Assembly (NCBI GenBank): GCA_023248545.1
Contig: JAHFEF010000006.1
Coordinates: 27,103-91,102, forward strand
Direction: 5' to 3'
DNA length: 64,000 nucleotides
From: Myxococcales bacterium
GTDB taxonomy: Bacteria > Myxococcota > UBA727 > JABDBI01
Part shown: positions 1-64,000 of the stretch, in pieces
Numbering within the stretch: position 1 is the first letter of the stretch
How the letters are laid out: each line of letters begins with the position of its first letter
Made by a program: the position numbers and the translations under genes
The notes under the pieces: model-generated
The model's input: only the letters and a program-made list of their open reading frames with translations
Database searches by the model: none
Told to the model about the DNA's origin: nothing

Positions 1-229
1 ACCCGACCACATAAGGTGATACCGGCGCTTGAGCCGTTTGCTGAGAGTAAAAATGCTGAGAAGACAGCTCAAACCAACCCGGGGTTCCTTCTGTGGCTAA
101 AGCGGCATCTCCCAAAATTTGGCTCGCGACCACAAACCGATTTCCCTCAAACCGACCCTTCACATAAAAGTGCCTGGGTTCTTGATTCTCGACTTGCTTC
201 AGCTTGCTGTCTTCAATTTTGTAATACAC
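1..229 (-). CDS. Partial unknown protein, N-terminal 76 residues
   Basis: A minus-strand frame is open from a GTG at 229 to the window edge, so the C-terminus lies outside. An AGGAGG at 234-239 (complement) sits four bases before the GTG. The peptide starts MYYKIEDSKLKQ and contains GRFEGNRFVVASQ; it looks like a normal soluble sequence, with no signal peptide. I do not recognise a family. It is divergent from the FecCD permease with about 23 bases between starts. The alternative, a long plus-strand extension of the permease over the same DNA, gives a non-membrane N-terminus atypical of that family. Confidence 0.5.
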   Translation of the reverse strand, partial: MYYKIEDSKLKQVENQEPRHFYVKGRFEGNRFVVASQILGDAALATEGTPGWFELSSQHFYSQQTAQAPVSPYVVG

Positions 230-252
230 GTTGCCTCCTCATTGTCCTTGCA

Positions 253-1089
253 ATGCTCTCTGCTTTGTTTTTATTTCTGGACGCACGGCTATGCCTAGCC
301 TTTTGGATAGGTCTGGGTCTGACAGCGTCGGGAGCGACCTTGCAGGGGCTATTCAAGAACCCACTCGCTGATCCTTATATTCTAGGTGTTTCAGGGGGTG
401 CGTCATTATTTGGCAGCTTGGCGATGACATTTTGGGGCAATGCTAATCCACTGATGATTCCAATGGCCTCGATGGTAGGTGCGTGTGTGATCTGCCTGTT
501 GTTGTTTAGGATCACCAGCACAGAATCGATTTTATTGGCGGGCTTGCTGGTGAATGCTTTTGCCAGCTCGTTGATCAGCTTGGTTAAAATACTTCTGCCT
601 GCTGAACAAACGCAGTCTCTCTTATTTTGGTTGCTCGGTGCTGTTCTTCCACTGGACTCGAAGACACTTGTGTTTGTTGGTACAGCTATTTTGGCAGGCG
701 TATTTTTTTTGCTCCTGAAATCACACGTGGTCGAACTGCTCAGCCGGGGAGATCATGAAGCACAACAAGAGGGATTTAATCCGGCCCATGAAAGACGAAT
801 GATTCACCTGGGTGTATCACTGATTGTCGGTGTTATTATCTCGTTTTGTGGATTTATTGGCTTTGTGGGACTGCTGGTTCCCCAAATCGCTCGACGAATA
901 CTGGGAAGCAATCAACGCATTCTGATTCCCGTGAGCACGCTTTGTGGGGCTTTGATTCTGGTTTCGTTCGATTTACTGTCTCGAGTGGTCCACTTGCCCA
1001 TGGGGATTTTGACCGCTCTGATTGGAACACCGATTTTTGGATTTCTGGCCTACGCTGCGCACCGAAAGAATATTCCCTCGACCCCTTGA
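253..1089 (+). CDS. FecCD/BtuC-type ABC transporter permease (metal-chelate or cobalamin uptake)
   Basis: Inner-membrane permease of the FecCD family, which moves siderophore-iron, heme or B12 from a periplasmic binding protein into the cytoplasm. The family signature is clear near the start (SGATLQGLFKNPLADP followed by YILGVSGGAS), and the C-terminal half has FCGFIGFVGLLVPQIAR and the closing MGILTALIGTPIF. Hydrophobic helices run throughout. I place the start at the ATG at 253. The frame extends upstream to 16, but that part is polar and overlaps a divergent gene. From 253 the protein has 278 residues, shorter than the usual 320-340, because most of helix 1 is absent. No ATPase or binding protein lies beside it in the window. 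A phospholipase D gene follows after 11 bases. Confidence 0.8.
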   Translation: MLSALFLFLDARLCLAFWIGLGLTASGATLQGLFKNPLADPYILGVSGGASLFGSLAMTFWGNANPLMIPMASMVGACVICLLLFRITSTESILLAGLLVNAFASSLISLVKILLPAEQTQSLLFWLLGAVLPLDSKTLVFVGTAILAGVFFLLLKSHVVELLSRGDHEAQQEGFNPAHERRMIHLGVSLIVGVIISFCGFIGFVGLLVPQIARRILGSNQRILIPVSTLCGALILVSFDLLSRVVHLPMGILTALIGTPIFGFLAYAAHRKNIPSTP

Positions 1090-1100
1090 GTTGTAGGGTT

Positions 1101-2219
1101 ATGAAAACACTCTTGGTTGCCAGTTTTATTTCAATTTCTTCGTATGCCCAATTTTATAACAACGCCGAGGGTTCCCCCTTGCTCGATCTACTCAAATCCG
1201 CACAAGAATCCATCAAGATCGAGATCTATGAAATGACTAACCAGAAAGTTTTAGAAGCACTGCGTCAAGCTTTAGAACGCGATGTCTTTGTTAGCATCAT
1301 CCAGGAACCTAGCCCCTTAGAAATGCCTTGTCAGATATTTACTCGAGCGACTTCCCATGACAGTGCTACCTGCAAAGCCCAAAAAGAACTGGTCGCAGAA
1401 GTAAAGGCGCATGAGGGCCAATATGTCGCTTTTAATAAAGCTGAACTCTGTGGGGTCCCGGGTAGAAGCTGCTTTCAGCACGGCAAAATTGCCCTGATCG
1501 ATGGCAACGTGGCATTGATTAGCACGGGAAACTTCAACGATACCAATTTGTGTGATTTAGATCAAGGCCCTGATGTTTGCAATCGCGACTATAGTTTTGT
1601 GACCGAGGACACCGAAATTATCGCTGGCCTCGACAAGATTTTCGAAAAAGACATCCTGGGTAAACACTATGATCCAGGCGCACTCATCAGCAAAAGCCTG
1701 AGCTCCAAATTGACTGTGAGCCCCGTGTCGCTGAATAACATTATCAGCTTTATTGGCTCTGCAACGAGATCGATTCAAATTCAAAATCAATATTTAGAAG
1801 AGCCCGATCTCAATGCAGCCTTAATCAAAGCAGCTCAAAAAGGTGTCAAAGTTGAACTCATGGTGAGCGATGTCTGTAATTTTGGCAAGCCAAGTGCCAC
1901 CAAGAATTCTCAAATCACACATATTTTTACTGACTTTGATCAGGCAGGAATCTCTTCGCGTCTGTTTAGCAAAAACCAAAAAATCAACGGGAAATCAGGC
2001 TATCTACACGCCAAAGCCATTGTCGTCGATAATGCGAACGCGTGGATCGGTTCCATGAATGGTTCAACAGAATCAGCGCTCCAAAATCGAGAATACGGCG
2101 TTTATTTTGATCAGACAGAGTCAGTTTCTAAGCTGTCCAAAATCATGGCAAATGATTATCAGGATCCGAATACACTCACCTGGAAACAAAGTCTCAGTTG
2201 TCATAATTCCAAGCAATGA
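1101..2219 (+). CDS. Secreted phospholipase D-like protein (two HKD motifs)
   Basis: Signal peptide MKTLLVASFISISSYA, then a two-lobed PLD fold. Each lobe has an HKD motif: FQHGKIALIDGN in the first and YLHAKAIVVDNA in the second, both followed by the expected GS/GN and N residues. Enzymes of this superfamily cleave phosphodiester bonds in phospholipids or nucleic acids. The 372-residue length fits the bacterial two-domain form. The ATG at 1101 starts directly at the signal peptide, 11 bases after the permease stop, so the two may be cotranscribed. Its last 25 coding bases are part of an exact direct repeat also found at the 3' end of the PI-PLC gene. The substrate is unknown; an exported phospholipase acting on host membranes is plausible. 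Confidence 0.85.
   Translation: MKTLLVASFISISSYAQFYNNAEGSPLLDLLKSAQESIKIEIYEMTNQKVLEALRQALERDVFVSIIQEPSPLEMPCQIFTRATSHDSATCKAQKELVAEVKAHEGQYVAFNKAELCGVPGRSCFQHGKIALIDGNVALISTGNFNDTNLCDLDQGPDVCNRDYSFVTEDTEIIAGLDKIFEKDILGKHYDPGALISKSLSSKLTVSPVSLNNIISFIGSATRSIQIQNQYLEEPDLNAALIKAAQKGVKVELMVSDVCNFGKPSATKNSQITHIFTDFDQAGISSRLFSKNQKINGKSGYLHAKAIVVDNANAWIGSMNGSTESALQNREYGVYFDQTESVSKLSKIMANDYQDPNTLTWKQSLSCHNSKQ
2193..2217 (+). repeat. 25-bp direct repeat, copy 1 (3' end of PLD gene)
   Basis: The 25 bases starting CTCAGTTGTCATAATT are identical to 4350-4374. Here they encode the last residues of the PLD protein on the plus strand. Read on the minus strand, the same bases would also encode the C-terminus of the PI-PLC. 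The two copies bracket about 2.13 kb. Confidence 0.85.
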
Positions 2220-2299
2220 GGATTGCGTCAAAAAATCCTCATAAAGACCCACCAGTGATTAAAGCGACTCGATTTTGATTCATGGTATGCGCCTAATGG

Positions 2300-3174
2300 T
2301 AATAGACCTCTTGCATAACCCGTCACATCGTCATTGCGAGGAAGCGTAGCTGACGAAGCAATCCATCCCCCCGATCGACAAAATTGTGTGATTGTGATCA
2401 ACGCTAACAATGATAGCGCGATATGAAAATCTCAAAGCCCTCAAAGATGAACAGTTTCGGCGATTGACAGGTGTAAGACGACTAACGTTCAATCGAATGT
2501 TGGAAATTCTACAAGAAGCTTTTCAACGAAAGATGGCACAGGGAGGCCGGCGTCCCCACTTGTCTATTGCAGACATGTTGCTGTTAGCGCTCGAGTACAT
2601 TCGAGAATATCGGACATATTTCCATATCGCCCAAAGCTATGGGATTAGCGAAAGCGCAGCCTACAGGACTTCTCGGTGGGTAGAGGATACTTTAGTCAAA
2701 CATCCCGATTTTGCATTGCCAGGCAGAAAGGCGCTTCATAAAAGTGACATGCAATACGAAGTGATTTTGGTCGATGCGACTGAAACACCGATTGAACGAC
2801 CGAAAAAAAAAGCAGAAGCATTTTTACTCAGGCAAGAAAAAAAGACACCCGATCAAAAGGTAAAAAGATTATTTGTACCAGTTTTTCAAATGGGAAACGG
2901 CACGATTTCCGTCTGTTCAAGGAATCGAAGACCTAGATACGGGCTATCAGGGCCTGCAAAAACTTCACCCTAAAACACGCATTCCCAAGAAAAGATCGAA
3001 GAAAAATCCCTTAACATCAGCCGACAAGCAGTCTAACCGGGCATTATACCAAATCTCTTTGAATCGTCATTGCGAGCGTAGCGAAGCAATCCACTGATGT
3101 GCAGACATTTCTGGATTGCCGCGTCGCTGCGCTCCTCGCAATGACGAGGTTCTAGTTATGCAAGAGGTCTATTA
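2300..3174. mobile_element. Degenerate IS5-family insertion sequence with perfect 20-bp ends
   Basis: The left end 2300-2319 (TAATAGACCTCTTGCATAAC) is the exact reverse complement of the right end 3155-3174, giving an element of 875 bp. Inside each end lies a copy of the palindromic sequence that reads CERSEAIH when translated (about 2329-2360 on the left; 3065-3093 and 3117-3146 on the right). The transposase between them is frameshifted and internally deleted. Size and terminal repeats fit the IS5 group. I see no clear target duplication directly at the ends. Confidence 0.7.
2410..3060 (+). pseudogene. IS5-family transposase, frameshifted and deleted
   Basis: Begins MIARYENLKALKDEQF, with an N-terminal helix-turn-helix and the conserved stretch VILVDATETPIERPKKK that carries the first catalytic Asp. 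At the A-run near 2800 the homologous reading (QKHFYSGKKKRHPIKR) moves to another frame. After a deletion near 2875, the segment GKRHDFRLFKES appears in yet another frame. It then continues as DTGYQGLQKLHP-KTRIPKKRSKKNPLT with the second catalytic region. The C-terminus runs into the repeat at the right end. At least two frame changes make it inactive. Confidence 0.75.
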
Positions 3175-3209
3175 GAATAAACACCAGTTGTGCGCACGTT
3201 ATTGAACTG

Positions 3210-3794
3210 ATGACAAAATTTTTTCCAACACTCGCCGTTATGATGGTTTTTGGACTTGTGTCCTCAGATTCCTTCGCTATAGGTGCGGGATCCCAAGCTG
3301 CCAGAAGTCCCGATGCTGCGGTTGTTGTGATGCCCCCAACCCCTCCTCCGGTTGCTCCCCCGGCTTCATGCGATCGGATTTGCATGGCTAAAATAGGATG
3401 TATTTTAACTGGGGTGATTCCATTCTTCGCATTCATATGGAGTGTAATAAATCTTTGTAAACCAGTATGTGAAAATGTCACATGTCCACCAGGTGATTCT
3501 AGTGCGCAATGCTGCTGGGCAATCAATAAATATGGACAACAGGTCTGCCTCGACCCCATTAATGTCAGTGCTCTTGCAATAACGCCAGACACATGTCGTT
3601 CAGATTCTCCTCGTTGCCCAGGAGGATTATGGACTTGTTCTTCAGGCGGTATAGCATCCGTCCAACAGGTTTCAAAAATGTACGGAGGGGGTGATATGTT
3701 CGCGCCATATCTTTTGTTGGCAATATTTGGAGGTATGGCAGCAGTAGCATATATTGGGGCAGCAGTTGTGTTTTATGTCGGTTATAGTCCGTAA
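3210..3794 (+). CDS. Secreted or membrane Cys-rich protein of unknown function
   Basis: 194 residues. There is an N-terminal signal peptide (MTKFFPTLAVMMVFGLVSSDSFA), then a proline-rich stretch (PPTPPPVAPP). A central region follows with many cysteines (CDRICMAKIGC, CKPVCENVTCPPG, QCCW) around a hydrophobic helix, and a C-terminal transmembrane segment near residues 165-190. I do not recognise a family. It lies inside the segment bracketed by the 25-bp direct repeats, 35 bases after the IS remnant. No strong ribosome site is visible before the ATG. Confidence 0.55.
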   Translation: MTKFFPTLAVMMVFGLVSSDSFAIGAGSQAARSPDAAVVVMPPTPPPVAPPASCDRICMAKIGCILTGVIPFFAFIWSVINLCKPVCENVTCPPGDSSAQCCWAINKYGQQVCLDPINVSALAITPDTCRSDSPRCPGGLWTCSSGGIASVQQVSKMYGGGDMFAPYLLLAIFGGMAAVAYIGAAVVFYVGYSP

Positions 3795-3798
3795 AGGA

Positions 3799-4221
3799 TC
3801 AGCGAGCTGCTCGCCCAGGATATTCAATCACCGCCTGTTTTTCTGCTGCTGTACAAGGGTCCTTTGAAATTGCAGTCCATTCCTGATCGCGGCCTGGCGA
3901 TAGAACCAGCGAACCAATTTTGAGAAACGTTGCTTGAGCACAAAATGGGATGTCTGTTTCCCCGTTGAACATTGTATCATCATTTCTTCTTTGAACAGTA
4001 AATGTTTCTTGGCCTGCTTTGAGCCTGGATACGAGTTTGTTACAAGAATCCAGCACTCCGGTTGGGTGACGCCAGCTGTCACGTCCGAATTGGGCATAAC
4101 ACATGGGTGGATTGGCATACAAAGTGACATAGCCACAATCATCAATGTCACAGAAAAATACGAATTCTGGAGGCACATATGCCATGAGCGGAAAAGCGAT
4201 GAGTAACAGAATTTTTTGCAT
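3799..4221 (-). CDS. Small secreted protein, unknown
   Basis: 140 residues with signal peptide MQKILLLIAFPLMA. The mature part has six cysteines (for example FFCDIDDCGY) and otherwise soluble character, as expected for an exported disulfide-bonded protein. A good ribosome site GGAGG lies about nine bases before the ATG at 4221. It is convergent with the gene ending at 3794, and both lie in the segment between the 25-bp repeats. No family recognised. Confidence 0.6.
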   Translation of the reverse strand: MQKILLLIAFPLMAYVPPEFVFFCDIDDCGYVTLYANPPMCYAQFGRDSWRHPTGVLDSCNKLVSRLKAGQETFTVQRRNDDTMFNGETDIPFCAQATFLKIGSLVLSPGRDQEWTAISKDPCTAAEKQAVIEYPGRAAR

Positions 4222-4349
4222 AGAAGGTTTCCTCCGAAAATACTAAAACGCCTGCCGAGCATCTGTTTATGCCAGGAAATTGTTCCCAAGCTGTACGAAC
4301 ATGTGAAGGTTCTCCATTGGAAAGCCGGACTTGAACAATATTTTTGTTC

Positions 4350-4374
4350 CTCAGTTGTCATAATTCCAAGCAAT
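4350..4374 (+). repeat. 25-bp direct repeat, copy 2 (3' end of PI-PLC gene)
   Basis: Identical to 2193-2217. On the minus strand it supplies the last codons and the stop (AWNYDN, TGA) of the PI-PLC gene. On the plus strand it would still end the PLD frame with CAA TAG. Removing the intervening DNA between copies would therefore leave both genes intact and convergent. Confidence 0.85.
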
Positions 4375-5385
4375 AGCTTGTTCGACATCACCATCCGATG
4401 GATTATCTATGCTGATAATATTTAGACCCTTGAGCAGCGATAAATTTTGACTAATAAACGCCATAGACGCGGCGTTGATCTGACTTGCCCATTCAAACAA
4501 GCTGTCTGCTACGCCACCACACAATGCTTCTCCAATAACACCTGCAATAATCGAATCTTTGGTAGGCGTAATCGTGAAAAAAACCAGATTCAGCAGGGTA
4601 TTTTTGGCGTGTCGAAGCGCTGGTAAGTAAGTCTGGATCGTGCTGAGTGACTCATTCACAGTCTGACCATTTGGCCAAGAGGTGTTGATGACAGAACTGG
4701 ACCAAATATCACCATATTTTCTAGACAACCGATCCAAAAAGCTAAACAAAATTCTTTTGTTGGACTTGACCAGAGTTCCCAATGTCATGGTCGAATTCAA
4801 AGTTCTGTTTTGTGTAACAGGAATCAAAAACTGCCCGAGTGCAGCATGAACCATCGAGATGGCCTCATGATTGTGCGGCGCTGTCATCTCCCCATGCTCT
4901 GCATCGTCTTGCATCTGAATCACGATGAGTTCACCCGGATGTTCGGTCATGAACTGGCGAATCTGAGCCAAGCCTGAACTTAATGTGTCTGTTGCCATGC
5001 TGTGCGACATGAAAAATTCTTGAACATCGCTATTGTATAAAATTCTGAGATCGAGCGCTCGAATGCCTTGCTGGAGTTGCTCAGAGATATTCAATCGCTG
5101 GGCCAATGTCACCTGCCGAAGAACCTGATTCGCTTCTGGATTGTCCCGAGCAATATCGACGACCCAATCCATCATCGGCGTCTCTTCCATCGGTGGTGTA
5201 GCCGTCAAATTCAGCCGATAGGCTCCGCTATCATGCGAGCCAAGCAACTTGAGCTGCGTCATCGGGCGAGCTTTCACGGTGTCTGGTAGATTCTGCATCC
5301 AGTCTGCCTGGGTCGCCACCAAACTGCTACCCACCATCCAAAGACAGACGATTTGTATTTTCACGCTTGATATAACCAATTTCAT
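4351..5385 (-). CDS. Secreted phosphatidylinositol-specific phospholipase C, X-domain protein
   Basis: Signal peptide MKLVISSVKIQIVCLWMVGSSLVATQA, then a single PI-PLC X domain, about 344 residues. The two catalytic histidines are in place: His51 in LLGSHDSGAY and His128 in FFMSHSM, with RALDLRI between them. Bacterial members cleave phosphatidylinositol or GPI anchors, which are mainly eukaryotic lipids, so an action on host membranes is a reasonable inference. I chose the ATG at 5385. A start eight codons upstream (5409) is also open, but it falls inside a 33-bp repeat found upstream of another gene. Both flanks of this gene are bounded by repeat-bracketed inserts. Confidence 0.8.
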   Translation of the reverse strand: MKLVISSVKIQIVCLWMVGSSLVATQADWMQNLPDTVKARPMTQLKLLGSHDSGAYRLNLTATPPMEETPMMDWVVDIARDNPEANQVLRQVTLAQRLNISEQLQQGIRALDLRILYNSDVQEFFMSHSMATDTLSSGLAQIRQFMTEHPGELIVIQMQDDAEHGEMTAPHNHEAISMVHAALGQFLIPVTQNRTLNSTMTLGTLVKSNKRILFSFLDRLSRKYGDIWSSSVINTSWPNGQTVNESLSTIQTYLPALRHAKNTLLNLVFFTITPTKDSIIAGVIGEALCGGVADSLFEWASQINAASMAFISQNLSLLKGLNIISIDNPSDGDVEQAIAWNYDN

Positions 5386-5386
5386 C

Positions 5387-5419
5387 GCGAAATATTTCGC
5401 TGTCACCATCGATTCAATA
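5387..5419 (+). repeat. 33-bp direct repeat, copy 1, with 14-bp palindrome
   Basis: Contains the perfect palindrome GCGAAATATTTCGC (5387-5400) followed by TGTCACCATCGATTCAATA. The 33 bases are identical to 6517-6549. This copy lies directly before the PI-PLC start, oriented against the gene. Confidence 0.85.
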
Positions 5420-5450
5420 CCAACCCGTTAATCTGCCAAAGATTTGTGTA

Positions 5451-6050
5451 TTACTTCTTGGAAGGATTCCATTGCGTCCAAAACTGGTCAAATAACGCGC
5501 GTTTTTCTTGACTTAAACTTGCACGCCTGAGGGGCATCATCTCCTCTTTCGAACCCTTCACACAAGTATCGTCTAAACGATCTCGGATTAAAATGCCGTG
5601 TACATGGTCGATTTCATGCTGCAAAACACGTGCGAAAAAACCTTCAGCAAGCGTATCGATGGACGCTCCCGTCTCATCTTGTGCTTGATATCGAACATTG
5701 AAGTATCTGGGAACTTTACCCATCATATCTGACACCGAAAAACAGCCTTCCCAGTCTTCAAATAACACCGAGTTTTCCATCTGCTGATAACGAGGATTGA
5801 TAAGAACAGTCATAGGAATTGGCTGAGCATGTTCTCGAAGCGAAGCTGCTTCTTTTGAAATATGAATCGCAATGATTTGAAGATCAGCTCCGATTTGAGG
5901 GGCAGCAAGCCCAACGCCCCCAATTTCCAATAGAGTCTCTTTCATCTCGTGAATCAGTTTTTTTGTGGGCTCATCTAACGGAAAGAACACAGGGCGTAAT
6001 GCTGTCGTCAAAACAGGTCTATGTTCAGGGTTTTCATCGACGTAGATCAT
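5451..6050 (-). CDS. def: Peptide deformylase
   Basis: Removes the formyl group from the N-terminal methionine of new proteins in the cytoplasm, using a bound metal. All three motifs are present: GVGLAAPQIG, EGCFSV with the metal-ligand cysteine, and QHEIDHVHG with the HExxH metal-binding helix. The length of 199 residues is normal for the family. The start is the ATG at 6050. Unlike most def genes, it does not lie beside fmt. Instead it sits with a small membrane-protein gene in a 1.1-kb segment flanked by the 33-bp direct repeats. Confidence 0.92.
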   Translation of the reverse strand: MIYVDENPEHRPVLTTALRPVFFPLDEPTKKLIHEMKETLLEIGGVGLAAPQIGADLQIIAIHISKEAASLREHAQPIPMTVLINPRYQQMENSVLFEDWEGCFSVSDMMGKVPRYFNVRYQAQDETGASIDTLAEGFFARVLQHEIDHVHGILIRDRLDDTCVKGSKEEMMPLRRASLSQEKRALFDQFWTQWNPSKK

Positions 6051-6097
6051 ATATGGCGTTAGTTAGCATCATATATCGGTAATGCCAATGATGCGGA

Positions 6098-6367
6098 TCA
6101 CAACCCTCTTGCTCTTCTTTCAATCATTATTTGCAACTCTTTGAAAAGTCGAATCCCGAAACGAATACTCCAAGGATTCGCAAATACCATCACAGAAGCG
6201 GCCCCAAAATATCTATCCTTCACCAATAAAATACCGGATAATATTGTAGCAGCCAACAAAGCTTGTTGATCCGTAACTTCTCTTTTTTCCCAAGGAAACC
6301 GAATTGCCGAGGCTGAAGTCGTCACCAAAAAGAAACAAAGAAAAAAAGCCGAGACCGAGTTTCTCAT
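6098..6367 (-). CDS. Small exported protein, unknown
   Basis: 89 residues: signal peptide or anchor MRNSVSAFFLCFFLVTTSASA, then a short charged stretch and a weakly hydrophobic segment (LLAATILSGILLV), ending in basic residues. An AGAGG ribosome site lies before the ATG at 6367. It is upstream of def on the same strand and may share its transcript. No family recognised. Confidence 0.5.
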   Translation of the reverse strand: MRNSVSAFFLCFFLVTTSASAIRFPWEKREVTDQQALLAATILSGILLVKDRYFGAASVMVFANPWSIRFGIRLFKELQIMIERRARGL

Positions 6368-6516
6368 ATCTAAACCTCTGCTATATTGTTAGGGGAAAGG
6401 AAAGGGGTCAAGTTGTGTGTTCTTAAAATAAATCCTCATCACTGATTGTTACGTGCCACATGGCATGCTCCGGCCTGTCGCAGTGAGCAGCAGGCGGAGT
6501 TTTGTTGGATCCCAGT

Positions 6517-6549
6517 GCGAAATATTTCGCTGTCACCATCGATTCAATA
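6517..6549 (+). repeat. 33-bp direct repeat, copy 2
   Basis: Exact copy of 5387-5419, including the GCGAAATATTTCGC palindrome. It ends five bases before the ATG at 6555, where a ribosome binding site would be expected, so it may also affect translation or act as an operator. Confidence 0.85.
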
Positions 6550-6554
6550 TCAAG

Positions 6555-7013
6555 ATGAAACAAATCAGCTGGTTCTTTCTGGCGGGGTGGTTATTGGGTA
6601 GCTTCGCGCATGCCGCACCCTCTAATAGCACCAGCTGCCTCACCGTGGTCGGGGATGTGGTAGACGTCGGCAATAAAATAGCGGTGGCCCTGAACAACTT
6701 GGTTCCGAACGTTCTGAATCAAATCGCCCAAATTTTAAACGTCACGGTTCCCGAAGTTATCAACGTCACTAAATCGGGCATTACGGTAACTGATTCGATT
6801 GCAAAAACTGCTGCCAAATTTGCGGATCCAGCTTATGTAACCACCATTGTTGGCCTGGGATGCCTGGGGGCTGCTGGAGCCGGATTTTTCGGTTACTGGG
6901 GCTATCGAGCGGGTAAGTTCAGTTGGGACTCAGGTATCGTGAGACTCAGTGACTACGCCTGGCAAAGATTTCAAGCCTGGCGCGCTCTATCTTCGTCGCC
7001 CCCCACCACTTAA
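6555..7013 (+). CDS. Small secreted protein with one C-terminal membrane segment, unknown
   Basis: 152 residues from the ATG at 6555. Signal peptide MKQISWFFLAGWLLGSFAHA, then a mostly beta or amphipathic region rich in V, N and I. A glycine-rich membrane helix (IVGLGCLGAAGAGFFGYWGY) follows, with a basic and aromatic tail. I prefer this start because it places the signal peptide at the N-terminus; an upstream in-frame GTG would add 34 polar residues. It overlaps the convergent helicase gene by four bases. No family recognised. Confidence 0.6.
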   Translation: MKQISWFFLAGWLLGSFAHAAPSNSTSCLTVVGDVVDVGNKIAVALNNLVPNVLNQIAQILNVTVPEVINVTKSGITVTDSIAKTAAKFADPAYVTTIVGLGCLGAAGAGFFGYWGYRAGKFSWDSGIVRLSDYAWQRFQAWRALSSSPPTT

Positions 7014-9439
7014 CACGCAATTTGTTCAATCGATAACTCAGGCTTTAATAACTCTGGCCCTGCTTTTGCGACGCCCTCGATAAACCACTCGTTGTGTTCG
7101 CTGGGATCTAATAGGACTTGGGTGACCCGATAGCAAAGCTCAGACTCTTTTTGGATGCGTGTGTATATTGGCAACCGGGTCGTCGGTCCCCAGATAATTC
7201 GATCATATTGAGCATAATAGTCTGACAAAGCAGGTTCGTAATCGAACTCGGCGATTAATTTTGCTTCGTCGTAATTTTTTTGTGACAGCGCTTTAACTAA
7301 TTGGTGCATCATCGCCCGCACTTCTGCCAGGAATTTCTTCTCGTCGAATGTCCACATAGGCAAAGCAACAGCCAATGCCACTTTGGGCCTCAGCATTTGT
7401 TCCCACTCGGCAATTAAACTGGAGTCTGTCTGAGCCAGAAGTGTTTTCAGATAAGCCGCGATATCTCCCAATGCGTCTGTCTTATAAACTTCTGGGACTG
7501 TCTGAATCAGCGTCTTATACACCAGAGATAAATAACGCAGCAGTACACCCTCGCTGCGCTCTAACCCATAGTCTTTCACGTACTCGTTAAAGGCGCTCAA
7601 ACGCTCGAACATTTCGCGGGCAATCGACTTCGGCTGAATGTTATCGCCGGCCACCCAGGGGTGTTTGTCTTCGAAGGCATTGTAAGTTTCATAAATAAAT
7701 TCCCGCAGGGGTTTTGGGTGCTCGATTTTTTCGAGCTGAGCCATGCGTTCTTCGTACTCGAGTCCTTCAGCGCGCATTTCAGCCATCTTGGCTGTTTTGA
7801 GCTTATCCACTTGGCGCATCAAAATCACTCTCGGATTTTCAGCAATAGATTCGACAAGACTTAAGATATTTAAGGCATATTCAGGATCCGTCTCGTCCAA
7901 CAAGCTCAGAGCATGCAACAAATAGAGTGACAGTGTGTGGTGCAGGGAAAAATCATGCTGCAGGGTCTCATTCACGACCAACCTAGATCCAGCCGCACGA
8001 TTGACAACCAGAGATACCAAGCCAGCATGAATCAGCGATTTCAGCAAAACAGCAGCTTGTCGCCGATTCTTAGACTTATTTTTAGGCGTCTCATGGCTCT
8101 TGGCAATCAGCCTAATCAACTCTTTGTAGCCTGGGTTTGCGTTGCCAACATGCGCTTGCAACAGCGTCATAATAAGGCCGTGTGAAACAACAAAGCGAGA
8201 GACCAGGGGCTCCGGCGTCAAATCGATTAATTTTTGAAAAGTTTTCTCATCCCAATGAACATAGTTCACGGTCGGGGCAGCCTTTTTGACGATTTTTTTC
8301 TTGAGTTTTGGATCCGCGCCGAACCTATTTTCTTGACGTTTGTTTTCAATTACGTGCTCGGGGGCTTGGCACAACACTGAGCCCTCGTCATCGAAGCCCT
8401 TTCGACCGGCTCGACCCGCGATTTGTTTAAAATCCCGAACGCTCAAGATCCCCGTCTTCACACCATCAAACTTGCAAAGCTTGGTGAACAGGACACTTCT
8501 GATGGGTATATTGACACCGACGCCCAGTGTATCAGTGCCCATGATAATTTTTAATAAGCCTGTCTGGGCAAGCTTCTCAACCAAGAGCCTATATTTTGGC
8601 AATATGCCGGCGTTGTGTAACCCAATGCCATGACCCACATAGCGCCGCATTTCTTTTCCAAATGGCGTATCAAATCGAAAACCTTCAAAATAGGTTTCGA
8701 TTTTTTTCTTGTCTTCTTTCGAACTGATATTCACACTCATGGCGTTTTGGGCCTGCTCGACGCATTCGCGTTGCGTAAAGTTCACCACATACACCGGGTA
8801 TCTATTGGAGCTTATTAAACTCGCCAGTGTCTCATGAATAGGCGTCTCGCAATAAGCATAGTCTAGGGGAACCGGGCGTTGTTGGCTCGTCACCACTGCT
8901 GTTTCTTGACCCGTCAGATCTTCTAGAACTTGTTTGATAAAGCCTGGGTCACCCAGTGTCGCCGACATGAGTAAAAAGCGACTCTTGGCCATGATTAACA
9001 AGGGTATTTGCCAGGCGATGCCCCGTTCGGGGTCTGAATAATAGTGAAACTCGTCCATGGTGACATAATCAATCGCTGACTCCGCTCCGCCACGAAGCGC
9101 CAAGTTGGATAGAATCTCAGCCGTGCAGCAAATAATCGGCGCGTCTTTGTTGACGCTGGCATCACCCGTCATCATGCCAATATTTTCAGGACCCAGCGTC
9201 TCACACAATGAAAAAAATTTTTCACTCACCAGCGCTTTGATAGGACACGTATAAAAAGACCGCTTGCCCTCTTGCAGAGCTTTAAAGTGCACAGCCAAAG
9301 CAACCAGTGATTTCCCAGATCCGGTAGGCGTGTTCAAAATCACGTTATTGCCAGCCATAACTTCTAAAATGGCCTCTTCCTGGGCTGGGTAGAGCGTGAT
9401 TTTGTCGCCAACGATTTTTTCTAAGAAAGCGTCTAACAT
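7010..9439 (-). CDS. SKI2-like DEAD/DEAH-box helicase (DUF3516 type)
   Basis: ATP-dependent superfamily-2 helicase of about 809 residues. Motif Q region YPAQEEAIL, Walker A TPTGSGKS, Walker B VTMDEFHYY, motif III SATLGD and motif VI QIAGRAGRKG are all present, followed by a long helical C-terminal region of the kind called DUF3516. Relatives act on RNA or DNA in the cytoplasm; the precise substrate is not known. I place the start at the ATG at 9439, where the family's N-terminus (LDAFLEKIV) begins. In-frame starts at 9451 and 9466 would run closer to, or into, the divergent gene. No strong ribosome site is visible. Confidence 0.85.
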   Translation of the reverse strand: MLDAFLEKIVGDKITLYPAQEEAILEVMAGNNVILNTPTGSGKSLVALAVHFKALQEGKRSFYTCPIKALVSEKFFSLCETLGPENIGMMTGDASVNKDAPIICCTAEILSNLALRGGAESAIDYVTMDEFHYYSDPERGIAWQIPLLIMAKSRFLLMSATLGDPGFIKQVLEDLTGQETAVVTSQQRPVPLDYAYCETPIHETLASLISSNRYPVYVVNFTQRECVEQAQNAMSVNISSKEDKKKIETYFEGFRFDTPFGKEMRRYVGHGIGLHNAGILPKYRLLVEKLAQTGLLKIIMGTDTLGVGVNIPIRSVLFTKLCKFDGVKTGILSVRDFKQIAGRAGRKGFDDEGSVLCQAPEHVIENKRQENRFGADPKLKKKIVKKAAPTVNYVHWDEKTFQKLIDLTPEPLVSRFVVSHGLIMTLLQAHVGNANPGYKELIRLIAKSHETPKNKSKNRRQAAVLLKSLIHAGLVSLVVNRAAGSRLVVNETLQHDFSLHHTLSLYLLHALSLLDETDPEYALNILSLVESIAENPRVILMRQVDKLKTAKMAEMRAEGLEYEERMAQLEKIEHPKPLREFIYETYNAFEDKHPWVAGDNIQPKSIAREMFERLSAFNEYVKDYGLERSEGVLLRYLSLVYKTLIQTVPEVYKTDALGDIAAYLKTLLAQTDSSLIAEWEQMLRPKVALAVALPMWTFDEKKFLAEVRAMMHQLVKALSQKNYDEAKLIAEFDYEPALSDYYAQYDRIIWGPTTRLPIYTRIQKESELCYRVTQVLLDPSEHNEWFIEGVAKAGPELLKPELSIEQIAC

Positions 9440-9487
9440 GTTGGCGCCCATAGCACATTGGCACAAAATAGCTTAAGCATCGTATCC

Positions 9488-10198
9488 ATGCGTTTTCTAA
9501 TTCTCCTTTTCCCACTGTTTGTCCACGCCGAAGTCATCGATAAAATTATCGCGATCGTGAACAAAGAGCCCATCTTGGCGAGCCAAATCAACCCTAGGGC
9601 TGACTTGGAAACGCTGATAGATGACGTGTTGATTGCCCTGGAAATCAAAAAATTAGGCTTGGATGTCTCCGACACTGAAATCGATCTGACAGTTTCGAAC
9701 CTGATGAAGCAGCATAATTTAACGCCTGCGAATTTTGAAACAGCTCTCAAAGAAAGCAATGGCATGACGTTGACCGAGTACCGAGAATTTTTGAGAAAGC
9801 AGCTGTTTAAAAGAAATCTGATTCAAAACAAAGTCAAAAGTCGTATCTCAGCACAAGCCGGCTCTGAAATTCGAGTCGAAGCCGAGCAGGCAGAGTTTAA
9901 AACCCAAGCTGAAGCCCTCGAAGCGCTCAAAAATAACACCGTTGTGTTTCAGGATTTGGGAACGATTTCAAAAAAGGACTTGCTGCCAGAATTCGCCAAA
10001 GTTGTTTTTGCACTCAAAGAAGGCGAGACGTCGAGACCCATGAAATCTTCTCAAGGATTTATTGTCATCAAAGTTCGAAAAAGATTTGAAATCCCCCTTG
10101 AGAAAGTTGACAAGCAACGGTACGACCAGGAACTTGAAACCGCGTTTAAGCGTTATGTGAAAGAACTACGGGCATCAGCCTATATTGAGAGAAAGTGA
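9488..10198 (+). CDS. SurA-like periplasmic chaperone with parvulin domain
   Basis: Signal peptide MRFLILLFPLFVHA, a helical N-terminal domain of SurA type (VIDKIIAIVNKEPILASQI, then TEIDLTVSNLMKQHNL), and one parvulin-like domain. Family features of the latter are FQDLGTISKKDLLPEFAKVVFAL and SSQGFIVIKVR. SurA-type proteins help outer-membrane proteins fold. At 236 residues, with one parvulin domain, it is shorter than E. coli SurA. The start at 9488 puts the signal peptide first. The NYN gene begins directly after its stop, which suggests an operon. Confidence 0.75.
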   Translation: MRFLILLFPLFVHAEVIDKIIAIVNKEPILASQINPRADLETLIDDVLIALEIKKLGLDVSDTEIDLTVSNLMKQHNLTPANFETALKESNGMTLTEYREFLRKQLFKRNLIQNKVKSRISAQAGSEIRVEAEQAEFKTQAEALEALKNNTVVFQDLGTISKKDLLPEFAKVVFALKEGETSRPMKSSQGFIVIKVRKRFEIPLEKVDKQRYDQELETAFKRYVKELRASAYIERK

Positions 10199-10204
10199 GT
10201 GAAT

Positions 10205-11074
10205 ATGAAGGTTGCGCTCTTTTTTGACGGAAAAAACTTTTATTCTGGTTGGCGGGAAGCCGCCCGAGGCCGACGCATTGATTTTGCGAAACTTTCTGAA
10301 TGGTTGGTCACCAAAGCCAAAGGCTCTTCCCTGTGGGGCGCCTATTATTACACGGCTGTTGAAGATACCGGCCTTTCAACCACCGATGCACAACAAAAAT
10401 TGTCAGGCTTTTTAGACATGCTCGAGACGCAGCCTGGTTTCTTTGTGCATACGTTCAAGCGCAAGATTGGCTCACTCGCGTGCCAAGAATGCAACGCCGA
10501 GAACCGCTATTCGATCGAAAAAGAAGTCGACACCAGCATGGTGGCCCACATGGTGCGCCTCGCCGCCGTTGGCGCCTACGACACGCTCGTGCTCATGTCT
10601 GGCGACGCAGATTATGCACCCGCAATCGACGCCGTGCGTGCACTTGGCAAACAAGCGTATATTGCCAGTTGGGGCGGTACCGGTGTCAGTAAACGTATTC
10701 GTAATGTCGCGTTTGATCACATCGACATGCTCAATGGCATCTCGTTCTTTGAACGCGAAATGACTGACGAGGATCTCTACGCAGATTATCTTGACCCAGA
10801 TGACACAGTGACAGAGATTGCCGAAGTGACAGGCGATGAAGCCATGGATGCCTTCCTAGCGGAGCTAGAGCAAGCACAAAGCAAATTTAGTGGCGGCTAT
10901 GTTGGCCTAGGCTATTTCTTGACCCGTTGGCGCTCTACCCACCTAGACACAACCCCCGATGTTCGGAGACGGGTTCTTGATAAACTACTGGCTGAAGGGT
11001 TTGTCGAAACCTACAATGCCCCCGATGGTGCGCTGGCCATCCGAGTCTCGGAGCGTGCCGCAAATGCAATCTAG
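10205..11074 (+). CDS. NYN-domain protein (LabA/DUF88-like putative ribonuclease)
   Basis: The N-terminal 170 residues form a NYN (PIN-like) fold with the expected acidic residues: FFDGKNFY near the start, EKEVDTSM in the middle, and LMSGDADYAPAI. In this family the clustered Asp residues bind a metal and are thought to cleave RNA. The middle has a CQEC pair. The C-terminal part (about 215-288) looks like a small winged-helix or OST-HTH-type domain. The start is ATG 10205; a GTG at 10199, touching the upstream stop codon, is also possible. A short TAGTTGC/GCAACTA stem overlaps the stop codon. Confidence 0.75.
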   Translation: MKVALFFDGKNFYSGWREAARGRRIDFAKLSEWLVTKAKGSSLWGAYYYTAVEDTGLSTTDAQQKLSGFLDMLETQPGFFVHTFKRKIGSLACQECNAENRYSIEKEVDTSMVAHMVRLAAVGAYDTLVLMSGDADYAPAIDAVRALGKQAYIASWGGTGVSKRIRNVAFDHIDMLNGISFFEREMTDEDLYADYLDPDDTVTEIAEVTGDEAMDAFLAELEQAQSKFSGGYVGLGYFLTRWRSTHLDTTPDVRRRVLDKLLAEGFVETYNAPDGALAIRVSERAANAI

Positions 11075-11114
11075 TTGCAAAAGCAACTAAGATCCTCTAC
11101 AGAAAGCGGTTCTT

Positions 11115-12206
11115 ATGTTCAGAATCGCTTTTTTACTGGGGCTTATGGCCCTGCCTATCTACGCGGAATCGTTGGAAGAACGCGTTGAAAAATTAGAAGA
11201 CAAAGTCAACGCGCCACAACTTAGAGCCAATCTATTTAACCCTGGCCTGACAGTATTCGGCAACTTCTTGGCTTGCGGCGGCCAGAGCTGCGACAGTATT
11301 TTCCAGCTCCGAGAGGTTGAACTCGATTTGAGAGCCAGCATCGACCCCTGGGCAGATGGCGTCGCGATCATTGCTTTTGAGCCTGCGCATCAGGAAGTCG
11401 AAATTGAAGAAGGCTACGTGGTCATTAAAAAGCTGCCTATTTTAGACGATGCCCCGTGGGGACTGACGCTTAAAGTGGGTCGCTATCTTCAGCCCTTTGG
11501 ACGCTTCAATCAGATCCACATGCATGATCTGCCTCAAATCACCCAACCTGCAGCAGTCCAAGCCTTCTTAAGTGATCATGCTTTTGCAAAAAATGGCATC
11601 TCGGCTGAGTTTTTTATCCCGACGCCGGGCGAAACGAATTCTCTCAGGCTCAACTTAAATTTGATCAACGGGGGTGGATTGCCTTTCAAGAAAGTCGAAG
11701 ACCCTCGGTACCCAGCTGGCCTGGCACACATGGCTTGGTTTTGGGACTTGGCGTTGGAGCATGATTTGGAAGTGGGGCTATCCACTTATCTGGAAAATAA
11801 TCCGATGCCAGGCACCCAACTGATCCAGCTTTATGGCACGGATATTAACTACAAGTGGCGACCGTACAAACAGGGTGAAAAACGCTCTCTCTTGATTGGC
11901 GGCGAGTTGTTTGTTGTAAATGGTGTCAAGGGTTTGAATGGCTATTGGCCACTCGGCGGCTTTGTTTGGACACAGTATCAGATCAACCAATGGTTCTACC
12001 CTGGCGTTCGGTACAGCTATTATCAGGGTGTGAATCAAGATAACCCCAATCACGCCGTCGGCGCTTTTCTGACTTATTATACAACCGAATTTTTACGCCT
12101 GCGCGCCGGATATCAATGGGACAACTACAGCCAAAATCAGTTCTTGTTTGAAATCAACTTCGTCATGGGCTCGCATCCGGTTGAGCCTTACTGGGTAAAT
12201 CGATGA
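11115..12206 (+). CDS. Outer-membrane porin-like beta-barrel protein
   Basis: Signal peptide MFRIAFLLGLMALPIYA, a short coiled-coil (SLEERVEKLEDKV) and then alternating hydrophobic-polar strands to an aromatic-rich C-terminus, typical of a trimeric porin-type barrel. The 363 residues fit. The gene overlaps the next one by four bases (ATGA), and that gene encodes a metal-binding lipoprotein-type receptor. The pair may therefore carry zinc or manganese across the outer membrane and periplasm. That role is inferred from the operon only. Confidence 0.65.
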   Translation: MFRIAFLLGLMALPIYAESLEERVEKLEDKVNAPQLRANLFNPGLTVFGNFLACGGQSCDSIFQLREVELDLRASIDPWADGVAIIAFEPAHQEVEIEEGYVVIKKLPILDDAPWGLTLKVGRYLQPFGRFNQIHMHDLPQITQPAAVQAFLSDHAFAKNGISAEFFIPTPGETNSLRLNLNLINGGGLPFKKVEDPRYPAGLAHMAWFWDLALEHDLEVGLSTYLENNPMPGTQLIQLYGTDINYKWRPYKQGEKRSLLIGGELFVVNGVKGLNGYWPLGGFVWTQYQINQWFYPGVRYSYYQGVNQDNPNHAVGAFLTYYTTEFLRLRAGYQWDNYSQNQFLFEINFVMGSHPVEPYWVNR

Positions 12207-13078
12207 GAAAATTAGTCTTGCTGCTGGTGTTTGCGCAAACCCTCTGGGCATTGCCGATAAAAATTATCACGACGCTGCCAGTTTTAAAAAACATCACCGA
12301 AGAAATCGGTCAAAATCGAGTGTCTGTTCAAAGCCTGGCAGAACCGAGCCAAGATGCCCATTTTGTTCAACCCAAGCCTACTTTTATGAAAAAGGTTCGC
12401 GAGGCTGATCTGTTTATTGAAGTCGGCTTGGAATTAGAACTCTGGGGTCAGAAGGTAATAGATAGTGCAGGCAATCCTAAAGTCCAAATAGGCCAACCCG
12501 GTCGCGTTTTTGCGTCGGCAGGTGTGCCCACACTCGAAATTCCACAGGTATTATCGAGGCAACTTGGGGACGTTCACCCGTATGGAAACCCGCATATCTG
12601 GCTAGACCCTGTGCTGGTCAAAAAAATGGCCAAAAATATTTGCGCGGGTCTCGTCGCTGTCGATTACGAAGGCCTGGCTTTCTATGAAAAAAACTTGAAG
12701 ACCTATCAGGATAAAATCGACCAGGCTTTGGTTGCTTGGGAAAAAAAAGCTGCGCAGATCTCCAATAAAAAGCTTGTGACTTATCACAGGAGCTGGAGCT
12801 ATTTCGCCAAACGCTTTGGATTTGAAGTCTTGGGGCAAATTGAGGTCAAGCCTGGCATCCCCCCTACTCCAAAACACCGTGACGAGATTATTTTGCTCAT
12901 GAAAGAAGCGGGCGTGAAGACCATTTTAGCCGAGCTGTTTTATGATCGAACACCCTCTGAGTATATCGCCAAAAGAACAGACGCAAAAATTGTCCAAGTG
13001 CCAATTGACGTCGGTGCTGTTCCAGAAGCGAAAGATTATTTCTCATTAATCAGCTATATTTTGGACAAGCTATCTTAG
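12203..13078 (+). CDS. Zinc/manganese ABC transporter substrate-binding protein (ZnuA/cluster 9 family)
   Basis: Signal peptide MRKLVLLLVFAQTLWA, then a cluster-9 binding-protein fold. Expected metal ligands are present as His in DAHFVQP, His in NPHIWLDP and His in TYHRSWSYF, with a final acidic ligand likely in ELFYDRT. The His-rich loop found in many ZnuA proteins is missing, so manganese or zinc cannot be separated by sequence. It is translationally coupled to the porin-like gene upstream. No permease or ATPase gene of this system is nearby. The last bases overlap the convergent dioxygenase gene. Confidence 0.8.
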   Translation: MRKLVLLLVFAQTLWALPIKIITTLPVLKNITEEIGQNRVSVQSLAEPSQDAHFVQPKPTFMKKVREADLFIEVGLELELWGQKVIDSAGNPKVQIGQPGRVFASAGVPTLEIPQVLSRQLGDVHPYGNPHIWLDPVLVKKMAKNICAGLVAVDYEGLAFYEKNLKTYQDKIDQALVAWEKKAAQISNKKLVTYHRSWSYFAKRFGFEVLGQIEVKPGIPPTPKHRDEIILLMKEAGVKTILAELFYDRTPSEYIAKRTDAKIVQVPIDVGAVPEAKDYFSLISYILDKLS

Positions 13079-13906
13079 TCCCAGCTCTGCCAATCTATCA
13101 TTCAAAAAATCATCAGCGGTTCGGGTGCCTGTCAAATGGGCATCTTTACGCGGATGCATGAAAAACGGCATCGAGTAGCGCGGTATTTTAGCCGCCTCGC
13201 CCTGGGGATTGATCACTCGATGTGTGGTTGCCTTGTAATAACCAGCAGTTGCAATGTCCAACATTTCAGCCGTGTTAATAATCATATCTCCAGGACCACA
13301 CTGAACATCGTGCCACACCCCATGAATATCTTTGACTTGTAAGCCCGGTGCTGTCCCAGCAGGCAACAGCGTAATTAGGTTCATGTCTTCGTGGGCCGCC
13401 GATCGCACAGCTCCTGCTTGCTCAGAACCTGTTAGTGGCGGATAATAAATCGGACGCAATAAGTGTTCTTGGCTGCCAGTCACCATACCCCGAAGCGACC
13501 CGACTAATTTTTCACGGGCAATATGAGGCATTTGATTTTCGATCCAGTCAAGCAAGATGTCTGCCAACGTGAGCATTTCAGCCCGAATTTGCTGTGTATT
13601 TTTTCGAACTGGCACCGGGCACTGAGCGATATCGCGAACGTTATAAAACTCTTTGAGATCTTTGAGCCCATATCCTTTGGCAGTCTCAGATTTGCTGGCG
13701 GGGACATAACCCATCTGAGTTTCGGGGTTAAACATAAAATCCCAGCGACTATCTGACGCAAAAAACGCCGCCCAATCCGCATAAGTCTCTGAGATCAAAT
13801 TAAGGTTAATCGGATGATTCACCAAAACGGCAAAGCCAGTTTCAAGCAAAGAATCGCTGAACTGTTTGGCAGCGTCGGGCTTTGAATAATCAACCAGTCC
13901 TAGCAT
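13070..13906 (-). CDS. 2-oxoglutarate/Fe(II)-dependent dioxygenase (isopenicillin-N-synthase family)
   Basis: About 278 residues with the IPNS-type arrangement: an N-terminal DIOX_N region (TGFAVLVNHPIN), and an iron triad of HED in SAAHEDMN and His in ATTHRVINP. The RYS motif for 2-oxoglutarate follows (PRYSMPFF). Members oxidise small molecules; the substrate cannot be told from sequence. The start at 13906 has a GGGGAG ribosome site made from the end of the upstream lipase gene, two bases away, so these two genes are coupled. An upstream in-frame extension to 13990 would overlap the lipase gene and lacks family similarity. Confidence 0.8.
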   Translation of the reverse strand: MLGLVDYSKPDAAKQFSDSLLETGFAVLVNHPINLNLISETYADWAAFFASDSRWDFMFNPETQMGYVPASKSETAKGYGLKDLKEFYNVRDIAQCPVPVRKNTQQIRAEMLTLADILLDWIENQMPHIAREKLVGSLRGMVTGSQEHLLRPIYYPPLTGSEQAGAVRSAAHEDMNLITLLPAGTAPGLQVKDIHGVWHDVQCGPGDMIINTAEMLDIATAGYYKATTHRVINPQGEAAKIPRYSMPFFMHPRKDAHLTGTRTADDFLNDRLAELGLR

Positions 13907-13908
13907 AA

Positions 13909-14808
13909 TTAATCTCCCCATTGGCTCACTAACCCAAAAACGGCCCGCGTAAAAGCTTTTCTTTCTTTTTTTGAGAACCCACTGACCCAAGGTATTACAA
14001 GGCCAAAATGATCAGCCTGAACAACACCCAAATCGATACCGATCCGAGAATCCAATTGAGCATTAACAGGAATCAAGCCGTCGCTGTGGCCATGAATTTC
14101 TGGCTGATGCTGCGTAATCCCTAAAACAAGCTGCAAGCAATAGCTGTGATCTTCCGACTTTGAAGCGCTACGCACATAAAAAATTCGATTGGATACAAAA
14201 TCATGTTTGGCTTCATCGGTGATAGCTGCATGATAATGCTCAAACGCCAGGTCAAAAACGGTTTTAGCTCCGACTTCGCTGAGGGTCTCCGTCTCCAATC
14301 CCGTAATCGCTTTTATTGCTTCGTAGCAAATCCAGCGTGATGGTTCGTTCGCAACTGGCGCTCCCTGAATCGGCGCTTGAATCAAGATTATCCGTTCCAC
14401 GCAGCCTTCTAATATTAAATCCGGATATTCCAAAATCACATGCAAGATCTCAGCAGCTCCCTTACTATGACCGACCAAAATCAATGGCTTTTGATGTTCA
14501 AAATGGGTTTTTAAAATATGCTCCTTCAAGATTTGTGAATTTTCTGGGATCGAGTTTCTTGAAGAGGGGCCGAAATAAGAACTTTCCCCACCCAACTCAT
14601 GTTCTACAGCCTCGCGATTGTCCGAAAAATAGCCAGGCACCAGCTTGGCCAACCCGTTTAAGATCCCACCCACAAACAGCACGTGCTTGCCTTTGAGCCT
14701 CTCTATATAAACGGCTTCGCCTTCTATCTCTTGCCGCCACAATTCCTGCAACGCAGGCGATGCTGCCTGCAGTTCTACGACGCATAAGAATAGCCAGAGC
14801 TTCCACAT
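13909..14808 (-). CDS. Secreted alpha/beta-hydrolase (lipase-like)
   Basis: Signal peptide MWKLWLFLCVVELQA, then an alpha/beta-hydrolase domain of about 285 residues. The nucleophile elbow GHSKGAAE carries the catalytic Ser. A C-terminal ADHFGLV probably supplies the His, and an Asp in HSDGLIPVNAQ is a likely third member. The HVLFVGGILNGL segment is typical of the first beta strand and oxyanion region. The substrate is unknown; lipid or ester is likely. Its position between folE and the dioxygenase on the same strand suggests a three-gene unit. Confidence 0.65.
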   Translation of the reverse strand: MWKLWLFLCVVELQAASPALQELWRQEIEGEAVYIERLKGKHVLFVGGILNGLAKLVPGYFSDNREAVEHELGGESSYFGPSSRNSIPENSQILKEHILKTHFEHQKPLILVGHSKGAAEILHVILEYPDLILEGCVERIILIQAPIQGAPVANEPSRWICYEAIKAITGLETETLSEVGAKTVFDLAFEHYHAAITDEAKHDFVSNRIFYVRSASKSEDHSYCLQLVLGITQHQPEIHGHSDGLIPVNAQLDSRIGIDLGVVQADHFGLVIPWVSGFSKKERKAFTRAVFGLVSQWGD

Positions 14809-14839
14809 GAAAGTGGTAAGAACGCTCTTGGGCCAATGG

Positions 14840-15343
14840 TTATTCCCGAGATCCGCAGGTCACCTGAGTTCTCAATTCCTGTCCATTCATGCAACAGTGA
14901 CGTGCCTGTATCTCAACTTTGACCCATTTAGGTTCGAGAACCCCAAATATAACATCCGCAATTTGCGCTGTCAGGTTTTCTTGCAGCTGCAAACGCTTGG
15001 CATAGGCGTCAATCACCTGGCCAAATGCGCCTGCACCCGTAATAAAAACCTGCGGTTCATAGGAAATATTCACAGCCCCCAAAAATGGCAGGAAAGTATG
15101 TTCGCAAAGAGATACAAAAGAGATATTCGGCACTTCAATCATGCCGCGATACGTCGATGCTCCACATCGTTCTCTTCGAAGAATTACAGCCGGTTCTTGC
15201 TCATAACCTTTGGTCAGATCCGAAAAAGCGCGAGCGGCTAACAGTGGCGTTTTTTCTAAGCCGGGCCGTTTAGAGTCGTCGCCAATTTTGCTCAAAAGAT
15301 TATAAAAAATTAATTCCAGTCGTGCATGATGAGATTCAGTCAT
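14840..15343 (-). CDS. folE: GTP cyclohydrolase I-like protein (FolE), zinc site altered
   Basis: Homologous over its length to FolE, which makes dihydroneopterin triphosphate from GTP in folate and tetrahydrobiopterin synthesis. Conserved parts include KRPGLEKTPLLAA, DAYAKRLQLQENLTAQIAD and ARHCCM. However the normal CEHH zinc motif reads CEHT, so the His113 equivalent is Thr. The GLSK substrate loop reads GAGA, and the C-terminus ends early at CGSRE. It may be a diverged or inactive member. The start ATG 15343 gives 167 residues; longer in-frame starts would overlap the divergent yceD gene. The lipase follows on the same strand. Confidence 0.75.
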   Translation of the reverse strand: MTESHHARLELIFYNLLSKIGDDSKRPGLEKTPLLAARAFSDLTKGYEQEPAVILRRERCGASTYRGMIEVPNISFVSLCEHTFLPFLGAVNISYEPQVFITGAGAFGQVIDAYAKRLQLQENLTAQIADVIFGVLEPKWVKVEIQARHCCMNGQELRTQVTCGSRE

Positions 15344-15386
15344 AGCTTGACAAGCTAACGTAAGTCCGGAAACCTGCCAACTCCCC

Positions 15387-15755
15387 ATGAATGCAATCAA
15401 ATTTGAACACATCCCCGATACAGGCCTGACTCTCGAAGAAGATTTGAGTGCCGATGTAATTTCAAACATTTTGGACGAACCCAACCGTGAACTTTGTTAC
15501 AAAGCCACAAAACCTACGCACGTCGTGTTTAACTTAGAACGCAAGGGCAAAGATGTTCTGCTGACGGGTGGCGGCGAATTTGCGCTCTCGCACCCCTGCG
15601 TGCGCTGCCTTGAACCTGTTGAAATCAACCATGAGCTCATATTCGACGTCAAGCTGGAACATCCCAAAGAGATCAATTTAGAAGAGTGCTTACGCGAAGA
15701 GCTTTTCTTGGAGCTGCCGGGTTATCCCGCTTGTGTACCGTCGTGTTTGATATGA
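15387..15755 (+). CDS. YceD/DUF177 protein
   Basis: 122 residues with the DUF177 signature region ALSHPCVRCLEPVEI and an acidic C-terminus. In many bacteria yceD is cotranscribed with rpmF (ribosomal protein L32) and the protein has been linked to 23S rRNA accumulation. Here rpmF does not follow; instead the menA-like gene overlaps the stop by four bases (ATGA). The start ATG is 43 bases from the divergent folE start. Confidence 0.75.
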   Translation: MNAIKFEHIPDTGLTLEEDLSADVISNILDEPNRELCYKATKPTHVVFNLERKGKDVLLTGGGEFALSHPCVRCLEPVEINHELIFDVKLEHPKEINLEECLREELFLELPGYPACVPSCLI

Positions 15756-16576
15756 GCTGGCTACTGGCCATACGTCCTAAAACGCTCACAGTGAGCCTCG
15801 CATCTGTCATATTAGGCGTGTCACTGGCTCATCGAGACGGTTATTTTTCAGGGCTATATCTCACGCTCACGCTTTTGGGCGCACTGCTGATCCAAATCGG
15901 AACCAACCTATGTAACGATTATTATGATTTTCAAAAAGGGACCGATACGCATGAACGTGTCGGTCCTGTGCGCGTCACCCAGGCAGGCTTGATTTCGCCC
16001 CAGAAGGTCAAAGCAGCTTTTATCGGGGTGTTTATTTTGGCCGCAGTCTTCGGCGTGTTTCTAGTACTACGAGGCGGCTGGGTGTTCTTACTAATTGGGG
16101 TGGCTTCTATTCTATCAGGCATTGCCTATACAGCTGGGCCTTATGCGTTGGCTTATTGGGGCCTAGGCGAATTATTTGTGCTGATTTTTTTTGGGCCTGT
16201 CGCCGTTGCTGGGACTTACTACATCCAAGCTTTAAGATTCAGCTGGACAGCTGTTTGGACCGGCATCGCTGTGGGCTTATTGGACTGTGCAATTTTGGCT
16301 GTGAACAACTTGCGTGATATCGAACAAGATCGAAAAGCTCATAAAAAGACGCTCGCTGTGCGATTTGGGCGGCAGTTTGCGAATTTCGAGTACGTGTTTT
16401 GCTTGCTGGTACCGGCTTTAATTGCCTTTTGGCTTCACGCTTGGGCAGCAAGCCTGGTGGTGGTTCTAGCACTGCTTGTCATGCGCAAAAGCAGCCTGGA
16501 TAAATTATTGCCCCAGACTGCTTTGTTGGTGCTGGTGTTTGCGGTCGTGTTCTCAGTACAAATTATTCTCGTCTAA
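15752..16576 (+). CDS. menA: 1,4-dihydroxy-2-naphthoate polyprenyltransferase (MenA family)
   Basis: Integral-membrane UbiA-family prenyltransferase of 274 residues with multiple helices. The first aspartate-rich motif is NDYYDFQKGTD and the second is NNLRDIEQDRKAHK, both as in MenA, which attaches the isoprenoid tail in menaquinone synthesis. The start MSWLLAIRPKTL at 15752 fits the family's N-terminus and overlaps the yceD stop by four bases. No other men genes are in the window. It overlaps the convergent SDR gene by four bases. Confidence 0.8.
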   Translation: MSWLLAIRPKTLTVSLASVILGVSLAHRDGYFSGLYLTLTLLGALLIQIGTNLCNDYYDFQKGTDTHERVGPVRVTQAGLISPQKVKAAFIGVFILAAVFGVFLVLRGGWVFLLIGVASILSGIAYTAGPYALAYWGLGELFVLIFFGPVAVAGTYYIQALRFSWTAVWTGIAVGLLDCAILAVNNLRDIEQDRKAHKKTLAVRFGRQFANFEYVFCLLVPALIAFWLHAWAASLVVVLALLVMRKSSLDKLLPQTALLVLVFAVVFSVQIILV

Positions 16577-17397
16577 ACAAAAAAGTCCTGAATCAGATCG
16601 GTTTCGCCCGGCACGCAAGAATAAGGCCCAAAGTCAGTCACACCCCCATGCTGTCTTAGAAAATCGTCATCTATTAGCCACTGGCCAGTGATCTCACCAG
16701 CAGGGGTTAGAAATAACGTATGTGCTGCATCCGCCACGATTTCAGGCTTTCTAGACTTCTCATGCGCTGCCTCTCCAATCAGCATCCCAATTGCTGCAGT
16801 CCAAATGGCTGTTCGGGGCCACAAAGAGTTCACAGAGATTTTGCGATCTCGAAATTCAGCTGCCATCCCCACCGTGCACAAACTCATGCCGTACTTGGTC
16901 ATGCTATAGGCGAGATTATTTTGAAGCCACTTGGGCTCGAAACTAATCGGCGGCGATAAGTTTAAAATATGAGCGTTTGAGGACTTTTCTAGAAATGGCA
17001 AACAAGCCTGTGAACAAAAGAAAGTCGCTCGGGCATTAATGCCCATCATGAGATCAAAAGACTTAGGCGGTGTAGCGTCTGTTGTTGTGAGCCTAATCGC
17101 GCCGGCATTGTTGACGAGAATATCAATACCCCCAAAGTGAGCCGCTGCTTTTTGAACACACGCCTGAATCTGATCTGCATCACGGACATCTAGTTGCAGC
17201 GCCAAAGCCTTGCCACCTGCCTCTTCGACTTCTTTCGCAACCGTAAATATGGTCCCAGGTAATTTGGGGTTTACTTCAGCGCTTTTGGCAGCGATCACAA
17301 TATTCGCGCCATCGGCGGCACATTTCAGCGCGATGGCTCGGCCAATTCCGCGGCTGGCTCCAGTGATAAAAATTGTTTGGTTTTTGAGAGTTTTCAT
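16573..17397 (-). CDS. Short-chain dehydrogenase/reductase (HSDL2-like)
   Basis: Classical NAD(P)-binding SDR of 274 residues: TGASRGIGRA nucleotide motif, NNAGA, and the catalytic Tyr and Lys in YSMTKYG. The sequence around SPPISFEPKWLQNN and SLWPRTAIWTAAI resembles the HSDL2 type of SDR seen in lipid metabolism. The start ATG 17397 directly begins the Rossmann fold. The divergent PLP enzyme starts only 18 bases away, so each promoter must lie in the other gene or be very compact. Confidence 0.85.
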   Translation of the reverse strand: MKTLKNQTIFITGASRGIGRAIALKCAADGANIVIAAKSAEVNPKLPGTIFTVAKEVEEAGGKALALQLDVRDADQIQACVQKAAAHFGGIDILVNNAGAIRLTTTDATPPKSFDLMMGINARATFFCSQACLPFLEKSSNAHILNLSPPISFEPKWLQNNLAYSMTKYGMSLCTVGMAAEFRDRKISVNSLWPRTAIWTAAIGMLIGEAAHEKSRKPEIVADAAHTLFLTPAGEITGQWLIDDDFLRQHGGVTDFGPYSCVPGETDLIQDFFV

Positions 17398-17415
17398 GGT
17401 TATCGTCACCTTTAT

Positions 17416-18552
17416 ATGAAGTTCTCTACACAATGTGTCCACGCCGGTCAAAGTCCCGATCCAGAAACGGGCGCCATCATGACGCCGATTTATATGTCGT
17501 CGACTTATGTTCAGGAGTCTCCAGGCGTCCACAAGGGTTACGAATACTCACGCACACACAACCCGACTCGAACCGCCCTGCAAAATAATTTGGCCGCGTT
17601 AGAGGGGGGCGAGTTTGCGTTTGCTTTTGCATCCGGCTGCGCAGCCACTGCATCACTATTCATCTGCCTATCGACAGGCGATCATATCGTTGCCATGGAT
17701 GATTTGTATGGGGGAACCAGGCGCTTAATCACTCAGGTATTTGGGCGCTGGGGCATCACTTGTGATTTTGTTGATTTGAGTGATTCGAAAAACTTAGCCC
17801 CCGCGCTGAAACCCAATACCAAGCTGATCTGGATCGAAACGCCCAGCAACCCAATGCTCAAATTAGTGGATATCTCGGTGATCTCGAAAATCGCACATTC
17901 CAAAAATATCCCAGTTGCAGTCGACAATACTTTTGCAACGCCCTGTTTGCAGCAGCCATTGAAACTGGGTGCGGATTTGGTCGTGCACTCGACCACCAAA
18001 TATCTGGGCGGCCATAGCGATTTAGTCGGCGGCGCAATCATGACCCATAGCCCAGAGTGGGCCGAACGAATCAAGTTCGTCTCAAACTCTGTTGGAGCCA
18101 TCCCTAGCCCAATGGATTGCTTTTTATTGCTTCGGGCCACTAAAACCCTTGCGGCAAGAATGAAAGCCCATTGTGAAAATGCGCTTCAAATTGCCCAATT
18201 TCTAGAAAAACACCCCCAGGTAGAACGCGTGATTTACCCAGGCCTAGAGAGCCACCCCCAGCACCCACTCTGCAAAAAGCAAATGCTCGCAGCCGGGGGC
18301 ATGATCTCTTTTGTCATCCAAGGCGGTCTTGGTGCAGCAAAACACTTCACCCAGTCTACGCGACTATTTAGTTGCGCTGAAAGTTTGGGAGGTGTTGAAA
18401 GCCTCATTGAATTGCCAGCCATCATGACCCATGCTTCTGTGCCTTTAGAAGCAAGAAAAAATCTGGGAATTGTTGATGGATTAATTCGTCTTTCAGTAGG
18501 GATAGAGGACCCTATTGACTTATTAACAGATTTGGACAACTCTTTCCCTTAA
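17416..18552 (+). CDS. PLP-dependent trans-sulfuration enzyme (cystathionine gamma-synthase/lyase family)
   Basis: 378 residues of the Cys/Met-metabolism PLP family. Conserved features are TQCVHAGQSPDPETGA, YSRTHNPTR, and the PLP-binding lysine in HSTTKYLGGHSD. Family members make or split cystathionine or release methanethiol; sequence alone does not tell MetB from CGL or MGL. The start ATG 17416 begins at the family N-terminus. The gene stands alone between the divergent SDR and an unknown gene 20 bases downstream, so sulfur amino-acid metabolism is the best guess for its pathway. Confidence 0.85.
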   Translation: MKFSTQCVHAGQSPDPETGAIMTPIYMSSTYVQESPGVHKGYEYSRTHNPTRTALQNNLAALEGGEFAFAFASGCAATASLFICLSTGDHIVAMDDLYGGTRRLITQVFGRWGITCDFVDLSDSKNLAPALKPNTKLIWIETPSNPMLKLVDISVISKIAHSKNIPVAVDNTFATPCLQQPLKLGADLVVHSTTKYLGGHSDLVGGAIMTHSPEWAERIKFVSNSVGAIPSPMDCFLLLRATKTLAARMKAHCENALQIAQFLEKHPQVERVIYPGLESHPQHPLCKKQMLAAGGMISFVIQGGLGAAKHFTQSTRLFSCAESLGGVESLIELPAIMTHASVPLEARKNLGIVDGLIRLSVGIEDPIDLLTDLDNSFP

Positions 18553-18572
18553 GTTATTAAACAGAGGTAAAA

Positions 18573-18962
18573 ATGGCTACAGAAAAAGCAAAAAATAAAA
18601 GAACCTTGGTTTCTTTTAAAGACATTCAGATCGCTTACTTAATCGAAGGCATGGATGGCGTTGAAAGACTCTTGAAGGGCCGAAAGAACATCGCTTCTTT
18701 GCTCCGCAGAGCGGTTAAAGAGCTGAAAGCAGCTGGCAAAAAGACAGATACTTTGGACGCCTACATTGCAGAAAATCACGGCCCAGGCACCCGTGGACGA
18801 TCGGTCCCGACATCAGGTCAAGAACGTTTGTATAAGGCACAGCGCATTCACGCTGGCGGACCTTTCTTGCGTTTGCCGCTCGCGCCGCTTGGAACGGACA
18901 AAGGTGGCGTGGTTCGTGTTCGTTTCGAGCGCGACCAAATCATCGTTCGCAATATGGCTTAA
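18573..18962 (+). CDS. Conserved-looking basic protein, unknown
   Basis: 129 residues, rich in Lys and Arg, with no signal peptide. The N-terminal 70 residues appear helical (VSFKDIQIAYLIEGMDGVERLL) and the C-terminal half beta-rich with the turn GPGTRGRSVPTSGQ. An AGAGG ribosome site precedes the ATG. The basic character would allow nucleic-acid binding, but I recognise no family. Its stop overlaps that of the convergent RecA-like gene by four bases. Confidence 0.6.
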   Translation: MATEKAKNKRTLVSFKDIQIAYLIEGMDGVERLLKGRKNIASLLRRAVKELKAAGKKTDTLDAYIAENHGPGTRGRSVPTSGQERLYKAQRIHAGGPFLRLPLAPLGTDKGGVVRVRFERDQIIVRNMA

Positions 18963-19447
18963 CGCACCCAGATTTGGCTGCTGCAGAAAGATTTCAGGTT
19001 TTTTTCCAGCAGCCTTCTGGCAGTATTATCTGGGTTTAGCAAAAAAACAGGTTTGGCATATCTTTCAGCCAGCTTGACCAATTGAACCAGACTTTCTTCA
19101 TAACCAGTCTTTTGGCTGGGCAACAAGAACAAAGAATCTATCATCAATAACTCGACTATTTTTGTCTTGAATAGCTCTAGACTCATAGCGATTGCTTGTT
19201 CCAATGCATCGGGCTTTAAAACGAGATCAGGCCTCGAGTTTTGGGAGCGTAGGTTATCAAATGGATCCAAATAAGCAATGGTTCTGTAATTAGAAGCTTG
19301 TTGCAGAGCTATTTTGGCGATCTCACATTCTCGTTCTCCATAAAATTCAATGAGCCATAGGGGGTGTTTTTCTTCCCCGAGCAGGCAATTCACCCAGCGT
19401 TTCAAGAATTTTGGTTGGAACTCTCTTGATTTTTTTCTTTGCAGCAT
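18959..19447 (-). CDS. RecA-fold protein lacking a Walker A motif (ImuA/SulA-like)
   Basis: 162 residues. The order WLIEFYGERECEIAKIAL, then IAYLDPFDNL, then ALEQAIAMSLEL, then VELLMIDSLFLLPSQ matches the core of RecA strand by strand. RecA has a GPESSGKT phosphate-binding loop at the first of these positions, and here it reads GERECEIA, so ATP binding is probably lost. Similar RecA-like proteins (ImuA, SulA types) act with mutagenic polymerases or in SOS control. No polymerase is nearby. The start ATG 19447 has GGAG ten bases upstream; it is divergent from the next gene by 28 bases. Confidence 0.5.
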   Translation of the reverse strand: MLQRKKSREFQPKFLKRWVNCLLGEEKHPLWLIEFYGERECEIAKIALQQASNYRTIAYLDPFDNLRSQNSRPDLVLKPDALEQAIAMSLELFKTKIVELLMIDSLFLLPSQKTGYEESLVQLVKLAERYAKPVFLLNPDNTARRLLEKNLKSFCSSQIWVR

Positions 19448-19475
19448 GTTTTGATGGACTCCATCGGAGAATAGA

Positions 19476-19799
19476 ATGGACGAAATTGAATTGATCGCTA
19501 CTTTTGACACGGACGAAACTGCCCGTCTAGCAGCCAAGGCCCTCAATAATTGGTTTTCATGGGTCATGGAAGGCGATCACGACGAAGAGGTGCCCGATTT
19601 TTTTGAGGATTTCGGAATTGCGGCCGACGAATATGTTCTCGAACGAGAAGAGGCCAATTGGGAAGATACCCCTGTGGCGCGCTCTCGCGGCAATCGAATC
19701 ACCATTACGTTAGAGTCTGCCAATGCTGTCGATGCTTTGGAAGAGCTTTTGGAAGCTTTGGGTGCTTACGATGTCACTGTGTCGGGCGAAGAAGATTGA
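19476..19799 (+). CDS. Small acidic protein, unknown
   Basis: 107 residues and strongly acidic (many Asp and Glu, few Lys). The layout is beta-alpha-beta-like, with IELIATFDTDETARLAAKALNNW at the N-terminus and a similar helix ANAVDALEELLEAL near the end. This might be a ferredoxin-like or ACT-like fold. CGGAGA before the ATG is a good ribosome site. It is coupled to the next gene through a TTGA overlap. No family recognised. Confidence 0.6.
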   Translation: MDEIELIATFDTDETARLAAKALNNWFSWVMEGDHDEEVPDFFEDFGIAADEYVLEREEANWEDTPVARSRGNRITITLESANAVDALEELLEALGAYDVTVSGEED

Positions 19800-20158
19800 A
19801 AGCTCTCTTCCTAGGTTTTTTTTGCTGCTCACTCGCGGCCAATCCAGTCTATCGAGAAGCTGAGCAGTTTGAAAAGCGTCTATTGTTCCCCCAAGCGCTT
19901 TCAAAATACCAGGAAGTCTTGCAACAAAAAAATCGATTTTGGAATAGAAGGGCTGCATTTCGAATTGCCACGCTCATTCGAGATATTCAGTTTAATGCGG
20001 GACGCTCTGAACAAATCAGGCGCCCTATTCTCTCTCTCTATAGAAGCCTCTTGTCGGAGCTCCCCAGCCCAAGCACAGACCCAGAGCTCTGGGGCGAGCT
20101 CTATAAAGAAATCCGCTGGACCCGATTGGGTCTCCAGAGCCCTCAAATGTTTTTTTGA
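19796..20158 (+). CDS. Small exported helical protein, unknown (TTG start)
   Basis: 120 residues. The TTG at 19796 overlaps the upstream TGA stop, and the peptide begins with a signal sequence (KALFLGFFCCSLAANPV). The body is helical with a TPR-like look (YREAEQFEKRLLFPQALSKYQEVLQQ). If the signal peptidase cuts before a Cys in FFCCS it could be a lipoprotein. The start is chosen for coupling and signal peptide placement; a longer in-frame start would overlap the acidic-protein gene fully. Confidence 0.5.
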   Translation: MKALFLGFFCCSLAANPVYREAEQFEKRLLFPQALSKYQEVLQQKNRFWNRRAAFRIATLIRDIQFNAGRSEQIRRPILSLYRSLLSELPSPSTDPELWGELYKEIRWTRLGLQSPQMFF

Positions 20159-20168
20159 TGCTTTTTGA

Positions 20169-20197
20169 TTGCCAAGTCAAAAACTCTGCGTTAGGAT
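20169..20197 (+). promoter_or_regulatory. Putative sigma-70 promoter for the RRM gene
   Basis: TTGCCA at 20169-20174 and TAGGAT at 20192-20197 are separated by 17 bases. They lie about 85 bases upstream of the RRM gene in its non-coding leader. Match to consensus is moderate. Confidence 0.35.
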
Positions 20198-20282
20198 GCC
20201 AAGATTGTGAAAAACGCTTCATTCGAGTCCAGTTGGCATGGTGCTATACCCTCCGAAGCGACCCCAGCCTTCAGGAGGTGTT

Positions 20283-20642
20283 ATGGGTAAAAAGTTATAT
20301 GTTGGTAATCTCCCTTTTTCTGCTACGGATGAGACTTTGGCAGAAAAATTTGCTGCTTTTGGTGATGTAGAGTCCGCCAAGATCATTGTGGATCGTGACT
20401 CTGGCCGCAGCAAAGGCTTTGGTTTCGTGGAAATGGCATCGGATGATGCAGCCCAAAAAGCCATTAGCGAATTGAATGGTCAAACACTTGATGGCCGTGC
20501 CATGACTGTCAATGAAGCACGCCCAATGGCACCCCGCAGTGGTGGTGGTGGTGGTGGTGGATACGGCGGCGGTGGCGGCGGTTACGGCGGCGGCGGAGGC
20601 CGTGGTGGTCGTGGCGGCGGTGGCGGCGGCGGTCGTTACTAG
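20283..20642 (+). CDS. Glycine-rich RRM RNA-binding protein
   Basis: 119 residues: one RRM domain with RNP2 KLYVGNLPF and RNP1 KGFGFVEM, then a Gly-rich tail with Tyr and Arg (repeats of GGYGGGG and RGGRGG). Such proteins bind single-stranded RNA and are often cold-induced or act as RNA chaperones in bacteria. A strong AGGAGGTG site precedes the ATG at 20283. It is monocistronic: a structured region follows before rimP. Confidence 0.9.
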   Translation: MGKKLYVGNLPFSATDETLAEKFAAFGDVESAKIIVDRDSGRSKGFGFVEMASDDAAQKAISELNGQTLDGRAMTVNEARPMAPRSGGGGGGGYGGGGGGYGGGGGRGGRGGGGGGGRY

Positions 20643-20662
20643 TTTCTAACCCCGGGGGGGAT

Positions 20663-20735
20663 GGTACCAAATTATTGCCCAGCTAAAACTTGGTACCGGG
20701 CCTTTTTGATTTTCAAAAATCAAAAAGGGCTGGGC
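20663..20735 (+). promoter_or_regulatory. Leader with competing hairpins before rimP-nusA (terminator or attenuator)
   Basis: Three inverted repeats overlap here. GGTACCAA (20663-20670) pairs with TTGGTACC (20690-20697). A long AT-rich stem CCTTTTTGATTT/AAAAATCAAAAAGG spans 20701-20728. GCCCAGC (20677-20683), inside the first loop, can instead pair with GCTGGGC (20729-20735). The first two and the third are mutually exclusive. The region ends the RRM transcript and leads into the rimP operon. Confidence 0.5.
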
Positions 20736-20747
20736 CTTGTATTTTAG

Positions 20748-21221
20748 ATGATGAATAATAGAGAACCATTTTTACGTCCTTTAAACTCGCTAGAACAACA
20801 AATTGTTGACTACGTTGAGCCCATTTTAGCCCTCGATGGCACAGAGCTTGTTTCAATTCGAATCTCTGGCCTCAAAGGCAAGCCTCTTTTGGCTTTATTT
20901 ATCGACAAAGCCTCTTTGGACGAGTTGGCCAGTTTAAGCCGCTTGATTTCAGATGCGCTCGATGTCGCTAATGCGAAACACCAATGGTTTTCTGGAGCCT
21001 ACCAGCTTGAACTATCAAGCCCCGGCCTGGACAGACCCCTCACGAAAAAAAGTCACTTTTTAAAGGCGATGGGCCAACAGGTCCGCGTAAAAGCCTCTAC
21101 AGGCACCGTCCGTGGCATTCTAGAACGATCAGACGACTCGGGTATCATGCTCAAAGAGCACCCAGAAATCATCGCTTGGTCAGAGATTCGCGACGCAAAT
21201 ATCATTCATGTGTGGAGATAG
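20748..21221 (+). CDS. rimP: Ribosome maturation factor RimP
   Basis: 157 residues, needed for 30S subunit maturation. The family motif SSPGLDRPL is exact, preceded by YQLELS and followed by the C-terminal SH3-like domain ending in IIHVWR. Two adjacent ATG codons (20748, 20751) can serve as start. It is the first gene of the classic rimP-nusA-ylxR-infB-rbfA order and lies directly after the structured leader. Confidence 0.93.
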   Translation: MMNNREPFLRPLNSLEQQIVDYVEPILALDGTELVSIRISGLKGKPLLALFIDKASLDELASLSRLISDALDVANAKHQWFSGAYQLELSSPGLDRPLTKKSHFLKAMGQQVRVKASTGTVRGILERSDDSGIMLKEHPEIIAWSEIRDANIIHVWR

Positions 21222-21227
21222 CTTATT

Positions 21228-22721
21228 ATGGAAAGCAGAAACTTAGATTTAAGATCCGTTATTGAACAAGTCGGCAAAGAAAAAAATATTGAAAAGGAAG
21301 TGCTCGTCAACGCTCTCGAATCGGCCATGCTCAGCGCGGCACGCAAAAATCTGGGGCCTTTGGCAGACCTCGAAGCACGCTACAACCCAGATGCCGGCGA
21401 AGTTGAAGTTTATGAATTCAAAAAAATCGTCAAAGAAGTGACCAACCCTAGCCTCGAAATTGCTTTTGAAGCAGCTAAAAAACTAGACGCTGATCTCACA
21501 GAAGATGCTTTGGGCGAAGATTTAGGTATCAAGCTAGATTCTGCCGAGTTTGGACGGATCGCGGCCCAAAATGCCAAGCAAATTATCGTCCAAAAAGTCC
21601 GTGAAGCTGAACGCTCTCTCGTTTTCGAAGAATATAAAGATCGCAAAGACGAGCTTGTGACAGGCGTCGTGCGTCGCTTTGAACGTGGCAATATTGTGGT
21701 CGATCTGGGACGCTCGGAAGCGATTATCCCGACCCGCGAACAAGTTTCCAAAGAAAATATCCGAGCTGGCGATCGCATTGTTGCCTATGTGCTCGACGTC
21801 TTGGAAGAAACCCGGGGTTCGCAAATTATTTTGTCTCGAACACACCCCAATTTGGTGGTCAAACTCTTCGAGCAGGAAGTCCCCGAAATTGCCGATGGCA
21901 TCGTGAGCATTGAGGCCGCCTCCAGAGAACCTGGCTTTAGAACAAAGATTGCAGTTCGCTCGAAAGACGGCGACGTGGATCCCGTCGGAGCGTGCGTGGG
22001 CATGAAAGGCGCTCGCGTTCAAGCCGTCGTTCAAGAACTCAAGGGCGAAAAAATTGACATCGTGCCATTTGATCAAGATGAAGCCCGCTTTGTCTGCAAT
22101 GCTCTAGCACCTGCAGAGATCACCCGCGTGTTGGTCAACGAAGCCGAGCACTCGATGAAAATCGTTGTCCCTGACGACCAACTCTCGCTCGCCATCGGCC
22201 GAAGAGGCCAAAATGTTCGCCTCGCGGCTGAACTCACTGGTTGGAAAATCGATATTCACTCGGAATCTAAAGCCGCCAAAGATCGAGAAGACGCGGGTTC
22301 TTCGTTGGCCCGCATAGAAGGCTTAAGTGAGATTCAAATCCAGACGCTTTACAACCATGGGTTTAGAAAAGCTGAGGATTTGGCCAATGCCGACCCTGAG
22401 CTTTTAAAAAATCTTCCTGGTATGCAGGCCGATCACATCGAAGCGATCCAAAACAACGCTCGAAGTGTCATGCAAAAAGACAAGCTGCCAATTGGTAAGC
22501 AAAAGGCCAAGCAACTGGTTGAGCTTGGAATGATTGCAGATCAAGCTCTTAGTTTGATCGACTTGAACGAAGAAGATCTAAAAACTCTAGACAATGCATT
22601 CTACAGTGATTTAAGCGACCTCGTTCTGGATAACGCCGAACATATCGCGCAAATCACGGGCTTTTCGGCAGAGAAATCTAAAAAAATTCAAGACGATGCC
22701 AGGAGCCGACTCGGAGTTTAG
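21228..22721 (+). CDS. nusA: Transcription termination/antitermination factor NusA
   Basis: 497 residues. It has an N-terminal RNA-polymerase-binding domain, an S1 domain ([20 protein letters not shown]) and two KH domains ([15 protein letters not shown] and [16 protein letters not shown]). The C-terminus carries helix-hairpin acidic repeats ([21 protein letters not shown]). NusA controls pausing, termination and antitermination. GGAG lies before the ATG, six bases after rimP. The C-terminal acidic repeats match the longer proteobacterial form. Confidence 0.95.
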
Positions 22722-22953
22722 CTTGCCAAATAGAATGTGCGTAGGTTGCCGGTCTATCTCCCCGATAGACCAGCTGTGGCGCTTTGTTCGGGGCATTGAC
22801 GGTTTTGTTTTGTTTGACTCAAATCACCGCCTAGAAGGCCGAGGGGCTTATACCTGCAAAAACAAAAAGTGTTTTGAACAGGCAATTCATAAAAAAGCCT
22901 TCGGGAGGGCTTTCAAAATGCCAATTTTGGGTATAAGCATGCCTGTTGATTAG
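22696..22953 (+). CDS. ylxR: YlxR (DUF448) RNA-binding protein
   Basis: Small basic protein with the DUF448 motifs MCVGCRS near the start and GRGAYTCKNKKC in the middle. YlxR binds RNA and sits between nusA and infB in many genomes, as here. The frame opens at 22696, overlapping nusA by 26 bases. An internal ATG at 22735 (MCVGCR) would avoid the overlap and is the better start if family length is considered. Confidence 0.85.
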   Translation: MPGADSEFSLPNRMCVGCRSISPIDQLWRFVRGIDGFVLFDSNHRLEGRGAYTCKNKKCFEQAIHKKAFGRAFKMPILGISMPVD

Positions 22954-22965
22954 GAGTATTTAGGA

Positions 22966-25482
22966 ATGGCGAAAGTACGGGTACATGAACTAGCCAAACG
23001 GTTTGGCCTCTCAAACCAAGAGTTGTTGAACAGGTTGGCTGCCAAAGGGATTGTCGTCAAATCACATTCCAGCAATATCGACGAAGACCAAGTCGCTCAA
23101 GTTTTGCAAACCACCGCCGAAGTCTCTGCGAAACCCCGCACGGTCTTAAGACGCCGAAAAGACGAACCCGAAGAAGTTCTCGCCGAAGCCCCGAGTGAAC
23201 CCCTGGTGCAAGAATCGGTTGCCGAAGAAGAATCCCCCGTATTGCCAGAGCCCTCACACCAGCAGGTATCTCCGCCGCCACCCGTGTTCCAGACACCTGC
23301 GCCCGTTGTTCAGGCACCTGTAAGCACGACAGGACCTAATGCCCAAAACGTTGTTCGGGTCATTGACCCTAATGCCATTAGAGCCCGACTGGCGAGTGAA
23401 AATCGAACGTTCAGACCCCGTCCACAAGTCGGAGCAAGGGCACCGTTTACGCCCGTTCGGGAAATTCGAATTGGCGCTCCAACCGGCGTTGCTCAACCAT
23501 CCAGTTCAGACAACAAGCCCGGCGCCAGACCTTCGAACAAGAAGAAAAAAGACGACGCATTTGCCCAAAGCCACGAACGCAAAGAAATGCGCTCCGGCGG
23601 CTATGAGCTCTGGACACAACCGGGCAAAAAGAAAAAGAATCTTAAAAAATCAGGTAAAAGCACCAATATTACTCAAGCCGCTGCTCATAAACGCGTGGTT
23701 GAACTCTCGGGCCCTATTACCGTCAACGAGTTGGCGCATCGCATGTCGATCAAAGCCGGCCAAGTGGTCAGTAAGCTCATGAGCATGGGCATGATGGTCA
23801 CGGTCAATCAGCCTATCGACCCTGATACCGTCGCGATTATTGCCAGCGAATTCGAATATGAAGTCAAAAATATTGGGTTCGCCGAAAACGATCTCCTGAA
23901 AGAAGTTGCCGACGCAGAAGAAAGCTTAAAACTAAGACCACCCGTTGTGACCGTCATGGGCCACGTGGACCATGGTAAAACCAGTATTTTGGATGCTTTG
24001 CGTCAAACAGACGTCGCGGCAGGCGAAGCAGGCGGGATCACTCAGCATATCGGCGCCTACTCGGTTCAAACCGAGCGTGGCCCCGTGACGTTCTTAGATA
24101 CGCCGGGCCACGAGGCTTTTACAGCCATGCGCGCCCGAGGCGCTCAAGTGACTGATATGGTGATTCTCGTGGTGGCTGCCGACGACGGCATCATGCCACA
24201 GACCATCGAAGCCATCGACCACGCCAAAGCCGCCAAGGTCCCTCTGGTCGTTGCGATCAATAAAATGGACTCGGCCAACGCCAAGCCTGAGCGTGTCTTG
24301 CAACAACTATCTGAACACGGGATCGTCGCTGAAGAATGGGGCGGCGACACGCAGGTATTCCGAGTCTCTGCCCTCAAGAAAACCGGTCTTTCTGAACTCC
24401 TCGAAGGCTTGATCAATCAGGCCGAGATTATGGAACTCAAGGCTAACTACGACAAAGCTGCTGTGGGCACCGTCATCGAAGCCAAGTTGGATAAAGGCCG
24501 TGGACCTGTCGCAACCGTTTTAACTCAAGCAGGCACGCTCAAACAGGGCGATTACATCGTCGCAGGCGAGCATTCTGGCCGAGTGCGTGCCATGTATGAT
24601 TCCAGTGGTAATAAAGTCGAGGCTGCAACGCCTTCGATGGCTGTCCAAGTTCTTGGCCTCTCGGGTGTTCCAATTGCCGGTGATAAATTTAATGCCGTTG
24701 AAGACGACAAAGCAGCCAAAACCATTGCTGATCACCGAGCTGCACAGGTGCGCGAGCAAGAGCTTATGAAGTCTTCCCGAGTCACCCTCGAAAGCTTCTT
24801 ACAAAGCTCTCCCACCGACAAAGGCCAGACGCTTCGACTCATCGTCAAAGCCGATGCCTATGGTTCTGTTGAAGCATTGGTCGCTTCGCTCAAAGGCCTT
24901 TCGACCAAGTTGGTCACCGTCGAGATCGTGCACTCAGGCGTAGGTACTATTACAGAAAACGACGTTAATCTAGCGCTGGCTTCGAAGGCGATTATTATTG
25001 GCTTTAATACCAAGCCAGACACCAAGGCTCACACGTTAGCAGCTCAAGAAAAAGTAGACATTCGGTCTTACAGCATTATTTACAACATGATCGACGAGGT
25101 CAAATTGGCCATGGCTGGCCTGTTGGCTCCTGTGTACGAAGAGAACTATTTGGGGCAAGCAGAAGTCAGGGCTCTGTTCCCAGTCAACAAACTCGGCAAG
25201 ATTGCAGGCTGTTATGTTCAGGATGGTAAGATTGCTCGGTCGGGTCAGGTGCGTGTGAAGCGTGGCAGTCAAATCTTGCACCAAGGCAAAATCGCCAGCT
25301 TGAAGCGCTTCAAAGACGACGTCAAAGAAGTGACGTCTGGGTATGAATTTGGTTTGGCTTTGGAAGGCTATGATGGTCTCGAGGTCGGCGATGTTCTCGA
25401 GTGCTTTGAACTCAAGCAAGTGGCAGCCAAATTAGACGCTGCCTTGAAAGACGAGCCTCAGGCAGCAGGTGCAGGTGCATAA
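22966..25482 (+). CDS. infB: Translation initiation factor IF-2
   Basis: 838 residues. The N-terminal IF2_N subdomain (VRVHELAKRFGLSNQELLNRL) and a Pro/Ala/charged linker are followed by a second IF2_N segment. The GTPase has G1 GHVDHGKT, G3 DTPGHEAFT and G4 NKMD, and then beta-barrel domains II and IV. IF-2 brings fMet-tRNA to the 30S subunit. AGGAG and TAGGA motifs precede the ATG. The stop overlaps the rbfA start by one base. Confidence 0.96.
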   Translation: MAKVRVHELAKRFGLSNQELLNRLAAKGIVVKSHSSNIDEDQVAQVLQTTAEVSAKPRTVLRRRKDEPEEVLAEAPSEPLVQESVAEEESPVLPEPSHQQVSPPPPVFQTPAPVVQAPVSTTGPNAQNVVRVIDPNAIRARLASENRTFRPRPQVGARAPFTPVREIRIGAPTGVAQPSSSDNKPGARPSNKKKKDDAFAQSHERKEMRSGGYELWTQPGKKKKNLKKSGKSTNITQAAAHKRVVELSGPITVNELAHRMSIKAGQVVSKLMSMGMMVTVNQPIDPDTVAIIASEFEYEVKNIGFAENDLLKEVADAEESLKLRPPVVTVMGHVDHGKTSILDALRQTDVAAGEAGGITQHIGAYSVQTERGPVTFLDTPGHEAFTAMRARGAQVTDMVILVVAADDGIMPQTIEAIDHAKAAKVPLVVAINKMDSANAKPERVLQQLSEHGIVAEEWGGDTQVFRVSALKKTGLSELLEGLINQAEIMELKANYDKAAVGTVIEAKLDKGRGPVATVLTQAGTLKQGDYIVAGEHSGRVRAMYDSSGNKVEAATPSMAVQVLGLSGVPIAGDKFNAVEDDKAAKTIADHRAAQVREQELMKSSRVTLESFLQSSPTDKGQTLRLIVKADAYGSVEALVASLKGLSTKLVTVEIVHSGVGTITENDVNLALASKAIIIGFNTKPDTKAHTLAAQEKVDIRSYSIIYNMIDEVKLAMAGLLAPVYEENYLGQAEVRALFPVNKLGKIAGCYVQDGKIARSGQVRVKRGSQILHQGKIASLKRFKDDVKEVTSGYEFGLALEGYDGLEVGDVLECFELKQVAAKLDAALKDEPQAAGAGA

Positions 25483-25793
25483 TGTCGCTCCGAACTGAAC
25501 GCGTCGCTTCTGAAATCCAGAAGGTTTTGTCGCGTAAATTACTCAAGACACCTGCCTTTTTGACAATCTTAGAAGTCGAAATGAGCCCCGATTTAACCAG
25601 TGCTAAGATTTATTTTTCGCTGTTTGGTTCGGAGGCTCAGTGCAAACAAACCCTCGACTTTCTAGAACAAGAAAAAAAAGCGCTCCGCATGGAAGTCGGC
25701 CGTCAGATCAAATTACGTCTCACTCCTGAGCTGAACTGGATCAGAGATAATACTCCCGAGCGAGCAGACAGGATTCACCAGTTGCTAAAATGA
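25482..25793 (+). CDS. rbfA: Ribosome-binding factor A
   Basis: 103 residues, KH-like fold; binds immature 30S subunits and helps 16S rRNA processing. Typical features are RTERVASEIQKVLSRKL at the N-terminus, the strand SAKIYFSLFGS and the C-terminal ERADRIHQLL. The ATG overlaps the infB stop (TAATG) and its own stop overlaps the ligA start by four bases, so translation of the three genes is coupled. Confidence 0.92.
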   Translation: MSLRTERVASEIQKVLSRKLLKTPAFLTILEVEMSPDLTSAKIYFSLFGSEAQCKQTLDFLEQEKKALRMEVGRQIKLRLTPELNWIRDNTPERADRIHQLLK

Positions 25794-27670
25794 CGCATGA
25801 AATCAAACATCTCGAAGAACAAATTAGGCACCATAACCGTGCCTATTTTGTTTTAAACGCCCCAGAAATTAGTGACACCGAGTTTGATCAACTGGTGGAG
25901 CGACTCAAAAAACTTAAACCTGACTCACCGGTCCTGTCGGAGATAGGTTCTGATTTAGGTGCACCGGGCAAAAAAGTCACTCACCAGCGGCCCATGTTAT
26001 CACTGGACAAGTGTTATAACTTGGAAGATTTCTCAAACTGGTTTGAAAAGATTCAAGGCCCTGTATTGGCCATGCCCAAAATCGATGGCGTTGCCTGTTC
26101 GATTAAATATAATTCGAAAGGCCATTTGGTCTTGGCGGCAACGCGGGGCGATGGCGAAGTTGGCGAAGATATTACTGCGAATGTAAAGCGTATTAAAAAT
26201 ATTGCCCAGGGCTTGCCTGCCAAAGTAGAGATCCGGGGCGAAGTTTACATGCGCCTGTCCCGATTTAAGACACACTACCAAGAAGCTTTCTCAAATCCCA
26301 GAAACTTAGCTGCTGGGGCGCTCAAGCAAAAAGATCCCAATAAGTCGGCGGCCTATGGGCTTTCTTTTTTCCCCTATGATATTGACGGCATGGATTTCAA
26401 AACAGAACTCGAAAAATTTGAGTTTTTGAAATCACTCGGCTTTGACCCCATGCCCGTATTGCTCGCTCATACTCCAGAAGACTGTGAGCAAATTTATCTC
26501 GATCTCAAAAAGCAACGCCCAGAATTAGACTATGAAATCGACGGTGTTGTATTCAGGGCCAATCAAGTCAGTGAACAAACTCGGCTGGGCATCACGGCCC
26601 ACCATCCCAAATGGAGCATTGCGTATAAGTTTCAGGGCGATAGCGCTCAAACCCAATTGGTCGACGTCGAATGGTCTCTGGGCCGCACGGGTGTGATTAC
26701 ACCCGTGGCTATTTTTGAACCCGTCTGGGTGTCTGGGGCTATGGTCTCACGCGCTTCTTTGCATAATCTGACTTTATTTGAAGGTCTTGGTCTCACAAAA
26801 GACGCATTTGTTCGGATTGTCCGACGCGGCGGCGTAATTCCACATGTTGAGCAAGTCTTAGAATCTGTCGGCGAACCGTTTAGATATCCCAAACACTGCC
26901 CTTCCTGTCACAAAGAAACTCTCATAGACGGCGAATTTCTGTGCTGCCCCGATCCTGAAAACTGCCCACAAATTATCGCCGGCCGCTTAATTCATTTTTG
27001 TGCAGTCTTAGAGCTCGAAGGCTTTGGTGAAAAAATTATCTACAGCTTAATCCAAGCCGGCCTACTGAAACAACCTGCAGACTTATTTAAACTGCGTTTT
27101 GAAGATTTGATCAGACTTGACCGGATGGGCGATGTACTAACCAAAAAGCTGCTCGCACAAGTTGAACAAAAGCGTGTGCTTCCCCTGCCCGTATTTTTGA
27201 CAGCGCTCGGTTTTGACGAACTGGGGCCGACGATTGCGGAGACACTGGCCAACCGATTTGAAACACTAGACGCATTACGCCAGGCCGGCTTTGAAGATTT
27301 AACCCAAATTTTTGGCATTGGGGAATCGATTGCACAGGCCGTTCAGAAAGGCTTCGAAGCTTTCGGGCCAGAAATCGAAGCGCTGCTAAAAGAAATCAAA
27401 CTCACCAAGCCCGAGAAGCCCGCTTACGATTCGAAACACCCGTTGTTTGGCAAGAGCGTCGTATTTACTGGCACGCTCACGCAATTCGAGCGCAAAGAAG
27501 CGCAAAAGAGAGTCCGTGCGCTCGGCGGCCAAACCCCGTCGGCTATTTCAGCCAACACAGACTATTTGGTCGTCGGAGATGGGTCCATCAGCACCAAGCA
27601 AAAAGCTGCTCAAAAATTAGGCGTTCAAGTTCTGTCAGAAGCTGAGTTTGCAGCATTCTTAAAATCATGA
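25790..27670 (+). CDS. ligA: NAD-dependent DNA ligase
   Basis: 626 residues. Domain Ia (HHNRAYFVLNAPEISDTEFD), then adenylation domain with the nucleotide-accepting Lys97 in MPKIDGVACS. An OB fold follows, then a zinc finger (CPSC and CCPDPENC), helix-hairpin-helix repeats and a C-terminal BRCT domain (LFGKSVVFTGTLTQFERKEA). It seals nicks in replication and repair using NAD. It is somewhat shorter than the usual 670 residues. Placement at the end of the rbfA operon is unusual, and coupling to rbfA is by a four-base overlap. Confidence 0.95.
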   Translation: MTHEIKHLEEQIRHHNRAYFVLNAPEISDTEFDQLVERLKKLKPDSPVLSEIGSDLGAPGKKVTHQRPMLSLDKCYNLEDFSNWFEKIQGPVLAMPKIDGVACSIKYNSKGHLVLAATRGDGEVGEDITANVKRIKNIAQGLPAKVEIRGEVYMRLSRFKTHYQEAFSNPRNLAAGALKQKDPNKSAAYGLSFFPYDIDGMDFKTELEKFEFLKSLGFDPMPVLLAHTPEDCEQIYLDLKKQRPELDYEIDGVVFRANQVSEQTRLGITAHHPKWSIAYKFQGDSAQTQLVDVEWSLGRTGVITPVAIFEPVWVSGAMVSRASLHNLTLFEGLGLTKDAFVRIVRRGGVIPHVEQVLESVGEPFRYPKHCPSCHKETLIDGEFLCCPDPENCPQIIAGRLIHFCAVLELEGFGEKIIYSLIQAGLLKQPADLFKLRFEDLIRLDRMGDVLTKKLLAQVEQKRVLPLPVFLTALGFDELGPTIAETLANRFETLDALRQAGFEDLTQIFGIGESIAQAVQKGFEAFGPEIEALLKEIKLTKPEKPAYDSKHPLFGKSVVFTGTLTQFERKEAQKRVRALGGQTPSAISANTDYLVVGDGSISTKQKAAQKLGVQVLSEAEFAAFLKS

Positions 27671-27684
27671 TCCAACTTCATGCC

Positions 27685-27712
27685 TTGCGTTTTTGGTGCA
27701 ACGCAATAGTAT
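27685..27712 (+). promoter_or_regulatory. Putative promoter of rnpB
   Basis: TTGCGT at 27685-27690 and TAGTAT at 27707-27712 are separated by 16 bases. The predicted start of transcription falls near 27719, where the RNase P RNA begins. Confidence 0.55.
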
Positions 27713-27717
27713 CCAAG

Positions 27718-28112
27718 CGTTCGCCCAAGTGGAACAGATGGACGCTGGTTTGGCAACAAACGAGAGGAAAGTCCGGGCACCATAGAGCGAGGGTGCCGGT
27801 TAACGACCGGTCAAGGTGACTTGAAGGAAAGTGCCACAGAAAATACACAGCCTCCCTACGCCAAGGCTTCGGGAGGTAAAGTTGAAAAGGTGCGGTAAGA
27901 GCGCACCGCGGGTTTGGAGACAAACCTGGCAGGGCAAACCCCACCCGGTGAAAGGTCAAGGTGAAATCCGCCGTCCTGTGGCTCGCAGGCTGGGTTTCTA
28001 ATGAGACCGCTCGAGGGTATTGGCAACGATACTCCTAGACGAATGGCCATCGATGAGAGGGGAGCAATCCCGCTCGGCACAGAATCCGGCTTACGGACCT
28101 CTTGGACGAATA
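27718..28112 (+). ncRNA. rnpB: RNase P RNA
   Basis: Catalytic RNA that removes 5' leaders from tRNA precursors. Universal elements are present: GAGGAAAGTCCGGGC near the 5' end, ACAGAAAATACA, GGTGAAAGGTCAAGGTG, and the 3' ACAGAATCCGGCTTAC. The ends pair as helix P1 (TTCGCCCAAG at 27720 with CTTGGACGAA at 28101, one mismatch). A hairpin CCTCCC/GGGAGG with a 14-base loop at 27851-27876 belongs to a palindrome family also seen near tRNA-Ser and in dabA. Plus-strand and minus-strand protein frames over this region are spurious. Confidence 0.95.
27851..27876 (+). repeat. Palindromic element, copy in rnpB
   Basis: Stem CCTCCC/GGGAGG around the loop TACGCCAAGGCTTC. Compare 53285-53310 (CCACCC/GGGTGG around TACGCTAAAGCTTC): same loop plan, with a compensating base-pair change in the stem. 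Confidence 0.6.
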
Positions 28113-28115
28113 AAT

Positions 28116-28153
28116 GCCACCCGATAAACTTTAGTTTGGCGGGTGGCTTTTTA
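28116..28153 (+). terminator. Rho-independent terminator of rnpB
   Basis: GCCACCCG (28116-28123) pairs with CGGGTGGC (28140-28147), followed by TTTTTA. It lies directly after the RNase P RNA and touches the stop region of the convergent toxin gene. Confidence 0.85.
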
Positions 28154-28483
28154 CTTAAAAATCCTGAATCGCTCGAGCAATACGTCCTCAAGATTTCGCC
28201 GCCCGTCAAATACTGCCAGAATGGACACCTTGCTTTGCGTAATTTTGTAAATAATCCGCCAGGGTGACTCAATTACCTCCCTGACCTGAATAATCCCAAT
28301 GTCATTTAATTCCGGAACTATGCGACCTCGTTCTGGAAATCGCCAAAGATCTGATGCTCGTTTTTCAATTTTATCCAAAATTGTCAACGCTACATCCAAA
28401 TTATTTTCGGCAATGTAGTTAATAAGCTCGCGCAAATCATTCCTACCAGTCACGGTCCATTCTACCTGATAGTCATGGCTCAT
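28151..28483 (-). CDS. ParE/RelE-superfamily toxin
   Basis: 110 residues with the ParE/RelE plan: WTVTGRNDLRELINYIAENN at the start, then LWRFPERGRIVPEL, then SPWRIIYKI and VFDGRRN near the end. Members poison gyrase or cut mRNA on the ribosome; this one looks complete. The start overlaps the end of the upstream Phd-type antitoxin gene by 11 bases, so the pair is a coupled toxin-antitoxin module. It sits between rnpB and the secretion genes. Confidence 0.85.
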   Translation of the reverse strand: MSHDYQVEWTVTGRNDLRELINYIAENNLDVALTILDKIEKRASDLWRFPERGRIVPELNDIGIIQVREVIESPWRIIYKITQSKVSILAVFDGRRNLEDVLLERFRIFK

Positions 28484-28766
28484 CGCGACCGCGCCTCTTC
28501 TTTAACTCAGCCCTCAAATCTTTGAACATTTTTGTCTGTTCAATCACCCTGCCTTCTCGTACATCCTCTTCACCTGCCGCCAAAATTTTCATCATATTGA
28601 TAGCAGCTTTCATGCGCTCATAGGACTCGGGATCCTGAATAACAGCACGAGGTTCCCCATTTTGAGTAATCACAACTGGACGATGGGTCTCATTGACCTG
28701 AAACAGCATATTGGCCGTATTTGCCTTCAAATAGCTTACGGGGCGAATATCCTCCATAATTCTCAT
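28473..28766 (-). CDS. Phd/YefM-type antitoxin
   Basis: 97 residues. The N-terminal DNA-binding fold has the family pattern PVSYLKANTANMLFQVNETHRPVVITQNGEPRAVI, read in short blocks. The charged C-terminal tail would wrap the toxin. A strong AGGAGG lies eight bases before the ATG at 28766. Such antitoxins repress their own promoter, which would lie in 28767-28808. Confidence 0.87.
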   Translation of the reverse strand: MRIMEDIRPVSYLKANTANMLFQVNETHRPVVITQNGEPRAVIQDPESYERMKAAINMMKILAAGEEDVREGRVIEQTKMFKDLRAELKKRRGRDEP

Positions 28767-28808
28767 AACTACAGCCTCCTGCTAAATAGAGTACCTTAAA
28801 AAGACTTA

Positions 28809-29573
28809 TTACGCCACTTCAAAATTCGCCAGCTCTAAACCCTTCGCACCTAATCTCTGTCGCAGCTGGCCTCGGACCGATTTAACCTGACTGCGCGACA
28901 CGGCATCCATGCCTGAAAATTTAAGTTTAACAGCTTTGCCCTGGGCCGAAATTTGAATGCGACCGCCACCTAAAACGCCCGGTTTTAGGTCAATCACAAA
29001 CTGCGAAACACCTTGTGTATCTACGCCAGCATAAACTTGATCCACAATCTGATTTAAGACCTCTTCAGGAACTTTCACCGGCCCACCAGGAACGGCTTCG
29101 GCTTTTTGCATCGCCATCCCCATAGAAACAGCTTGTTGAAAAAAATCGCTGTTCGACGAACCACCGAATTCACCACTATCTTGATCTTGCTGTTTTTTGC
29201 GCTGGATGGCTAACTCCAATGCAACTTTTTCGTTCTTTTTTTCGACTTGCTTATCATGTGACGTATTTTTTTGAGTCTTTTGCTGTTGTGTTTTTTGAGA
29301 CTTTTCTTGTTGAAGTGCTTTGGGTGGAACAGGTGCCTCCGAACCTTGTTCAGAAGCCGCTGTTTGGGCAGCAGCTTCTTCGCCTCTGGCCATCTCATCT
29401 AAAACTTGCTTGGAACCCACCTGCACACGAGCTTTCGCCCCCAGTTGCTGATTGGTTTCAAGCTTCGCCTCGAACTCTTGGTTCGATTGCTTGCGTTGGA
29501 TTTCGCGCGCGCGAATCCGAATGGCACGATCCACAATTTGGGACGCTTGGTTTCGATCGACTCGGTCACTCAT
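28809..29573 (-). CDS. sctP: Type III secretion needle-length/ruler protein (SctP/FliK-like)
   Basis: 254 residues. The N-terminal two thirds are low-complexity, rich in Q, K, E and A, as in ruler proteins. The C-terminal 75 residues have the hook-length-control type domain (FVIDLKPGVLGGGRIQISAQ, then VKLKFSGMD and LGAKGLELANFEVA). SctP or FliK switches the export machine from early to late substrates. It overlaps the SctO gene by four bases. No sctQ or other secretion gene follows; an intact toxin-antitoxin pair lies downstream instead. Confidence 0.65.
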   Translation of the reverse strand: MSDRVDRNQASQIVDRAIRIRAREIQRKQSNQEFEAKLETNQQLGAKARVQVGSKQVLDEMARGEEAAAQTAASEQGSEAPVPPKALQQEKSQKTQQQKTQKNTSHDKQVEKKNEKVALELAIQRKKQQDQDSGEFGGSSNSDFFQQAVSMGMAMQKAEAVPGGPVKVPEEVLNQIVDQVYAGVDTQGVSQFVIDLKPGVLGGGRIQISAQGKAVKLKFSGMDAVSRSQVKSVRGQLRQRLGAKGLELANFEVA

Positions 29574-30061
29574 GGGGCTTGCTCCTTCAGTTGAATGTTA
29601 TATCGCGCTTGAGTAATATCATCGCTTTCTGATTCTTCTTTTTCTTCGCGAATCTTCTTTTGTTTTTTGGCCCATTTTTCTTTGTGTTTTTCGAGCACTT
29701 TGTAGTCTTCTGTCGCCTTCATCATGGCGTCGAGAGCTTGTTTGACTCGATCTTGGGCTTCTTGGACAACTTGTTCTTGTTGATTCATCTCGAGAATAAA
29801 TGCCTGTTCTTTCTCCAAGAGCATTTCTAAGTGCCGTTCGCCGAGCTTGATCACTTCGATTTTGACCGTCTGCGAGGCCATGGCCTGAAAATACTCGGCG
29901 CGTTTTTGGGCGCGCATCGCTCTCATGGTTTTGAGCTGATCTTGCATCTGGTTCAGCTTTTTTTGAGCCTCGTCCAGCTTTTGCTTTTCCTTCGCATACG
30001 CTTCTTCGCTGTCTTTCTTGGCGCGCTCACGAATCTCAAACAGCGTCTGCAACGGGTACAT
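29570..30061 (-). CDS. sctO: Type III secretion stalk protein (SctO/YscO, FliJ-like)
   Basis: 163 residues, almost entirely coiled coil. It begins YPLQTLFEIRERAKKD, the usual start for FliJ/YscO proteins. Near the C-terminus it has LEKHKEKWAKK followed by a Glu-rich run and a short tail. That arrangement resembles the SctO (CdsO/YscO) proteins of injectisomes more than flagellar FliJ. The protein connects the ATPase ring to the export gate. One base separates it from sctN. Confidence 0.7.
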   Translation of the reverse strand: MYPLQTLFEIRERAKKDSEEAYAKEKQKLDEAQKKLNQMQDQLKTMRAMRAQKRAEYFQAMASQTVKIEVIKLGERHLEMLLEKEQAFILEMNQQEQVVQEAQDRVKQALDAMMKATEDYKVLEKHKEKWAKKQKKIREEKEESESDDITQARYNIQLKEQAP

Positions 30062-30062
30062 A

Positions 30063-31400
30063 CTAGCCTAGGTCCTCGGCATCTGAGAACAGCTCAGCCA
30101 ACTGAGAAATCGTTTTGTCAAAAGGCGCATTCTCATCAATTCGCTGTTTTAAAAAACTCTCGATGGCCTCATTCTTATCGATTGCATAGTCGACTTTTGG
30201 ATCAGTCCCATAGCTGTAGGCCCCGAGCAAAATCAAATCGCGATTTTTCTCATAATTAGCCATGGTTTCGCGCATATAGCCAGCCGATTTCTGATGTTCC
30301 GGCGTGACAATATTCACCATCACACGGCTTAAAGATGGCAAAATATCGATGGCTGGCCAGTGATTTCTCTCACCCAAAGTGCGATTTAAGACAATGTGAC
30401 CATCTAAAATACTGCGCATTTCGTCGGCAATCGGTTCTTCCATGTCACCAGCTTGTACCAAAACTGTGTAGATCGCCGTGATCGAGCCCTTGTCATTGTT
30501 ACCAGTACGTTCCATGAGTCTTGGAATAAGCGCAAACACGCTCGGTGGAAAGCCTTGGCGGGCCGGCGGTTCACCGAGAGCCAAGCCTACTTCACGCTGC
30601 GCTCTGGCAAATCGAGTCGCGCTGTCCATCATGAACAACACGTCGCGGCCCTGATCTCGAAACCATTCGGCAATTGCCGTCGCCACGTAGCAGCTCTTTA
30701 AGCGCACCAACGGCGGCGTATCGGACGTCGCAGCGACCAATACCGTGCGCTTGAGACCCTCTTCGCCCAGAGACTCCCGAATAAAATCTAAAACTTCACG
30801 GCCTCGCTCACCGACCAAACAAACCACGATGATTTCGGCTTCGGTGTTACGGGCAATTTGACCCATCAAAGTCGATTTACCAACACCTGAACCGGCAAAC
30901 AAACCCATACGTTGTCCCCGACCCATCGTGATTAGACCATCAATGGCACGCATGCCCATCGCGATAGGCCTATCAACGGGCTGGCGCGTATAGGGATTCG
31001 GGCTTTCTCGGTGAACTGACCAATCGATCAGGCCGTCGATTTGGCTTAAGGGGACACCATCGTCCATGGGTTCACCGACGCCGTTGAGCACTCGACCCAA
31101 CAGCCCATAGCCGCATTTGATCCCAAATGGCTTTCCCGTGGGGATGACTTCAGAGTCAGGCCCAATGCCTTCGAGTTCACCCAGCGGCATGAGGTACACG
31201 ATGCCTTCTTGAAAACCGACCACTTCGGTTTTGATCAATGGGCTCTCTTCGCTTTGGGTGGTCACATAGCAAACATCGCCGACCCGCGAATTGGGAACAG
31301 AGGCTTTGATAATTAAACTGGTGGATTCAAGTACTTTGCCACGCATTCTGAAGGGCTGGACGTTTCGGATCTGCTCAATCACGTGGTCGATGTTCTGCAT
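30063..31400 (-). CDS. sctN: Type III secretion ATPase (SctN/FliI family)
   Basis: 445 residues. The P-loop is GLFAGSGVGKST; further blocks are VGERGREVLDFI, ATSDTPPLVRLKS, IAEWFRDQGRDVLFMMDSATRFARAQREVGLA and ERNHWPAIDILPSLSRVM, cited as separate short motifs. The family includes flagellar FliI and injectisome SctN. The neighbours sctO and sctP, and the absence of flagellar genes in the window, favour an injectisome. The enzyme unfolds and feeds substrates into the export gate at the inner membrane. It starts the minus-strand unit, 49 bases from the divergent mutase gene. Confidence 0.85.
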   Translation of the reverse strand: MQNIDHVIEQIRNVQPFRMRGKVLESTSLIIKASVPNSRVGDVCYVTTQSEESPLIKTEVVGFQEGIVYLMPLGELEGIGPDSEVIPTGKPFGIKCGYGLLGRVLNGVGEPMDDGVPLSQIDGLIDWSVHRESPNPYTRQPVDRPIAMGMRAIDGLITMGRGQRMGLFAGSGVGKSTLMGQIARNTEAEIIVVCLVGERGREVLDFIRESLGEEGLKRTVLVAATSDTPPLVRLKSCYVATAIAEWFRDQGRDVLFMMDSATRFARAQREVGLALGEPPARQGFPPSVFALIPRLMERTGNNDKGSITAIYTVLVQAGDMEEPIADEMRSILDGHIVLNRTLGERNHWPAIDILPSLSRVMVNIVTPEHQKSAGYMRETMANYEKNRDLILLGAYSYGTDPKVDYAIDKNEAIESFLKQRIDENAPFDKTISQLAELFSDAEDLG

Positions 31401-31449
31401 GAAAATAAGCCTCTTTCACTTTTTAATAGCACATCTTAAGGTCCGCCGC

Positions 31450-32967
31450 ATGAAAGACCTGCTCGAAAGCTATTTGCTGGAAGAACCTGATTCTCAGTAT
31501 CGCCAAGAAATAAAGAATCTCGATCCAAGCCAGCTCGCTGATCGCCTGGAAGGCCAATGGCGTTTCGGCACGGCCGGATTTCGAGCCAAAATGGAAGCTG
31601 GGTATTTGCGATTGAATCGCGTGTCGGTCGCGAAGATTGCGTATGCTTTAGGCAAATATTTAAAAACTGGCAGCAAAGTCGTGATTGGATACGATGGCCG
31701 GCATCACAGTCAAGAATATGCGCTCTTAGTCGCCCAAGTTTTGGATGCCCTGGGGCACGAAAGTATTTTGTTTTCTAAGTTAGTCCCAACGCCTATCTGT
31801 GCTTTTTCGGTCACCGAGTTGAAAGCTGATGCAGGACTGATGGTCACGGCCAGTCATAATCCCCCAAAAGACAACGGAATTAAGATTTACGGCCCAGATG
31901 GGGCGCAATTGGTCGCCCCGACAACCCACGCGATCGAAGCAATTTTAGATCAGGCACCAGGATATCCAGAAATCAAGCTGAGTTCAAAAGCGCCTCAACG
32001 TGTTCCGGAAAGTGTAATCGATGCGTATTTTGGAAACCTCACCGTATCGGCAGGCAAGCCCATCTCAATCATCTATACGCCGATGCATGGGGTGGGTGAA
32101 TATTACGCCGTGAGAGCACTCAGGCAAGCTGGTTTCGAAAATGTTCATGTTGTTCCTTCGCAAGCCAAGCCAGACGGTGATTTCCCGACGGTGCAGTTCC
32201 CCAATCCTGAAGAACCGGGTGCGTTAGATAAAGCCATCGAACTGGCTCAGCAAACACAGGCAGAACTCATTTTAGCCAATGACCCCGACGCAGACAGGCT
32301 CGCTGTTTGCATTGGCACCCAAGCTCTGACCGGCAACGAAATCGGCGTATTGCTCGGCAACTATTTGATCGAGAACCATCACGGAAAGAAAAAGCCGCTC
32401 GTCATGTCGACGATTGTATCTTCGAGAATGCTATCTAAAATAGCCTCAGTAAAGCAAGTGAGTTACGCTGAAACACTCACCGGCTTTGCCAATATTGCTC
32501 ACACAGCATTAGAACGTGAAAAGCAGTTCGGCGAAGAATTTATTTTTGGCTATGAAGAAGCTTTGGGCTACTGCGTCGGCAATCGTGTTCGAGATAAAGA
32601 CGGGATCTCAGCCGCCGTATTATTTGCCAAGCTATTTTCAGAACTCAAAAGCCAACATAAAACCGTCTGGCAAAAGTTAGCGCAACTTTCAGAAACCTAT
32701 GGACTCTACCGAAATTTAGCGTGGTCTCTTCGAGGTGATTTAAAACTGATTTTGGAACGCGCTCAAAATTTAAAGGGCTTTGAGAAACAAATTTCACCAG
32801 CCCCTGGTTTGCTCCTCTATACAGGAGAACACGATTTGAGATTGATCATCAGACCCAGTGGAACTGAACCGAAAGTGAAGTTTTACGCCGAAGTCATCGG
32901 CCAACCGAGTCAACAAAAAGAGCTCGACCAATTTTTAGCCCAGGTACAAGGACAAATTAATGTTTAA
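31450..32967 (+). CDS. Phosphoglucomutase/phosphomannomutase family protein
   Basis: 505 residues of the alpha-D-phosphohexomutase superfamily. Key motifs: RFGTAGFR at the N-terminus, the phosphoserine loop TASHNPPKDNG, metal-binding DPDADR, sugar-binding GYEEALGY and phosphate-binding RPSGTEPK. It interconverts hexose 1- and 6-phosphates for cell-envelope sugars. The start ATG 31450 is chosen because the family N-terminus begins there; upstream in-frame codons overlap the divergent sctN gene. The Omp85-type gene overlaps its end by eight bases. Confidence 0.9.
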   Translation: MKDLLESYLLEEPDSQYRQEIKNLDPSQLADRLEGQWRFGTAGFRAKMEAGYLRLNRVSVAKIAYALGKYLKTGSKVVIGYDGRHHSQEYALLVAQVLDALGHESILFSKLVPTPICAFSVTELKADAGLMVTASHNPPKDNGIKIYGPDGAQLVAPTTHAIEAILDQAPGYPEIKLSSKAPQRVPESVIDAYFGNLTVSAGKPISIIYTPMHGVGEYYAVRALRQAGFENVHVVPSQAKPDGDFPTVQFPNPEEPGALDKAIELAQQTQAELILANDPDADRLAVCIGTQALTGNEIGVLLGNYLIENHHGKKKPLVMSTIVSSRMLSKIASVKQVSYAETLTGFANIAHTALEREKQFGEEFIFGYEEALGYCVGNRVRDKDGISAAVLFAKLFSELKSQHKTVWQKLAQLSETYGLYRNLAWSLRGDLKLILERAQNLKGFEKQISPAPGLLLYTGEHDLRLIIRPSGTEPKVKFYAEVIGQPSQQKELDQFLAQVQGQINV

Positions 32968-34174
32968 GTTTTTCTCGCTGCTTTTGCTGGCCAATTCTCT
33001 TTGGGCGAGCGAGATAGAGCCTCCGGTTGAGCAAAAGCCAGGTCCCGAGCTCAAACAATCAAAATATGGCTTCGGTGCAATTCCTGCGGTAGGCTATGCA
33101 TCAGGCTTTGGAGTAGGCTTTGGCGCCGTTGGATCGTTTTATAAAAAAGAACCCGGTATCAAACCATATCGGTTTGAATTAGATGGCCAGGTTTATTTTA
33201 CAACCGGCGGTTTTCAATCTCACCGGCTCAGATTTGACTACATCGATGTTGCTGGATTGCCCTTGAGGCTCAGACCCATGATCGGCCTGTTGGCAAACCA
33301 CAATGAGAACTACTGCGGCCAAGGCATGCGCGCAGATTGCACTTTTGAAATGCCCAATTTACCCAATTTTTATTTGTACAGATACATCGAAGTTTTTGGG
33401 GCCATCGACGCTCGCTGGCGCTTAAGGCCACTGCCCCATAAGCTTGAAATTATTTGGTCCTGGCGAGGAAGTAATTATCGGATTGGCGACTTTGCTGAGG
33501 CAGGACCCTATGCCAACAGCCTGTATCAGCGGGACTTTGGGACAGACAATGGGGATGGGTTTGCGAGTATCCTCGAGGCGGGTTTAATGCTCGACAATCG
33601 CGATAACGAGCCTGCTCCGAAAAAAGGCTATTGGATTGAGGCGACCCTCAGGGAGTCTTCGCCATTTTGGGGAAGCTCCTGGAGTTATTTAGGAGCTAAT
33701 TTAAGCCTTCGCGGCTATCTCCCCTTAGAGCCTTCCAAGCGTTTGGTGCTCGCGGGTCAGATGATCTTTGACGGCCTGTATGGCAAAGTGCCCCTACAGG
33801 AAATTGTCCGTGTCGGAGGCACGGGGCGTTATTTTAATACATTTGGTGGTCAAGAACTGGGTCGTGGTCTTCGGGAACAGTATTTTCCAGGAAGACTCAA
33901 GGCTTACAAACAAGTTGAGTTAAGATATCAGTTTGTTGGCTTTGACGTGTGGGATTGGCATTTTGACGTCGCAGCGGTTACTTTTGCTGATCTCGGCCTC
34001 GTCGCTTGGGACTGGAACACGCTCAATCAAGAATCATTCAAGCCAGCCATTGGTTTTGGGGGTGGTTTGAGATTTTTGTGGGACGAAGCCGTGGTAATCC
34101 GATTCGACGTTGGCACCAGCCCCATCGAATCGTACGTACCCAGGTTTTACTTCGTCATTGGCAATGTGTTTTAA
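32960..34174 (+). CDS. Omp85/BamA-type outer-membrane barrel without POTRA domains
   Basis: Signal peptide MFKFFSLLLLANSLWA and a 16-strand-type barrel of about 385 residues, resembling the bacterial surface antigen (D15) family. C-terminal features are VVIRFDVGTSP and the final YFVIGNVF aromatic ending. There is no room for the periplasmic POTRA domains of BamA, so a patatin-less or stand-alone barrel role is more likely than general outer-membrane assembly. It overlaps the mutase gene upstream and is convergent with ubiG. Confidence 0.65.
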   Translation: MFKFFSLLLLANSLWASEIEPPVEQKPGPELKQSKYGFGAIPAVGYASGFGVGFGAVGSFYKKEPGIKPYRFELDGQVYFTTGGFQSHRLRFDYIDVAGLPLRLRPMIGLLANHNENYCGQGMRADCTFEMPNLPNFYLYRYIEVFGAIDARWRLRPLPHKLEIIWSWRGSNYRIGDFAEAGPYANSLYQRDFGTDNGDGFASILEAGLMLDNRDNEPAPKKGYWIEATLRESSPFWGSSWSYLGANLSLRGYLPLEPSKRLVLAGQMIFDGLYGKVPLQEIVRVGGTGRYFNTFGGQELGRGLREQYFPGRLKAYKQVELRYQFVGFDVWDWHFDVAAVTFADLGLVAWDWNTLNQESFKPAIGFGGGLRFLWDEAVVIRFDVGTSPIESYVPRFYFVIGNVF

Positions 34175-34866
34175 GCCGCAGCCTTCACGCACTTGCCAAT
34201 ATACATGACAGACATGTTGTCGTTCAGCTCGGCCTTAAAGTGCCCTGTGGTTTTATCCCGGCCTTTGATATCGAGGCCTTTGAGCTCTAATTCGCCAAAA
34301 TTAAAATCATGCAATAAGTGGGTGAGCTCGGTCGGCTTAATAAATTTTTTCCATTCATGAACTCCGTGAGGGATCTCCTTGGCAACACGCTCGAGTAGCC
34401 AGATCATCACCATTTTTGATTTGAGGGTCCTGTTAATGGTGTCGAATAAAAATATGGCTCCTGGTTTAGCAACACGCTTGATCTCAGAAATCGCTGTTTC
34501 TAAATTGCCCACGTGTTCTAGAACATCTACGCAAACGATGGCATCAAAGAATTCGTCTTCATAAGGCAGTAATTCGGCGACTCCGACCCGATAGTCAATG
34601 TCTAACTTGTTGGCACGAGCATGGTTTTTCGCGGTTTCGATCAAAGCAGTTGAAGGATCCAGTCCATAAACTTTCCCACCGCGTTTGGTTAAAAGCTCGC
34701 TCGTAAATCCACCACCGCACCCGACATCGAGGATTTTATACCCCGTCCAATCTCGAACAAACTGGTCGAAATATTCAAATCGGGGCTTATTAAGATCCTG
34801 AAGCGCATGGAACTGGCTCTCGGAATTCCACCAATCATTGGCAAACTGATCATATGAACTGAACAT
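34171..34866 (-). CDS. ubiG: UbiG-like SAM-dependent O-methyltransferase
   Basis: 231 residues with SAM motif I ILDVGCGGGFTSELL, motif post-I YGLDPS, and the UbiG-type blocks DTINRTLKSKMVMIWLLE and HEWKKFIKPTEL. UbiG performs both O-methylations in ubiquinone synthesis. A MenA-type enzyme is also in the window, so the organism may use more than one quinone or this may methylate a related compound. It has an AGAGGGGGGAG ribosome site before the ATG. Confidence 0.75.
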   Translation of the reverse strand: MFSSYDQFANDWWNSESQFHALQDLNKPRFEYFDQFVRDWTGYKILDVGCGGGFTSELLTKRGGKVYGLDPSTALIETAKNHARANKLDIDYRVGVAELLPYEDEFFDAIVCVDVLEHVGNLETAISEIKRVAKPGAIFLFDTINRTLKSKMVMIWLLERVAKEIPHGVHEWKKFIKPTELTHLLHDFNFGELELKGLDIKGRDKTTGHFKAELNDNMSVMYIGKCVKAAA

Positions 34867-34963
34867 ACCGACTCCCCCCTCTTGTTATTATTATATATTT
34901 AGTAAAAATTTAATAAAAATTAAATATATAAAATAACCATAACCCTTTAAAAATAAACATGCT
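34867..34963. promoter_or_regulatory. AT-rich intergenic region
   Basis: Ninety-seven bases, almost pure A/T from 34885 to 34940 (for example TATATATTTAGTAAAAA), between ubiG and the end of the mevalonate operon on the same strand. It probably holds the ubiG promoter, with possible -10 boxes in TATAAT-like runs. No hairpin terminator stands out. Confidence 0.4.
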
Positions 34964-35788
34964 TTATTTCGGCATCAAAGCAATCACACACCCACCACCG
35001 CCTGCGCCGGTGAGTTTAGCTCCTAAAGCGCCGTTCTGGATGGCCTGCGCACACAAAGCGTCTAACTCATCTGTCGAAACGCCTAATTTCTTGAGCAGCG
35101 CATGATTTTCTGTCATCAGCCTGCCAATTTCTGGCAAGTCGCCCTGTTCTATCGCTCGACGCATGTCAAAAGTGAGCTGCGAGATCGCCTCGAAAATCTG
35201 CATAGTACCCGAGGGGTTTTGATCGTAGCGATGTCTTACTGCTTGAACAGCTGCACGCGTGCCTGCATGAGGGCTTGCCATCGAAATTTCGAAATTCAAC
35301 GGCCGTTTGGGAATTATTTTTTCAGCATGGCCCCGTTGAAACCAAATTAAGCCTTCTTGGGCAATCACCGTGTGGTCTACTCCTGAGGGGTTGCCGTGGA
35401 AGATTTTTTCGAGCTCCAAAGCCATACCCGCAATTTGCTCCGAGCTTCTGGATTCGCCCAAAAAATCTAAGACAGCTCGGATAAGCCCAACAGATAACGC
35501 CGCAGAGCTCCCCAAGCCACAGCCCCCCGGAATATCGCTGTCAATTTGAAACTCCAGTTCGCGCACACGCGGGCCTAATAGCTCGGTCAACTTTGGCAAG
35601 ACCTCGACAAATAGCCCTGCTGATTTATGCTCAGGGTCTATTTGGGGGTTTAAAAAAACAAGACCCGGTTTGTCACTCAGCCGAGCATTAATACGAACTT
35701 CCAAATCAATCGTCATGGCAATGGCGGGGTAACCATAGACCACGGCATGTTCGCCCGCCAAAATAATCTTGCCAAAAGCTTTCGCCAT
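34964..35788 (-). CDS. mvk: Mevalonate kinase
   Basis: 274 residues of the GHMP kinase family. KIILAGEHAVVYGYPAIA is the N-terminal signature, GGCGLGSSAALS the phosphate loop, and KLTGAGGGGCVI the C-terminal motif. It phosphorylates mevalonate in the mevalonate route to isoprenoids. The start overlaps the stop of the HMG-CoA reductase gene by one base (TAATG). Later pathway genes (phosphomevalonate kinase, decarboxylase) are not in the window. Confidence 0.88.
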   Translation of the reverse strand: MAKAFGKIILAGEHAVVYGYPAIAMTIDLEVRINARLSDKPGLVFLNPQIDPEHKSAGLFVEVLPKLTELLGPRVRELEFQIDSDIPGGCGLGSSAALSVGLIRAVLDFLGESRSSEQIAGMALELEKIFHGNPSGVDHTVIAQEGLIWFQRGHAEKIIPKRPLNFEISMASPHAGTRAAVQAVRHRYDQNPSGTMQIFEAISQLTFDMRRAIEQGDLPEIGRLMTENHALLKKLGVSTDELDALCAQAIQNGALGAKLTGAGGGGCVIALMPK

Positions 35789-36921
35789 TAAAACTGCTTT
35801 CTAGTATGCAACGCCATGTGACCCTTTTGAATCCCTTCGGCAGCCAGCGCCCGCATGGCGCCTAGATTTTGAGCCAAACCTACAGAGGCTACAAGACCTG
35901 CAAGCGCCTGTGCACTCTTTCCAAACTCACCTAATAACTCCAAGCAAGCTCTAACCGTCGGATGTGTCTGAGTGATTCCCCCAACAACCCCCAGGGCCAA
36001 TGGCAATTCGATTGAAGCCAATAAACAATCGTGCTCGTCATCTAAAGCATAGTGCGTCAGAGGCCCATAGTGTCCGGATTTCTGGGCAGCATACGCATGC
36101 GCGCCGGCTTCGATGGCTCTCCAATCATTGCCAGTTGCGATCGTAACAGCGCCAACGCCATTCATGATGCCTTTATTGTGGGTGCACGCTCGATAGGGAT
36201 CCAGACAAGCAAACTCATAACCCGCCAGCATTCTTTGAGCCACCCGTCGACCCGTGTCATGTATTTTATCCATGGCCAAGGCCGCATAGGGGATTTCACA
36301 TCGTGAGCGCGCTAAGCGCTGATCACTTAAGTTAGATAAAATCTTGAAACCAGCGATAGCACCTGTAAGTGCCTCGATTTTGGGCGCCAAGCCTTCCATG
36401 ATGGTGTTAATCAGATTCGCACCCATGGCATCTTGACAATTAATGCGTACTTCAAGCACAGCCATCTTGGGCGACAGGTTCTTGAGACGAATATTTTTGC
36501 AGCCACCACCGCGGGCTTTGAGACCTGGGCAGTAAGTATTAGCAAATTCTAAAAGCTCCACTTCATGTTCGATAATCGCCTGGTTCGCACGATCCCAGTC
36601 CGGTGAATCTAATAACTGGATCTGACCCATCATCATAGGCTCATCGACCTGTGTTTGAAAACCACCCCGAAGCGCTGCCAATTTAGCCATGTGACTTGCA
36701 GCCGCAATCACAGACGGCTCTTCAATGGCCATGGGCACCCAAACGGGCTGGTTATCAACGACAAAATGACAGGCCACTCCAACAGGAAGAGCCAGCGTCG
36801 TGACTAGATTTTCGACCATTTGGTCTGCTGTCTCTAAATCCAAACCCTCCGAAAAAGATAATCCTACTCGGGCTTGGCGTTCTGAGACAGACAGCTCATA
36901 AAATTGTGAAAAATCAAGCAT
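35788..36921 (-). CDS. mvaA: Hydroxymethylglutaryl-CoA reductase, class II type
   Basis: About 377 residues. Catalytic Glu in [13 protein letters not shown], Lys in [13 protein letters not shown], Asp in [11 protein letters not shown], and the final His in [10 protein letters not shown] match class II reductases. Class I enzymes have a membrane anchor, and there is none here. It makes mevalonate from HMG-CoA (or the reverse). The protein is shorter than the usual class II length of about 430. The ATG 36921 overlaps the IMPDH stop by eight bases; a TTG two codons upstream is less likely. Confidence 0.88.
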
Positions 36922-37969
36922 GGGCAAGTTCCACGTCGTGCACGTGACTCTCGGTCAAACCAGCCTGTGTGATTTGAACAAACTTGGCATTCTGGCGCAG
37001 CTCATCCAAATTTGCCGCACCCAAATAACCCATGCCAGATCTAAGACCTCCGGTGAGCTGATACAAAATTGGCGCCAATTCGCCTCGATAAACTGTTCGA
37101 CCCTCGATGCCTTCTGGGACCAATTTTTTGCCTTCAGAGACATCTGCCTGAGCATAACGATCTTTGCTACCTTGCGACATGGCAGCCACACTGCCCATGC
37201 CTCGATAGTATTTATAAGATTTCCCAGCATGCTCGATCACTTCGCCTGGAGATTCTTCAGTGCCACTTAAGAGAGAACCGAGCATCACAGCGTCCGCTCC
37301 AGCTGCAAGTGCTTTTGTAATATCACCCGAGTGCTGAATACCCCCATCAGCAATCAAACCAATCCCCAACGGTCGTGTAATAGCCGCGACGTCTAAGACA
37401 GCGGTTAATTGGGGAACACCCACGCCAGCAACAATTCGAGTCGTACAGATAGACCCAGGCCCGATGCCTACTTTCACGACGTCCGCGCCTGCTTCAATCA
37501 ACGCTTGAGCCGCTTGCTGCGTAGCGATATTACCCGCGATGACCGTCATGTTTGGAAACCAATCTTTGAGCTTTTTGACACCCTCCAACACCCCAAAAGA
37601 ATGCCCATGGGCTGTGTCGAGCACCAATGCATCAATACCAACTTCAACCAATGCTCTGGCCCTCGCTTCGAGATCTTGGCCAGGCCCCAAAGCCGCCGCG
37701 CATAAACACTTGGCCTGCTTAACCAAGCGCACCTCTTCGACTTGCCGTTCTATGGACAGATTTTTGTGAATTACGCCGAGGCCGCCGTTTTCGGCCATGG
37801 CAATGGCCATGCGACTTTCTGTCACCGTGTCCATGGCGGCGGACAAGATGGGCGTCTTCAATGAAATCTTTGGCCCAAGACGGGTTTGTATATCTACCTG
37901 CGAGGGCAAAATTTCCGAGTAAGCCGGCACCAGCAAAACATCGTTATAAGTTAGCGCTTGAGGGAACAT
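36914..37969 (-). CDS. guaB: IMP dehydrogenase lacking the CBS pair
   Basis: 351 residues. Catalytic Cys in [11 protein letters not shown], the IMP-binding [11 protein letters not shown], the YYRGMGS loop and the mobile flap GSKDRYAQ are all in place, so it should make XMP for GMP synthesis. The usual tandem CBS regulatory domains are absent. [18 protein letters not shown] runs directly into [12 protein letters not shown], where they would be inserted. It is the first gene of a unit with HMG-CoA reductase and mevalonate kinase, coupled by overlaps. Confidence 0.9.
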
Positions 37970-37991
37970 GGCCAGATTATAGCGATGTTGC

Positions 37992-39062
37992 CTATTCTAT
38001 CAAGGGAATCCTTTCGACCCGCTCGGTGAGCCGTGTGAGTATCTCGTACGAAATCGTATCACAGGCACTGGCCAATTGTTCGGCCGTAATCTGTTCTTGT
38101 TGTTCACGGCCCATCAGCGTCACAGTATCGCCTATTTTCGGCGATAAGCCTGTGATGTCCAAAGTCATGAGGTCCATCGATATGCGACCAATAATTGGCA
38201 CGCGCATACCGTGTAATAAAGCATGGCCCTGATTGGAGAGCACGCGCGGGTAGCCATCGCCATAGCCTGCACGAATCAAGGCTATTTTTGTCTCTCGGGA
38301 AGCTTTCCAGGTTTGATGATAGCCGACAGTGTCTCCTATCTTCAGTGTCTTGATTAACGTGATCGGCGCTTGCAGCGATAATACAGGCTCGAATCCGTCA
38401 TAAGCTCCATAGAGCGCAATACCTGGCCTTGCCCAAGAATTAGGGTGATTAAAATGGTTCACAATCGCACTGCTTTTGGCCACATGAATCATGCTTGGCT
38501 TTAAGCCTGCCAACTCAAAATCAGCCAGCGCCTGCTCAAACAAAGCCAACTGTATTTTTGAAAACGCACAGTTTGCTGTCTCGGCGTTTGCAAAATGGGT
38601 GCTGAGGCCTTCCAATTTCACGCGGCGTTTTTGATGCGTGAACCATTCAATCACTTGGAAGACCTCAGAAATCGGCAACCCACCCCGAGAAAGACCCGTG
38701 TCTAAGTCTATGTGAACAGCCATTTCATGGCCTAGGCTTTCTAAAGCGTCTAACTCAGCGATACTGGATATCAACGGCGTTAAGCGTGCAGCCCAAACAC
38801 GCTCGGGTGCATCTACCAAGCCGGCTCCAGACATCAGCAATATGGCACTCTGAGTACCAGAAGCCCTCAGTTGCTCACCTTCTTCAATCGTCGCCACACC
38901 AAAATATTTTACACCTTGAGACTCTAAAAATCGCGTCACAGGTATCAAACCGTGCCCATAAGCATTGGCTTTGACCATGGCAATTATATTTTTTGTCCCA
39001 GCCAATTGCTGAATCTTAGATAGATTGCGCGACAGTGCGCTGAGATCAATAAACGCTTTCAT
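37992..39062 (-). CDS. alr: Alanine racemase
   Basis: 356 residues. The PLP lysine is in [10 protein letters not shown] near residue 33. The C-terminal tyrosine base region is [12 protein letters not shown] and the closing block is [13 protein letters not shown]. Alr makes D-alanine for peptidoglycan, so the organism has at least a partial wall. The start overlaps the end of the upstream Y1-transposase-like gene by four bases. Its stop is 22 bases upstream of guaB's start on the same strand. Confidence 0.93.
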
Positions 39063-39940
39063 ATCGAGTTAAACAATAACTTAAATGGTTCGTCCTTGTG
39101 AACCAGATCCATCCCCTGTGAAACCAAACGACTGACTTGGGCTTTATCCCGCTTTAAAAAACCAGCAACCTCCGTCACTGTCCGCGCCGTATTCATCACG
39201 GCAGCCGTAGCAAACAGCCTCCTCGCCACCACCAAATCCTGTCGTCTCGACGCACTGTGCAACAAAAGCATATTGATATTTAGCAGAAGACTCACTCGCT
39301 TGGCTAAAGCAGTTAACGATAATCGCTTCGGACCCTTGACTGTCTTTTTAAATCCAGTCGAATCCAAACCTTCCAAGACCTCTTCAGGTTCCAAGGCAGC
39401 TGACTCCACATAGCGGGCAAACGCGCGCCTAGCAACTACTTGTGACTCTGAAAAACCTTGTAAAATATTGGAACACATCAGCGCATTCGCCCAGGGGCTT
39501 TCCAGGTCCAAATAGGCCGAATGCGTGCTCCAGGGATAGTTTTCGGCCCTTCTCACCAGGCCTTTGCGTACCGGCCATAGATGAATATTTCGAACGGCGT
39601 CGATCAACTGATCATCCCCTAAAATTTTGGATTCAAAACGCCCTTGAAACAGAGGTCCGCGCCTTTTTTGTCGATGATTTACCCTGAGCGTATGGCTACC
39701 GTGAATCCGTTGCATGATGCGAGACAGCGGAAACTGAGATGGGCTGAGCAACAAACGCAATTCGTTAAAATGCAGACAAAATCCAAATAATTCGATCATC
39801 TGACTGCGAACTAATTCCAGCAACAGACCAATATAAGCCTCAAAATCTTCTTCGTCATAGAAAAGCTTTGAACCACTGTTGGCTTTGGCTAAAACCAAAT
39901 GGGGTTGACCCACCAGTGTTAAACGTGCACTACGGGACAC
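39059..39940 (-). CDS. Domesticated Y1/IS200-like transposase (HUH motif lost) with DnaA-like C-terminal HTH
   Basis: Residues 1-160 align with the Y1 (REP-associated) transposase domain: RLTLVGQPHLVLAKANSG, then DDEDFEAYIGLLLEL-type helices, then GPLFQGRFESKIL and WPVRKGLVRRAENYPWSTHSAYL. The metal-binding MPNHVHLL of active enzymes reads LHFNELRLL, so both HUH histidines are gone. The C-terminal part (ALAKRVSLLLN to AQVSRLVSQG) looks like the DnaA domain IV helix-turn-helix. It overlaps alr, so it is kept as a normal gene. The GTG at 39940 is my start choice; the frame extends to 40003, into a divergent gene. Confidence 0.6.
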   Translation of the reverse strand: MSRSARLTLVGQPHLVLAKANSGSKLFYDEEDFEAYIGLLLELVRSQMIELFGFCLHFNELRLLLSPSQFPLSRIMQRIHGSHTLRVNHRQKRRGPLFQGRFESKILGDDQLIDAVRNIHLWPVRKGLVRRAENYPWSTHSAYLDLESPWANALMCSNILQGFSESQVVARRAFARYVESAALEPEEVLEGLDSTGFKKTVKGPKRLSLTALAKRVSLLLNINMLLLHSASRRQDLVVARRLFATAAVMNTARTVTEVAGFLKRDKAQVSRLVSQGMDLVHKDEPFKLLFNSI

Positions 39941-39973
39941 AGACAAAATCCAGGGTTCGTTGAAATACCGATT

Positions 39974-40774
39974 ATGAGCCCACAGCTTGAAACACGCATC
40001 CACACTTTGTCGCAGAAGAACCTCAATTCATTTCGAGTCGATCCCTTTGGATTTGATCCAGAAAGCATTAAGCCGTTGATGCCGCTGGCGCATTGGCTCT
40101 ACAAAAAATATTTTCGCTGCGAAACTTTTGGGGCTTCGAATATTCCCTCCGGCAAAGTGATTGTGATTGCCAACCACTCTGGGCAACTTCCGTTTGATGC
40201 CCTGATGATTGGCATGGCGTTTATGCTCGAGGCTAAAGTACCCAGATTGCTGAGGGGCATGGCTGAACGTTGGAGCGCCGAATTGCCATTTATCAGCACG
40301 TTATTTGCCCGAGGTGGCACGGTGGTTGGGGAACCCAGCTCCTGTGAAGAACTTTTAAGTTTAGATGAAGCCGTGATGGTTTTTCCCGAAGGCGTCAAAG
40401 GCATCTCCAAGCTATTTAAAAATCGATATCAGCTCGCAGAGTTTGGGCACGGATTTATGCGTCTGGCCCTCAAAACTCAGACACCCATTTTACCGGTTGC
40501 GGTGATTGGTGCCGAAGAACAAGCGCCGTCTTTTGCCAATTTCGAGTGGCTTGGAAAATTATTTGGAACACCCGGATTTCCGTTAATTTTTCCGCAAATC
40601 GTACCCATTCCCCTGCCCGTCAAATATCGAATTCACATTGGCAAACCCCTGTTTTTTTCTGGAGACGGTACAGAAGATGACGAAATAGTTGCAAAATACG
40701 TACAGCAATCCAAAAACAAGATTCAAAGCATGCTCGACCGAGGCCGAAAGAGTAGAAAAAGTATCTTCTTTTGA
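39974..40774 (+). CDS. PlsC-like lysophospholipid acyltransferase
   Basis: 266 residues. Acyltransferase motif I is NHSGQLPFD (NHxxxxD form), motif III is FPEGVKG, and TPILPVAVIGAEEQ is the fourth block. Enzymes of this family add a fatty acid to a lysophospholipid or glycerol phosphate at the inner membrane. The ATG at 39974 lies 33 bases from the start of the divergent gene. A short untranslated gap follows before the alcohol dehydrogenase gene. Confidence 0.8.
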   Translation: MSPQLETRIHTLSQKNLNSFRVDPFGFDPESIKPLMPLAHWLYKKYFRCETFGASNIPSGKVIVIANHSGQLPFDALMIGMAFMLEAKVPRLLRGMAERWSAELPFISTLFARGGTVVGEPSSCEELLSLDEAVMVFPEGVKGISKLFKNRYQLAEFGHGFMRLALKTQTPILPVAVIGAEEQAPSFANFEWLGKLFGTPGFPLIFPQIVPIPLPVKYRIHIGKPLFFSGDGTEDDEIVAKYVQQSKNKIQSMLDRGRKSRKSIFF

Positions 40775-40841
40775 AAACGGAAACCTCACCCCTAACCTAA
40801 GCTTTCAGGAATATTTGGTAATTCTTAAAACTTAAGGACTC

Positions 40842-41900
40842 ATGATTCAAGCAAAGGGCATGGCTGCCTATCAGGCAAAATCCCCATTACAACCCTACAC
40901 ATTTGAACGTCGAGATCCAAAAGAATATGACGTTGTTATTGACATTAAGTACTGCGGCATCTGCCACTCCGACATTCATATGACCCGCGATGAATGGGGC
41001 TTTGAGTCGTCATTCCCAATGGTGCCTGGCCATGAGATTGCAGGAGTCGTTCGCGCCGTTGGGAATAGGGTCTCGAAGTATCAAGTCGGTGATCGGGTTG
41101 GGGTTGGATGCATGGTGGACGCTTGCAGAACCTGTGCTCATTGCGAGAAGAACCTTGAACAGTATTGCTTGTCAGGAAGCAATTGGACCTATGGGTCCAT
41201 GGAACGAGATGGTTCTGCAGTCACCCAAGGTGGATACTCCAACGCGATTGTTGTGACCGAGGATTTTGTTTTTCGAATTCCAGATAGCCTTGCACTGGAT
41301 AAAGCTGCCCCGCTTCTGTGTGCGGGGATTACCCTATATTCACCCCTCAATCATTGGCGGGCAGGCCCTGGTAAAAAGGTTGGCATTCTGGGTCTAGGTG
41401 GTTTGGGGCACATGGGAGTAAAACTAGCGCGTGCGATGGGCGCAGAAGTTTATGTCCTCAGCCATTCCGACAGAAAGCGGGAAGACGCTCTTAAGATGGG
41501 GGCGCATCACTTTTTGTCAACGAACAACACAGGCGTATTTAAAGAGTTTTCGAATTCTTTTGACTTGATTATTAACACCGTCTCATCGGCCGAATTAGAG
41601 ATGTCTAATTATTTTAGTCTACTCAAACTCGATGCGACACTGGTGTCTGTCGGAGCTCCAGATAAGCCTCTGTCAATCTCTCCTTCCCCGCTCATTGGGA
41701 TGAGAAGAAATTATGCGGGGTCACTCATTGGCTCTGTCAAAGAGACTCAAGAAATGCTCGATTTCTGTGGAAAGTACGAGATTACACCGGAAATTGAAGT
41801 GATCGCGCCCTCGCAGGTTAATGAAGCGTATGAGCGTGTCATGAAAAGCGATGTGCGCTACCGATTTGTGCTCGACATGTCAAAGCTTCTGGAAACCTGA
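40842..41900 (+). CDS. Zinc-dependent alcohol dehydrogenase (CAD/YahK-like)
   Basis: 352 residues of the medium-chain dehydrogenase family. Catalytic zinc site: CGICHSDIH and GHEIAGVV. The structural zinc cysteines are in CRTCAHCEKNLEQYC. The nucleotide fold is GILGLGGLGHMGVKLA, typical of the NADPH-dependent cinnamyl-alcohol type. It reduces or oxidises aldehydes and alcohols; the natural substrate is unknown. It is followed by a strong terminator. Confidence 0.9.
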   Translation: MIQAKGMAAYQAKSPLQPYTFERRDPKEYDVVIDIKYCGICHSDIHMTRDEWGFESSFPMVPGHEIAGVVRAVGNRVSKYQVGDRVGVGCMVDACRTCAHCEKNLEQYCLSGSNWTYGSMERDGSAVTQGGYSNAIVVTEDFVFRIPDSLALDKAAPLLCAGITLYSPLNHWRAGPGKKVGILGLGGLGHMGVKLARAMGAEVYVLSHSDRKREDALKMGAHHFLSTNNTGVFKEFSNSFDLIINTVSSAELEMSNYFSLLKLDATLVSVGAPDKPLSISPSPLIGMRRNYAGSLIGSVKETQEMLDFCGKYEITPEIEVIAPSQVNEAYERVMKSDVRYRFVLDMSKLLET

Positions 41901-41922
41901 AGGTCCACTCGTCTCTAGAAAA

Positions 41923-41950
41923 GGTGTCAGCGCCCGACACCTTTTTTTTC
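41923..41950 (+). terminator. Rho-independent terminator after the alcohol dehydrogenase
   Basis: GGTGTC (41923-41928) pairs with GACACC (41936-41941), followed by nine T residues. The GGTGTC/GACACC core recurs at 42399-42415 and in degenerate form at 43498-43570. Confidence 0.9.
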
Positions 41951-41961
41951 CTTTTCTGGTT

Positions 41962-42330
41962 TCAATAGAGCGTACTCAACCCACCCGTGACTAAAGCAAC
42001 GATTCCAAAGAAGGCTGCTGCTGCGAGCAATCGGTTCCTGCAATAATTTTGAATAGACCCGTTATAGGGTACGTTAGTATGAGTCACTGCACCTGCAAGA
42101 CCGACGGCAGTCCCCGCGCCGAGATCGAGAAAACAGCCGAAAACCTCGTTGCAACCCGCTGATATTAATGAAAAAAGCGAAATACCGCCGGCGGCAGCTG
42201 CTCCCGCGATAAGTCCAGTTTTTGTCTTCCATGTGTCAGGTGCCGGAGTACTGGTTGTATTCGTGTTTGCTAAGACTAAGTTTGAACAAGTGATCGACAA
42301 TAATAAAAAAGTTCGGATCCGTGAATGCAT
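41962..42330 (-). CDS. Small secreted or membrane protein, unknown
   Basis: 122 residues. The ATG at 42330 has a strong GGAGG ribosome site. Signal peptide MHSRIRTFLLLSITCSNLVLA, a Thr/Asn-rich linker, then two or three Gly/Ala-rich hydrophobic segments (LIAGAAAAGGISLFSL, AVGLAGAVTH, LAAAAFFGIVALVTGG). A longer frame upstream to 42534 is non-coding-like and overlaps the repeat. No family recognised; similar in build to the other small exported proteins in the window. Confidence 0.55.
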   Translation of the reverse strand: MHSRIRTFLLLSITCSNLVLANTNTTSTPAPDTWKTKTGLIAGAAAAGGISLFSLISAGCNEVFGCFLDLGAGTAVGLAGAVTHTNVPYNGSIQNYCRNRLLAAAAFFGIVALVTGGLSTLY

Positions 42331-42396
42331 AGAAACCTCCATTGCGACGATAGGTAAGTATTTCTTTAAGTTTGTCAATAGAGATTTCTTTTCCAA

Positions 42397-42420
42397 AAGT
42401 GTCAGACCCTGACACTTTTT
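42397..42420. terminator. Bidirectional hairpin terminator
   Basis: GTGTCAG/CTGACAC around ACC, with A-run on one side and T-run on the other, so it could end transcripts from either strand. It lies downstream of the ankyrin gene on the minus strand. Confidence 0.6.
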
Positions 42421-42502
42421 CACACCTTTCCGACATCTTTCCTGTATTCGAATTCTTGAAACTCCTATGGAGCGGTGAGCTATTTTAGGCGTTTCAACCA
42501 GG

Positions 42503-43429
42503 TTACCAGTGCTGGCTAAAAGACGACCCACCAAATGAAATCGCTGACCGGCTTGGCGGTGCTGCAGCGTCCTCAGGCATATGAAATGGGTCGAGGAACC
42601 TAGGAATGAGGCGGTTTACAGCCAAATGTTGTCGTAGCCGTCTTAATTCACTTTCCCGCTCTGCTGGATTATTGAGCATGATTATAGCTCTAGTGTCCTG
42701 AAGCGAAACTCTAAAGCCTGAACCCTCCCACCCCAAATAACGCATTGCCTCGCCGGCGGTTGCGAATGTAACGATGACCCGATTGTCAGATCTGGTCTCT
42801 AGGTCGGATAAAACGATGCTTCTTATTGAAGTTTGAACGATGCTAGAGCTCTCCATTCCGCCATTTTCAAGTCGTCGCTGCACAAAATATCGATTTGTAT
42901 CAGCTTGAGAAGATATAGCAAACAGTTCATCCAACGTTAGCATTCTGCCTGTTGTATTCTGCGCAGGAGGTGTCGCAACTGCTTGTGCGGATTGAGGAGA
43001 CCGAATTTGCGTTTCCCAAAAAGCAAGTAGGCTAGCGCAAAAACCATATCTACGAAATTCAGCCATTTCTCTCGCTGTTCGTTGAGTGACTGGGTCACGA
43101 GCAAGCAGGTTTGCGCCATACAAACGCAAGTCACTTAACATCTCGTGAATACTAACAGCCAATACCAGAGCGGGCGTACCATTTCTATCCACCGCATTGG
43201 GATTTGCATTTGCCATCAGCAAATGCCGAACGATTGAGACATGTTCTTGTGGGATTGCCAAAATGAGCGCTTGGTCCAAATCATCCTGAGCGAGTTGGAT
43301 ATGAGGGTCAGCAAGGAGTTGCAGAACTTTGGTTTCATTTCCAGCCCTAACAGCGTCTAGTATGGCGTTCGAACTGGCCATGAATGCGAATAGAAACACA
43401 AAACAAAAAAGAGTCGTGTAGTTTTTCAT
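42503..43429 (-). CDS. Secreted ankyrin-repeat-like protein
   Basis: 309 residues. Signal peptide MKNYTTLFCFVFLFAFMASSNA, then about three ankyrin-type repeats at residues 20-110 (ILDAVRAGNETKVLQLLAD, ALILAIPQEHVSIVRHLLMANANPNAVD and TPALVLAVSIHEMLSDLRLYGANL). The last two thirds are not recognisable, with a beta-rich region (RVIVTFATAGEAMRYLGW) and an Arg-rich helix. Exported ankyrin proteins are common in host-associated bacteria. The start at 43429 puts the signal peptide first; the upstream extension comes from repeat DNA. The ribosome site is weak. Confidence 0.65.
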   Translation of the reverse strand: MKNYTTLFCFVFLFAFMASSNAILDAVRAGNETKVLQLLADPHIQLAQDDLDQALILAIPQEHVSIVRHLLMANANPNAVDRNGTPALVLAVSIHEMLSDLRLYGANLLARDPVTQRTAREMAEFRRYGFCASLLAFWETQIRSPQSAQAVATPPAQNTTGRMLTLDELFAISSQADTNRYFVQRRLENGGMESSSIVQTSIRSIVLSDLETRSDNRVIVTFATAGEAMRYLGWEGSGFRVSLQDTRAIIMLNNPAERESELRRLRQHLAVNRLIPRFLDPFHMPEDAAAPPSRSAISFGGSSFSQHW

Positions 43430-43497
43430 AACGACGTCAATTCCAAAAAAAATTATTTTACGCAATAGATTCACCCCAACAAATAGACCACCTTCAT

Positions 43498-43570
43498 AAA
43501 AAAGGTGAAAAGGTGTCGAGGTGTCGAAAAGGTAAAAGGTAAAAGGTGTCATAAAAGGTATCAGGCCTGA
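43498..43570. repeat. Degenerate AAAAGGT(GTC) repeat cluster
   Basis: Within about 70 bases the unit AAAAGGT or AAAAGGTGTC occurs six times with small changes, ending in TATCAGGCCTGACA. It looks derived from the GGTGTC hairpins seen at 41923 and 42399. It lies in the upstream region of the ankyrin gene. An ACATGT-TT-ACATGT inverted repeat follows at about 43570-43583. Confidence 0.55.
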
Positions 43571-43579
43571 CATGTTTAC

Positions 43580-43690
43580 ATGTTGCAAGCTCTGGTATCT
43601 AGGAGCCAACTGAGAATCCATTTTGACAGTGCCAACGATCCTGACAAATCAGGTGCCTTCTACATGCTGGTTCCAACGGAAGTGTTTTGA
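43580..43690 (+). other. Possible gene remnant or 36-codon frame
   Basis: A short plus-strand frame from ATG 43580 gives 36 residues ending LRIHFDSANDPDKSGAFYML then VPTEVF. It has the look of real coding sequence but no ribosome site and no family that I know. It fills the space between the repeat cluster and the AbiE promoter and is best treated as debris. Confidence 0.2.
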
Positions 43691-43720
43691 TGGGTGCTGC
43701 AAAGTAAAAGATTCCGAAAC

Positions 43721-43749
43721 TTGACTCATTTTTAAATTTGAGTCATATT
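43721..43749 (+). promoter_or_regulatory. Promoter and inverted-repeat operator of the AbiE module
   Basis: TGACTCA (43722-43728) and TGAGTCA (43739-43745) form a perfect inverted repeat with a 10-base spacer. It overlaps a -35 box TTGACT (43721-43726) and a weak -10 CATATT (43744-43749). AbiEi antitoxins are known to repress their own promoter through inverted repeats, so this is a good operator candidate. Confidence 0.5.
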
Positions 43750-43755
43750 TAGGAA

Positions 43756-44334
43756 ATGCCATTGGATGTTTTGCCAAAATCCCTTAGAAAAACGCCGTTC
43801 TCTTTGAAAGAAGCGAGCAGGGCAGGTTTGACCAAATATGCCATCGAACAGTTCATTCGAGCAGGTACTTTGGAACGCCTACAACGTAGTGTTTATCAGG
43901 TATCCGAGCGAGCACATATGGATATAGAAGATGCTTATCGTTCTGCCACACTGCGTTGCGGATTACCTTCAGCAATTTGCTTACTATCCGCACTTGAGCA
44001 TCATCATTTGACAGACCAGATACCCGCGAAAACCTGGGTTCTGGTTCCAAATAGCAAGCGTGTTCAATCGAACGATTTGAGATTGGTTCGAAGCAGAACT
44101 CCGCAATGGGAAAAAGGCATTCAAAAGTGTGACGGCTATTGGATAACGACTCCCGAACGAACCCTAATAGACTGCTTATTGGCCAAACGCATTATGGGTT
44201 CTGCGGTTGCCCTTGAAGCTCTAAAGCAAGCAGCTAAAAGCAAAAAGATCAAACTGAGCGACATTGTGGATATGGCAAAAACGATGGGTGTCTTACATCA
44301 AATACTTTCTTATATTGAGGCTCTCTCTGTATGA
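43756..44334 (+). CDS. abiEi: Type IV antitoxin AbiEi
   Basis: 192 residues: an N-terminal winged helix (FSLKEASRAGLTKYAIEQFIRAGTLERLQRSVYQ, read as blocks) and a C-terminal antitoxin domain with ICLLSALEHHHLT and the RTLIDCLL block. AbiEi represses the operon and counters the nucleotidyltransferase AbiEii in phage-abortive infection systems. It appears intact, but the toxin gene that overlaps its end by four bases is broken, so it may be an orphan antitoxin. Confidence 0.85.
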   Translation: MPLDVLPKSLRKTPFSLKEASRAGLTKYAIEQFIRAGTLERLQRSVYQVSERAHMDIEDAYRSATLRCGLPSAICLLSALEHHHLTDQIPAKTWVLVPNSKRVQSNDLRLVRSRTPQWEKGIQKCDGYWITTPERTLIDCLLAKRIMGSAVALEALKQAAKSKKIKLSDIVDMAKTMGVLHQILSYIEALSV

Positions 44335-44640
44335 ATTCCAGCATTGTTCTGCGTAAAATAAAGGCCTTAGCTTCGCATGATTCGCGCCTCTCCATCAATG
44401 AACTTCGCGTCATCATAGCACTGGAAAGAGCTGTCGCCCGATTTGAACATGAACCTCTTCTGGCTGAACATCTTGTCTTTAAGGGCGGTTTGGTGCTCCT
44501 CAAGTCGTTTGATAGCCTACGATTTACGCGTGATGCCGATGCATTAGCGATTGGAATCTCAAGTGAAGACTGAATTCGAATCAGTTTGGGATCAGTTGCT
44601 TAATTATTTAAAAAAACTTGATGTAATCCTCTCCAAATAA
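44331..44640 (+). pseudogene. AbiEii nucleotidyltransferase toxin with internal deletion
   Basis: The N-terminal 80 residues match AbiEii, including HLVFKGGLVLLKSF and the metal-binding TRDADAL. The frame then stops at 44573. The C-terminal end of an AbiEii-like protein (KTEFESVWDQLLNYL) is found in another frame at 44565-44640. Full toxins are about 300 residues, so roughly 200 residues of the middle have been deleted, with a frame change. The enzyme should be inactive. Confidence 0.75.
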
Positions 44641-44688
44641 AGCCTTTTCCCTCTTTCCCAAAGGAGGAGAATAAAATAAGCAAGCTTC

Positions 44689-47600
44689 ATGCCTGTTTTT
44701 AAGCCTATCCCAGAAAAATTTTCATTTCCAGAACAAGAACTCAAAGTACTCGATTTCTGGAACAAGATTTCGGCCTTTGAACAGAGCCTAAAAAATCGTC
44801 GTCGACCCGATCATTCAAATACTTATACTTTCTATGACGGCCCCCCGTTTGCAACCGGATTGCCCCATTATGGCCACTTTGTCGCGTCGACACTGAAGGA
44901 CGTTGTCCCCCGATATTGGACCATGCGTGGCAAGTATGTCGAACGCCGCTTCGGCTGGGATACGCACGGCTTGCCTATCGAAATGGAGACTGAGAAAACA
45001 CTCGGTTTGTCTGGCCCCACGGCGATTCGAGAATATGGCGTCGCGAAATTTAACGAGGCTTGCCGATCTGGGGTACTCAAACACACCAATGACTGGGAAC
45101 GCATTATTACGCGGCTCGGTCGTTGGGTCGATTTTAAAAACAACTACAAAACCATGGATGCCAAATTCATGGAATCTGTTTGGTGGGCCTTTAGCCAACT
45201 TTGGGATAAAAATTTAGTCTACCAAGACTTTCGGGTGATGCCCTATAGTTGGCGACTCTCGACGCCGTTGTCTAATTTTGAAGCCAATCTAGACTACCGT
45301 GATGTTCAAGATCCAGCAATCACAGTCCGGCTAAAACTTTTATCCGAGAATGCCTATCTCCTCATCTGGACCACAACCCCCTGGAGTTTACCCGGCAACG
45401 TAGCCGTCGCAGTCGGCAGCAAAATCGATTACGTCAAAGCACGCAAATCCGGCGATGCCCCTATTTATATCGTTGCCAAAAATCGCCTGGAAGCCGTGCT
45501 TGGCAAAGATGCTGAAATTATCTCCGAGTTCAAAGGCGAAGACTTACTAGGCCAATCTTACACGCCGTCATTTGATGACTTTGTGGGCATATCAGATAAG
45601 TTCTTTAAGATCCTACACAGTGATCACGTGACCACCGATGACGGCACAGGCTTGGTCCACATGGCACCCGCCTTTGGACAAGAAGACTTTGATGCCTGCA
45701 AAAAAGCCGGCGTTCCGTTTTTAGGCCACGAAACGGTCGACAACGAAGGGCGCTTGGTCAGGTTAGGTTTAAATATTAAAGAAGCCGATCCTATTTTAAT
45801 TCGTGAGCTCAAAGAAAAAGGTTTATTATTTCGCCATGACACCCTCCAGCATAGTTATCCTTTTTGTTGGCGCAGCGGAACACCACTGATTTACAAGGCC
45901 ATTCCCTCTTGGTTTGTGCGCGTGAGCGAGTTCAAAGATCGCTTGGTTAAGAATAATCTCAAGATTCATTGGGTGCCCGAATTTGTCGGTGAAAAACGAT
46001 TTGGTAATTGGTTGGCTGACGCCCAAGATTGGTGCATTTCACGCAATCGCTTTTGGGGAACACAGATCCCCATCTGGGAATGCGATGGCTGTGAAACAAG
46101 AGTTTGTCTTGCGTCTATAGAAGCACTGCAAGAAAAAACGGGCCAGGCGATCAGCGATATCCATCCGCATGTCATCGACTCGTTTGAGTTTGCCTGCGAA
46201 AAATGTTCCGGCAATATGGCCAGAATCCCAGAAGTATTTGACTGCTGGTTCGAATCGGGTTCGATGCCCTATGCTCAGAATCATTATCCATTCGAAAACC
46301 AAGAGCTTTTTAAGTCGAGATTCCCAGCGGATTTTATTGCCGAGGGTTTGGATCAAACACGCGCTTGGTTTTATACACTCTTGGTTTTATCGACGGCTAT
46401 TTTTGACCAGCCGGCATTTAAGAATGTCGTGGTCAATGGCATGGTACTGGCCTCTGATGGCTCTAAGATGAGCAAATCAAAGAAAAACTACCCCGATCCA
46501 AGCTTGGTCATGGAGCAATACGGCGCTGACGCACTCAGAGCTTATTTGATTAATTCGCCCATTGTCCGAGCAGAGCCTTTGTCATTCGATGAAAAAGGCG
46601 TGAAAGAAGTCGTTAGAACTGTGATGCTGCCCCTATTTCACACGTGGTCGTTCTTTGTACAGTATGCAAATATCGACGGGTGGGATCCGAAAACGGCTGT
46701 CACACCCAAAGAACGCCCCGAGATCGACCGTTGGGTCTTATCTAAACTGCAATCGCTCATTCAAGACGTGAATGCTCACATGGAGGGTTATTACCTATAC
46801 AAAGTAATCCCGCCCATGCTCGGGTTTATCGACGATTTAACTAATTGGTATGTTCGTCGCAGCCGAAGACGCTTCTGGCGCAATGCGACAGAACCCGGTG
46901 CCCTCGCAGACAAGCAATCTGCCTATGCAACGCTCCACGAAGTTCTATTAACTTTCAGCAAATTAATTGCCCCAGTATTGCCATTTATTTCTGAAACACT
47001 TTATCAAAACTTAAGCTTTGAGACTGATCAGAGCGTGCATACTTGTGACTACCCAGTCGCCGACACTTCCAAGATTAACACTCAATTAGAGTACGAAGTT
47101 GTGATGATCAGACAAGTGGTGAGTTTAGGTCGGGCCCTGCGTGAACAGCACAAACTCAAAACGCGACAGCCCTTATTAGAAGTCACTGTTGTAACTCATG
47201 ATTTGAAAGCCCGCGAAGCGGTCTTGAAGCATGCGGAACTCATCGAACAAGAGCTCAATGTCAAAAAAGTGGTTGTGTTGGAAGATGACGCATCGCTGTG
47301 TCAAATTGCCCTCAAAGCCAATTTTAAAACATTAGGAAAGCGCATGGGCGCACGCATGAAAGAAGCCAGCGATGTGATTTCAAAATTCGCTAGACCTGAG
47401 TTTAACCAACTTCAAGCCGGACAAAGTCTCTCCGTCGCTGGAGAGCCTATTACACTTGAAGACGTTCTGGTTACACGAACGGCCCGCTCTGATATTGTTC
47501 TTGAGACCGAAGGCGCTCTCACAGTTGCGCTCGAAACGGAGTTAACACGCGAACTGATTCAAGAAGGCCTCATGCGTGAAACCGTCAGTCAGCTTCAAAA

Positions 47601-47799
47601 GCTCCGGAAAGAATTAGACTTCGACATAACAGACCGGATCAAACTGACGCTTCAGACAGATTCAGCCGCGCTCAAAGAGGCCCTCGAATTTTATGAAAGC
47701 TACGTGAAAGAAGAGTTGCTGGTTTCTGAGCTTGTTTGGGGTCCTGGAGAACAATCCTTGGACATCGATGGACATGCTTTATGGGTATCATTGGAATAG
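44689..47799 (+). CDS. ileS: Isoleucyl-tRNA synthetase, type 2 (eukaryote-like)
   Basis: 1036 residues. Class I signatures: PHYGHF in GLPHYGHFVAST (HIGH equivalent) and KMSKSKKN. The blocks YTFYDGPPFATGLPH and RRFGWDTHGLPIE and the long C-terminal region follow the type 2 IleRS found in eukaryotes and some bacteria. Type 2 enzymes are generally less sensitive to mupirocin. An AGGAGG lies 21 bases before the ATG, unusually far; no closer in-frame start exists because of a stop. I found no T-box in the leader. Confidence 0.93.
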   Translation: MPVFKPIPEKFSFPEQELKVLDFWNKISAFEQSLKNRRRPDHSNTYTFYDGPPFATGLPHYGHFVASTLKDVVPRYWTMRGKYVERRFGWDTHGLPIEMETEKTLGLSGPTAIREYGVAKFNEACRSGVLKHTNDWERIITRLGRWVDFKNNYKTMDAKFMESVWWAFSQLWDKNLVYQDFRVMPYSWRLSTPLSNFEANLDYRDVQDPAITVRLKLLSENAYLLIWTTTPWSLPGNVAVAVGSKIDYVKARKSGDAPIYIVAKNRLEAVLGKDAEIISEFKGEDLLGQSYTPSFDDFVGISDKFFKILHSDHVTTDDGTGLVHMAPAFGQEDFDACKKAGVPFLGHETVDNEGRLVRLGLNIKEADPILIRELKEKGLLFRHDTLQHSYPFCWRSGTPLIYKAIPSWFVRVSEFKDRLVKNNLKIHWVPEFVGEKRFGNWLADAQDWCISRNRFWGTQIPIWECDGCETRVCLASIEALQEKTGQAISDIHPHVIDSFEFACEKCSGNMARIPEVFDCWFESGSMPYAQNHYPFENQELFKSRFPADFIAEGLDQTRAWFYTLLVLSTAIFDQPAFKNVVVNGMVLASDGSKMSKSKKNYPDPSLVMEQYGADALRAYLINSPIVRAEPLSFDEKGVKEVVRTVMLPLFHTWSFFVQYANIDGWDPKTAVTPKERPEIDRWVLSKLQSLIQDVNAHMEGYYLYKVIPPMLGFIDDLTNWYVRRSRRRFWRNATEPGALADKQSAYATLHEVLLTFSKLIAPVLPFISETLYQNLSFETDQSVHTCDYPVADTSKINTQLEYEVVMIRQVVSLGRALREQHKLKTRQPLLEVTVVTHDLKAREAVLKHAELIEQELNVKKVVVLEDDASLCQIALKANFKTLGKRMGARMKEASDVISKFARPEFNQLQAGQSLSVAGEPITLEDVLVTRTARSDIVLETEGALTVALETELTRELIQEGLMRETVSQLQKLRKELDFDITDRIKLTLQTDSAALKEALEFYESYVKEELLVSELVWGPGEQSLDIDGHALWVSLE

Positions 47800-47849
47800 C
47801 GCAGACTAGATCTTCGTTGGTGCTGGTATAGAACAAAGGAGATTTTGTG

Positions 47850-49154
47850 ATGACAAAAGCACCTTCTATTGCCGATATTAAATCAGGATTTTTGATTTTC
47901 TTAATTGCATTGCCCTTGTGTTTGGGTATCTCGATGGCCAGCGGTTGTCCGCCTATTGCAGGAATCATCACTGCTATGGTCGGAGGTCTCATATCGGGTT
48001 TTTTAGGCGGCTCTCGCCTGAGCATCAAAGGCCCTGCGGCTGGTTTGATTGTGATCATTCTGGGTGCTGTGCAAGAACTCGGCCAGGGTGATGCGATCCT
48101 CGGCTATAAACGCTGTCTCGGTGTGGCCGTAGTAGCCGCAATTTGCCAAATTATTTTTTCCAAGCTGAACGCCGGCAGAATCGGGCGCTTAATGCCATCG
48201 GCGGTAATTCATGGCATGTTGGCAGCCATCGGCGTGATTATTATTGCGAAGCAATTGCATGTCATGTTCGGCGTGGCGCCCCATAGTAAAACACCGCTCG
48301 AACTGATTGCAGAAGTTCCGCACAGCATGGCCAATGCCAACCCAGAAATCGTCATCATTGGCTTGCTTACCTTGTTTGTCGCTCTGTTTGTGCCTTTGAT
48401 TCCAGTTGGAATTGCTAAAAAAATACCCTCTGCCATGATCTCGCTGGCCATTGTTTTACCTCTTGCCCTCCTATGGCATTTTGATTCCCCCCATCATTAT
48501 CGGTTTTGGGAGCATGACTTTGAACTCGGGCCGAAATTTCTTGTCACATTGCCAGACAATTTATTTGCGTCGTTGGTATTTCCTGATTTTTCAGCCTTGA
48601 CCAGCCTGGTTGGCTGGAAGTATGTTCTGATGATGGCCCTCATCGGCAGCATTGAATCTCTGTTAACCGTCATGGCCATTGATTCGATGGATCCCAAAAA
48701 ACAAAGGTCTGATTTAAACAAAGACTTATTTTCTGTCGGAGTTGGAAATCTGTGCGCAGCGATGCTGGGCGGGATCCCCATGATCTCAGAAGTCGTTCGA
48801 AGCAAAGCGAACATCGACGCTGGCGCTCAAAGCCAATGGTCGAACTTTTTCCACGGCGCATTTTTGTTAATCGCTGTAACCATGCTCACGCCTGTGATTC
48901 ATGAGATTCCATTGTCCGCCCTAGCAGCCCTGTTAATTATTACAGGCTTTAGGCTGTCATCGCCAAAAGAGTTTTATCATGCTTATCAAGTTGGGTTTGA
49001 CGAACTGTTGGTCTTCCTCACAACACTGATCGTGACACTTAAAATAGATTTGCTCATGGGTGTGTTCGCAGGCGTTGTCTTAAAAATAGTTCTTGATGTT
49101 GCGCTGGGGCGAATCAAACTAGCCACGCGTGTTCGTGCCAGAAACAGGGACTAA
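47850..49154 (+). CDS. SulP-family anion transporter (probable bicarbonate)
   Basis: About 434 residues, ten or more membrane helices, SulP/SLC26 family. The N-terminal region has LPLCLGISMASGCPPIAGIITAMVGGLISG as short blocks, followed by GGSRLSIKGPAAGLIV. No cytoplasmic STAS domain follows the membrane part. Immediately downstream are dabA and dabB, so bicarbonate or CO2 supply is the likely job. A GGAG site lies eight bases before the ATG at 47850. Confidence 0.85.
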   Translation: MTKAPSIADIKSGFLIFLIALPLCLGISMASGCPPIAGIITAMVGGLISGFLGGSRLSIKGPAAGLIVIILGAVQELGQGDAILGYKRCLGVAVVAAICQIIFSKLNAGRIGRLMPSAVIHGMLAAIGVIIIAKQLHVMFGVAPHSKTPLELIAEVPHSMANANPEIVIIGLLTLFVALFVPLIPVGIAKKIPSAMISLAIVLPLALLWHFDSPHHYRFWEHDFELGPKFLVTLPDNLFASLVFPDFSALTSLVGWKYVLMMALIGSIESLLTVMAIDSMDPKKQRSDLNKDLFSVGVGNLCAAMLGGIPMISEVVRSKANIDAGAQSQWSNFFHGAFLLIAVTMLTPVIHEIPLSALAALLIITGFRLSSPKEFYHAYQVGFDELLVFLTTLIVTLKIDLLMGVFAGVVLKIVLDVALGRIKLATRVRARNRD

Positions 49155-49156
49155 CA

Positions 49157-51340
49157 ATGTCTTTCGATCTTCAATCTGCCCTAGAGCATATCAGCCATCA
49201 GTTGCCTGCTCAGGGGCCGATCAAAGATTTTATTCATCATAATACGCTGCATGCGTTTCAGCATCTGCCATTTCATGAGGCACTCGCCGAGGCGAGTGCC
49301 TTTTATGGCGCCGCTTCCTACATGCCCATGGGGTTTTATGGCCAATCAGGCTTGTCCCCCATAGCCTTGGCGAAGGGGGGAGTGGAGCACCGTGAAAACA
49401 TCGACACCGCCGTCGCACCGATCTTAATTCGACTCACGTCTGGATTTTTAGATCAAGGCATCGCTGTCTCGCCGTTTCCAGAGGCAGATTGCGGTTTTTT
49501 CGAAGCACTCAACAAACTCGCTCACAATTCTTGGACACCGATTGCTTATTATGCAAACAAAAAACGCACACGGGAATGGTTTCGAAAATCTCCAGAACGG
49601 GTCTGCGAAGAAATCTTAAAACAACTGGTTGTTCAGGAAGACCTCTACGAACAATATATCACTGATACTCTGATGGCCCACCGCGGCTGGGCAGGTATGG
49701 TGAATGTTTTAGAACACCGCCCGACGGCGTTGTTGGTCCCAAGATCGATCAGGCTGGTCGAGTTCTTGGCATTAAAGCTCATATTAGAATCGGAGTATCT
49801 TCTGTTTTCTGGTTCTCCACCACCTGTTCCATCTTTGGTTCGACCATCGCAGGTCAGCCCAATTAAAAATATTCACGAAGCTTATGAGAATGCCTATTAT
49901 CACGAGATACTGTCCAAATTTAAAAACATAAAACCGGCCCAACAAGCCAAGCCTCATATTCAAGCTGTGTTTTGCATTGATGATCGAGAGTGTTCTTTTA
50001 GGCGGCACTTAGAACAGGCCGATCCTCATATTGAAACTTTTGCCTGTGCAGGCTTTTTTGGAATTGATTTTTTCTTTCAATCCATCAACGACGCGTCGCC
50101 AAAAAAACTCGCCCCAGCGCCCGTACAGCCCAAACACTTGGTCTTTGAACGTCCCCACGCGTTACATATTACCGAGTTTGAGAACCAGAGAAAAAAGACC
50201 CAAAGTAAAGCGCTTTGGCTGACTTCATGGCTTGGATTTGTTGCGAAAAATACGCTAAAAATCGACGTTCGGACCGAATTAGAACTCTATCGAGAAGACG
50301 ATTTACTCAATCAAGACACGAAACTCTATCATGGGTTTACATATGACGAGATGGCCGAGCGCGTATTCTCGGTCTTAAACAGCATGGGCCTCAATCACGA
50401 TTTTGCGCCGATAATTCTGATGATTGCGCATGGCTCAAGCAGCTTAAATAACCCGCATTTTGCAGCTTATGATTGCGGAGCCTGTTCTGGAAATCCAGGC
50501 GCTCCGAACGCTCGAGCTTTTGCAGCCATGGCAAATCTAGGCCCCGTGCGTGAGCGGGTCTACAAACTGGGTATTTCGATACCCAGCGGCACCCGGTTTA
50601 TGGGTGGATTTCATGACACTTGTACAGATTCTATCGATTTTTTTGATACCGAAGATCTGACTGCTGAACATGGCACTATTTTTTCAAATTTTCTCAATAC
50701 GCTAGAAGCCACCAAAAAACTCAATGCCAAAGAGCGTTGCATCAGATTTGCCGTGGTCGACCCAGATATCACCCCAGAGCAAGCACTCGCAGAAGTCCAG
50801 CATCGAGCAACTGTCCTATTTGAACCTCGTCCTGAGCTAGGCCATGTGAATAACGCCCTATGTATTGTTGGGCGCCGACAGCTTACCAAAAATCTATTTT
50901 TTGATCGCCGCGCTTTCTTAAATTCTTACGACCCAACACAAGATCCAACGGGCCAAATTCTAAACTCAATTTTAAACGCTGTTGTCCCTGTTTGCGGGGG
51001 GATTAATCTAGAATATTATTTCTCTCGCGTAGATAATGCGGTTTATGGCTGCGGCACGAAGCTCTCTCACAATGTCTGTTCTCTGTTAGGCGTATATAAC
51101 GGCATTGACGATGATCTTCGAACCGGACTGCCCGTCCAAATGATCGAAATCCATGAACCCATCAGGCTGTTAATCATCATCGAGCAAACACCCGAAATAG
51201 TTTTGAACGTGATTCAAAATAACAAACCTATTTTTGAATGGATCGAGAACGAGTGGGTCAAATTGGCCTGTGTTGCTCCCGATTCGAATAACATCACTTT
51301 CTATCAACCGACCCGAGGCTTCGTGGATTACACACTATGA
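49157..51340 (+). CDS. dabA: DabA inorganic-carbon pump subunit (DUF2309, beta-carbonic-anhydrase-like)
   Basis: 727 residues. Predicted zinc ligands sit as in characterised DabA: Cys273 and Asp275 in FCIDDREC, His425 in IAHGSSS and Cys440 in DCGACSG. The His-to-Cys spacing of 15 equals that of DabA2 from Halothiobacillus. DabA converts CO2 to bicarbonate at the inner face of the membrane, driven by the DabB cation channel. A palindromic element lies in the coding sequence at 49355-49381 (SPIALAKGG), and a strong hairpin with TTTT lies at 49279-49304. Two bases separate it from the SulP gene. Confidence 0.9.
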   Translation: MSFDLQSALEHISHQLPAQGPIKDFIHHNTLHAFQHLPFHEALAEASAFYGAASYMPMGFYGQSGLSPIALAKGGVEHRENIDTAVAPILIRLTSGFLDQGIAVSPFPEADCGFFEALNKLAHNSWTPIAYYANKKRTREWFRKSPERVCEEILKQLVVQEDLYEQYITDTLMAHRGWAGMVNVLEHRPTALLVPRSIRLVEFLALKLILESEYLLFSGSPPPVPSLVRPSQVSPIKNIHEAYENAYYHEILSKFKNIKPAQQAKPHIQAVFCIDDRECSFRRHLEQADPHIETFACAGFFGIDFFFQSINDASPKKLAPAPVQPKHLVFERPHALHITEFENQRKKTQSKALWLTSWLGFVAKNTLKIDVRTELELYREDDLLNQDTKLYHGFTYDEMAERVFSVLNSMGLNHDFAPIILMIAHGSSSLNNPHFAAYDCGACSGNPGAPNARAFAAMANLGPVRERVYKLGISIPSGTRFMGGFHDTCTDSIDFFDTEDLTAEHGTIFSNFLNTLEATKKLNAKERCIRFAVVDPDITPEQALAEVQHRATVLFEPRPELGHVNNALCIVGRRQLTKNLFFDRRAFLNSYDPTQDPTGQILNSILNAVVPVCGGINLEYYFSRVDNAVYGCGTKLSHNVCSLLGVYNGIDDDLRTGLPVQMIEIHEPIRLLIIIEQTPEIVLNVIQNNKPIFEWIENEWVKLACVAPDSNNITFYQPTRGFVDYTL
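49279..49304 (+). other. Perfect 10-bp-stem hairpin plus TTTT inside dabA
   Basis: GGCACTCGCC and GGCGAGTGCC are separated by GA and followed by TTTT. It has the shape of an intrinsic terminator but lies 123 bases into dabA. It may attenuate dabAB or simply be a coincidence of Ala-rich coding. Confidence 0.5.
49355..49381 (-). repeat. Palindromic element, copy inside dabA
   Basis: Stem TCCCCC/GGGGGA around a 14-base loop. Read on the minus strand the loop is TTCGCCAAGGCTAT, close to TACGCCAAGGCTTC in rnpB. The insert adds LSPIALAKGG to a variable part of the protein without breaking the frame. Confidence 0.55.
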
Positions 51341-53160
51341 TTCACTGCTTTCTACTCCTCACGCTCTTTATACCCGCTTTGTCCTCTATTATTTTAGCCA
51401 CCAGCGCCCCGAACGAACACGCTATTTCTCGATTCGCCCAAACAAGCTTTCTATTGTACTTAGTCACTGCGCTTGTGACGTCGGCATTTTGGCTCTTTCA
51501 AGATAGCCAGACTTATTTATACTCAATTACGTCTCTGCTGACTTTCAAACTTGACCTACCCGGCTTGGTCTACCTCTGCACAACTGCGTTCATCACAAAT
51601 ATTATTTTGTTTTACTGCCGGCGGTATTTACATCGAGATCCAGGCTATCAGCGATTTTTTATGATTATCTCGATGTTCGTTGCAGGCCTGACGGTCGTTA
51701 TCTTTGCAGGCAACTTCGAGCTTATTTTTGCTGGCTGGGAAGTGGTTGGCCTATCATCTTATTTGCTGATTGGTTTTTACTGGCATAGGCCACAAGCCGC
51801 ACTGAACGCCAGTCGCGCATATTATATCTATCGTATTTGCGATCTAGGTCTCTTGGCAGCGGCGTTTATTTCGCACCTAGAGCCCAGCTTCAACCAACAA
51901 TGGGCGTTAAGCCTCATGATTTTGCTGGCTGTGATTGGCAAGTCAGCGCAATTCCCCGTTTCGTACTGGCTACCCCGAGCGATGGAAGGACCAACACCCT
52001 CGAGTGCGATCTTCTATGGCGCGCTTTCGATCCATGCCGGTGTATTTTTGCTCATGAGAACTTTTGATACTTGGTTTTATACTCCTGGGTTTTCTTGGGT
52101 CGTGGGCAGTTTGGGGCTCATCACAGCATTATTGGCGACGCTGTTTGGACGCGTCCAGGCCAATATCAAAGGCCAAATTGGCTACGCGTCCATTACCCAG
52201 GTAGGCATCATGTTGATCGAACTGGCTTGCGGATTTCCGACGCTGGCACTGATTCATATGACAGGCAACGCTTGCTTGCGGTGTTTCCAATTATTGGTCT
52301 CACCCTCTGTGGTCGCGCAGCAATTACAAATCCACGGGGCATTGCTGGGCGAGAGAGTTAAACCCATATTCGCAATTCATGACCGTCTCAACCATCGAAT
52401 TCGCGATACGCTGTATTTAATTGCCATCAATGAAGCCTATCTCCAAAGCTTTCTGAAAGCCTTTTTGGTCCGACCTGTGAATGCTTTGGCAAACCGGGTG
52501 AATCAAATTGAACGTCGCGCGATGAGTGCGTGGGTTATTGCACCGGCATTGCTAGGTTCTGCTTTTCTTCTAGCGCCGCTGTCTTATCTGTTTTTGGGCC
52601 TCAGCCTGTTTGCAGCATTTACAGCCTTAGGCGAGAGCAAGTCGCCATTTCGGGTCTTCAACGCAGCGACCTTAAGCAATCTATTTGTAGCAAGCGCCAT
52701 TTGGTTTGAGCACCGGGACACGGCATTTTTCAGCCTGCTTTATATGGCTGGTCTTGGTGTGGCGTGGCTGCTCGCGCTGGATGCCCTACGGGTAATCTCT
52801 AAAAAACAAGTATTTGAATCCGTCATACACTTTTCTGGGCTATTTGGGCAATATCCCTTGGCAAGCGTCGCCGTTCTCGTCGGGATACTCGGCATCATTG
52901 GGTTTCCGTTGTCGAGCACGTTTTGGTTCGAGGATCACTTGTTGGAGCATGCGTTGGCATCGGGTTGGATATTTGTCGCTGTGTTTGCGGGTGTATTTGC
53001 ACTGAATGGCATCACATTAATTCGGCTTTATTCACACTTGTTTTGGGGAAAACGAGAGCATGAACCTGCTGATACTTCGCATGATTTTTCGAGCGCAGGG
53101 GTATTCGCTCGAATTGCTGTGTTCATGATTGCAAACGGAGTTCAACTCTGGCTCTTGTAA
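51337..53160 (+). CDS. dabB: DabB proton-conducting membrane subunit (NuoL-like)
   Basis: 607 residues, a NuoL/MrpA-type antiporter-like membrane protein with about 14 helices. Key charged residues are in the AGWEVVGLSSYLLIGFYW and IGKSAQFPVSYWLPRAMEGPTPSSA blocks, given here as short motifs. In DAB systems DabB supplies the cation gradient for DabA. The start overlaps the dabA stop by four bases. It ends 37 bases before tRNA-Ser. Confidence 0.88.
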   Translation: MIHCFLLLTLFIPALSSIILATSAPNEHAISRFAQTSFLLYLVTALVTSAFWLFQDSQTYLYSITSLLTFKLDLPGLVYLCTTAFITNIILFYCRRYLHRDPGYQRFFMIISMFVAGLTVVIFAGNFELIFAGWEVVGLSSYLLIGFYWHRPQAALNASRAYYIYRICDLGLLAAAFISHLEPSFNQQWALSLMILLAVIGKSAQFPVSYWLPRAMEGPTPSSAIFYGALSIHAGVFLLMRTFDTWFYTPGFSWVVGSLGLITALLATLFGRVQANIKGQIGYASITQVGIMLIELACGFPTLALIHMTGNACLRCFQLLVSPSVVAQQLQIHGALLGERVKPIFAIHDRLNHRIRDTLYLIAINEAYLQSFLKAFLVRPVNALANRVNQIERRAMSAWVIAPALLGSAFLLAPLSYLFLGLSLFAAFTALGESKSPFRVFNAATLSNLFVASAIWFEHRDTAFFSLLYMAGLGVAWLLALDALRVISKKQVFESVIHFSGLFGQYPLASVAVLVGILGIIGFPLSSTFWFEDHLLEHALASGWIFVAVFAGVFALNGITLIRLYSHLFWGKREHEPADTSHDFSSAGVFARIAVFMIANGVQLWLL

Positions 53161-53197
53161 TTTCGGTCAAAAACAGGCAAACACAGACGCACCCTGT

Positions 53198-53287
53198 GGA
53201 GGGGTGGCCGAGCGGTTTAAGGCACTGGACTTGAAATCCAGCGTAGGGGCAACTCTACCGTGAGTTCGAATCTCACCTCCTCCGCCA
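53198..53287 (+). tRNA. tRNA-Ser (anticodon TGA)
   Basis: 90-nt cloverleaf: acceptor stem GGAGGGG with CTCCTCC, anticodon stem CTGGA/TCCAG with loop CTTGAAA (anticodon TGA), a long variable arm and a TTCGAAT T-loop. The CCA end is encoded, and its bases are also the first arm of the palindromic element at 53285-53310. A 37-base internal piece of this tRNA recurs at 56182-56218. Confidence 0.97.
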
Positions 53288-53310
53288 CCCTACGCTAAAG
53301 CTTCGGGTGG
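53285..53310 (+). repeat. Palindromic element at the tRNA-Ser CCA end
   Basis: CCACCC/GGGTGG around TACGCTAAAGCTTC. The CCA of the tRNA is the start of the stem. Same loop plan as in rnpB, with compensating stem changes. Confidence 0.6.
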
Positions 53311-53331
53311 CAAGCCACTGGAAACCAAATC

Positions 53332-53421
53332 GGCAGAGTTTACCTACCGAAGCACATCGTGCGTAGGTAGGCAGTCTTTAGAAATCCGCCTGGAATACGG
53401 GCTCTGCCTTCCCCGTTTTTT
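53332..53421 (+). terminator. Structured region downstream of tRNA-Ser, likely terminator
   Basis: GGCAGAG (53332-53338) pairs with CTCTGCC (53402-53408), followed by TTCCCCG and six T. Inside lies another palindromic element (53343-53371): stem CCTACC/GGTAGG. Read on the minus strand, its loop starts TACGC and ends GCTTC. It would end the dab/tRNA transcript. Confidence 0.5.
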
Positions 53422-53426
53422 CCACC

Positions 53427-53672
53427 ATGTGGTATGTTTATTTTCTCGAATTATCTAACCAGGACATCTATGTTGGCTATACCCGAGATTTGAAACAGCG
53501 TTTTAAGACCCATAATGATGGTGAAGTTCAAGCAACCAAAAGTTTTCTTCCTGCGAAATTAAAAAGCTATGTCTCTGTGGATCATCGACATACAGCGCTT
53601 AACTTGGAAAAATATTTCAAATCCGGCTCTGGGAAAGCATTCGCTTTTAAGCGATTTTTAGATAGAAGCTAA
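53427..53672 (+). CDS. GIY-YIG domain protein
   Basis: 81 residues, a stand-alone GIY-YIG domain (UPF0213/YhbQ-like). WYVYFLELSNQDIYVGYTRDL carries both halves of the GIY-YIG motif, and the conserved Glu is in LEKYFKSGSG. Small proteins of this type are putative nucleases, often of unknown role. The gene begins right after the structured region following tRNA-Ser and starts the 3-kb segment ended by the tRNA fragment. Confidence 0.85.
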   Translation: MWYVYFLELSNQDIYVGYTRDLKQRFKTHNDGEVQATKSFLPAKLKSYVSVDHRHTALNLEKYFKSGSGKAFAFKRFLDRS

Positions 53673-53741
53673 TCTGGTCGGCCTACTTTTTCCAACCCAT
53701 GGTGTCCTTGAAAATTTAGTTATTTATGTTAATTAGCACCA

Positions 53742-55211
53742 GTGAAAAAAGTTTCAGGTTATTTCTTTCTATTTCAATTTCTTCTCATTTCGCATGCCTG
53801 CAATTCAGAATCAAAGCAAATTTCCGAACAGAATAACCCAAGCAAAAAGGAAAACCTAGATCGATTTGGTAACTTCCAAGGTTGGCCGGAACGCGCCAAG
53901 ATGAGAAGAGTAGGGGAATCTTTTATTGAAGAAGTAAAAACTGTTCAACAGGACCATGAAGGAAATACTTGGATTCTTCGCCGTTCGACAGCAGAAGATT
54001 CCAATGGTTTTTCAAAGCATTTTATTGAGAAGTTTAATCCACAAGGGGTACTAATCTTAAGCCTACAGGAGCCCTCCGGCACCCATTTCAACGCTTTTAC
54101 CATTCATCCAAGCGGCGAACTTACGATCGCTGAGACGAGAAAAATCGACACGACAGAAGAATATGGAAAAATCTTTCATATTTGGTTTAAGCGACTTAAA
54201 CACGACGGCACGTTAATCACAGAAGTGCCATTGCGAGACGCTGGCTCTGACGAAGAACAGCTCTACTATATGTTCGATTGGGACAAAAAGTATTCCGATA
54301 TTGTATCGGTCGAAACAATTCCTCACGTGGTTGATTCTGAAGACAAGATACGTACCTATGCTACGAACGAAGAGTTGCTTTCGTCAGTTGGCGAAGAGGC
54401 TATATTTTTGGCATATACCCATTCCGTAAAGCTATATCGGTTAAAGAAGGACCTTCAAATCGCCTGGAACAAGCAAGTAATGCCTCATCACAACTTGATA
54501 CTGATGGGTCATTTGGAAGCAAAGCTTGCAGTTGATGAGACGGGAAATGCGTATGTTGCTTTCCCTTCAATATATGAACAGATTAAAGCCTGGAAAACCC
54601 ACTTTAAGAAAAATATGGATGGGCTGGACATTCCAAAAGGCATTCTTATAGTGGAGCTGAATACGGCGGGGGAACTTCAAAACTACCGACTATTCCATCA
54701 AGAAAACCCACTCTCTGTAGCCGGATTTTTTGTGCAGAATGACGTTATAACATTGGGCGCTACTCTGAAGGTTCTGGGAAAATTAGCAAAGCACAACAAC
54801 ACGCATGAACGAGACCTGCTTTTTTTCAGAGCCCAATTTAGTACTGGTGAATTCTATGTTCATAAAATAATCGACATCCAACGGGATGATTACGCCCATG
54901 ATTTCAAAATAGACGGACACGGAAATGGTATATTTGTCGGCTCGAACAACTTTGTTCAAGTGGATAGCGGGAGTTTTGTGGAATATGGACAGGGATTTGC
55001 TCTTTTTGTCGACAAAGAGGGCAACAAACTTGATTACGTCTCTCTACCAGGTCCCCGCCATACACGCATCAATAGTTTTGATTTTAGGAAATCTCAATCA
55101 GAACGAAGCGGAATAGTGTTCGGCGGACGATACGATGCCCCCATCACACATACGGCCGACGAAGACAAATCTCTAAACTACCAAAAAGGACTCCTAGGGG
55201 TCCTGGAATAA
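53742..55211 (+). CDS. Predicted lipoprotein, beta-propeller-like, unknown
   Basis: 489 residues with a GTG start. The signal peptide ends in LISHAC, a lipobox, so the protein is probably anchored by a lipid at Cys20. The rest shows repeated beta-strand blocks with GN and DG turns (DHEGNTWILRRS, DETGNAYVAFPS, DGHGNGIFVGSN), as in beta-propeller repeats. Function unknown. It is the main gene of the segment between tRNA-Ser and its partial copy, which suggests acquisition. Confidence 0.65.
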   Translation: MKKVSGYFFLFQFLLISHACNSESKQISEQNNPSKKENLDRFGNFQGWPERAKMRRVGESFIEEVKTVQQDHEGNTWILRRSTAEDSNGFSKHFIEKFNPQGVLILSLQEPSGTHFNAFTIHPSGELTIAETRKIDTTEEYGKIFHIWFKRLKHDGTLITEVPLRDAGSDEEQLYYMFDWDKKYSDIVSVETIPHVVDSEDKIRTYATNEELLSSVGEEAIFLAYTHSVKLYRLKKDLQIAWNKQVMPHHNLILMGHLEAKLAVDETGNAYVAFPSIYEQIKAWKTHFKKNMDGLDIPKGILIVELNTAGELQNYRLFHQENPLSVAGFFVQNDVITLGATLKVLGKLAKHNNTHERDLLFFRAQFSTGEFYVHKIIDIQRDDYAHDFKIDGHGNGIFVGSNNFVQVDSGSFVEYGQGFALFVDKEGNKLDYVSLPGPRHTRINSFDFRKSQSERSGIVFGGRYDAPITHTADEDKSLNYQKGLLGVLE

Positions 55212-55423
55212 ATCGACCCGACCCTTGTAGCTAATCATTGCTTAGCTCTTCCTCATACACAGCTATCGCATTACTGGCCTGGGCCTTCAAAGATGGAAAA
55301 ATGGCGTCAGATACAAGACACCCAATACCAGTACTTTTCAGAATGGTTTCTCGTCGACATGTTGGATTTTCTTGGCTCTCAAAGCAGTGGTACTGGGCGT
55401 CTGACTCTGTTTCTGTTTCAGAT
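55212..55423. other. Gap with no supported gene
   Basis: Two overlapping frames (for example one beginning MEKWRQIQDTQYQYF at 55293) run through this stretch, but neither has a clear ribosome site or family resemblance. It may be a decayed gene. Confidence 0.3.
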
Positions 55424-55738
55424 TTATGCTCCTGCTAGTGCCGACCCAAGTTGTCGCGGTGTGCACCCCATAGCAAACAAGGCATGAACAATCAGGTCCA
55501 GAGAAACCGATGGGTCGCCCGCTTCCATTTTGGCTACCCTAGATTGGCTAGAATGGATTTTTTTAGCCAAGCTGAGCTGTGTGAAATGAGATTTCTTGCG
55601 TTGTTCAGAAAGCGTTTTTGCCAACGCAAGTTTAACTTCAACATAAGCTGTTTCTTCGTTGGTCAGCTGGAGAAATTCTTGAACAGAACCCAGTTTGAAA
55701 CCAGCTTTTTCCAGTCGTTCTCGTTTTTCTTTATTCAT
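55424..55738 (-). CDS. HigA-type XRE antitoxin
   Basis: 104 residues from ATG 55738. A helix-turn-helix domain (LSLAKKIHSSQSRVAKMEAGDPSVSLDLIVHALFAMG, cited as blocks) follows an N-terminal helical region. It is the second gene of a toxin-first pair, as in HigBA modules, and overlaps the toxin gene. It probably represses the promoter at 56100-56128 together with the toxin. An ATG two codons upstream is equally possible. Confidence 0.8.
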   Translation of the reverse strand: MNKEKRERLEKAGFKLGSVQEFLQLTNEETAYVEVKLALAKTLSEQRKKSHFTQLSLAKKIHSSQSRVAKMEAGDPSVSLDLIVHALFAMGCTPRQLGSALAGA

Positions 55739-56090
55739 TGTCATCTCCTGCGGCAAGCTCGTATAGTCTGAATCGTCTTTTGCAAATATTGATCGTATTG
55801 AGTGGAGTTTTTGTCGTCTTTTTATCCAAAACATCGCCAATCACAATTGCATCTTTTGTGATTTTATAAATTATTCTCCAGATCTTATTCATCTCTACAT
55901 CCTCAATCCTAAGTTCATGGCATCCAGGGCCAATCGACGGCATTGGGCGTGAATCTGGCATCACTATTTTCTCGCCCTTTTGAAGCCTTCGCAGAAGTCC
56001 ACCTGCATAAATCCTGGCTTCTCGAGAAAAAGGAGGCGTTTTTACCTCATTAGTTAGCCAAGCAAGCGGTTTATCTTCTCTCAATGCCAT
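55731..56090 (-). CDS. HigB/Gp49-like toxin
   Basis: About 119 residues of the phage-derived Gp49-like (DUF891) RelE-fold family. Blocks are PLAWLTNEVKTPPFSREARIYAGGLLRRLQKGE at the N-terminus, then PMPSIGPGCHELRI, then WRIIYKI. Members usually cleave mRNA on the ribosome. I start at ATG 56090. The frame opens at 56120, but that upstream ATG lies between the -35 and -10 boxes of the likely promoter. The toxin comes first and the antitoxin overlaps its end. Confidence 0.8.
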   Translation of the reverse strand: MALREDKPLAWLTNEVKTPPFSREARIYAGGLLRRLQKGEKIVMPDSRPMPSIGPGCHELRIEDVEMNKIWRIIYKITKDAIVIGDVLDKKTTKTPLNTINICKRRFRLYELAAGDDNE

Positions 56091-56099
56091 CCTATTTTC

Positions 56100-56128
56100 A
56101 GAATATGTCAATTTTGACATTATGTCAA
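56100..56128 (-). promoter_or_regulatory. Promoter and operator of the HigBA module
   Basis: On the minus strand TTGACA (56123-56128) and TATTCT (56100-56105) are 17 bases apart, a near-ideal promoter. Between them alternate TTGACA and TGTCAA half-sites form overlapping palindromes, a likely repressor site. The predicted transcript start is only a few bases before ATG 56090. Confidence 0.6.
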
Positions 56129-56181
56129 CTGTTATTCATAAAGCTAAAACTGTAGGAACTTGCAGAGGTAGATAATCCTTA

Positions 56182-56218
56182 AGCGGTTTAAGGCACTGGA
56201 CTTGAAATCCAGCGTAGG
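56182..56218 (+). repeat. 37-bp fragment of tRNA-Ser
   Basis: Identical to 53211-53247, the D-loop to variable-arm part of tRNA-Ser including the whole anticodon arm. It is not a tRNA gene. Together with the intact tRNA it brackets a 3-kb segment, as an attachment-site duplication would. Confidence 0.8.
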
Positions 56219-56399
56219 AGTGCGCCTTCTTATTGACAATCTCCAATCCTTCGGTATCCTGATCACCTATGCGAGGCATTTTGCGCACATCATTGCTCAA
56301 TGCTAGGCTGCTCCTCCTCGGCGGCCACACCGCCAATTACTAAACGCTTCCTCACAATTTATTCTCGTTTTCAAGCTTAGTAACCCTAGGAGAGTTTTC

Positions 56400-57593
56400 A
56401 TGTTTTCAAATAAGTCTGCCGCATGGATCATGTGGTTTATTGGTTCAATTTTTTACGCGTATCAATATGTTTTGCGTGTCATGCCTAATATTATGATGCA
56501 AGATATCATGCTCAAATATCAAATCAATGCGGCGGTATTTGGGCAGTTTTCAGGCGTCTACTATATTGGCTATGCCCTGGTTCATATTCCGGTTGGAATT
56601 TTACTCGACCGTTTCGGGCCCAAAAAAATCATGCCCATTTTTATGATTCTAACGGTCATTGGAATGGCGCCATTGGTATTCAGCGATTTTTGGCTTTACC
56701 CAATTATAGGCCGAACCCTAATTGGGATTGGGTCATCCTCGGCAATTTTAGGTGTGTTTAAAATTATCCGAATGTCTTTTAGTGAAGAGAAATTCGCCTG
56801 GATGTTGAGTTTGTCGGTAACGATTGGTTTGTTGGGAGCTATTTATGGGGGTGCTCCGGTCCAATATCTGCATCAGTACTTTGGCTTTGAACAAGTAGTT
56901 ATTTTTGCCATGATGACTGGGCTATTTTTGAGTGCTATCACGTTTTGGGTCCTGCCAAAATATGAAGCTAACCAACATCCCCAGGGCATGATACAGGAAA
57001 TCCGGACAGTTTTTGGCAATGCCAAAGTGATTGGAATTTGTATTCTGGCGGGCCTGATGGTGGGGCCGTTAGAAGGCTTCGCCGACGTTTGGGGAACAAC
57101 GTTCTTGAAAACCGTCTACGGAATCGATGCAACTGTTGCGGCAGGTTTGCCATCGATGATGTATTTCGGGATGATGTTTGGTGGGCCAGCTTTAAGCTTT
57201 ATCGCAGAAAAGACAAAAGGTTATTTAAGTGTTGTGTTTGCTTGTGCTGTGGTGATGGCCTTGGCTTTTGTTGTCTTGTTGACCACTGCGATGAGCACCG
57301 CTGCTTTGTCAGTGCTATTCTTTGTTGTCGGTATGCTGTGCGCTTACCAGATACTGGCCATCGCATATGCTGCTACTTGTGTTCCCAAGCAAGTTGCTGG
57401 ACTAACCAGCGCGGTGGCCAACATGATTATCATGCTCTTTGGTTATGTTTTTCACGCTGTGATGGGAAAAATTATTGATGTGTTTGCAATGACACCAGAG
57501 GGCTTTATTTTTGGCATCGGTGTCATACCCACAGCACTGGCAATGGCGGCAGTGGGATTTGGTTGGATGATAGTTAGGCAAAAGCGCTCATAG
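56400..57593 (+). CDS. MFS transporter
   Basis: 397 residues, 12 predicted helices. The MFS A-motif region is GILLDRFGPKK after helix 2, and YAYQYVLRVMPN in helix 1 resembles a carrier group frequent in intracellular bacteria such as Legionella, Coxiella and Rickettsia. The substrate is unknown; amino acids, nucleosides or osmolytes are possible. AGGAGA precedes the ATG. It stands just beyond the tRNA-Ser fragment. Confidence 0.85.
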   Translation: MFSNKSAAWIMWFIGSIFYAYQYVLRVMPNIMMQDIMLKYQINAAVFGQFSGVYYIGYALVHIPVGILLDRFGPKKIMPIFMILTVIGMAPLVFSDFWLYPIIGRTLIGIGSSSAILGVFKIIRMSFSEEKFAWMLSLSVTIGLLGAIYGGAPVQYLHQYFGFEQVVIFAMMTGLFLSAITFWVLPKYEANQHPQGMIQEIRTVFGNAKVIGICILAGLMVGPLEGFADVWGTTFLKTVYGIDATVAAGLPSMMYFGMMFGGPALSFIAEKTKGYLSVVFACAVVMALAFVVLLTTAMSTAALSVLFFVVGMLCAYQILAIAYAATCVPKQVAGLTSAVANMIIMLFGYVFHAVMGKIIDVFAMTPEGFIFGIGVIPTALAMAAVGFGWMIVRQKRS

Positions 57594-57627
57594 TGTCCAA
57601 ATTAGAGATGTGATCAAGAGTCAGCCC

Positions 57628-57655
57628 TTGCAATGGTGCGATTTTTCTGTATTAT
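57628..57655 (+). promoter_or_regulatory. Putative promoter of the 57.7-kb gene
   Basis: TTGCAA (57628-57633) and TATTAT (57650-57655) with 16 bases between, followed by AGAGG before the ATG at 57673. Confidence 0.5.
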
Positions 57656-57672
57656 GCGTTTAGAGGTGTTTT

Positions 57673-58230
57673 ATGAATAAAATAAATATGTTTATTTTTG
57701 TTTGTACATTCAGTTGTTTTGTTACTGCTCAACCACCTCAACCCTCGTTCAGCTCGATAAGTAACGCCACAAATGTGACGACTCATCACACGATTATTCC
57801 AAGTAGTGTGACAGCGGAAGCAAACACTGTCGTGTGCAGTAATACGGGTGTTTCCACCGTGAATTCGCCCACTCTAAAACCCCCATTAGGCATACAGGCC
57901 GCTGCACTCTTCTGTCAAATACTTCCTTATGGAATGGTATTTAAAGAAGCTAAAGAAGCTGATGCTAAAGGACAATATAGAACTGCAATAGTAACGTATG
58001 CTTACACAGTACTTCCAAATGTTTTTTGGGGACTTTATGCATACTACTCAAATGACATTTACGTTGCTGCCACTACTTGGGGGCTTGCTTCATATGCCAC
58101 AACCCTGATCCTGTGGAAATATCAACACTGGTTGGGGTTGAAATGGCGAAACGACGGAACGACGCCAGACACCGGATACCGCTTGTTTGTGCCCGCCGCC
58201 AATCCCCTTGGTAATGTCAACTCTGTTTGA
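57673..58230 (+). CDS. Secreted or membrane protein, unknown
   Basis: 185 residues. Signal peptide MNKINMFIFVCTFSCFVTA, a Ser/Thr/Asn-rich linker, then a hydrophobic C-terminal half with two or three membrane helices (LGIQAAALFCQILPYG, VLPNVFWGLYAYY, AATTWGLASYATTLIL). A promoter and an AGAGG site are visible. No family recognised; the build is like that of the 3.2-kb and 42-kb genes. Confidence 0.6.
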   Translation: MNKINMFIFVCTFSCFVTAQPPQPSFSSISNATNVTTHHTIIPSSVTAEANTVVCSNTGVSTVNSPTLKPPLGIQAAALFCQILPYGMVFKEAKEADAKGQYRTAIVTYAYTVLPNVFWGLYAYYSNDIYVAATTWGLASYATTLILWKYQHWLGLKWRNDGTTPDTGYRLFVPAANPLGNVNSV

Positions 58231-58465
58231 ATAAAATGGTTGGGTCCAGAAACCTGTCCAGCGAAGAGCGGCTTGTTCCCATCTTTTCAGCCATCTTACT
58301 CTTGGTCAGGACATTTTCCTTCATGGCTTGCTCGATTTGCCAAGCAAGAACTCGCTTGATCGCTACTGCTTCAACCTCAACAAGAGTTCCATCTTGCAGT
58401 AAAAGATCGGGGCGTCTTTTCGGTTTTCTTAATCAAAGCATGCAGCAAGACCATATCCCCAGCAG
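58217..58465 (-). pseudogene. Fused remnant of a HigBA-type module
   Basis: On the minus strand the reading MVLLHALIKKTEKTPRS matches the C-terminal end of a Gp49-like toxin. After a frame change come the antitoxin-type blocks VEVEAVAIKRVLAWQIEQAM and KMAEKMGTSRSSLDRFLDP. The antitoxin helix-turn-helix ends early at 58217. The toxin N-terminus and the gene junction are missing, so a deletion joined the two genes. The plus-strand frame over the same bases is not a gene. Confidence 0.75.
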
Positions 58466-58698
58466 CGGTTTGTTGTGTCGATCGACTCAGTCACGCTTTT
58501 AGAAAAATTCAAATTTCGATGGCTTTTTAAAACGAGCTTGTTTTAGCATGGACTCTTCTTGCAGATGCATGGTGCATTTGCAAGCAAGCCGCCTTCTCCG
58601 CCACAGCCAAGTTTTGGAGAAGACGGCAGCCACTTAGGCCGAAAAACAAATTAGTTTCTCGGCCTCAACTTGTCAAACCCTGACAGGAGCGAGAACTG
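58460..58698 (+). promoter_or_regulatory. Conserved structured leader of the winged-helix gene, copy A
   Basis: 239 bases, nearly identical to 62734-62974. Three stems: CTTCTCC/GGAGAAG (58593-58622), AGGCCGA/TCGGCCT (58636-58665) and TGTCA/TGACA (58671-58685), the last just before the GGAGCGAG ribosome site. Differences between copies fall mostly between stems 1 and 2. It may be a regulatory RNA leader or part of a mobile unit. Confidence 0.5.
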
Positions 58699-59142
58699 AT
58701 GTCTGAACGAGCTCAAAAGATTTTAACCTGGTTACAGAATCAAAACAGCACAGAATTACCCATTCGCCAAGCCACACTCGCTGAAGAATTTCAGTGCTCG
58801 CGCAGAACCATTGGCAGAGCACTCAAAGAATTAAAAGAAGCCGGACTGCTCGTCGATTTGAACCAGCGTCATCAAAACAGGTGCAAGATCTATCGGGTGG
58901 AAGTTCCGCAGAAAGAGGGTCTGACGCCTGAAGCTCAACGACAATGGGATTTCTTCGGACACATATTTAAAGCGGTCTTTAAGCGCGTCGATGAGGAAAA
59001 ATTGAAAGCGTATTACGCCAAAGCAACATGGAACTTAGAGGGCATCACAGACATCCATCAGCTGTATAGAAAAACGTTTGATGGGATGTATGCGCTCCCA
59101 GAGCTTGAGCCTCATCTGCCTTTATGGAAGAGGAAAGCGCTG
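58460..59142 (+). repeat. Duplicated cassette, copy A (leader plus winged-helix gene)
   Basis: 683 bases almost identical to 62734-63420. It begins CAGCAGCGGTTTGTTG in both copies and ends near AAGAGGAAASCGCTGT. A second homologous block (59225-59375 against 63848-64000) follows in both, so the cassette includes the secreted Cys protein gene. About 4.27 kb separate the copies. Confidence 0.85.
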
Positions 59143-59148
59143 TCATAA
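58699..59148 (+). CDS. Winged-helix DNA-binding protein, copy A
   Basis: 149 residues. The N-terminal winged helix is clear: IRQATLAEEFQCSRRTIGRALKELKEAGLL as short blocks, with a following wing around NRCKIYRVEV. The C-terminal 80 residues (FGHIFKAVFK, then YYAKATWNLEGI) are helical and unknown. It has the look of a mobile-element regulator or replication-type protein. GGAGCGAG precedes the ATG. A near-identical copy lies at 62975. Confidence 0.75.
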   Translation: MSERAQKILTWLQNQNSTELPIRQATLAEEFQCSRRTIGRALKELKEAGLLVDLNQRHQNRCKIYRVEVPQKEGLTPEAQRQWDFFGHIFKAVFKRVDEEKLKAYYAKATWNLEGITDIHQLYRKTFDGMYALPELEPHLPLWKRKALS

Positions 59149-59274
59149 CGCTATCCCAAGAATCTTTCAGCTATGCAATTTTTTTCGACTCAGGAAAATA
59201 GCACCCGCATGAAAGGTGAAAGAAGAAAGGGGTCCGCTATCGGCTTTAAACAGGCCATTGAAAAAGGCAGGAGA

Positions 59275-59685
59275 CTAATTCGACCGATTAGTGCCAGAAG
59301 ATGCATAGACCTGCTCGGACACTTTATTTACACACTCCCCAAGACGGTAATAAAATTCCCGATTGATTTCAATCCCGGTCGGTTTCTTCCTCGTCAATAA
59401 ATCATCGGAACCCCTGAGACCTTCGATCACACATTGTTTCTCTATTCTCTGGCAGGAAGCTTTGTCGCGTATCATCCCCCAGGGTAGAATATCAAAAGTC
59501 ATCACACAGCGCTGAGCCTTGAAATCACATTGAAGGGTTTTGAAAATATAATCAGAATCACTTTCACACCAAGTATCTCCACATAAATCATCGATGTAAC
59601 GCAAGAGGTCCTTTTCATCTTGCTCCAACAACGACTGGCAAAACAGGCTTGGCGCAAATAGAAAAATAATAATTGCAAACTTCAC
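59275..59685 (-). CDS. Small secreted Cys-containing protein
   Basis: 136 residues from GTG 59685: signal peptide KFAIIIFLFAPSLFC, then a soluble domain with seven or so cysteines (DDLCGDTWCESD, LQCDFKAQRC, SCQRIEKQC). It is probably periplasmic or exported and disulfide-bonded. An upstream TTG at 59724 is a weaker start choice. A second copy of its 3' end lies at the right edge of the window (63900-64000). No family recognised. Confidence 0.6.
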   Translation of the reverse strand: MKFAIIIFLFAPSLFCQSLLEQDEKDLLRYIDDLCGDTWCESDSDYIFKTLQCDFKAQRCVMTFDILPWGMIRDKASCQRIEKQCVIEGLRGSDDLLTRKKPTGIEINREFYYRLGECVNKVSEQVYASSGTNRSN

Positions 59686-59849
59686 AGCACCAGAGCAACC
59701 ATCGAGCCGTCCTACCCATGCCAATTGAATCTAAAACTCGATTGCCGTGGTCAATAGGCCCTCCAGGCTCGCAACCTTGAGCTTCCACTCCACATCGCCA
59801 TTTCCGTTTCGTTTCGCCGTTTGGATGACTAGAACCATATAGATTCTAA
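59686..59849. other. Non-coding stretch before the phosphatase fragment
   Basis: No frame with recognisable product. Several stop codons occur in all frames near 59815-59850. It may be the decayed 5' part of the phosphatase gene that follows. Confidence 0.3.
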
Positions 59850-60062
59850 GATTTTAAAACGAGATCAAAGCTTAAACCTTGCAAAAGTGGTGTTGGCAGA
59901 AGTGCAACGGTTGTGGCGGCTTATTTCGTTAAAAATGGCGATATGAGCCCTGAGCAAACAGCGCAGTATCTTTTTATCATATGGCTGCGCTTAAAGCTTG
60001 GGCTACCTGGCGGGATAATTTTTGACCCAATTTGCTGGCAGCCCCAAAAAGGCTATGGCTAG
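59850..60062 (+). pseudogene. Fragment of a tyrosine/dual-specificity phosphatase
   Basis: An open stretch of 70 codons with no start codon, closed by TAG at 60060. It contains CKSGVGRSATVVAAY (Cys at 59880), the CxxGxGRS phosphate-binding loop of protein tyrosine and dual-specificity phosphatases, followed by DMSPEQTAQYL, the usual next helix. The His normally before the Cys is Pro, and the N-terminal domain with the general-acid Asp is missing, so it is probably dead. It ends six bases before the ATG of the cyclin-kinase gene. Confidence 0.6.
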
Positions 60063-60068
60063 TCTGTG

Positions 60069-62024
60069 ATGAAATCTCAGTTGTTTTTTGTTCTATTCTC
60101 AATCAATTTAATTGCAGGCAGCTCGGCTGTTTTGGCTCGACGACCTGTTCAAATTGCTCAAGATATTGCCTGTGCGATTTCGAATACTTGGAATTCTTTC
60201 ACGAAGCCAGTTCAACGTGAATTGGTTCGAGAAGACCAGGTAGAAGATCCGTTTCTGAGATCTTGGTTGGGTCAATCACTCAGCAAAGAAAAAGCGCTTA
60301 AAAAACTCGAAGAGCTTGAAATGCTCATGGAGCGAGATGGTAGATTATCGCGCCGTGAAATAGCTCTTTTGGAGTACTTGAGGTACTATTTTTCGAGTCA
60401 TTCTTCAGGTGCTTATCCAGCGGAGTCTATTAAAGCAGCTGGTGTTTCATTGCCCGGCGGCATTCTTCAAGCACCATCGAGAACGGCACAAGAATCTGCA
60501 GAGCCAGCAGAACAAGCACAGGCTGGCTCATCGGGCCAACCTGTTCAAGGGCCTGTGTTCAAGGTACTTCACAAGGTCTTGAAGAATCTAAGTAATGAAG
60601 AGTTTGAAAGTCTACTGAATGTTTTTGATCCGGGAAGCTATCGTCCACAACATCAAATGACTCCTCAAGAAAATCAAATTCATAGGATGCAAGCCTTTGT
60701 CATATTTGATGTTTGTGAACAAGTATTGAGTGAGATATTGAATAAAAATTTTCAGATGAATGAAACTTATTGCACCGAAGGAGTTTCTGCCAGCTCAGCT
60801 TGGGTTGCTCTGATGTATGTAAACCGCTTCTTGGTAAGAAATCAGAACTTTCAATTAACTGAACAAGGTTTGAATCAACTTTTTTCGGTTGCTTTATTGA
60901 CAGCAGCCAAGATTCAAGAGTTTTCTTACCCTGACAGTAAAAAATTTATATGGCTATCTCAGAACATAGAAGATTTAGAAAAGAAATTTTATGAAGGAAT
61001 TGGTTTTGATTTCCGGGTAGATCTTCGAGAGACCGAAGAACTTCTCAAAAAGATTCGTCAAGAAGAGAGTCCTATGGAATATGTGTCAGATAAGAAGACT
61101 GAACTCAGAAATTTCAATGGAACAGAATATTCGAAAGGTAAGCGTTTAGGCTTAGGAACCTTCTCTAATGTCTGTATTGCTCAAGACTCAAAAAGTGAAA
61201 AATATTATGCTGTGAAATCTATTACAGCTCAAAGAGACCCAAGAAGTATTGATGGAAGTTTTGCTGTTGAAATTATGGTTCTGCTCAATGGGCATCCATC
61301 GATCGTTTCTCTTCAAGGAGTTTCTTTAAATAGTCTTTATCCAACATTGTTTTTGGAATACTGCTCTCAAGGAACATTAAAGGACATTTTTCGTCACAGA
61401 GAATTAACAGATCAAGAAATTAAAAAATGGATGCGACAGTTGCTGGAAGGCCTGGAACACCTCCATAAATTTGGATTCATGCATCGCGATATTAAACCAG
61501 AGAACTTGCTGGTGAATGAAGCAGGAGATCTTAAGATTGCTGATTTTGGTTCCGCCCGAGAGATCTTTAATGTAGTCGAGCAAAAACCACATCCTGTGGT
61601 AACAAGATGGTATCGAGCACCTGAACTATTGATGCTAGGAACTCGATATGGTCCTGAAATCGATGTGTGGAGTGCAGGTTGTATCTTCGCAGAAATGGTT
61701 CTTAGAAAGTCACTTTTCCATGGTGAAGATGACTCTAAAACTCTATTGATGATTTTTTGTTTATTGGGTGTGCCAACTTTGAAAAACTTTCCACTGCATC
61801 GAGAAACATATATGTTTTACAAATATTTAGCTGATTTAGAAAATATGTCTGCCACTGTTCCACGAAGTGAAATGACGAAAAGTTTTCAAACAACATGTCA
61901 AACCATTTTGAATAAATTAGGCCAAGATGGCTATAACTTATTAATGAGACTGTTGGTTTTGGAGCCATCGAGACGGATTACTGCAGCTTTGGCGTTGCAG
62001 GATCCTTATTTTCAAGGCCCTTAG
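60069..62024 (+). CDS. Exported single-chain cyclin-CDK-like protein kinase
   Basis: 651 residues. A signal peptide (MKSQLFFVLFSINLIAGSSAVLA) is followed by a helical region and an Ala/Glu/Gln linker (about 137-165). A cyclin-box-like domain lies at about 200-320, with ALMYVNRFLVRNQNF, FSVALLTAAKIQEF and FYEGIGFDFRV matching the Pho80/cyclin core. A CMGC-type kinase fills about 355-650. Its motifs are glycine loop GLGTF (361-365), Lys383, HRD 472-474, DFG 492-494, VVTRWYRAPE (APE 517-519) and DVWSAGCIFAEM. All catalytic residues are present. The CDK T-loop threonine position is Pro, so activation by a CAK is not expected. The GTG one codon upstream is an alternative start. Confidence 0.85.
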   Translation: MKSQLFFVLFSINLIAGSSAVLARRPVQIAQDIACAISNTWNSFTKPVQRELVREDQVEDPFLRSWLGQSLSKEKALKKLEELEMLMERDGRLSRREIALLEYLRYYFSSHSSGAYPAESIKAAGVSLPGGILQAPSRTAQESAEPAEQAQAGSSGQPVQGPVFKVLHKVLKNLSNEEFESLLNVFDPGSYRPQHQMTPQENQIHRMQAFVIFDVCEQVLSEILNKNFQMNETYCTEGVSASSAWVALMYVNRFLVRNQNFQLTEQGLNQLFSVALLTAAKIQEFSYPDSKKFIWLSQNIEDLEKKFYEGIGFDFRVDLRETEELLKKIRQEESPMEYVSDKKTELRNFNGTEYSKGKRLGLGTFSNVCIAQDSKSEKYYAVKSITAQRDPRSIDGSFAVEIMVLLNGHPSIVSLQGVSLNSLYPTLFLEYCSQGTLKDIFRHRELTDQEIKKWMRQLLEGLEHLHKFGFMHRDIKPENLLVNEAGDLKIADFGSAREIFNVVEQKPHPVVTRWYRAPELLMLGTRYGPEIDVWSAGCIFAEMVLRKSLFHGEDDSKTLLMIFCLLGVPTLKNFPLHRETYMFYKYLADLENMSATVPRSEMTKSFQTTCQTILNKLGQDGYNLLMRLLVLEPSRRITAALALQDPYFQGP

Positions 62025-62103
62025 GGCGTGTCCTTTCACATCATTCCCAATTGAAGCCCGGCTGCATCAGGATTTGAAACCAACTGGGAGTTGGAATGAG
62101 GCT

Positions 62104-62126
62104 CTTTTGGGGTCCCGAAAGAGCCC
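62104..62126 (+). terminator. Hairpin after the kinase gene
   Basis: GGCTCTTT and AAAGAGCC flank GGGGTCCC between the kinase gene and the next one, a possible weak terminator without a T-run. An upstream CCAACT/AGTTGG stem lies near 62080-62095. Confidence 0.35.
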
Positions 62127-62128
62127 AG

Positions 62129-62156
62129 TTGACTTATTTAAATATCGTATTAGAAT
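62129..62156 (+). promoter_or_regulatory. Putative promoter of the 62.2-kb gene
   Basis: TTGACT (62129-62134) and TAGAAT (62151-62156) are 16 bases apart. The predicted start falls at or just before the ATG at 62163, which would give a leaderless message. Confidence 0.5.
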
Positions 62157-62162
62157 CGAAAA

Positions 62163-62675
62163 ATGTCAAAAATGTTATCGACAATATTAATTTTTATGCT
62201 TTCTTTCGCGGCGACCTCGGTTATTGCTAATTCGAACTCAATAAATGAGGCTGATGAACTAGCCTGGGTTTTCTATGGTAATTTTAATAGAGTTTTTGAC
62301 TATGGTACACCACTAAATCGAGAGTTCAAAATTAAAGGCCTAGACGGATATATTCAAGAAATCAATTGTTTTGGCTACAGGGATGGAAATTTTCAGATTC
62401 GAATTAGATTTTTCAGAGAAAAACTTTCAGTGTTTTACAAACAACACCCGTCTTTTAAAAGTGACATAAAATATGCCGGTGAAATTGTTGATTATTTCGA
62501 GAATACTTACTGGGCATTTCCAGAACGATATACTTATTTTCTGAAGGTTTTTTATGATCACAATTTGATCCCTGGCTTTGTCTTAGATCGTATTTTCAAA
62601 GAAACAGGACTGGCAGATTTTCGTTTGAACGCGCCGACAAGCCTTTCGTTGCTCAAGAACGCGTCTGAATTTTAA
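62163..62675 (+). CDS. Small secreted protein, unknown
   Basis: 170 residues: signal peptide MSKMLSTILIFMLSFAATSVIA, then a soluble domain rich in aromatic and charged residues (WVFYGNFNRVFDYG, NCFGYRDGNFQIRIRFF). No cysteine pattern or membrane segment. It lies just after the cyclin-kinase gene with its own promoter. No family recognised; a co-secreted partner or separate effector is possible. Confidence 0.6.
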   Translation: MSKMLSTILIFMLSFAATSVIANSNSINEADELAWVFYGNFNRVFDYGTPLNREFKIKGLDGYIQEINCFGYRDGNFQIRIRFFREKLSVFYKQHPSFKSDIKYAGEIVDYFENTYWAFPERYTYFLKVFYDHNLIPGFVLDRIFKETGLADFRLNAPTSLSLLKNASEF

Positions 62676-62680
62676 ACCCG

Positions 62681-62758
62681 CTACACCAGTCTCCCCACAG
62701 TCGCCCGGTGAACCCCAAAGATGCGAGCAGCCTCAGCAGCGGTTTGTTGTGTCGATCG
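62681..62758 (-). pseudogene. C-terminal remnant of a serine resolvase/invertase
   Basis: On the minus strand, RSTQQTAAEAARIFGVHRAT then VGRLV and TAG match the helix-turn-helix tail of Hin/Tn3-type site-specific recombinases. Nothing of the catalytic domain is left. It overlaps the left edge of duplicated cassette copy B by about 25 bases, so a recombinase may have lain next to the cassette. Confidence 0.65.
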
Positions 62759-63420
62759 ACTCAGTCACGCTTTTAGAAAAATTCAAATTTCGATGGCTTT
62801 TTAAAACGAGCTTGTTTTAGCATGGACTCTTCTTGCAGATGCATGGTGCGTTTGCAAGCAAGCCGCCTTCTCCGCCACAGCCAAGTTTTGGAGAAGAACG
62901 GCGACCCATAAAGGCCGAAAAACAAATTAGTTTCTCGGCCTCAACTTGTCAAACCCTGACAGGAGCGAGAACTGATGTCTGAAAGAACTTACAAAATTTT
63001 AACCTGGTTACAGAATCAAAACAGCACAGAATTACCCATTCGCCAAGCCACACTGGCCGAGCAGTTCGGATGCTCGCGCAGAACCATTGGCAGAGCACTC
63101 AAAGAATTAAAAGAAGCCGGACTGCTCGTCGATTTGAACCAGCGTCATCAAAACAGGTGCAAGATCTATCGGGTGGAAGTTCCGCAGAAAGAGGGTCTGA
63201 CGCCTGAAGCTCAACGACAATGGGATTTCTTCGGACACATATTTAAAGCGGTCTTTAAGCACGTCGATGAGGAAAAATTGAAAGCGTATTACGCCAAAGC
63301 AACATGGAACTTAGAGGGTATCACCGATATCCATCAGCTGTATAGAAAAACGTTTGATGGGATGTATGCGCTTCCAGAGCTTGAACCTCATCTGCCCTTA
63401 TGGAAGAGGAAACCGCTGTT
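62734..63420 (+). repeat. Duplicated cassette, copy B
   Basis: 687 bases almost identical to 58460-59142, including the three-stem leader (62734-62974) and the winged-helix gene. In this copy a BrnT/BrnA remnant separates the gene from the second homologous block starting at 63848. Confidence 0.85.
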
Positions 63421-63427
63421 GCATTGA
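62975..63427 (+). CDS. Winged-helix DNA-binding protein, copy B
   Basis: 150 residues, differing from copy A at few positions (for example SERTYKILTWL against SERAQKILTWL, AEQFGCSRRT against AEEFQCSRRT). Same winged-helix N-terminus and unknown C-terminal domain. Several differences sit in the recognition region, so the two copies may bind different sites. It uses the same GGAGCGAG ribosome site. Confidence 0.75.
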   Translation: MSERTYKILTWLQNQNSTELPIRQATLAEQFGCSRRTIGRALKELKEAGLLVDLNQRHQNRCKIYRVEVPQKEGLTPEAQRQWDFFGHIFKAVFKHVDEEKLKAYYAKATWNLEGITDIHQLYRKTFDGMYALPELEPHLPLWKRKPLLH

Positions 63428-63460
63428 CATTTGTATGTACGCCTGTTAACATTCTAGTTG

Positions 63461-63625
63461 ATGAAGATTGATGGTTTCGATTGGGACTCTGCGAACTCAA
63501 TGAAGAACGAAAATAAGCATGGGATTTCCCGTGAGTCGATCGAACTGTTTTTTAAGGCGAGTCCTCGGATTGCGAAGGAGGTTTTAAAATATGAGCAAGC
63601 GTTTACCAAAAATGAAAACAGATGA
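63461..63625 (+). pseudogene. Truncated BrnT-type toxin
   Basis: 54 residues. IDGFDWDSANSMKNENKHGIS matches the N-terminus of BrnT ribonuclease toxins (FDWDxxKxxxNxxKHG). The core with the catalytic residues is deleted, and the rest, EVLKYEQAFTKNENR, is not toxin sequence. It overlaps the antitoxin start, preserving the toxin-first layout. Confidence 0.7.
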
Positions 63626-63845
63626 GGCTGTAAAAAACCTCTTATCTGGGGATATTAGCGATTATATTTCGTCACAGAATTTTTCGGTAGTATCTTTTGA
63701 ATTTGAAGCCAAAGACAAGAGTATTACTCTGCGTGTTTCGGAGCATTTGCTCAAAAAGATTCGGAACTTAGCAAAAAAACGTCATACGCCTTATCAGAAG
63801 GTGATTAGACAAGCGATTGAAAAGTTTATTCTTGAGGCAGCATGA
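63591..63845 (+). CDS. BrnA-like (CopG-type) antitoxin
   Basis: 84 residues. Blocks typical of BrnA antitoxins are DISDYISSQNFSVVSFEF, then DKSITLRVSEHLLKKIRNLAK, then TPYQKVIRQAIEKFI, a ribbon-helix-helix domain. GAAGGAGG precedes the ATG. The partner toxin is truncated, so it is an orphan antitoxin. The duplicated block with the secreted Cys protein starts right after its stop codon. Confidence 0.8.
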   Translation: MSKRLPKMKTDEAVKNLLSGDISDYISSQNFSVVSFEFEAKDKSITLRVSEHLLKKIRNLAKKRHTPYQKVIRQAIEKFILEAA

Positions 63846-63899
63846 AAGAAAGGGGTCCGCTATCGGCTTTATAAACAGACCATTGAAAAAGGCAGGAGA

Positions 63900-64000
63900 C
63901 TAATTCGACCGATTAGTGCCAGAAGATGCATAGACCTGCTCGGACACTTTATTTACACACTCCCCAAGACGGTAATAAAATTCCCGATTGATTTCAATCC
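63900..64000 (-). CDS. Partial second copy of the secreted Cys protein (C-terminus)
   Basis: The last 101 bases of the window match 59275-59375 nearly base for base, including the stop codon CTA (complement TAG) at 63900-63902. They would encode the C-terminal 32 residues (EINREFYYRLGECVNK and so on) of a second copy of the 59.3-kb protein, which continues beyond the window. Confidence 0.75.
   Translation of the reverse strand, partial: IEINREFYYRLGECVNKVSEQVYASSGTNRSN

Follow-up and report, generated by a model that had tools for sequence, protein, structure and literature searches.

A bacterial gene that joins a cyclin-like region to a CDK-like kinase lacking the activating T-loop threonine

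The DNA analysed here, the window, is a stretch of 64,000 nucleotides from a Myxococcales bacterium (GenBank assembly GCA_023248545.1, contig JAHFEF010000006.1, positions 27,103 to 91,102 of the forward strand). Near its right-hand end is a gene encoding a cyclin-like region and a CDK-like kinase in one chain. The features of the locus, and one distant gene considered below, are as follows.

30063-31400, minus strand: secretion ATPase of the FliI/SctN family (profile match)
58457..59375, plus strand: dispersed repeat of 0.9 kb containing an HTH gene, left copy (sequence comparison)
60069..62024, plus strand: cyclin-like/CDK-like fusion gene, 651 aa (ORF; Pfam Pkinase and Cyclin_N; homologue with like order in genome G006)
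60069..60137, plus strand: predicted Sec signal peptide, residues 1-23 (hydrophobic core; cleavage probably after VLA or SSA, by eye)
60249..60401, plus strand: helical hairpin, residues 61-111 (structure model)
60663..61001, plus strand: cyclin-box-like region, residues 199-311 (Cyclin_N and low-confidence model helices)
60783-60968, plus strand: Cyclin_N match, residues 239-300 (Pfam)
61128..62012, plus strand: CDK-like protein kinase domain, residues 354-648 (Pfam Pkinase)
61251..61286, plus strand: kinase C-helix, residues 395-406 (alignments)
61542..61625, plus strand: activation segment, DFG492-494 to APE517-519 (alignments)
62163..62675, plus strand: ORF of 170 aa with a signal-like N-terminus (ORF list; no Pfam family over cut-off)
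62731..63419, plus strand: right copy of the 0.9-kb repeat (96% over 687 bases)

The start codon of the fusion gene is the ATG at 60069; an in-frame GTG at 60066 is a possible alternative. The initial annotation described an exported bacterial chain with a cyclin-like domain at about residues 200-320, followed by a kinase domain at about 355-650 with all catalytic motifs. Our results support this description. Pfam placed Cyclin_N over its cut-off at residues 239-300 and Pkinase at residues 354-648 (E 3.9e-59). Lys383, Glu401, the HRD Asp474, Asn479 and the DFG Asp492 were all present in the alignment. The hydrophobic start of the proposed Sec-type signal peptide was also confirmed (the most hydrophobic 12 residues, starting at residue 5, have a Kyte-Doolittle mean of 2.54), the signal peptide itself being predicted by eye only. 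The fusion is real, and it is rare.

A like architecture occurs in a second genus. In a first search of 58 genomes, two matched at E <= 1e-20: the source genome and G006, from another genus. The G006 relative (L013) has 630 residues and is also found as P0002, a 620-aa entry with the NCBI name 'MAG: protein kinase [Deltaproteobacteria bacterium]'. Its hydrophobic start, helical hairpin, helical region and CDK-like kinase follow one another as in the fusion protein. No Pfam match was found in its N-terminal part; hence, we use 'cyclin-like' for both proteins. With a two-sequence profile, the full-length fusion was detected in 2 of the 8 genomes of the family, where all other matches were kinase domains only. 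It was found in 2 of 16 genomes of the order (E <= 1e-25) and in 2 of 195 genomes of the phylum (E <= 1e-30). Since limited numbers of candidates were scored per genome (up to 21 in the 58-genome search, 76 for the order and 6 for the phylum), the 2/195 is a lower bound. Given the phylum and family counts, the fusion is not a core function. Searching residues 1-345 of either protein against 5.8 billion protein sequences returned only the two proteins themselves; for the fusion-protein query, the 7997 candidates that had the largest number of words in common with it were scored. There were 331 pattern matches in viral contigs and none was a relative. GTDB r220 contigs contained at least 521 relatives, and among the best 80, 79 matches start at query residue 319 or later. 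One candidate for a further fusion, L079 (180-567), was rejected because the match was joined over two adjacent kinase ORFs of a Chlamydiae MAG.

Cyclin_N scored 24.4 bits in the full protein, against a cut-off of 23 (E 2.6e-5, whole Pfam library). When residues 178-347 were searched alone the score was 26.0 bits (E 8.2e-6). The alignment spans profile positions 47-105, or 59 of 127. In a six-frame search of the source genome (1.78 Mb, 41 contigs, 92.8% complete), the fusion protein was the sole Cyclin_N match at E <= 1. Matches at E <= 1 were present in 8 of 14 control genomes, but in none of the 14 was the cut-off exceeded. Among the eight genomes of the family, only the source genome had a match over the cut-off. 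The uniqueness of the match in its own genome, together with the control genomes, places it above chance. No Pho80-type cyclin family appeared in Pfam scans of the full protein or of residues 178-347.

Structural comparisons gave less. The best PDB sequence match to residues 178-347 was cyclin A2, over residues 244-299, and was not significant (E 0.92). In that alignment Lys281, in the sequence AAKIQE, is opposite the Lys of cyclin SKFEE, which we take to be a conserved CDK contact. The relative has Thr and Gln opposite Lys281 and Glu304. There was no PDB match to residues 1-344 at E <= 5, nor to a two-sequence profile of the cyclin-like region from both proteins at E <= 10. The model of the fusion protein (pTM 0.55) has helices at 199-225, 241-257, 265-286, 291-311 and 319-330. 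That of the relative (pTM 0.58) has them at 178-198, 200-212, 218-224, 227-243, 251-268, 274-279, 281-288, 292-295 and 298-315. Confidence in the cyclin region is low in both cases (pLDDT block means of 40-73 and 35-78, respectively). The activation-loop stretch of the fusion-protein model is also less sure (mean pLDDT 65 for block 501-510). A cyclin identity of the N-terminal part is probable. We read the architecture as common to both proteins, with the cyclin part having diverged faster in the relative; the main rival to a diverged cyclin part is an unrelated helical domain.

The hairpin at residues 61-111 was modelled more confidently than the cyclin region (block means 69-91), and the matching helix pair at 63-99 of the relative had block means of 83-94. 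Elsewhere in the source genome, the gene with the best Pkinase score (L001, G000:C21, 1327-2700, minus strand) encodes a kinase of 457 residues; its start is hydrophobic and it may contain a similar hairpin, although this link is weak (pairwise E 0.069). The idea of a shared targeting hairpin was dropped, as a profile search at E <= 0.1 found only its three input genes.

By sequence and by fold, CDKs are the closest kinases to the kinase domain, and its nearest sequences are eukaryotic CDK-type kinases. The fold search used only the kinase part (residues 347-651), and the resulting list was filled by kinases, leaving no room for cyclin chains, so that their absence from it carries no weight. 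The nearest-protein list was confined to lengths of 0.55-1.75 times the query, and so leaves out ordinary 300-aa CDKs. Within that range CDK7/Kin28 was among the nearest long proteins and shares the motif VVTRWYRAPE with the fusion kinase. In P0004, which carries the name CDK7, Phe likewise occupies the Tyr15 position. Unlike the fusion kinase, both P0004 and P0018 retain the T-loop Thr.

We compared the activation switch with that of 50 CMGC kinases, picked from 120 listed, with full coverage and a moderate length as the main grounds for choice and with some unnamed environmental sequences among them. Position 160 was Thr in 45 of these and Ser in five. In the fusion protein it is Pro507, as the initial annotation had noted. 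The equivalents of Arg50, Arg126 and Arg150, the residues that hold the phosphothreonine in CDK2, were kept in 50, 50 and 48 of the 50 kinases; the fusion protein has Val400, Arg473 and Arg497. Val400 lies in a C-helix that reads DGSFAVE instead of PSTAIRE, with Glu401 retained. Because Val400 and Pro507 depart from the canonical Arg50 and Thr/Ser160, we call the domain CDK-like rather than a CDK. The relative has Val, Val, Cys and Glu at positions 160, 50, 126 and 150; its Val at Arg50 is from the pairwise register, and a larger alignment, shifted there, gives Leu (and Ser for Glu). It also has HCD in place of HRD. Thr160 and Arg50 are therefore lost in both members: the phosphorylation site is gone, along with one or all of its ligands, and catalytic residues are retained.

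An always-active kinase, free of CAK and Wee1, had been proposed. The loss of the CAK site stands, and the loss of clamp arginine(s) strengthens the always-on reading. The case for escape from Wee1 is weaker. The Tyr15 position is indeed Phe (Phe365, with the neighbouring Thr14 retained as Thr364), but Phe is found there in 11 of the 50 CMGC kinases. Judged from the alignments, the kinase appears to be built to work without T-loop phosphorylation.

Two trees were built to place the kinase, and their branches conflict. In the first, of 52 rows (L001, L003 and P0099 are absent, their domain match being too short), a 98/98 branch puts the two fusion kinases and 11 bacterial rows apart from 39 CDK/MAPK-type rows. 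A 90/92 branch of the same tree parts the fusion kinase from 8 bacterial kinases, and in 44% of its 200 bootstrap replicates the two fusion kinases group together. The second tree has 27 rows, 25 rows of the first having been removed, long branches among them. It supports the fusion-kinase pair, which splits from 3 bacterial kinases at 100/100 and from CDK/MAPK-type rows at 87/88. A clade of the CDK7 rows with the fusion pair was not rejected for this tree (p-AU 0.274), yet was not recovered. Long branches are present in the trees. The 90/92 branch also puts on its CDK side the kinases of the Chlamydiae MAG (L079, 87-4154), where three consecutive kinase ORFs with VTRWYRPPE motifs stand beside a valyl-tRNA synthetase-like gene.

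The fusion gene and the downstream ORF have GC3 values of 0.31 and 0.33, against 0.46-0.56 in the window genes for IleRS, IF-2, ligase, NusA, DabA, the secretion ATPase and MFS; two further values are 0.49 for the HTH gene and 0.38 for the small ORF at 57673. The flanking repeat has 14 full or partial matches in the source genome, itself included. The final part of its right copy is found again at 63846-64000, at the end of the contig, which thus falls within the repeat. The repeat copies on both sides, with the low GC3, fit a late-acquired or mobile segment. The eukaryotic nearest sequences and the GC3 difference suggest that the gene was probably acquired from outside, with a eukaryote as the likely source. 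The downstream 170-aa ORF is a possible companion gene. Three small ORFs around the kinase gene (62163-62675, 57673-58230 and 59275-59724, the last on the minus strand) seem, by eye, to start with signal-like sequences, and none of them has a Pfam match over cut-off. Promoter and terminator scans gave 6 sites (6.3 expected) and 8 sites (3.2 expected), respectively. In the right repeat copy, additional DNA includes a CopG-type antitoxin gene (63591-63845).

Other parts of the window hold a DabA-type inorganic carbon transporter gene adjoining a proton-antiporter-like gene (49157-53160), adjacent HMG-CoA reductase and GHMP kinase genes from a probable mevalonate route (34964-36927, minus strand), and an ankyrin-repeat-like protein gene (42503-43621, minus strand; Ank 0.1 bit over cut-off). 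Within the family (f1), the genomes G003 and G005 measure ~0.3 and 0.5 Mb (87% and 91% complete), compared with 1.1-1.8 Mb for the others; there is strong genome reduction inside this family.

We also considered how the protein might leave the cell; the relative has an N-terminal hydrophobic stretch too. The initial annotation had pointed to a secretion ATPase in the window. That gene is real, but it is ~29 kb away and is of the type III/flagellar class. The ATPase is over the FliI/YscN subfamily cut-off and, among the best 25 of 35 matches, over no FliI or SctN equivalog cut-off. The adjoining gene has a FliJ match below cut-off, and an FHIPEP gene is apparently split between two contig ends. 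To our knowledge, proteins with Sec signals are not, as a rule, type III substrates. Hence, given the Sec-like signal, a type III route was set aside. A cluster on contig C25 (~16,560-28,400) would be the better export route. It contains, over cut-offs, a secretin with a GspD N0 domain, T2SSE, T2SSF, T2SSJ and T2SSM. It also has two further N-methylated pseudopilin-like genes. The gene at the GspL position matches PilN, the one at the GspC position matches PDZ families below cut-off, and one other gene matches nothing. By predicted gene content, this is a type II system. The same contig carries a second T2SSE gene at some distance from the cluster. The VirB4-type family PF03135 had no match in the source genome and reached its threshold in 1 of 14 control genomes.

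The source genome has 10 Pkinase matches, 9 of them over cut-off and some PknB-like by eye. By eye, further kinases encoded here also have the look of exported proteins, and the N-terminal part of one is possibly otubain-like. This suggests that the bacterium exports a set of eukaryotic-like kinases. Three kinases, L004 (G000:C20, 733-2310) and L022 and L027 (G004:C2), have a signal-peptide-like start and a domain with N-D/N-C-F-F motifs before the kinase. Two of the three have weak otubain matches below cut-off (Peptidase_C65, E 0.0074 and 0.026). All three may be exported fusions of a deubiquitinase and a kinase, and the two in G004 are arranged in tandem.

Activators of the Pho80/Pho85 and p25/CDK5 types are single-fold cyclin-like proteins, and CDK5 is active without T-loop phosphorylation. 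The kinase chains of CDK5-p25 and Pho85-Pcl10 are among the Foldseek matches of our kinase model. Those systems are, however, pairs of separate eukaryotic chains, whereas the bacterial protein is one chain. Legionella LegK1 (NF043056) is likewise a eukaryotic-like kinase of a host-associated bacterium. The fusion protein matches it weakly, far below its cut-off (38.4 bits against 550), and LegK1 is, by family name, a Dot/Icm type IV effector. We know of no cyclin part in effector kinases such as LegK1.

In literature mostly outside subscription journals, we found no bacterial cyclin-CDK fusion. The initial annotation held that cyclin and CDK are separate partners in eukaryotes, and this must be corrected: PMC3019232 reports that four genes of P. 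infestans encode CDKs with C-terminal cyclin domains and that related proteins occur in further oomycetes, in two ciliates and in Theileria. All carry an Asp to Asn change in subdomain VIb, and the authors state that they may be inactive (PMC3019232). Like the bacterial protein, these are natural single chains of CDK-type kinase and cyclin. The bacterial protein differs from them in its reversed domain order, with the cyclin-like part N-terminal, in keeping the catalytic Asp474 and in starting with a predicted bacterial-type signal peptide. An engineered Cdc13-Cdc2 fusion, which can drive the fission yeast mitotic cycle according to PMC4411289, resembles it in being one chain with, by name, the cyclin before the kinase. 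Conversely, that chain is man-made, joins a full yeast cyclin to Cdc2 and is not exported.

Taken together, we place just under even confidence in a secreted single chain, its cyclin part docking in cis, that serves as an always-on cyclin-CDK acting on host proteins. Export would be by Sec and then by the type II system. The cyclin part would dock on the C-helix of the same chain via a linker of ~40 residues, and the kinase would be active without CAK. The target would be a eukaryotic host, in its cell cycle or transcription machinery; we infer this effector role by reasoning from the features above. Against the reading stand a Cyclin_N match that is short and barely above cut-off, a relative without this match, the loss of PSTAIRE and the low-confidence models. 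The 98/98 branch, the HCD of the relative and the rarity of the fusion also count against it. Moreover, a Sec and type II substrate would reach host cytosol only if the bacterium were in the cytosol or nucleus. Several of these points fit an exported CDK-like kinase whose N-terminal region does not activate it, being either a cyclin box that has decayed or some unrelated helical domain, so that activation would come from the altered activation segment or a host cyclin. The relative keeps architecture and kinase with no detectable Cyclin_N, the region is modelled poorly, and neither the cyclin A2 match nor the two-sequence profile gives significant support from the PDB. Conversely, Cyclin_N exceeds its curated cut-off with a region E-value of 8.2e-6 as the only match of the genome, and chance hardly explains a cyclin-like stretch that immediately precedes a CDK-like kinase. 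We regard a non-activating N-terminal region as a serious, though doubtful, alternative.

Many bacterial Ser/Thr kinases act in or on the bacterium itself. The fusion kinase could do the same, whether in the cytoplasm, the periplasm or the envelope; it would then have no target in a host, and its CDK likeness would be incidental or ancient. The ten Pkinase matches of the genome, some PknB-like, and the 98/98 grouping with bacterial rows agree with this. We nevertheless consider it unlikely: both proteins have signal-peptide-like starts, the nearest sequences are eukaryotic CDK-type kinases, and bacterial kinases are branched off at 90/92 (eight, 52-row tree) and 100/100 (three, 27-row tree). 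Furthermore, the periplasm is not known to contain ATP. An artefact, through mis-binned eukaryotic DNA or a chimeric contig, would account for the low GC3 of the gene and downstream ORF, and the contig does end 2 kb downstream, inside a repeat. However, the contig is 91 kb long and has bacterial genes to the left, and the locus is flanked by copies of a repeat that is dispersed through this very genome. The single unbroken frame, the bacterial-type signal peptide seen by eye and the like architecture in a separate assembly of another genus make an artefact very improbable.

Returning to the always-on cyclin-CDK, loss of the phosphothreonine site and clamp in two genera provides a natural case of a CDK-like enzyme that might need no activating kinase. 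If the preferred reading is true, nature would have its own version of the engineered single-chain cyclin-CDK that serves in studies of minimal cell-cycle control. Bacteria are known to perturb the host cell cycle through its regulators; Cif, for one, leads to accumulation of CDK inhibitors (PMC2654923). For a bacterium to supply both cyclin and CDK, fused in a single chain, would amount to another strategy. We tentatively suggest, at somewhat lower confidence, that the exporting bacterium is host-associated and that its self-sufficient cyclin-CDK, always on with its activation-loop switch removed, may impose CDK activity on a eukaryotic host and override host cyclins, CAK and checkpoints.
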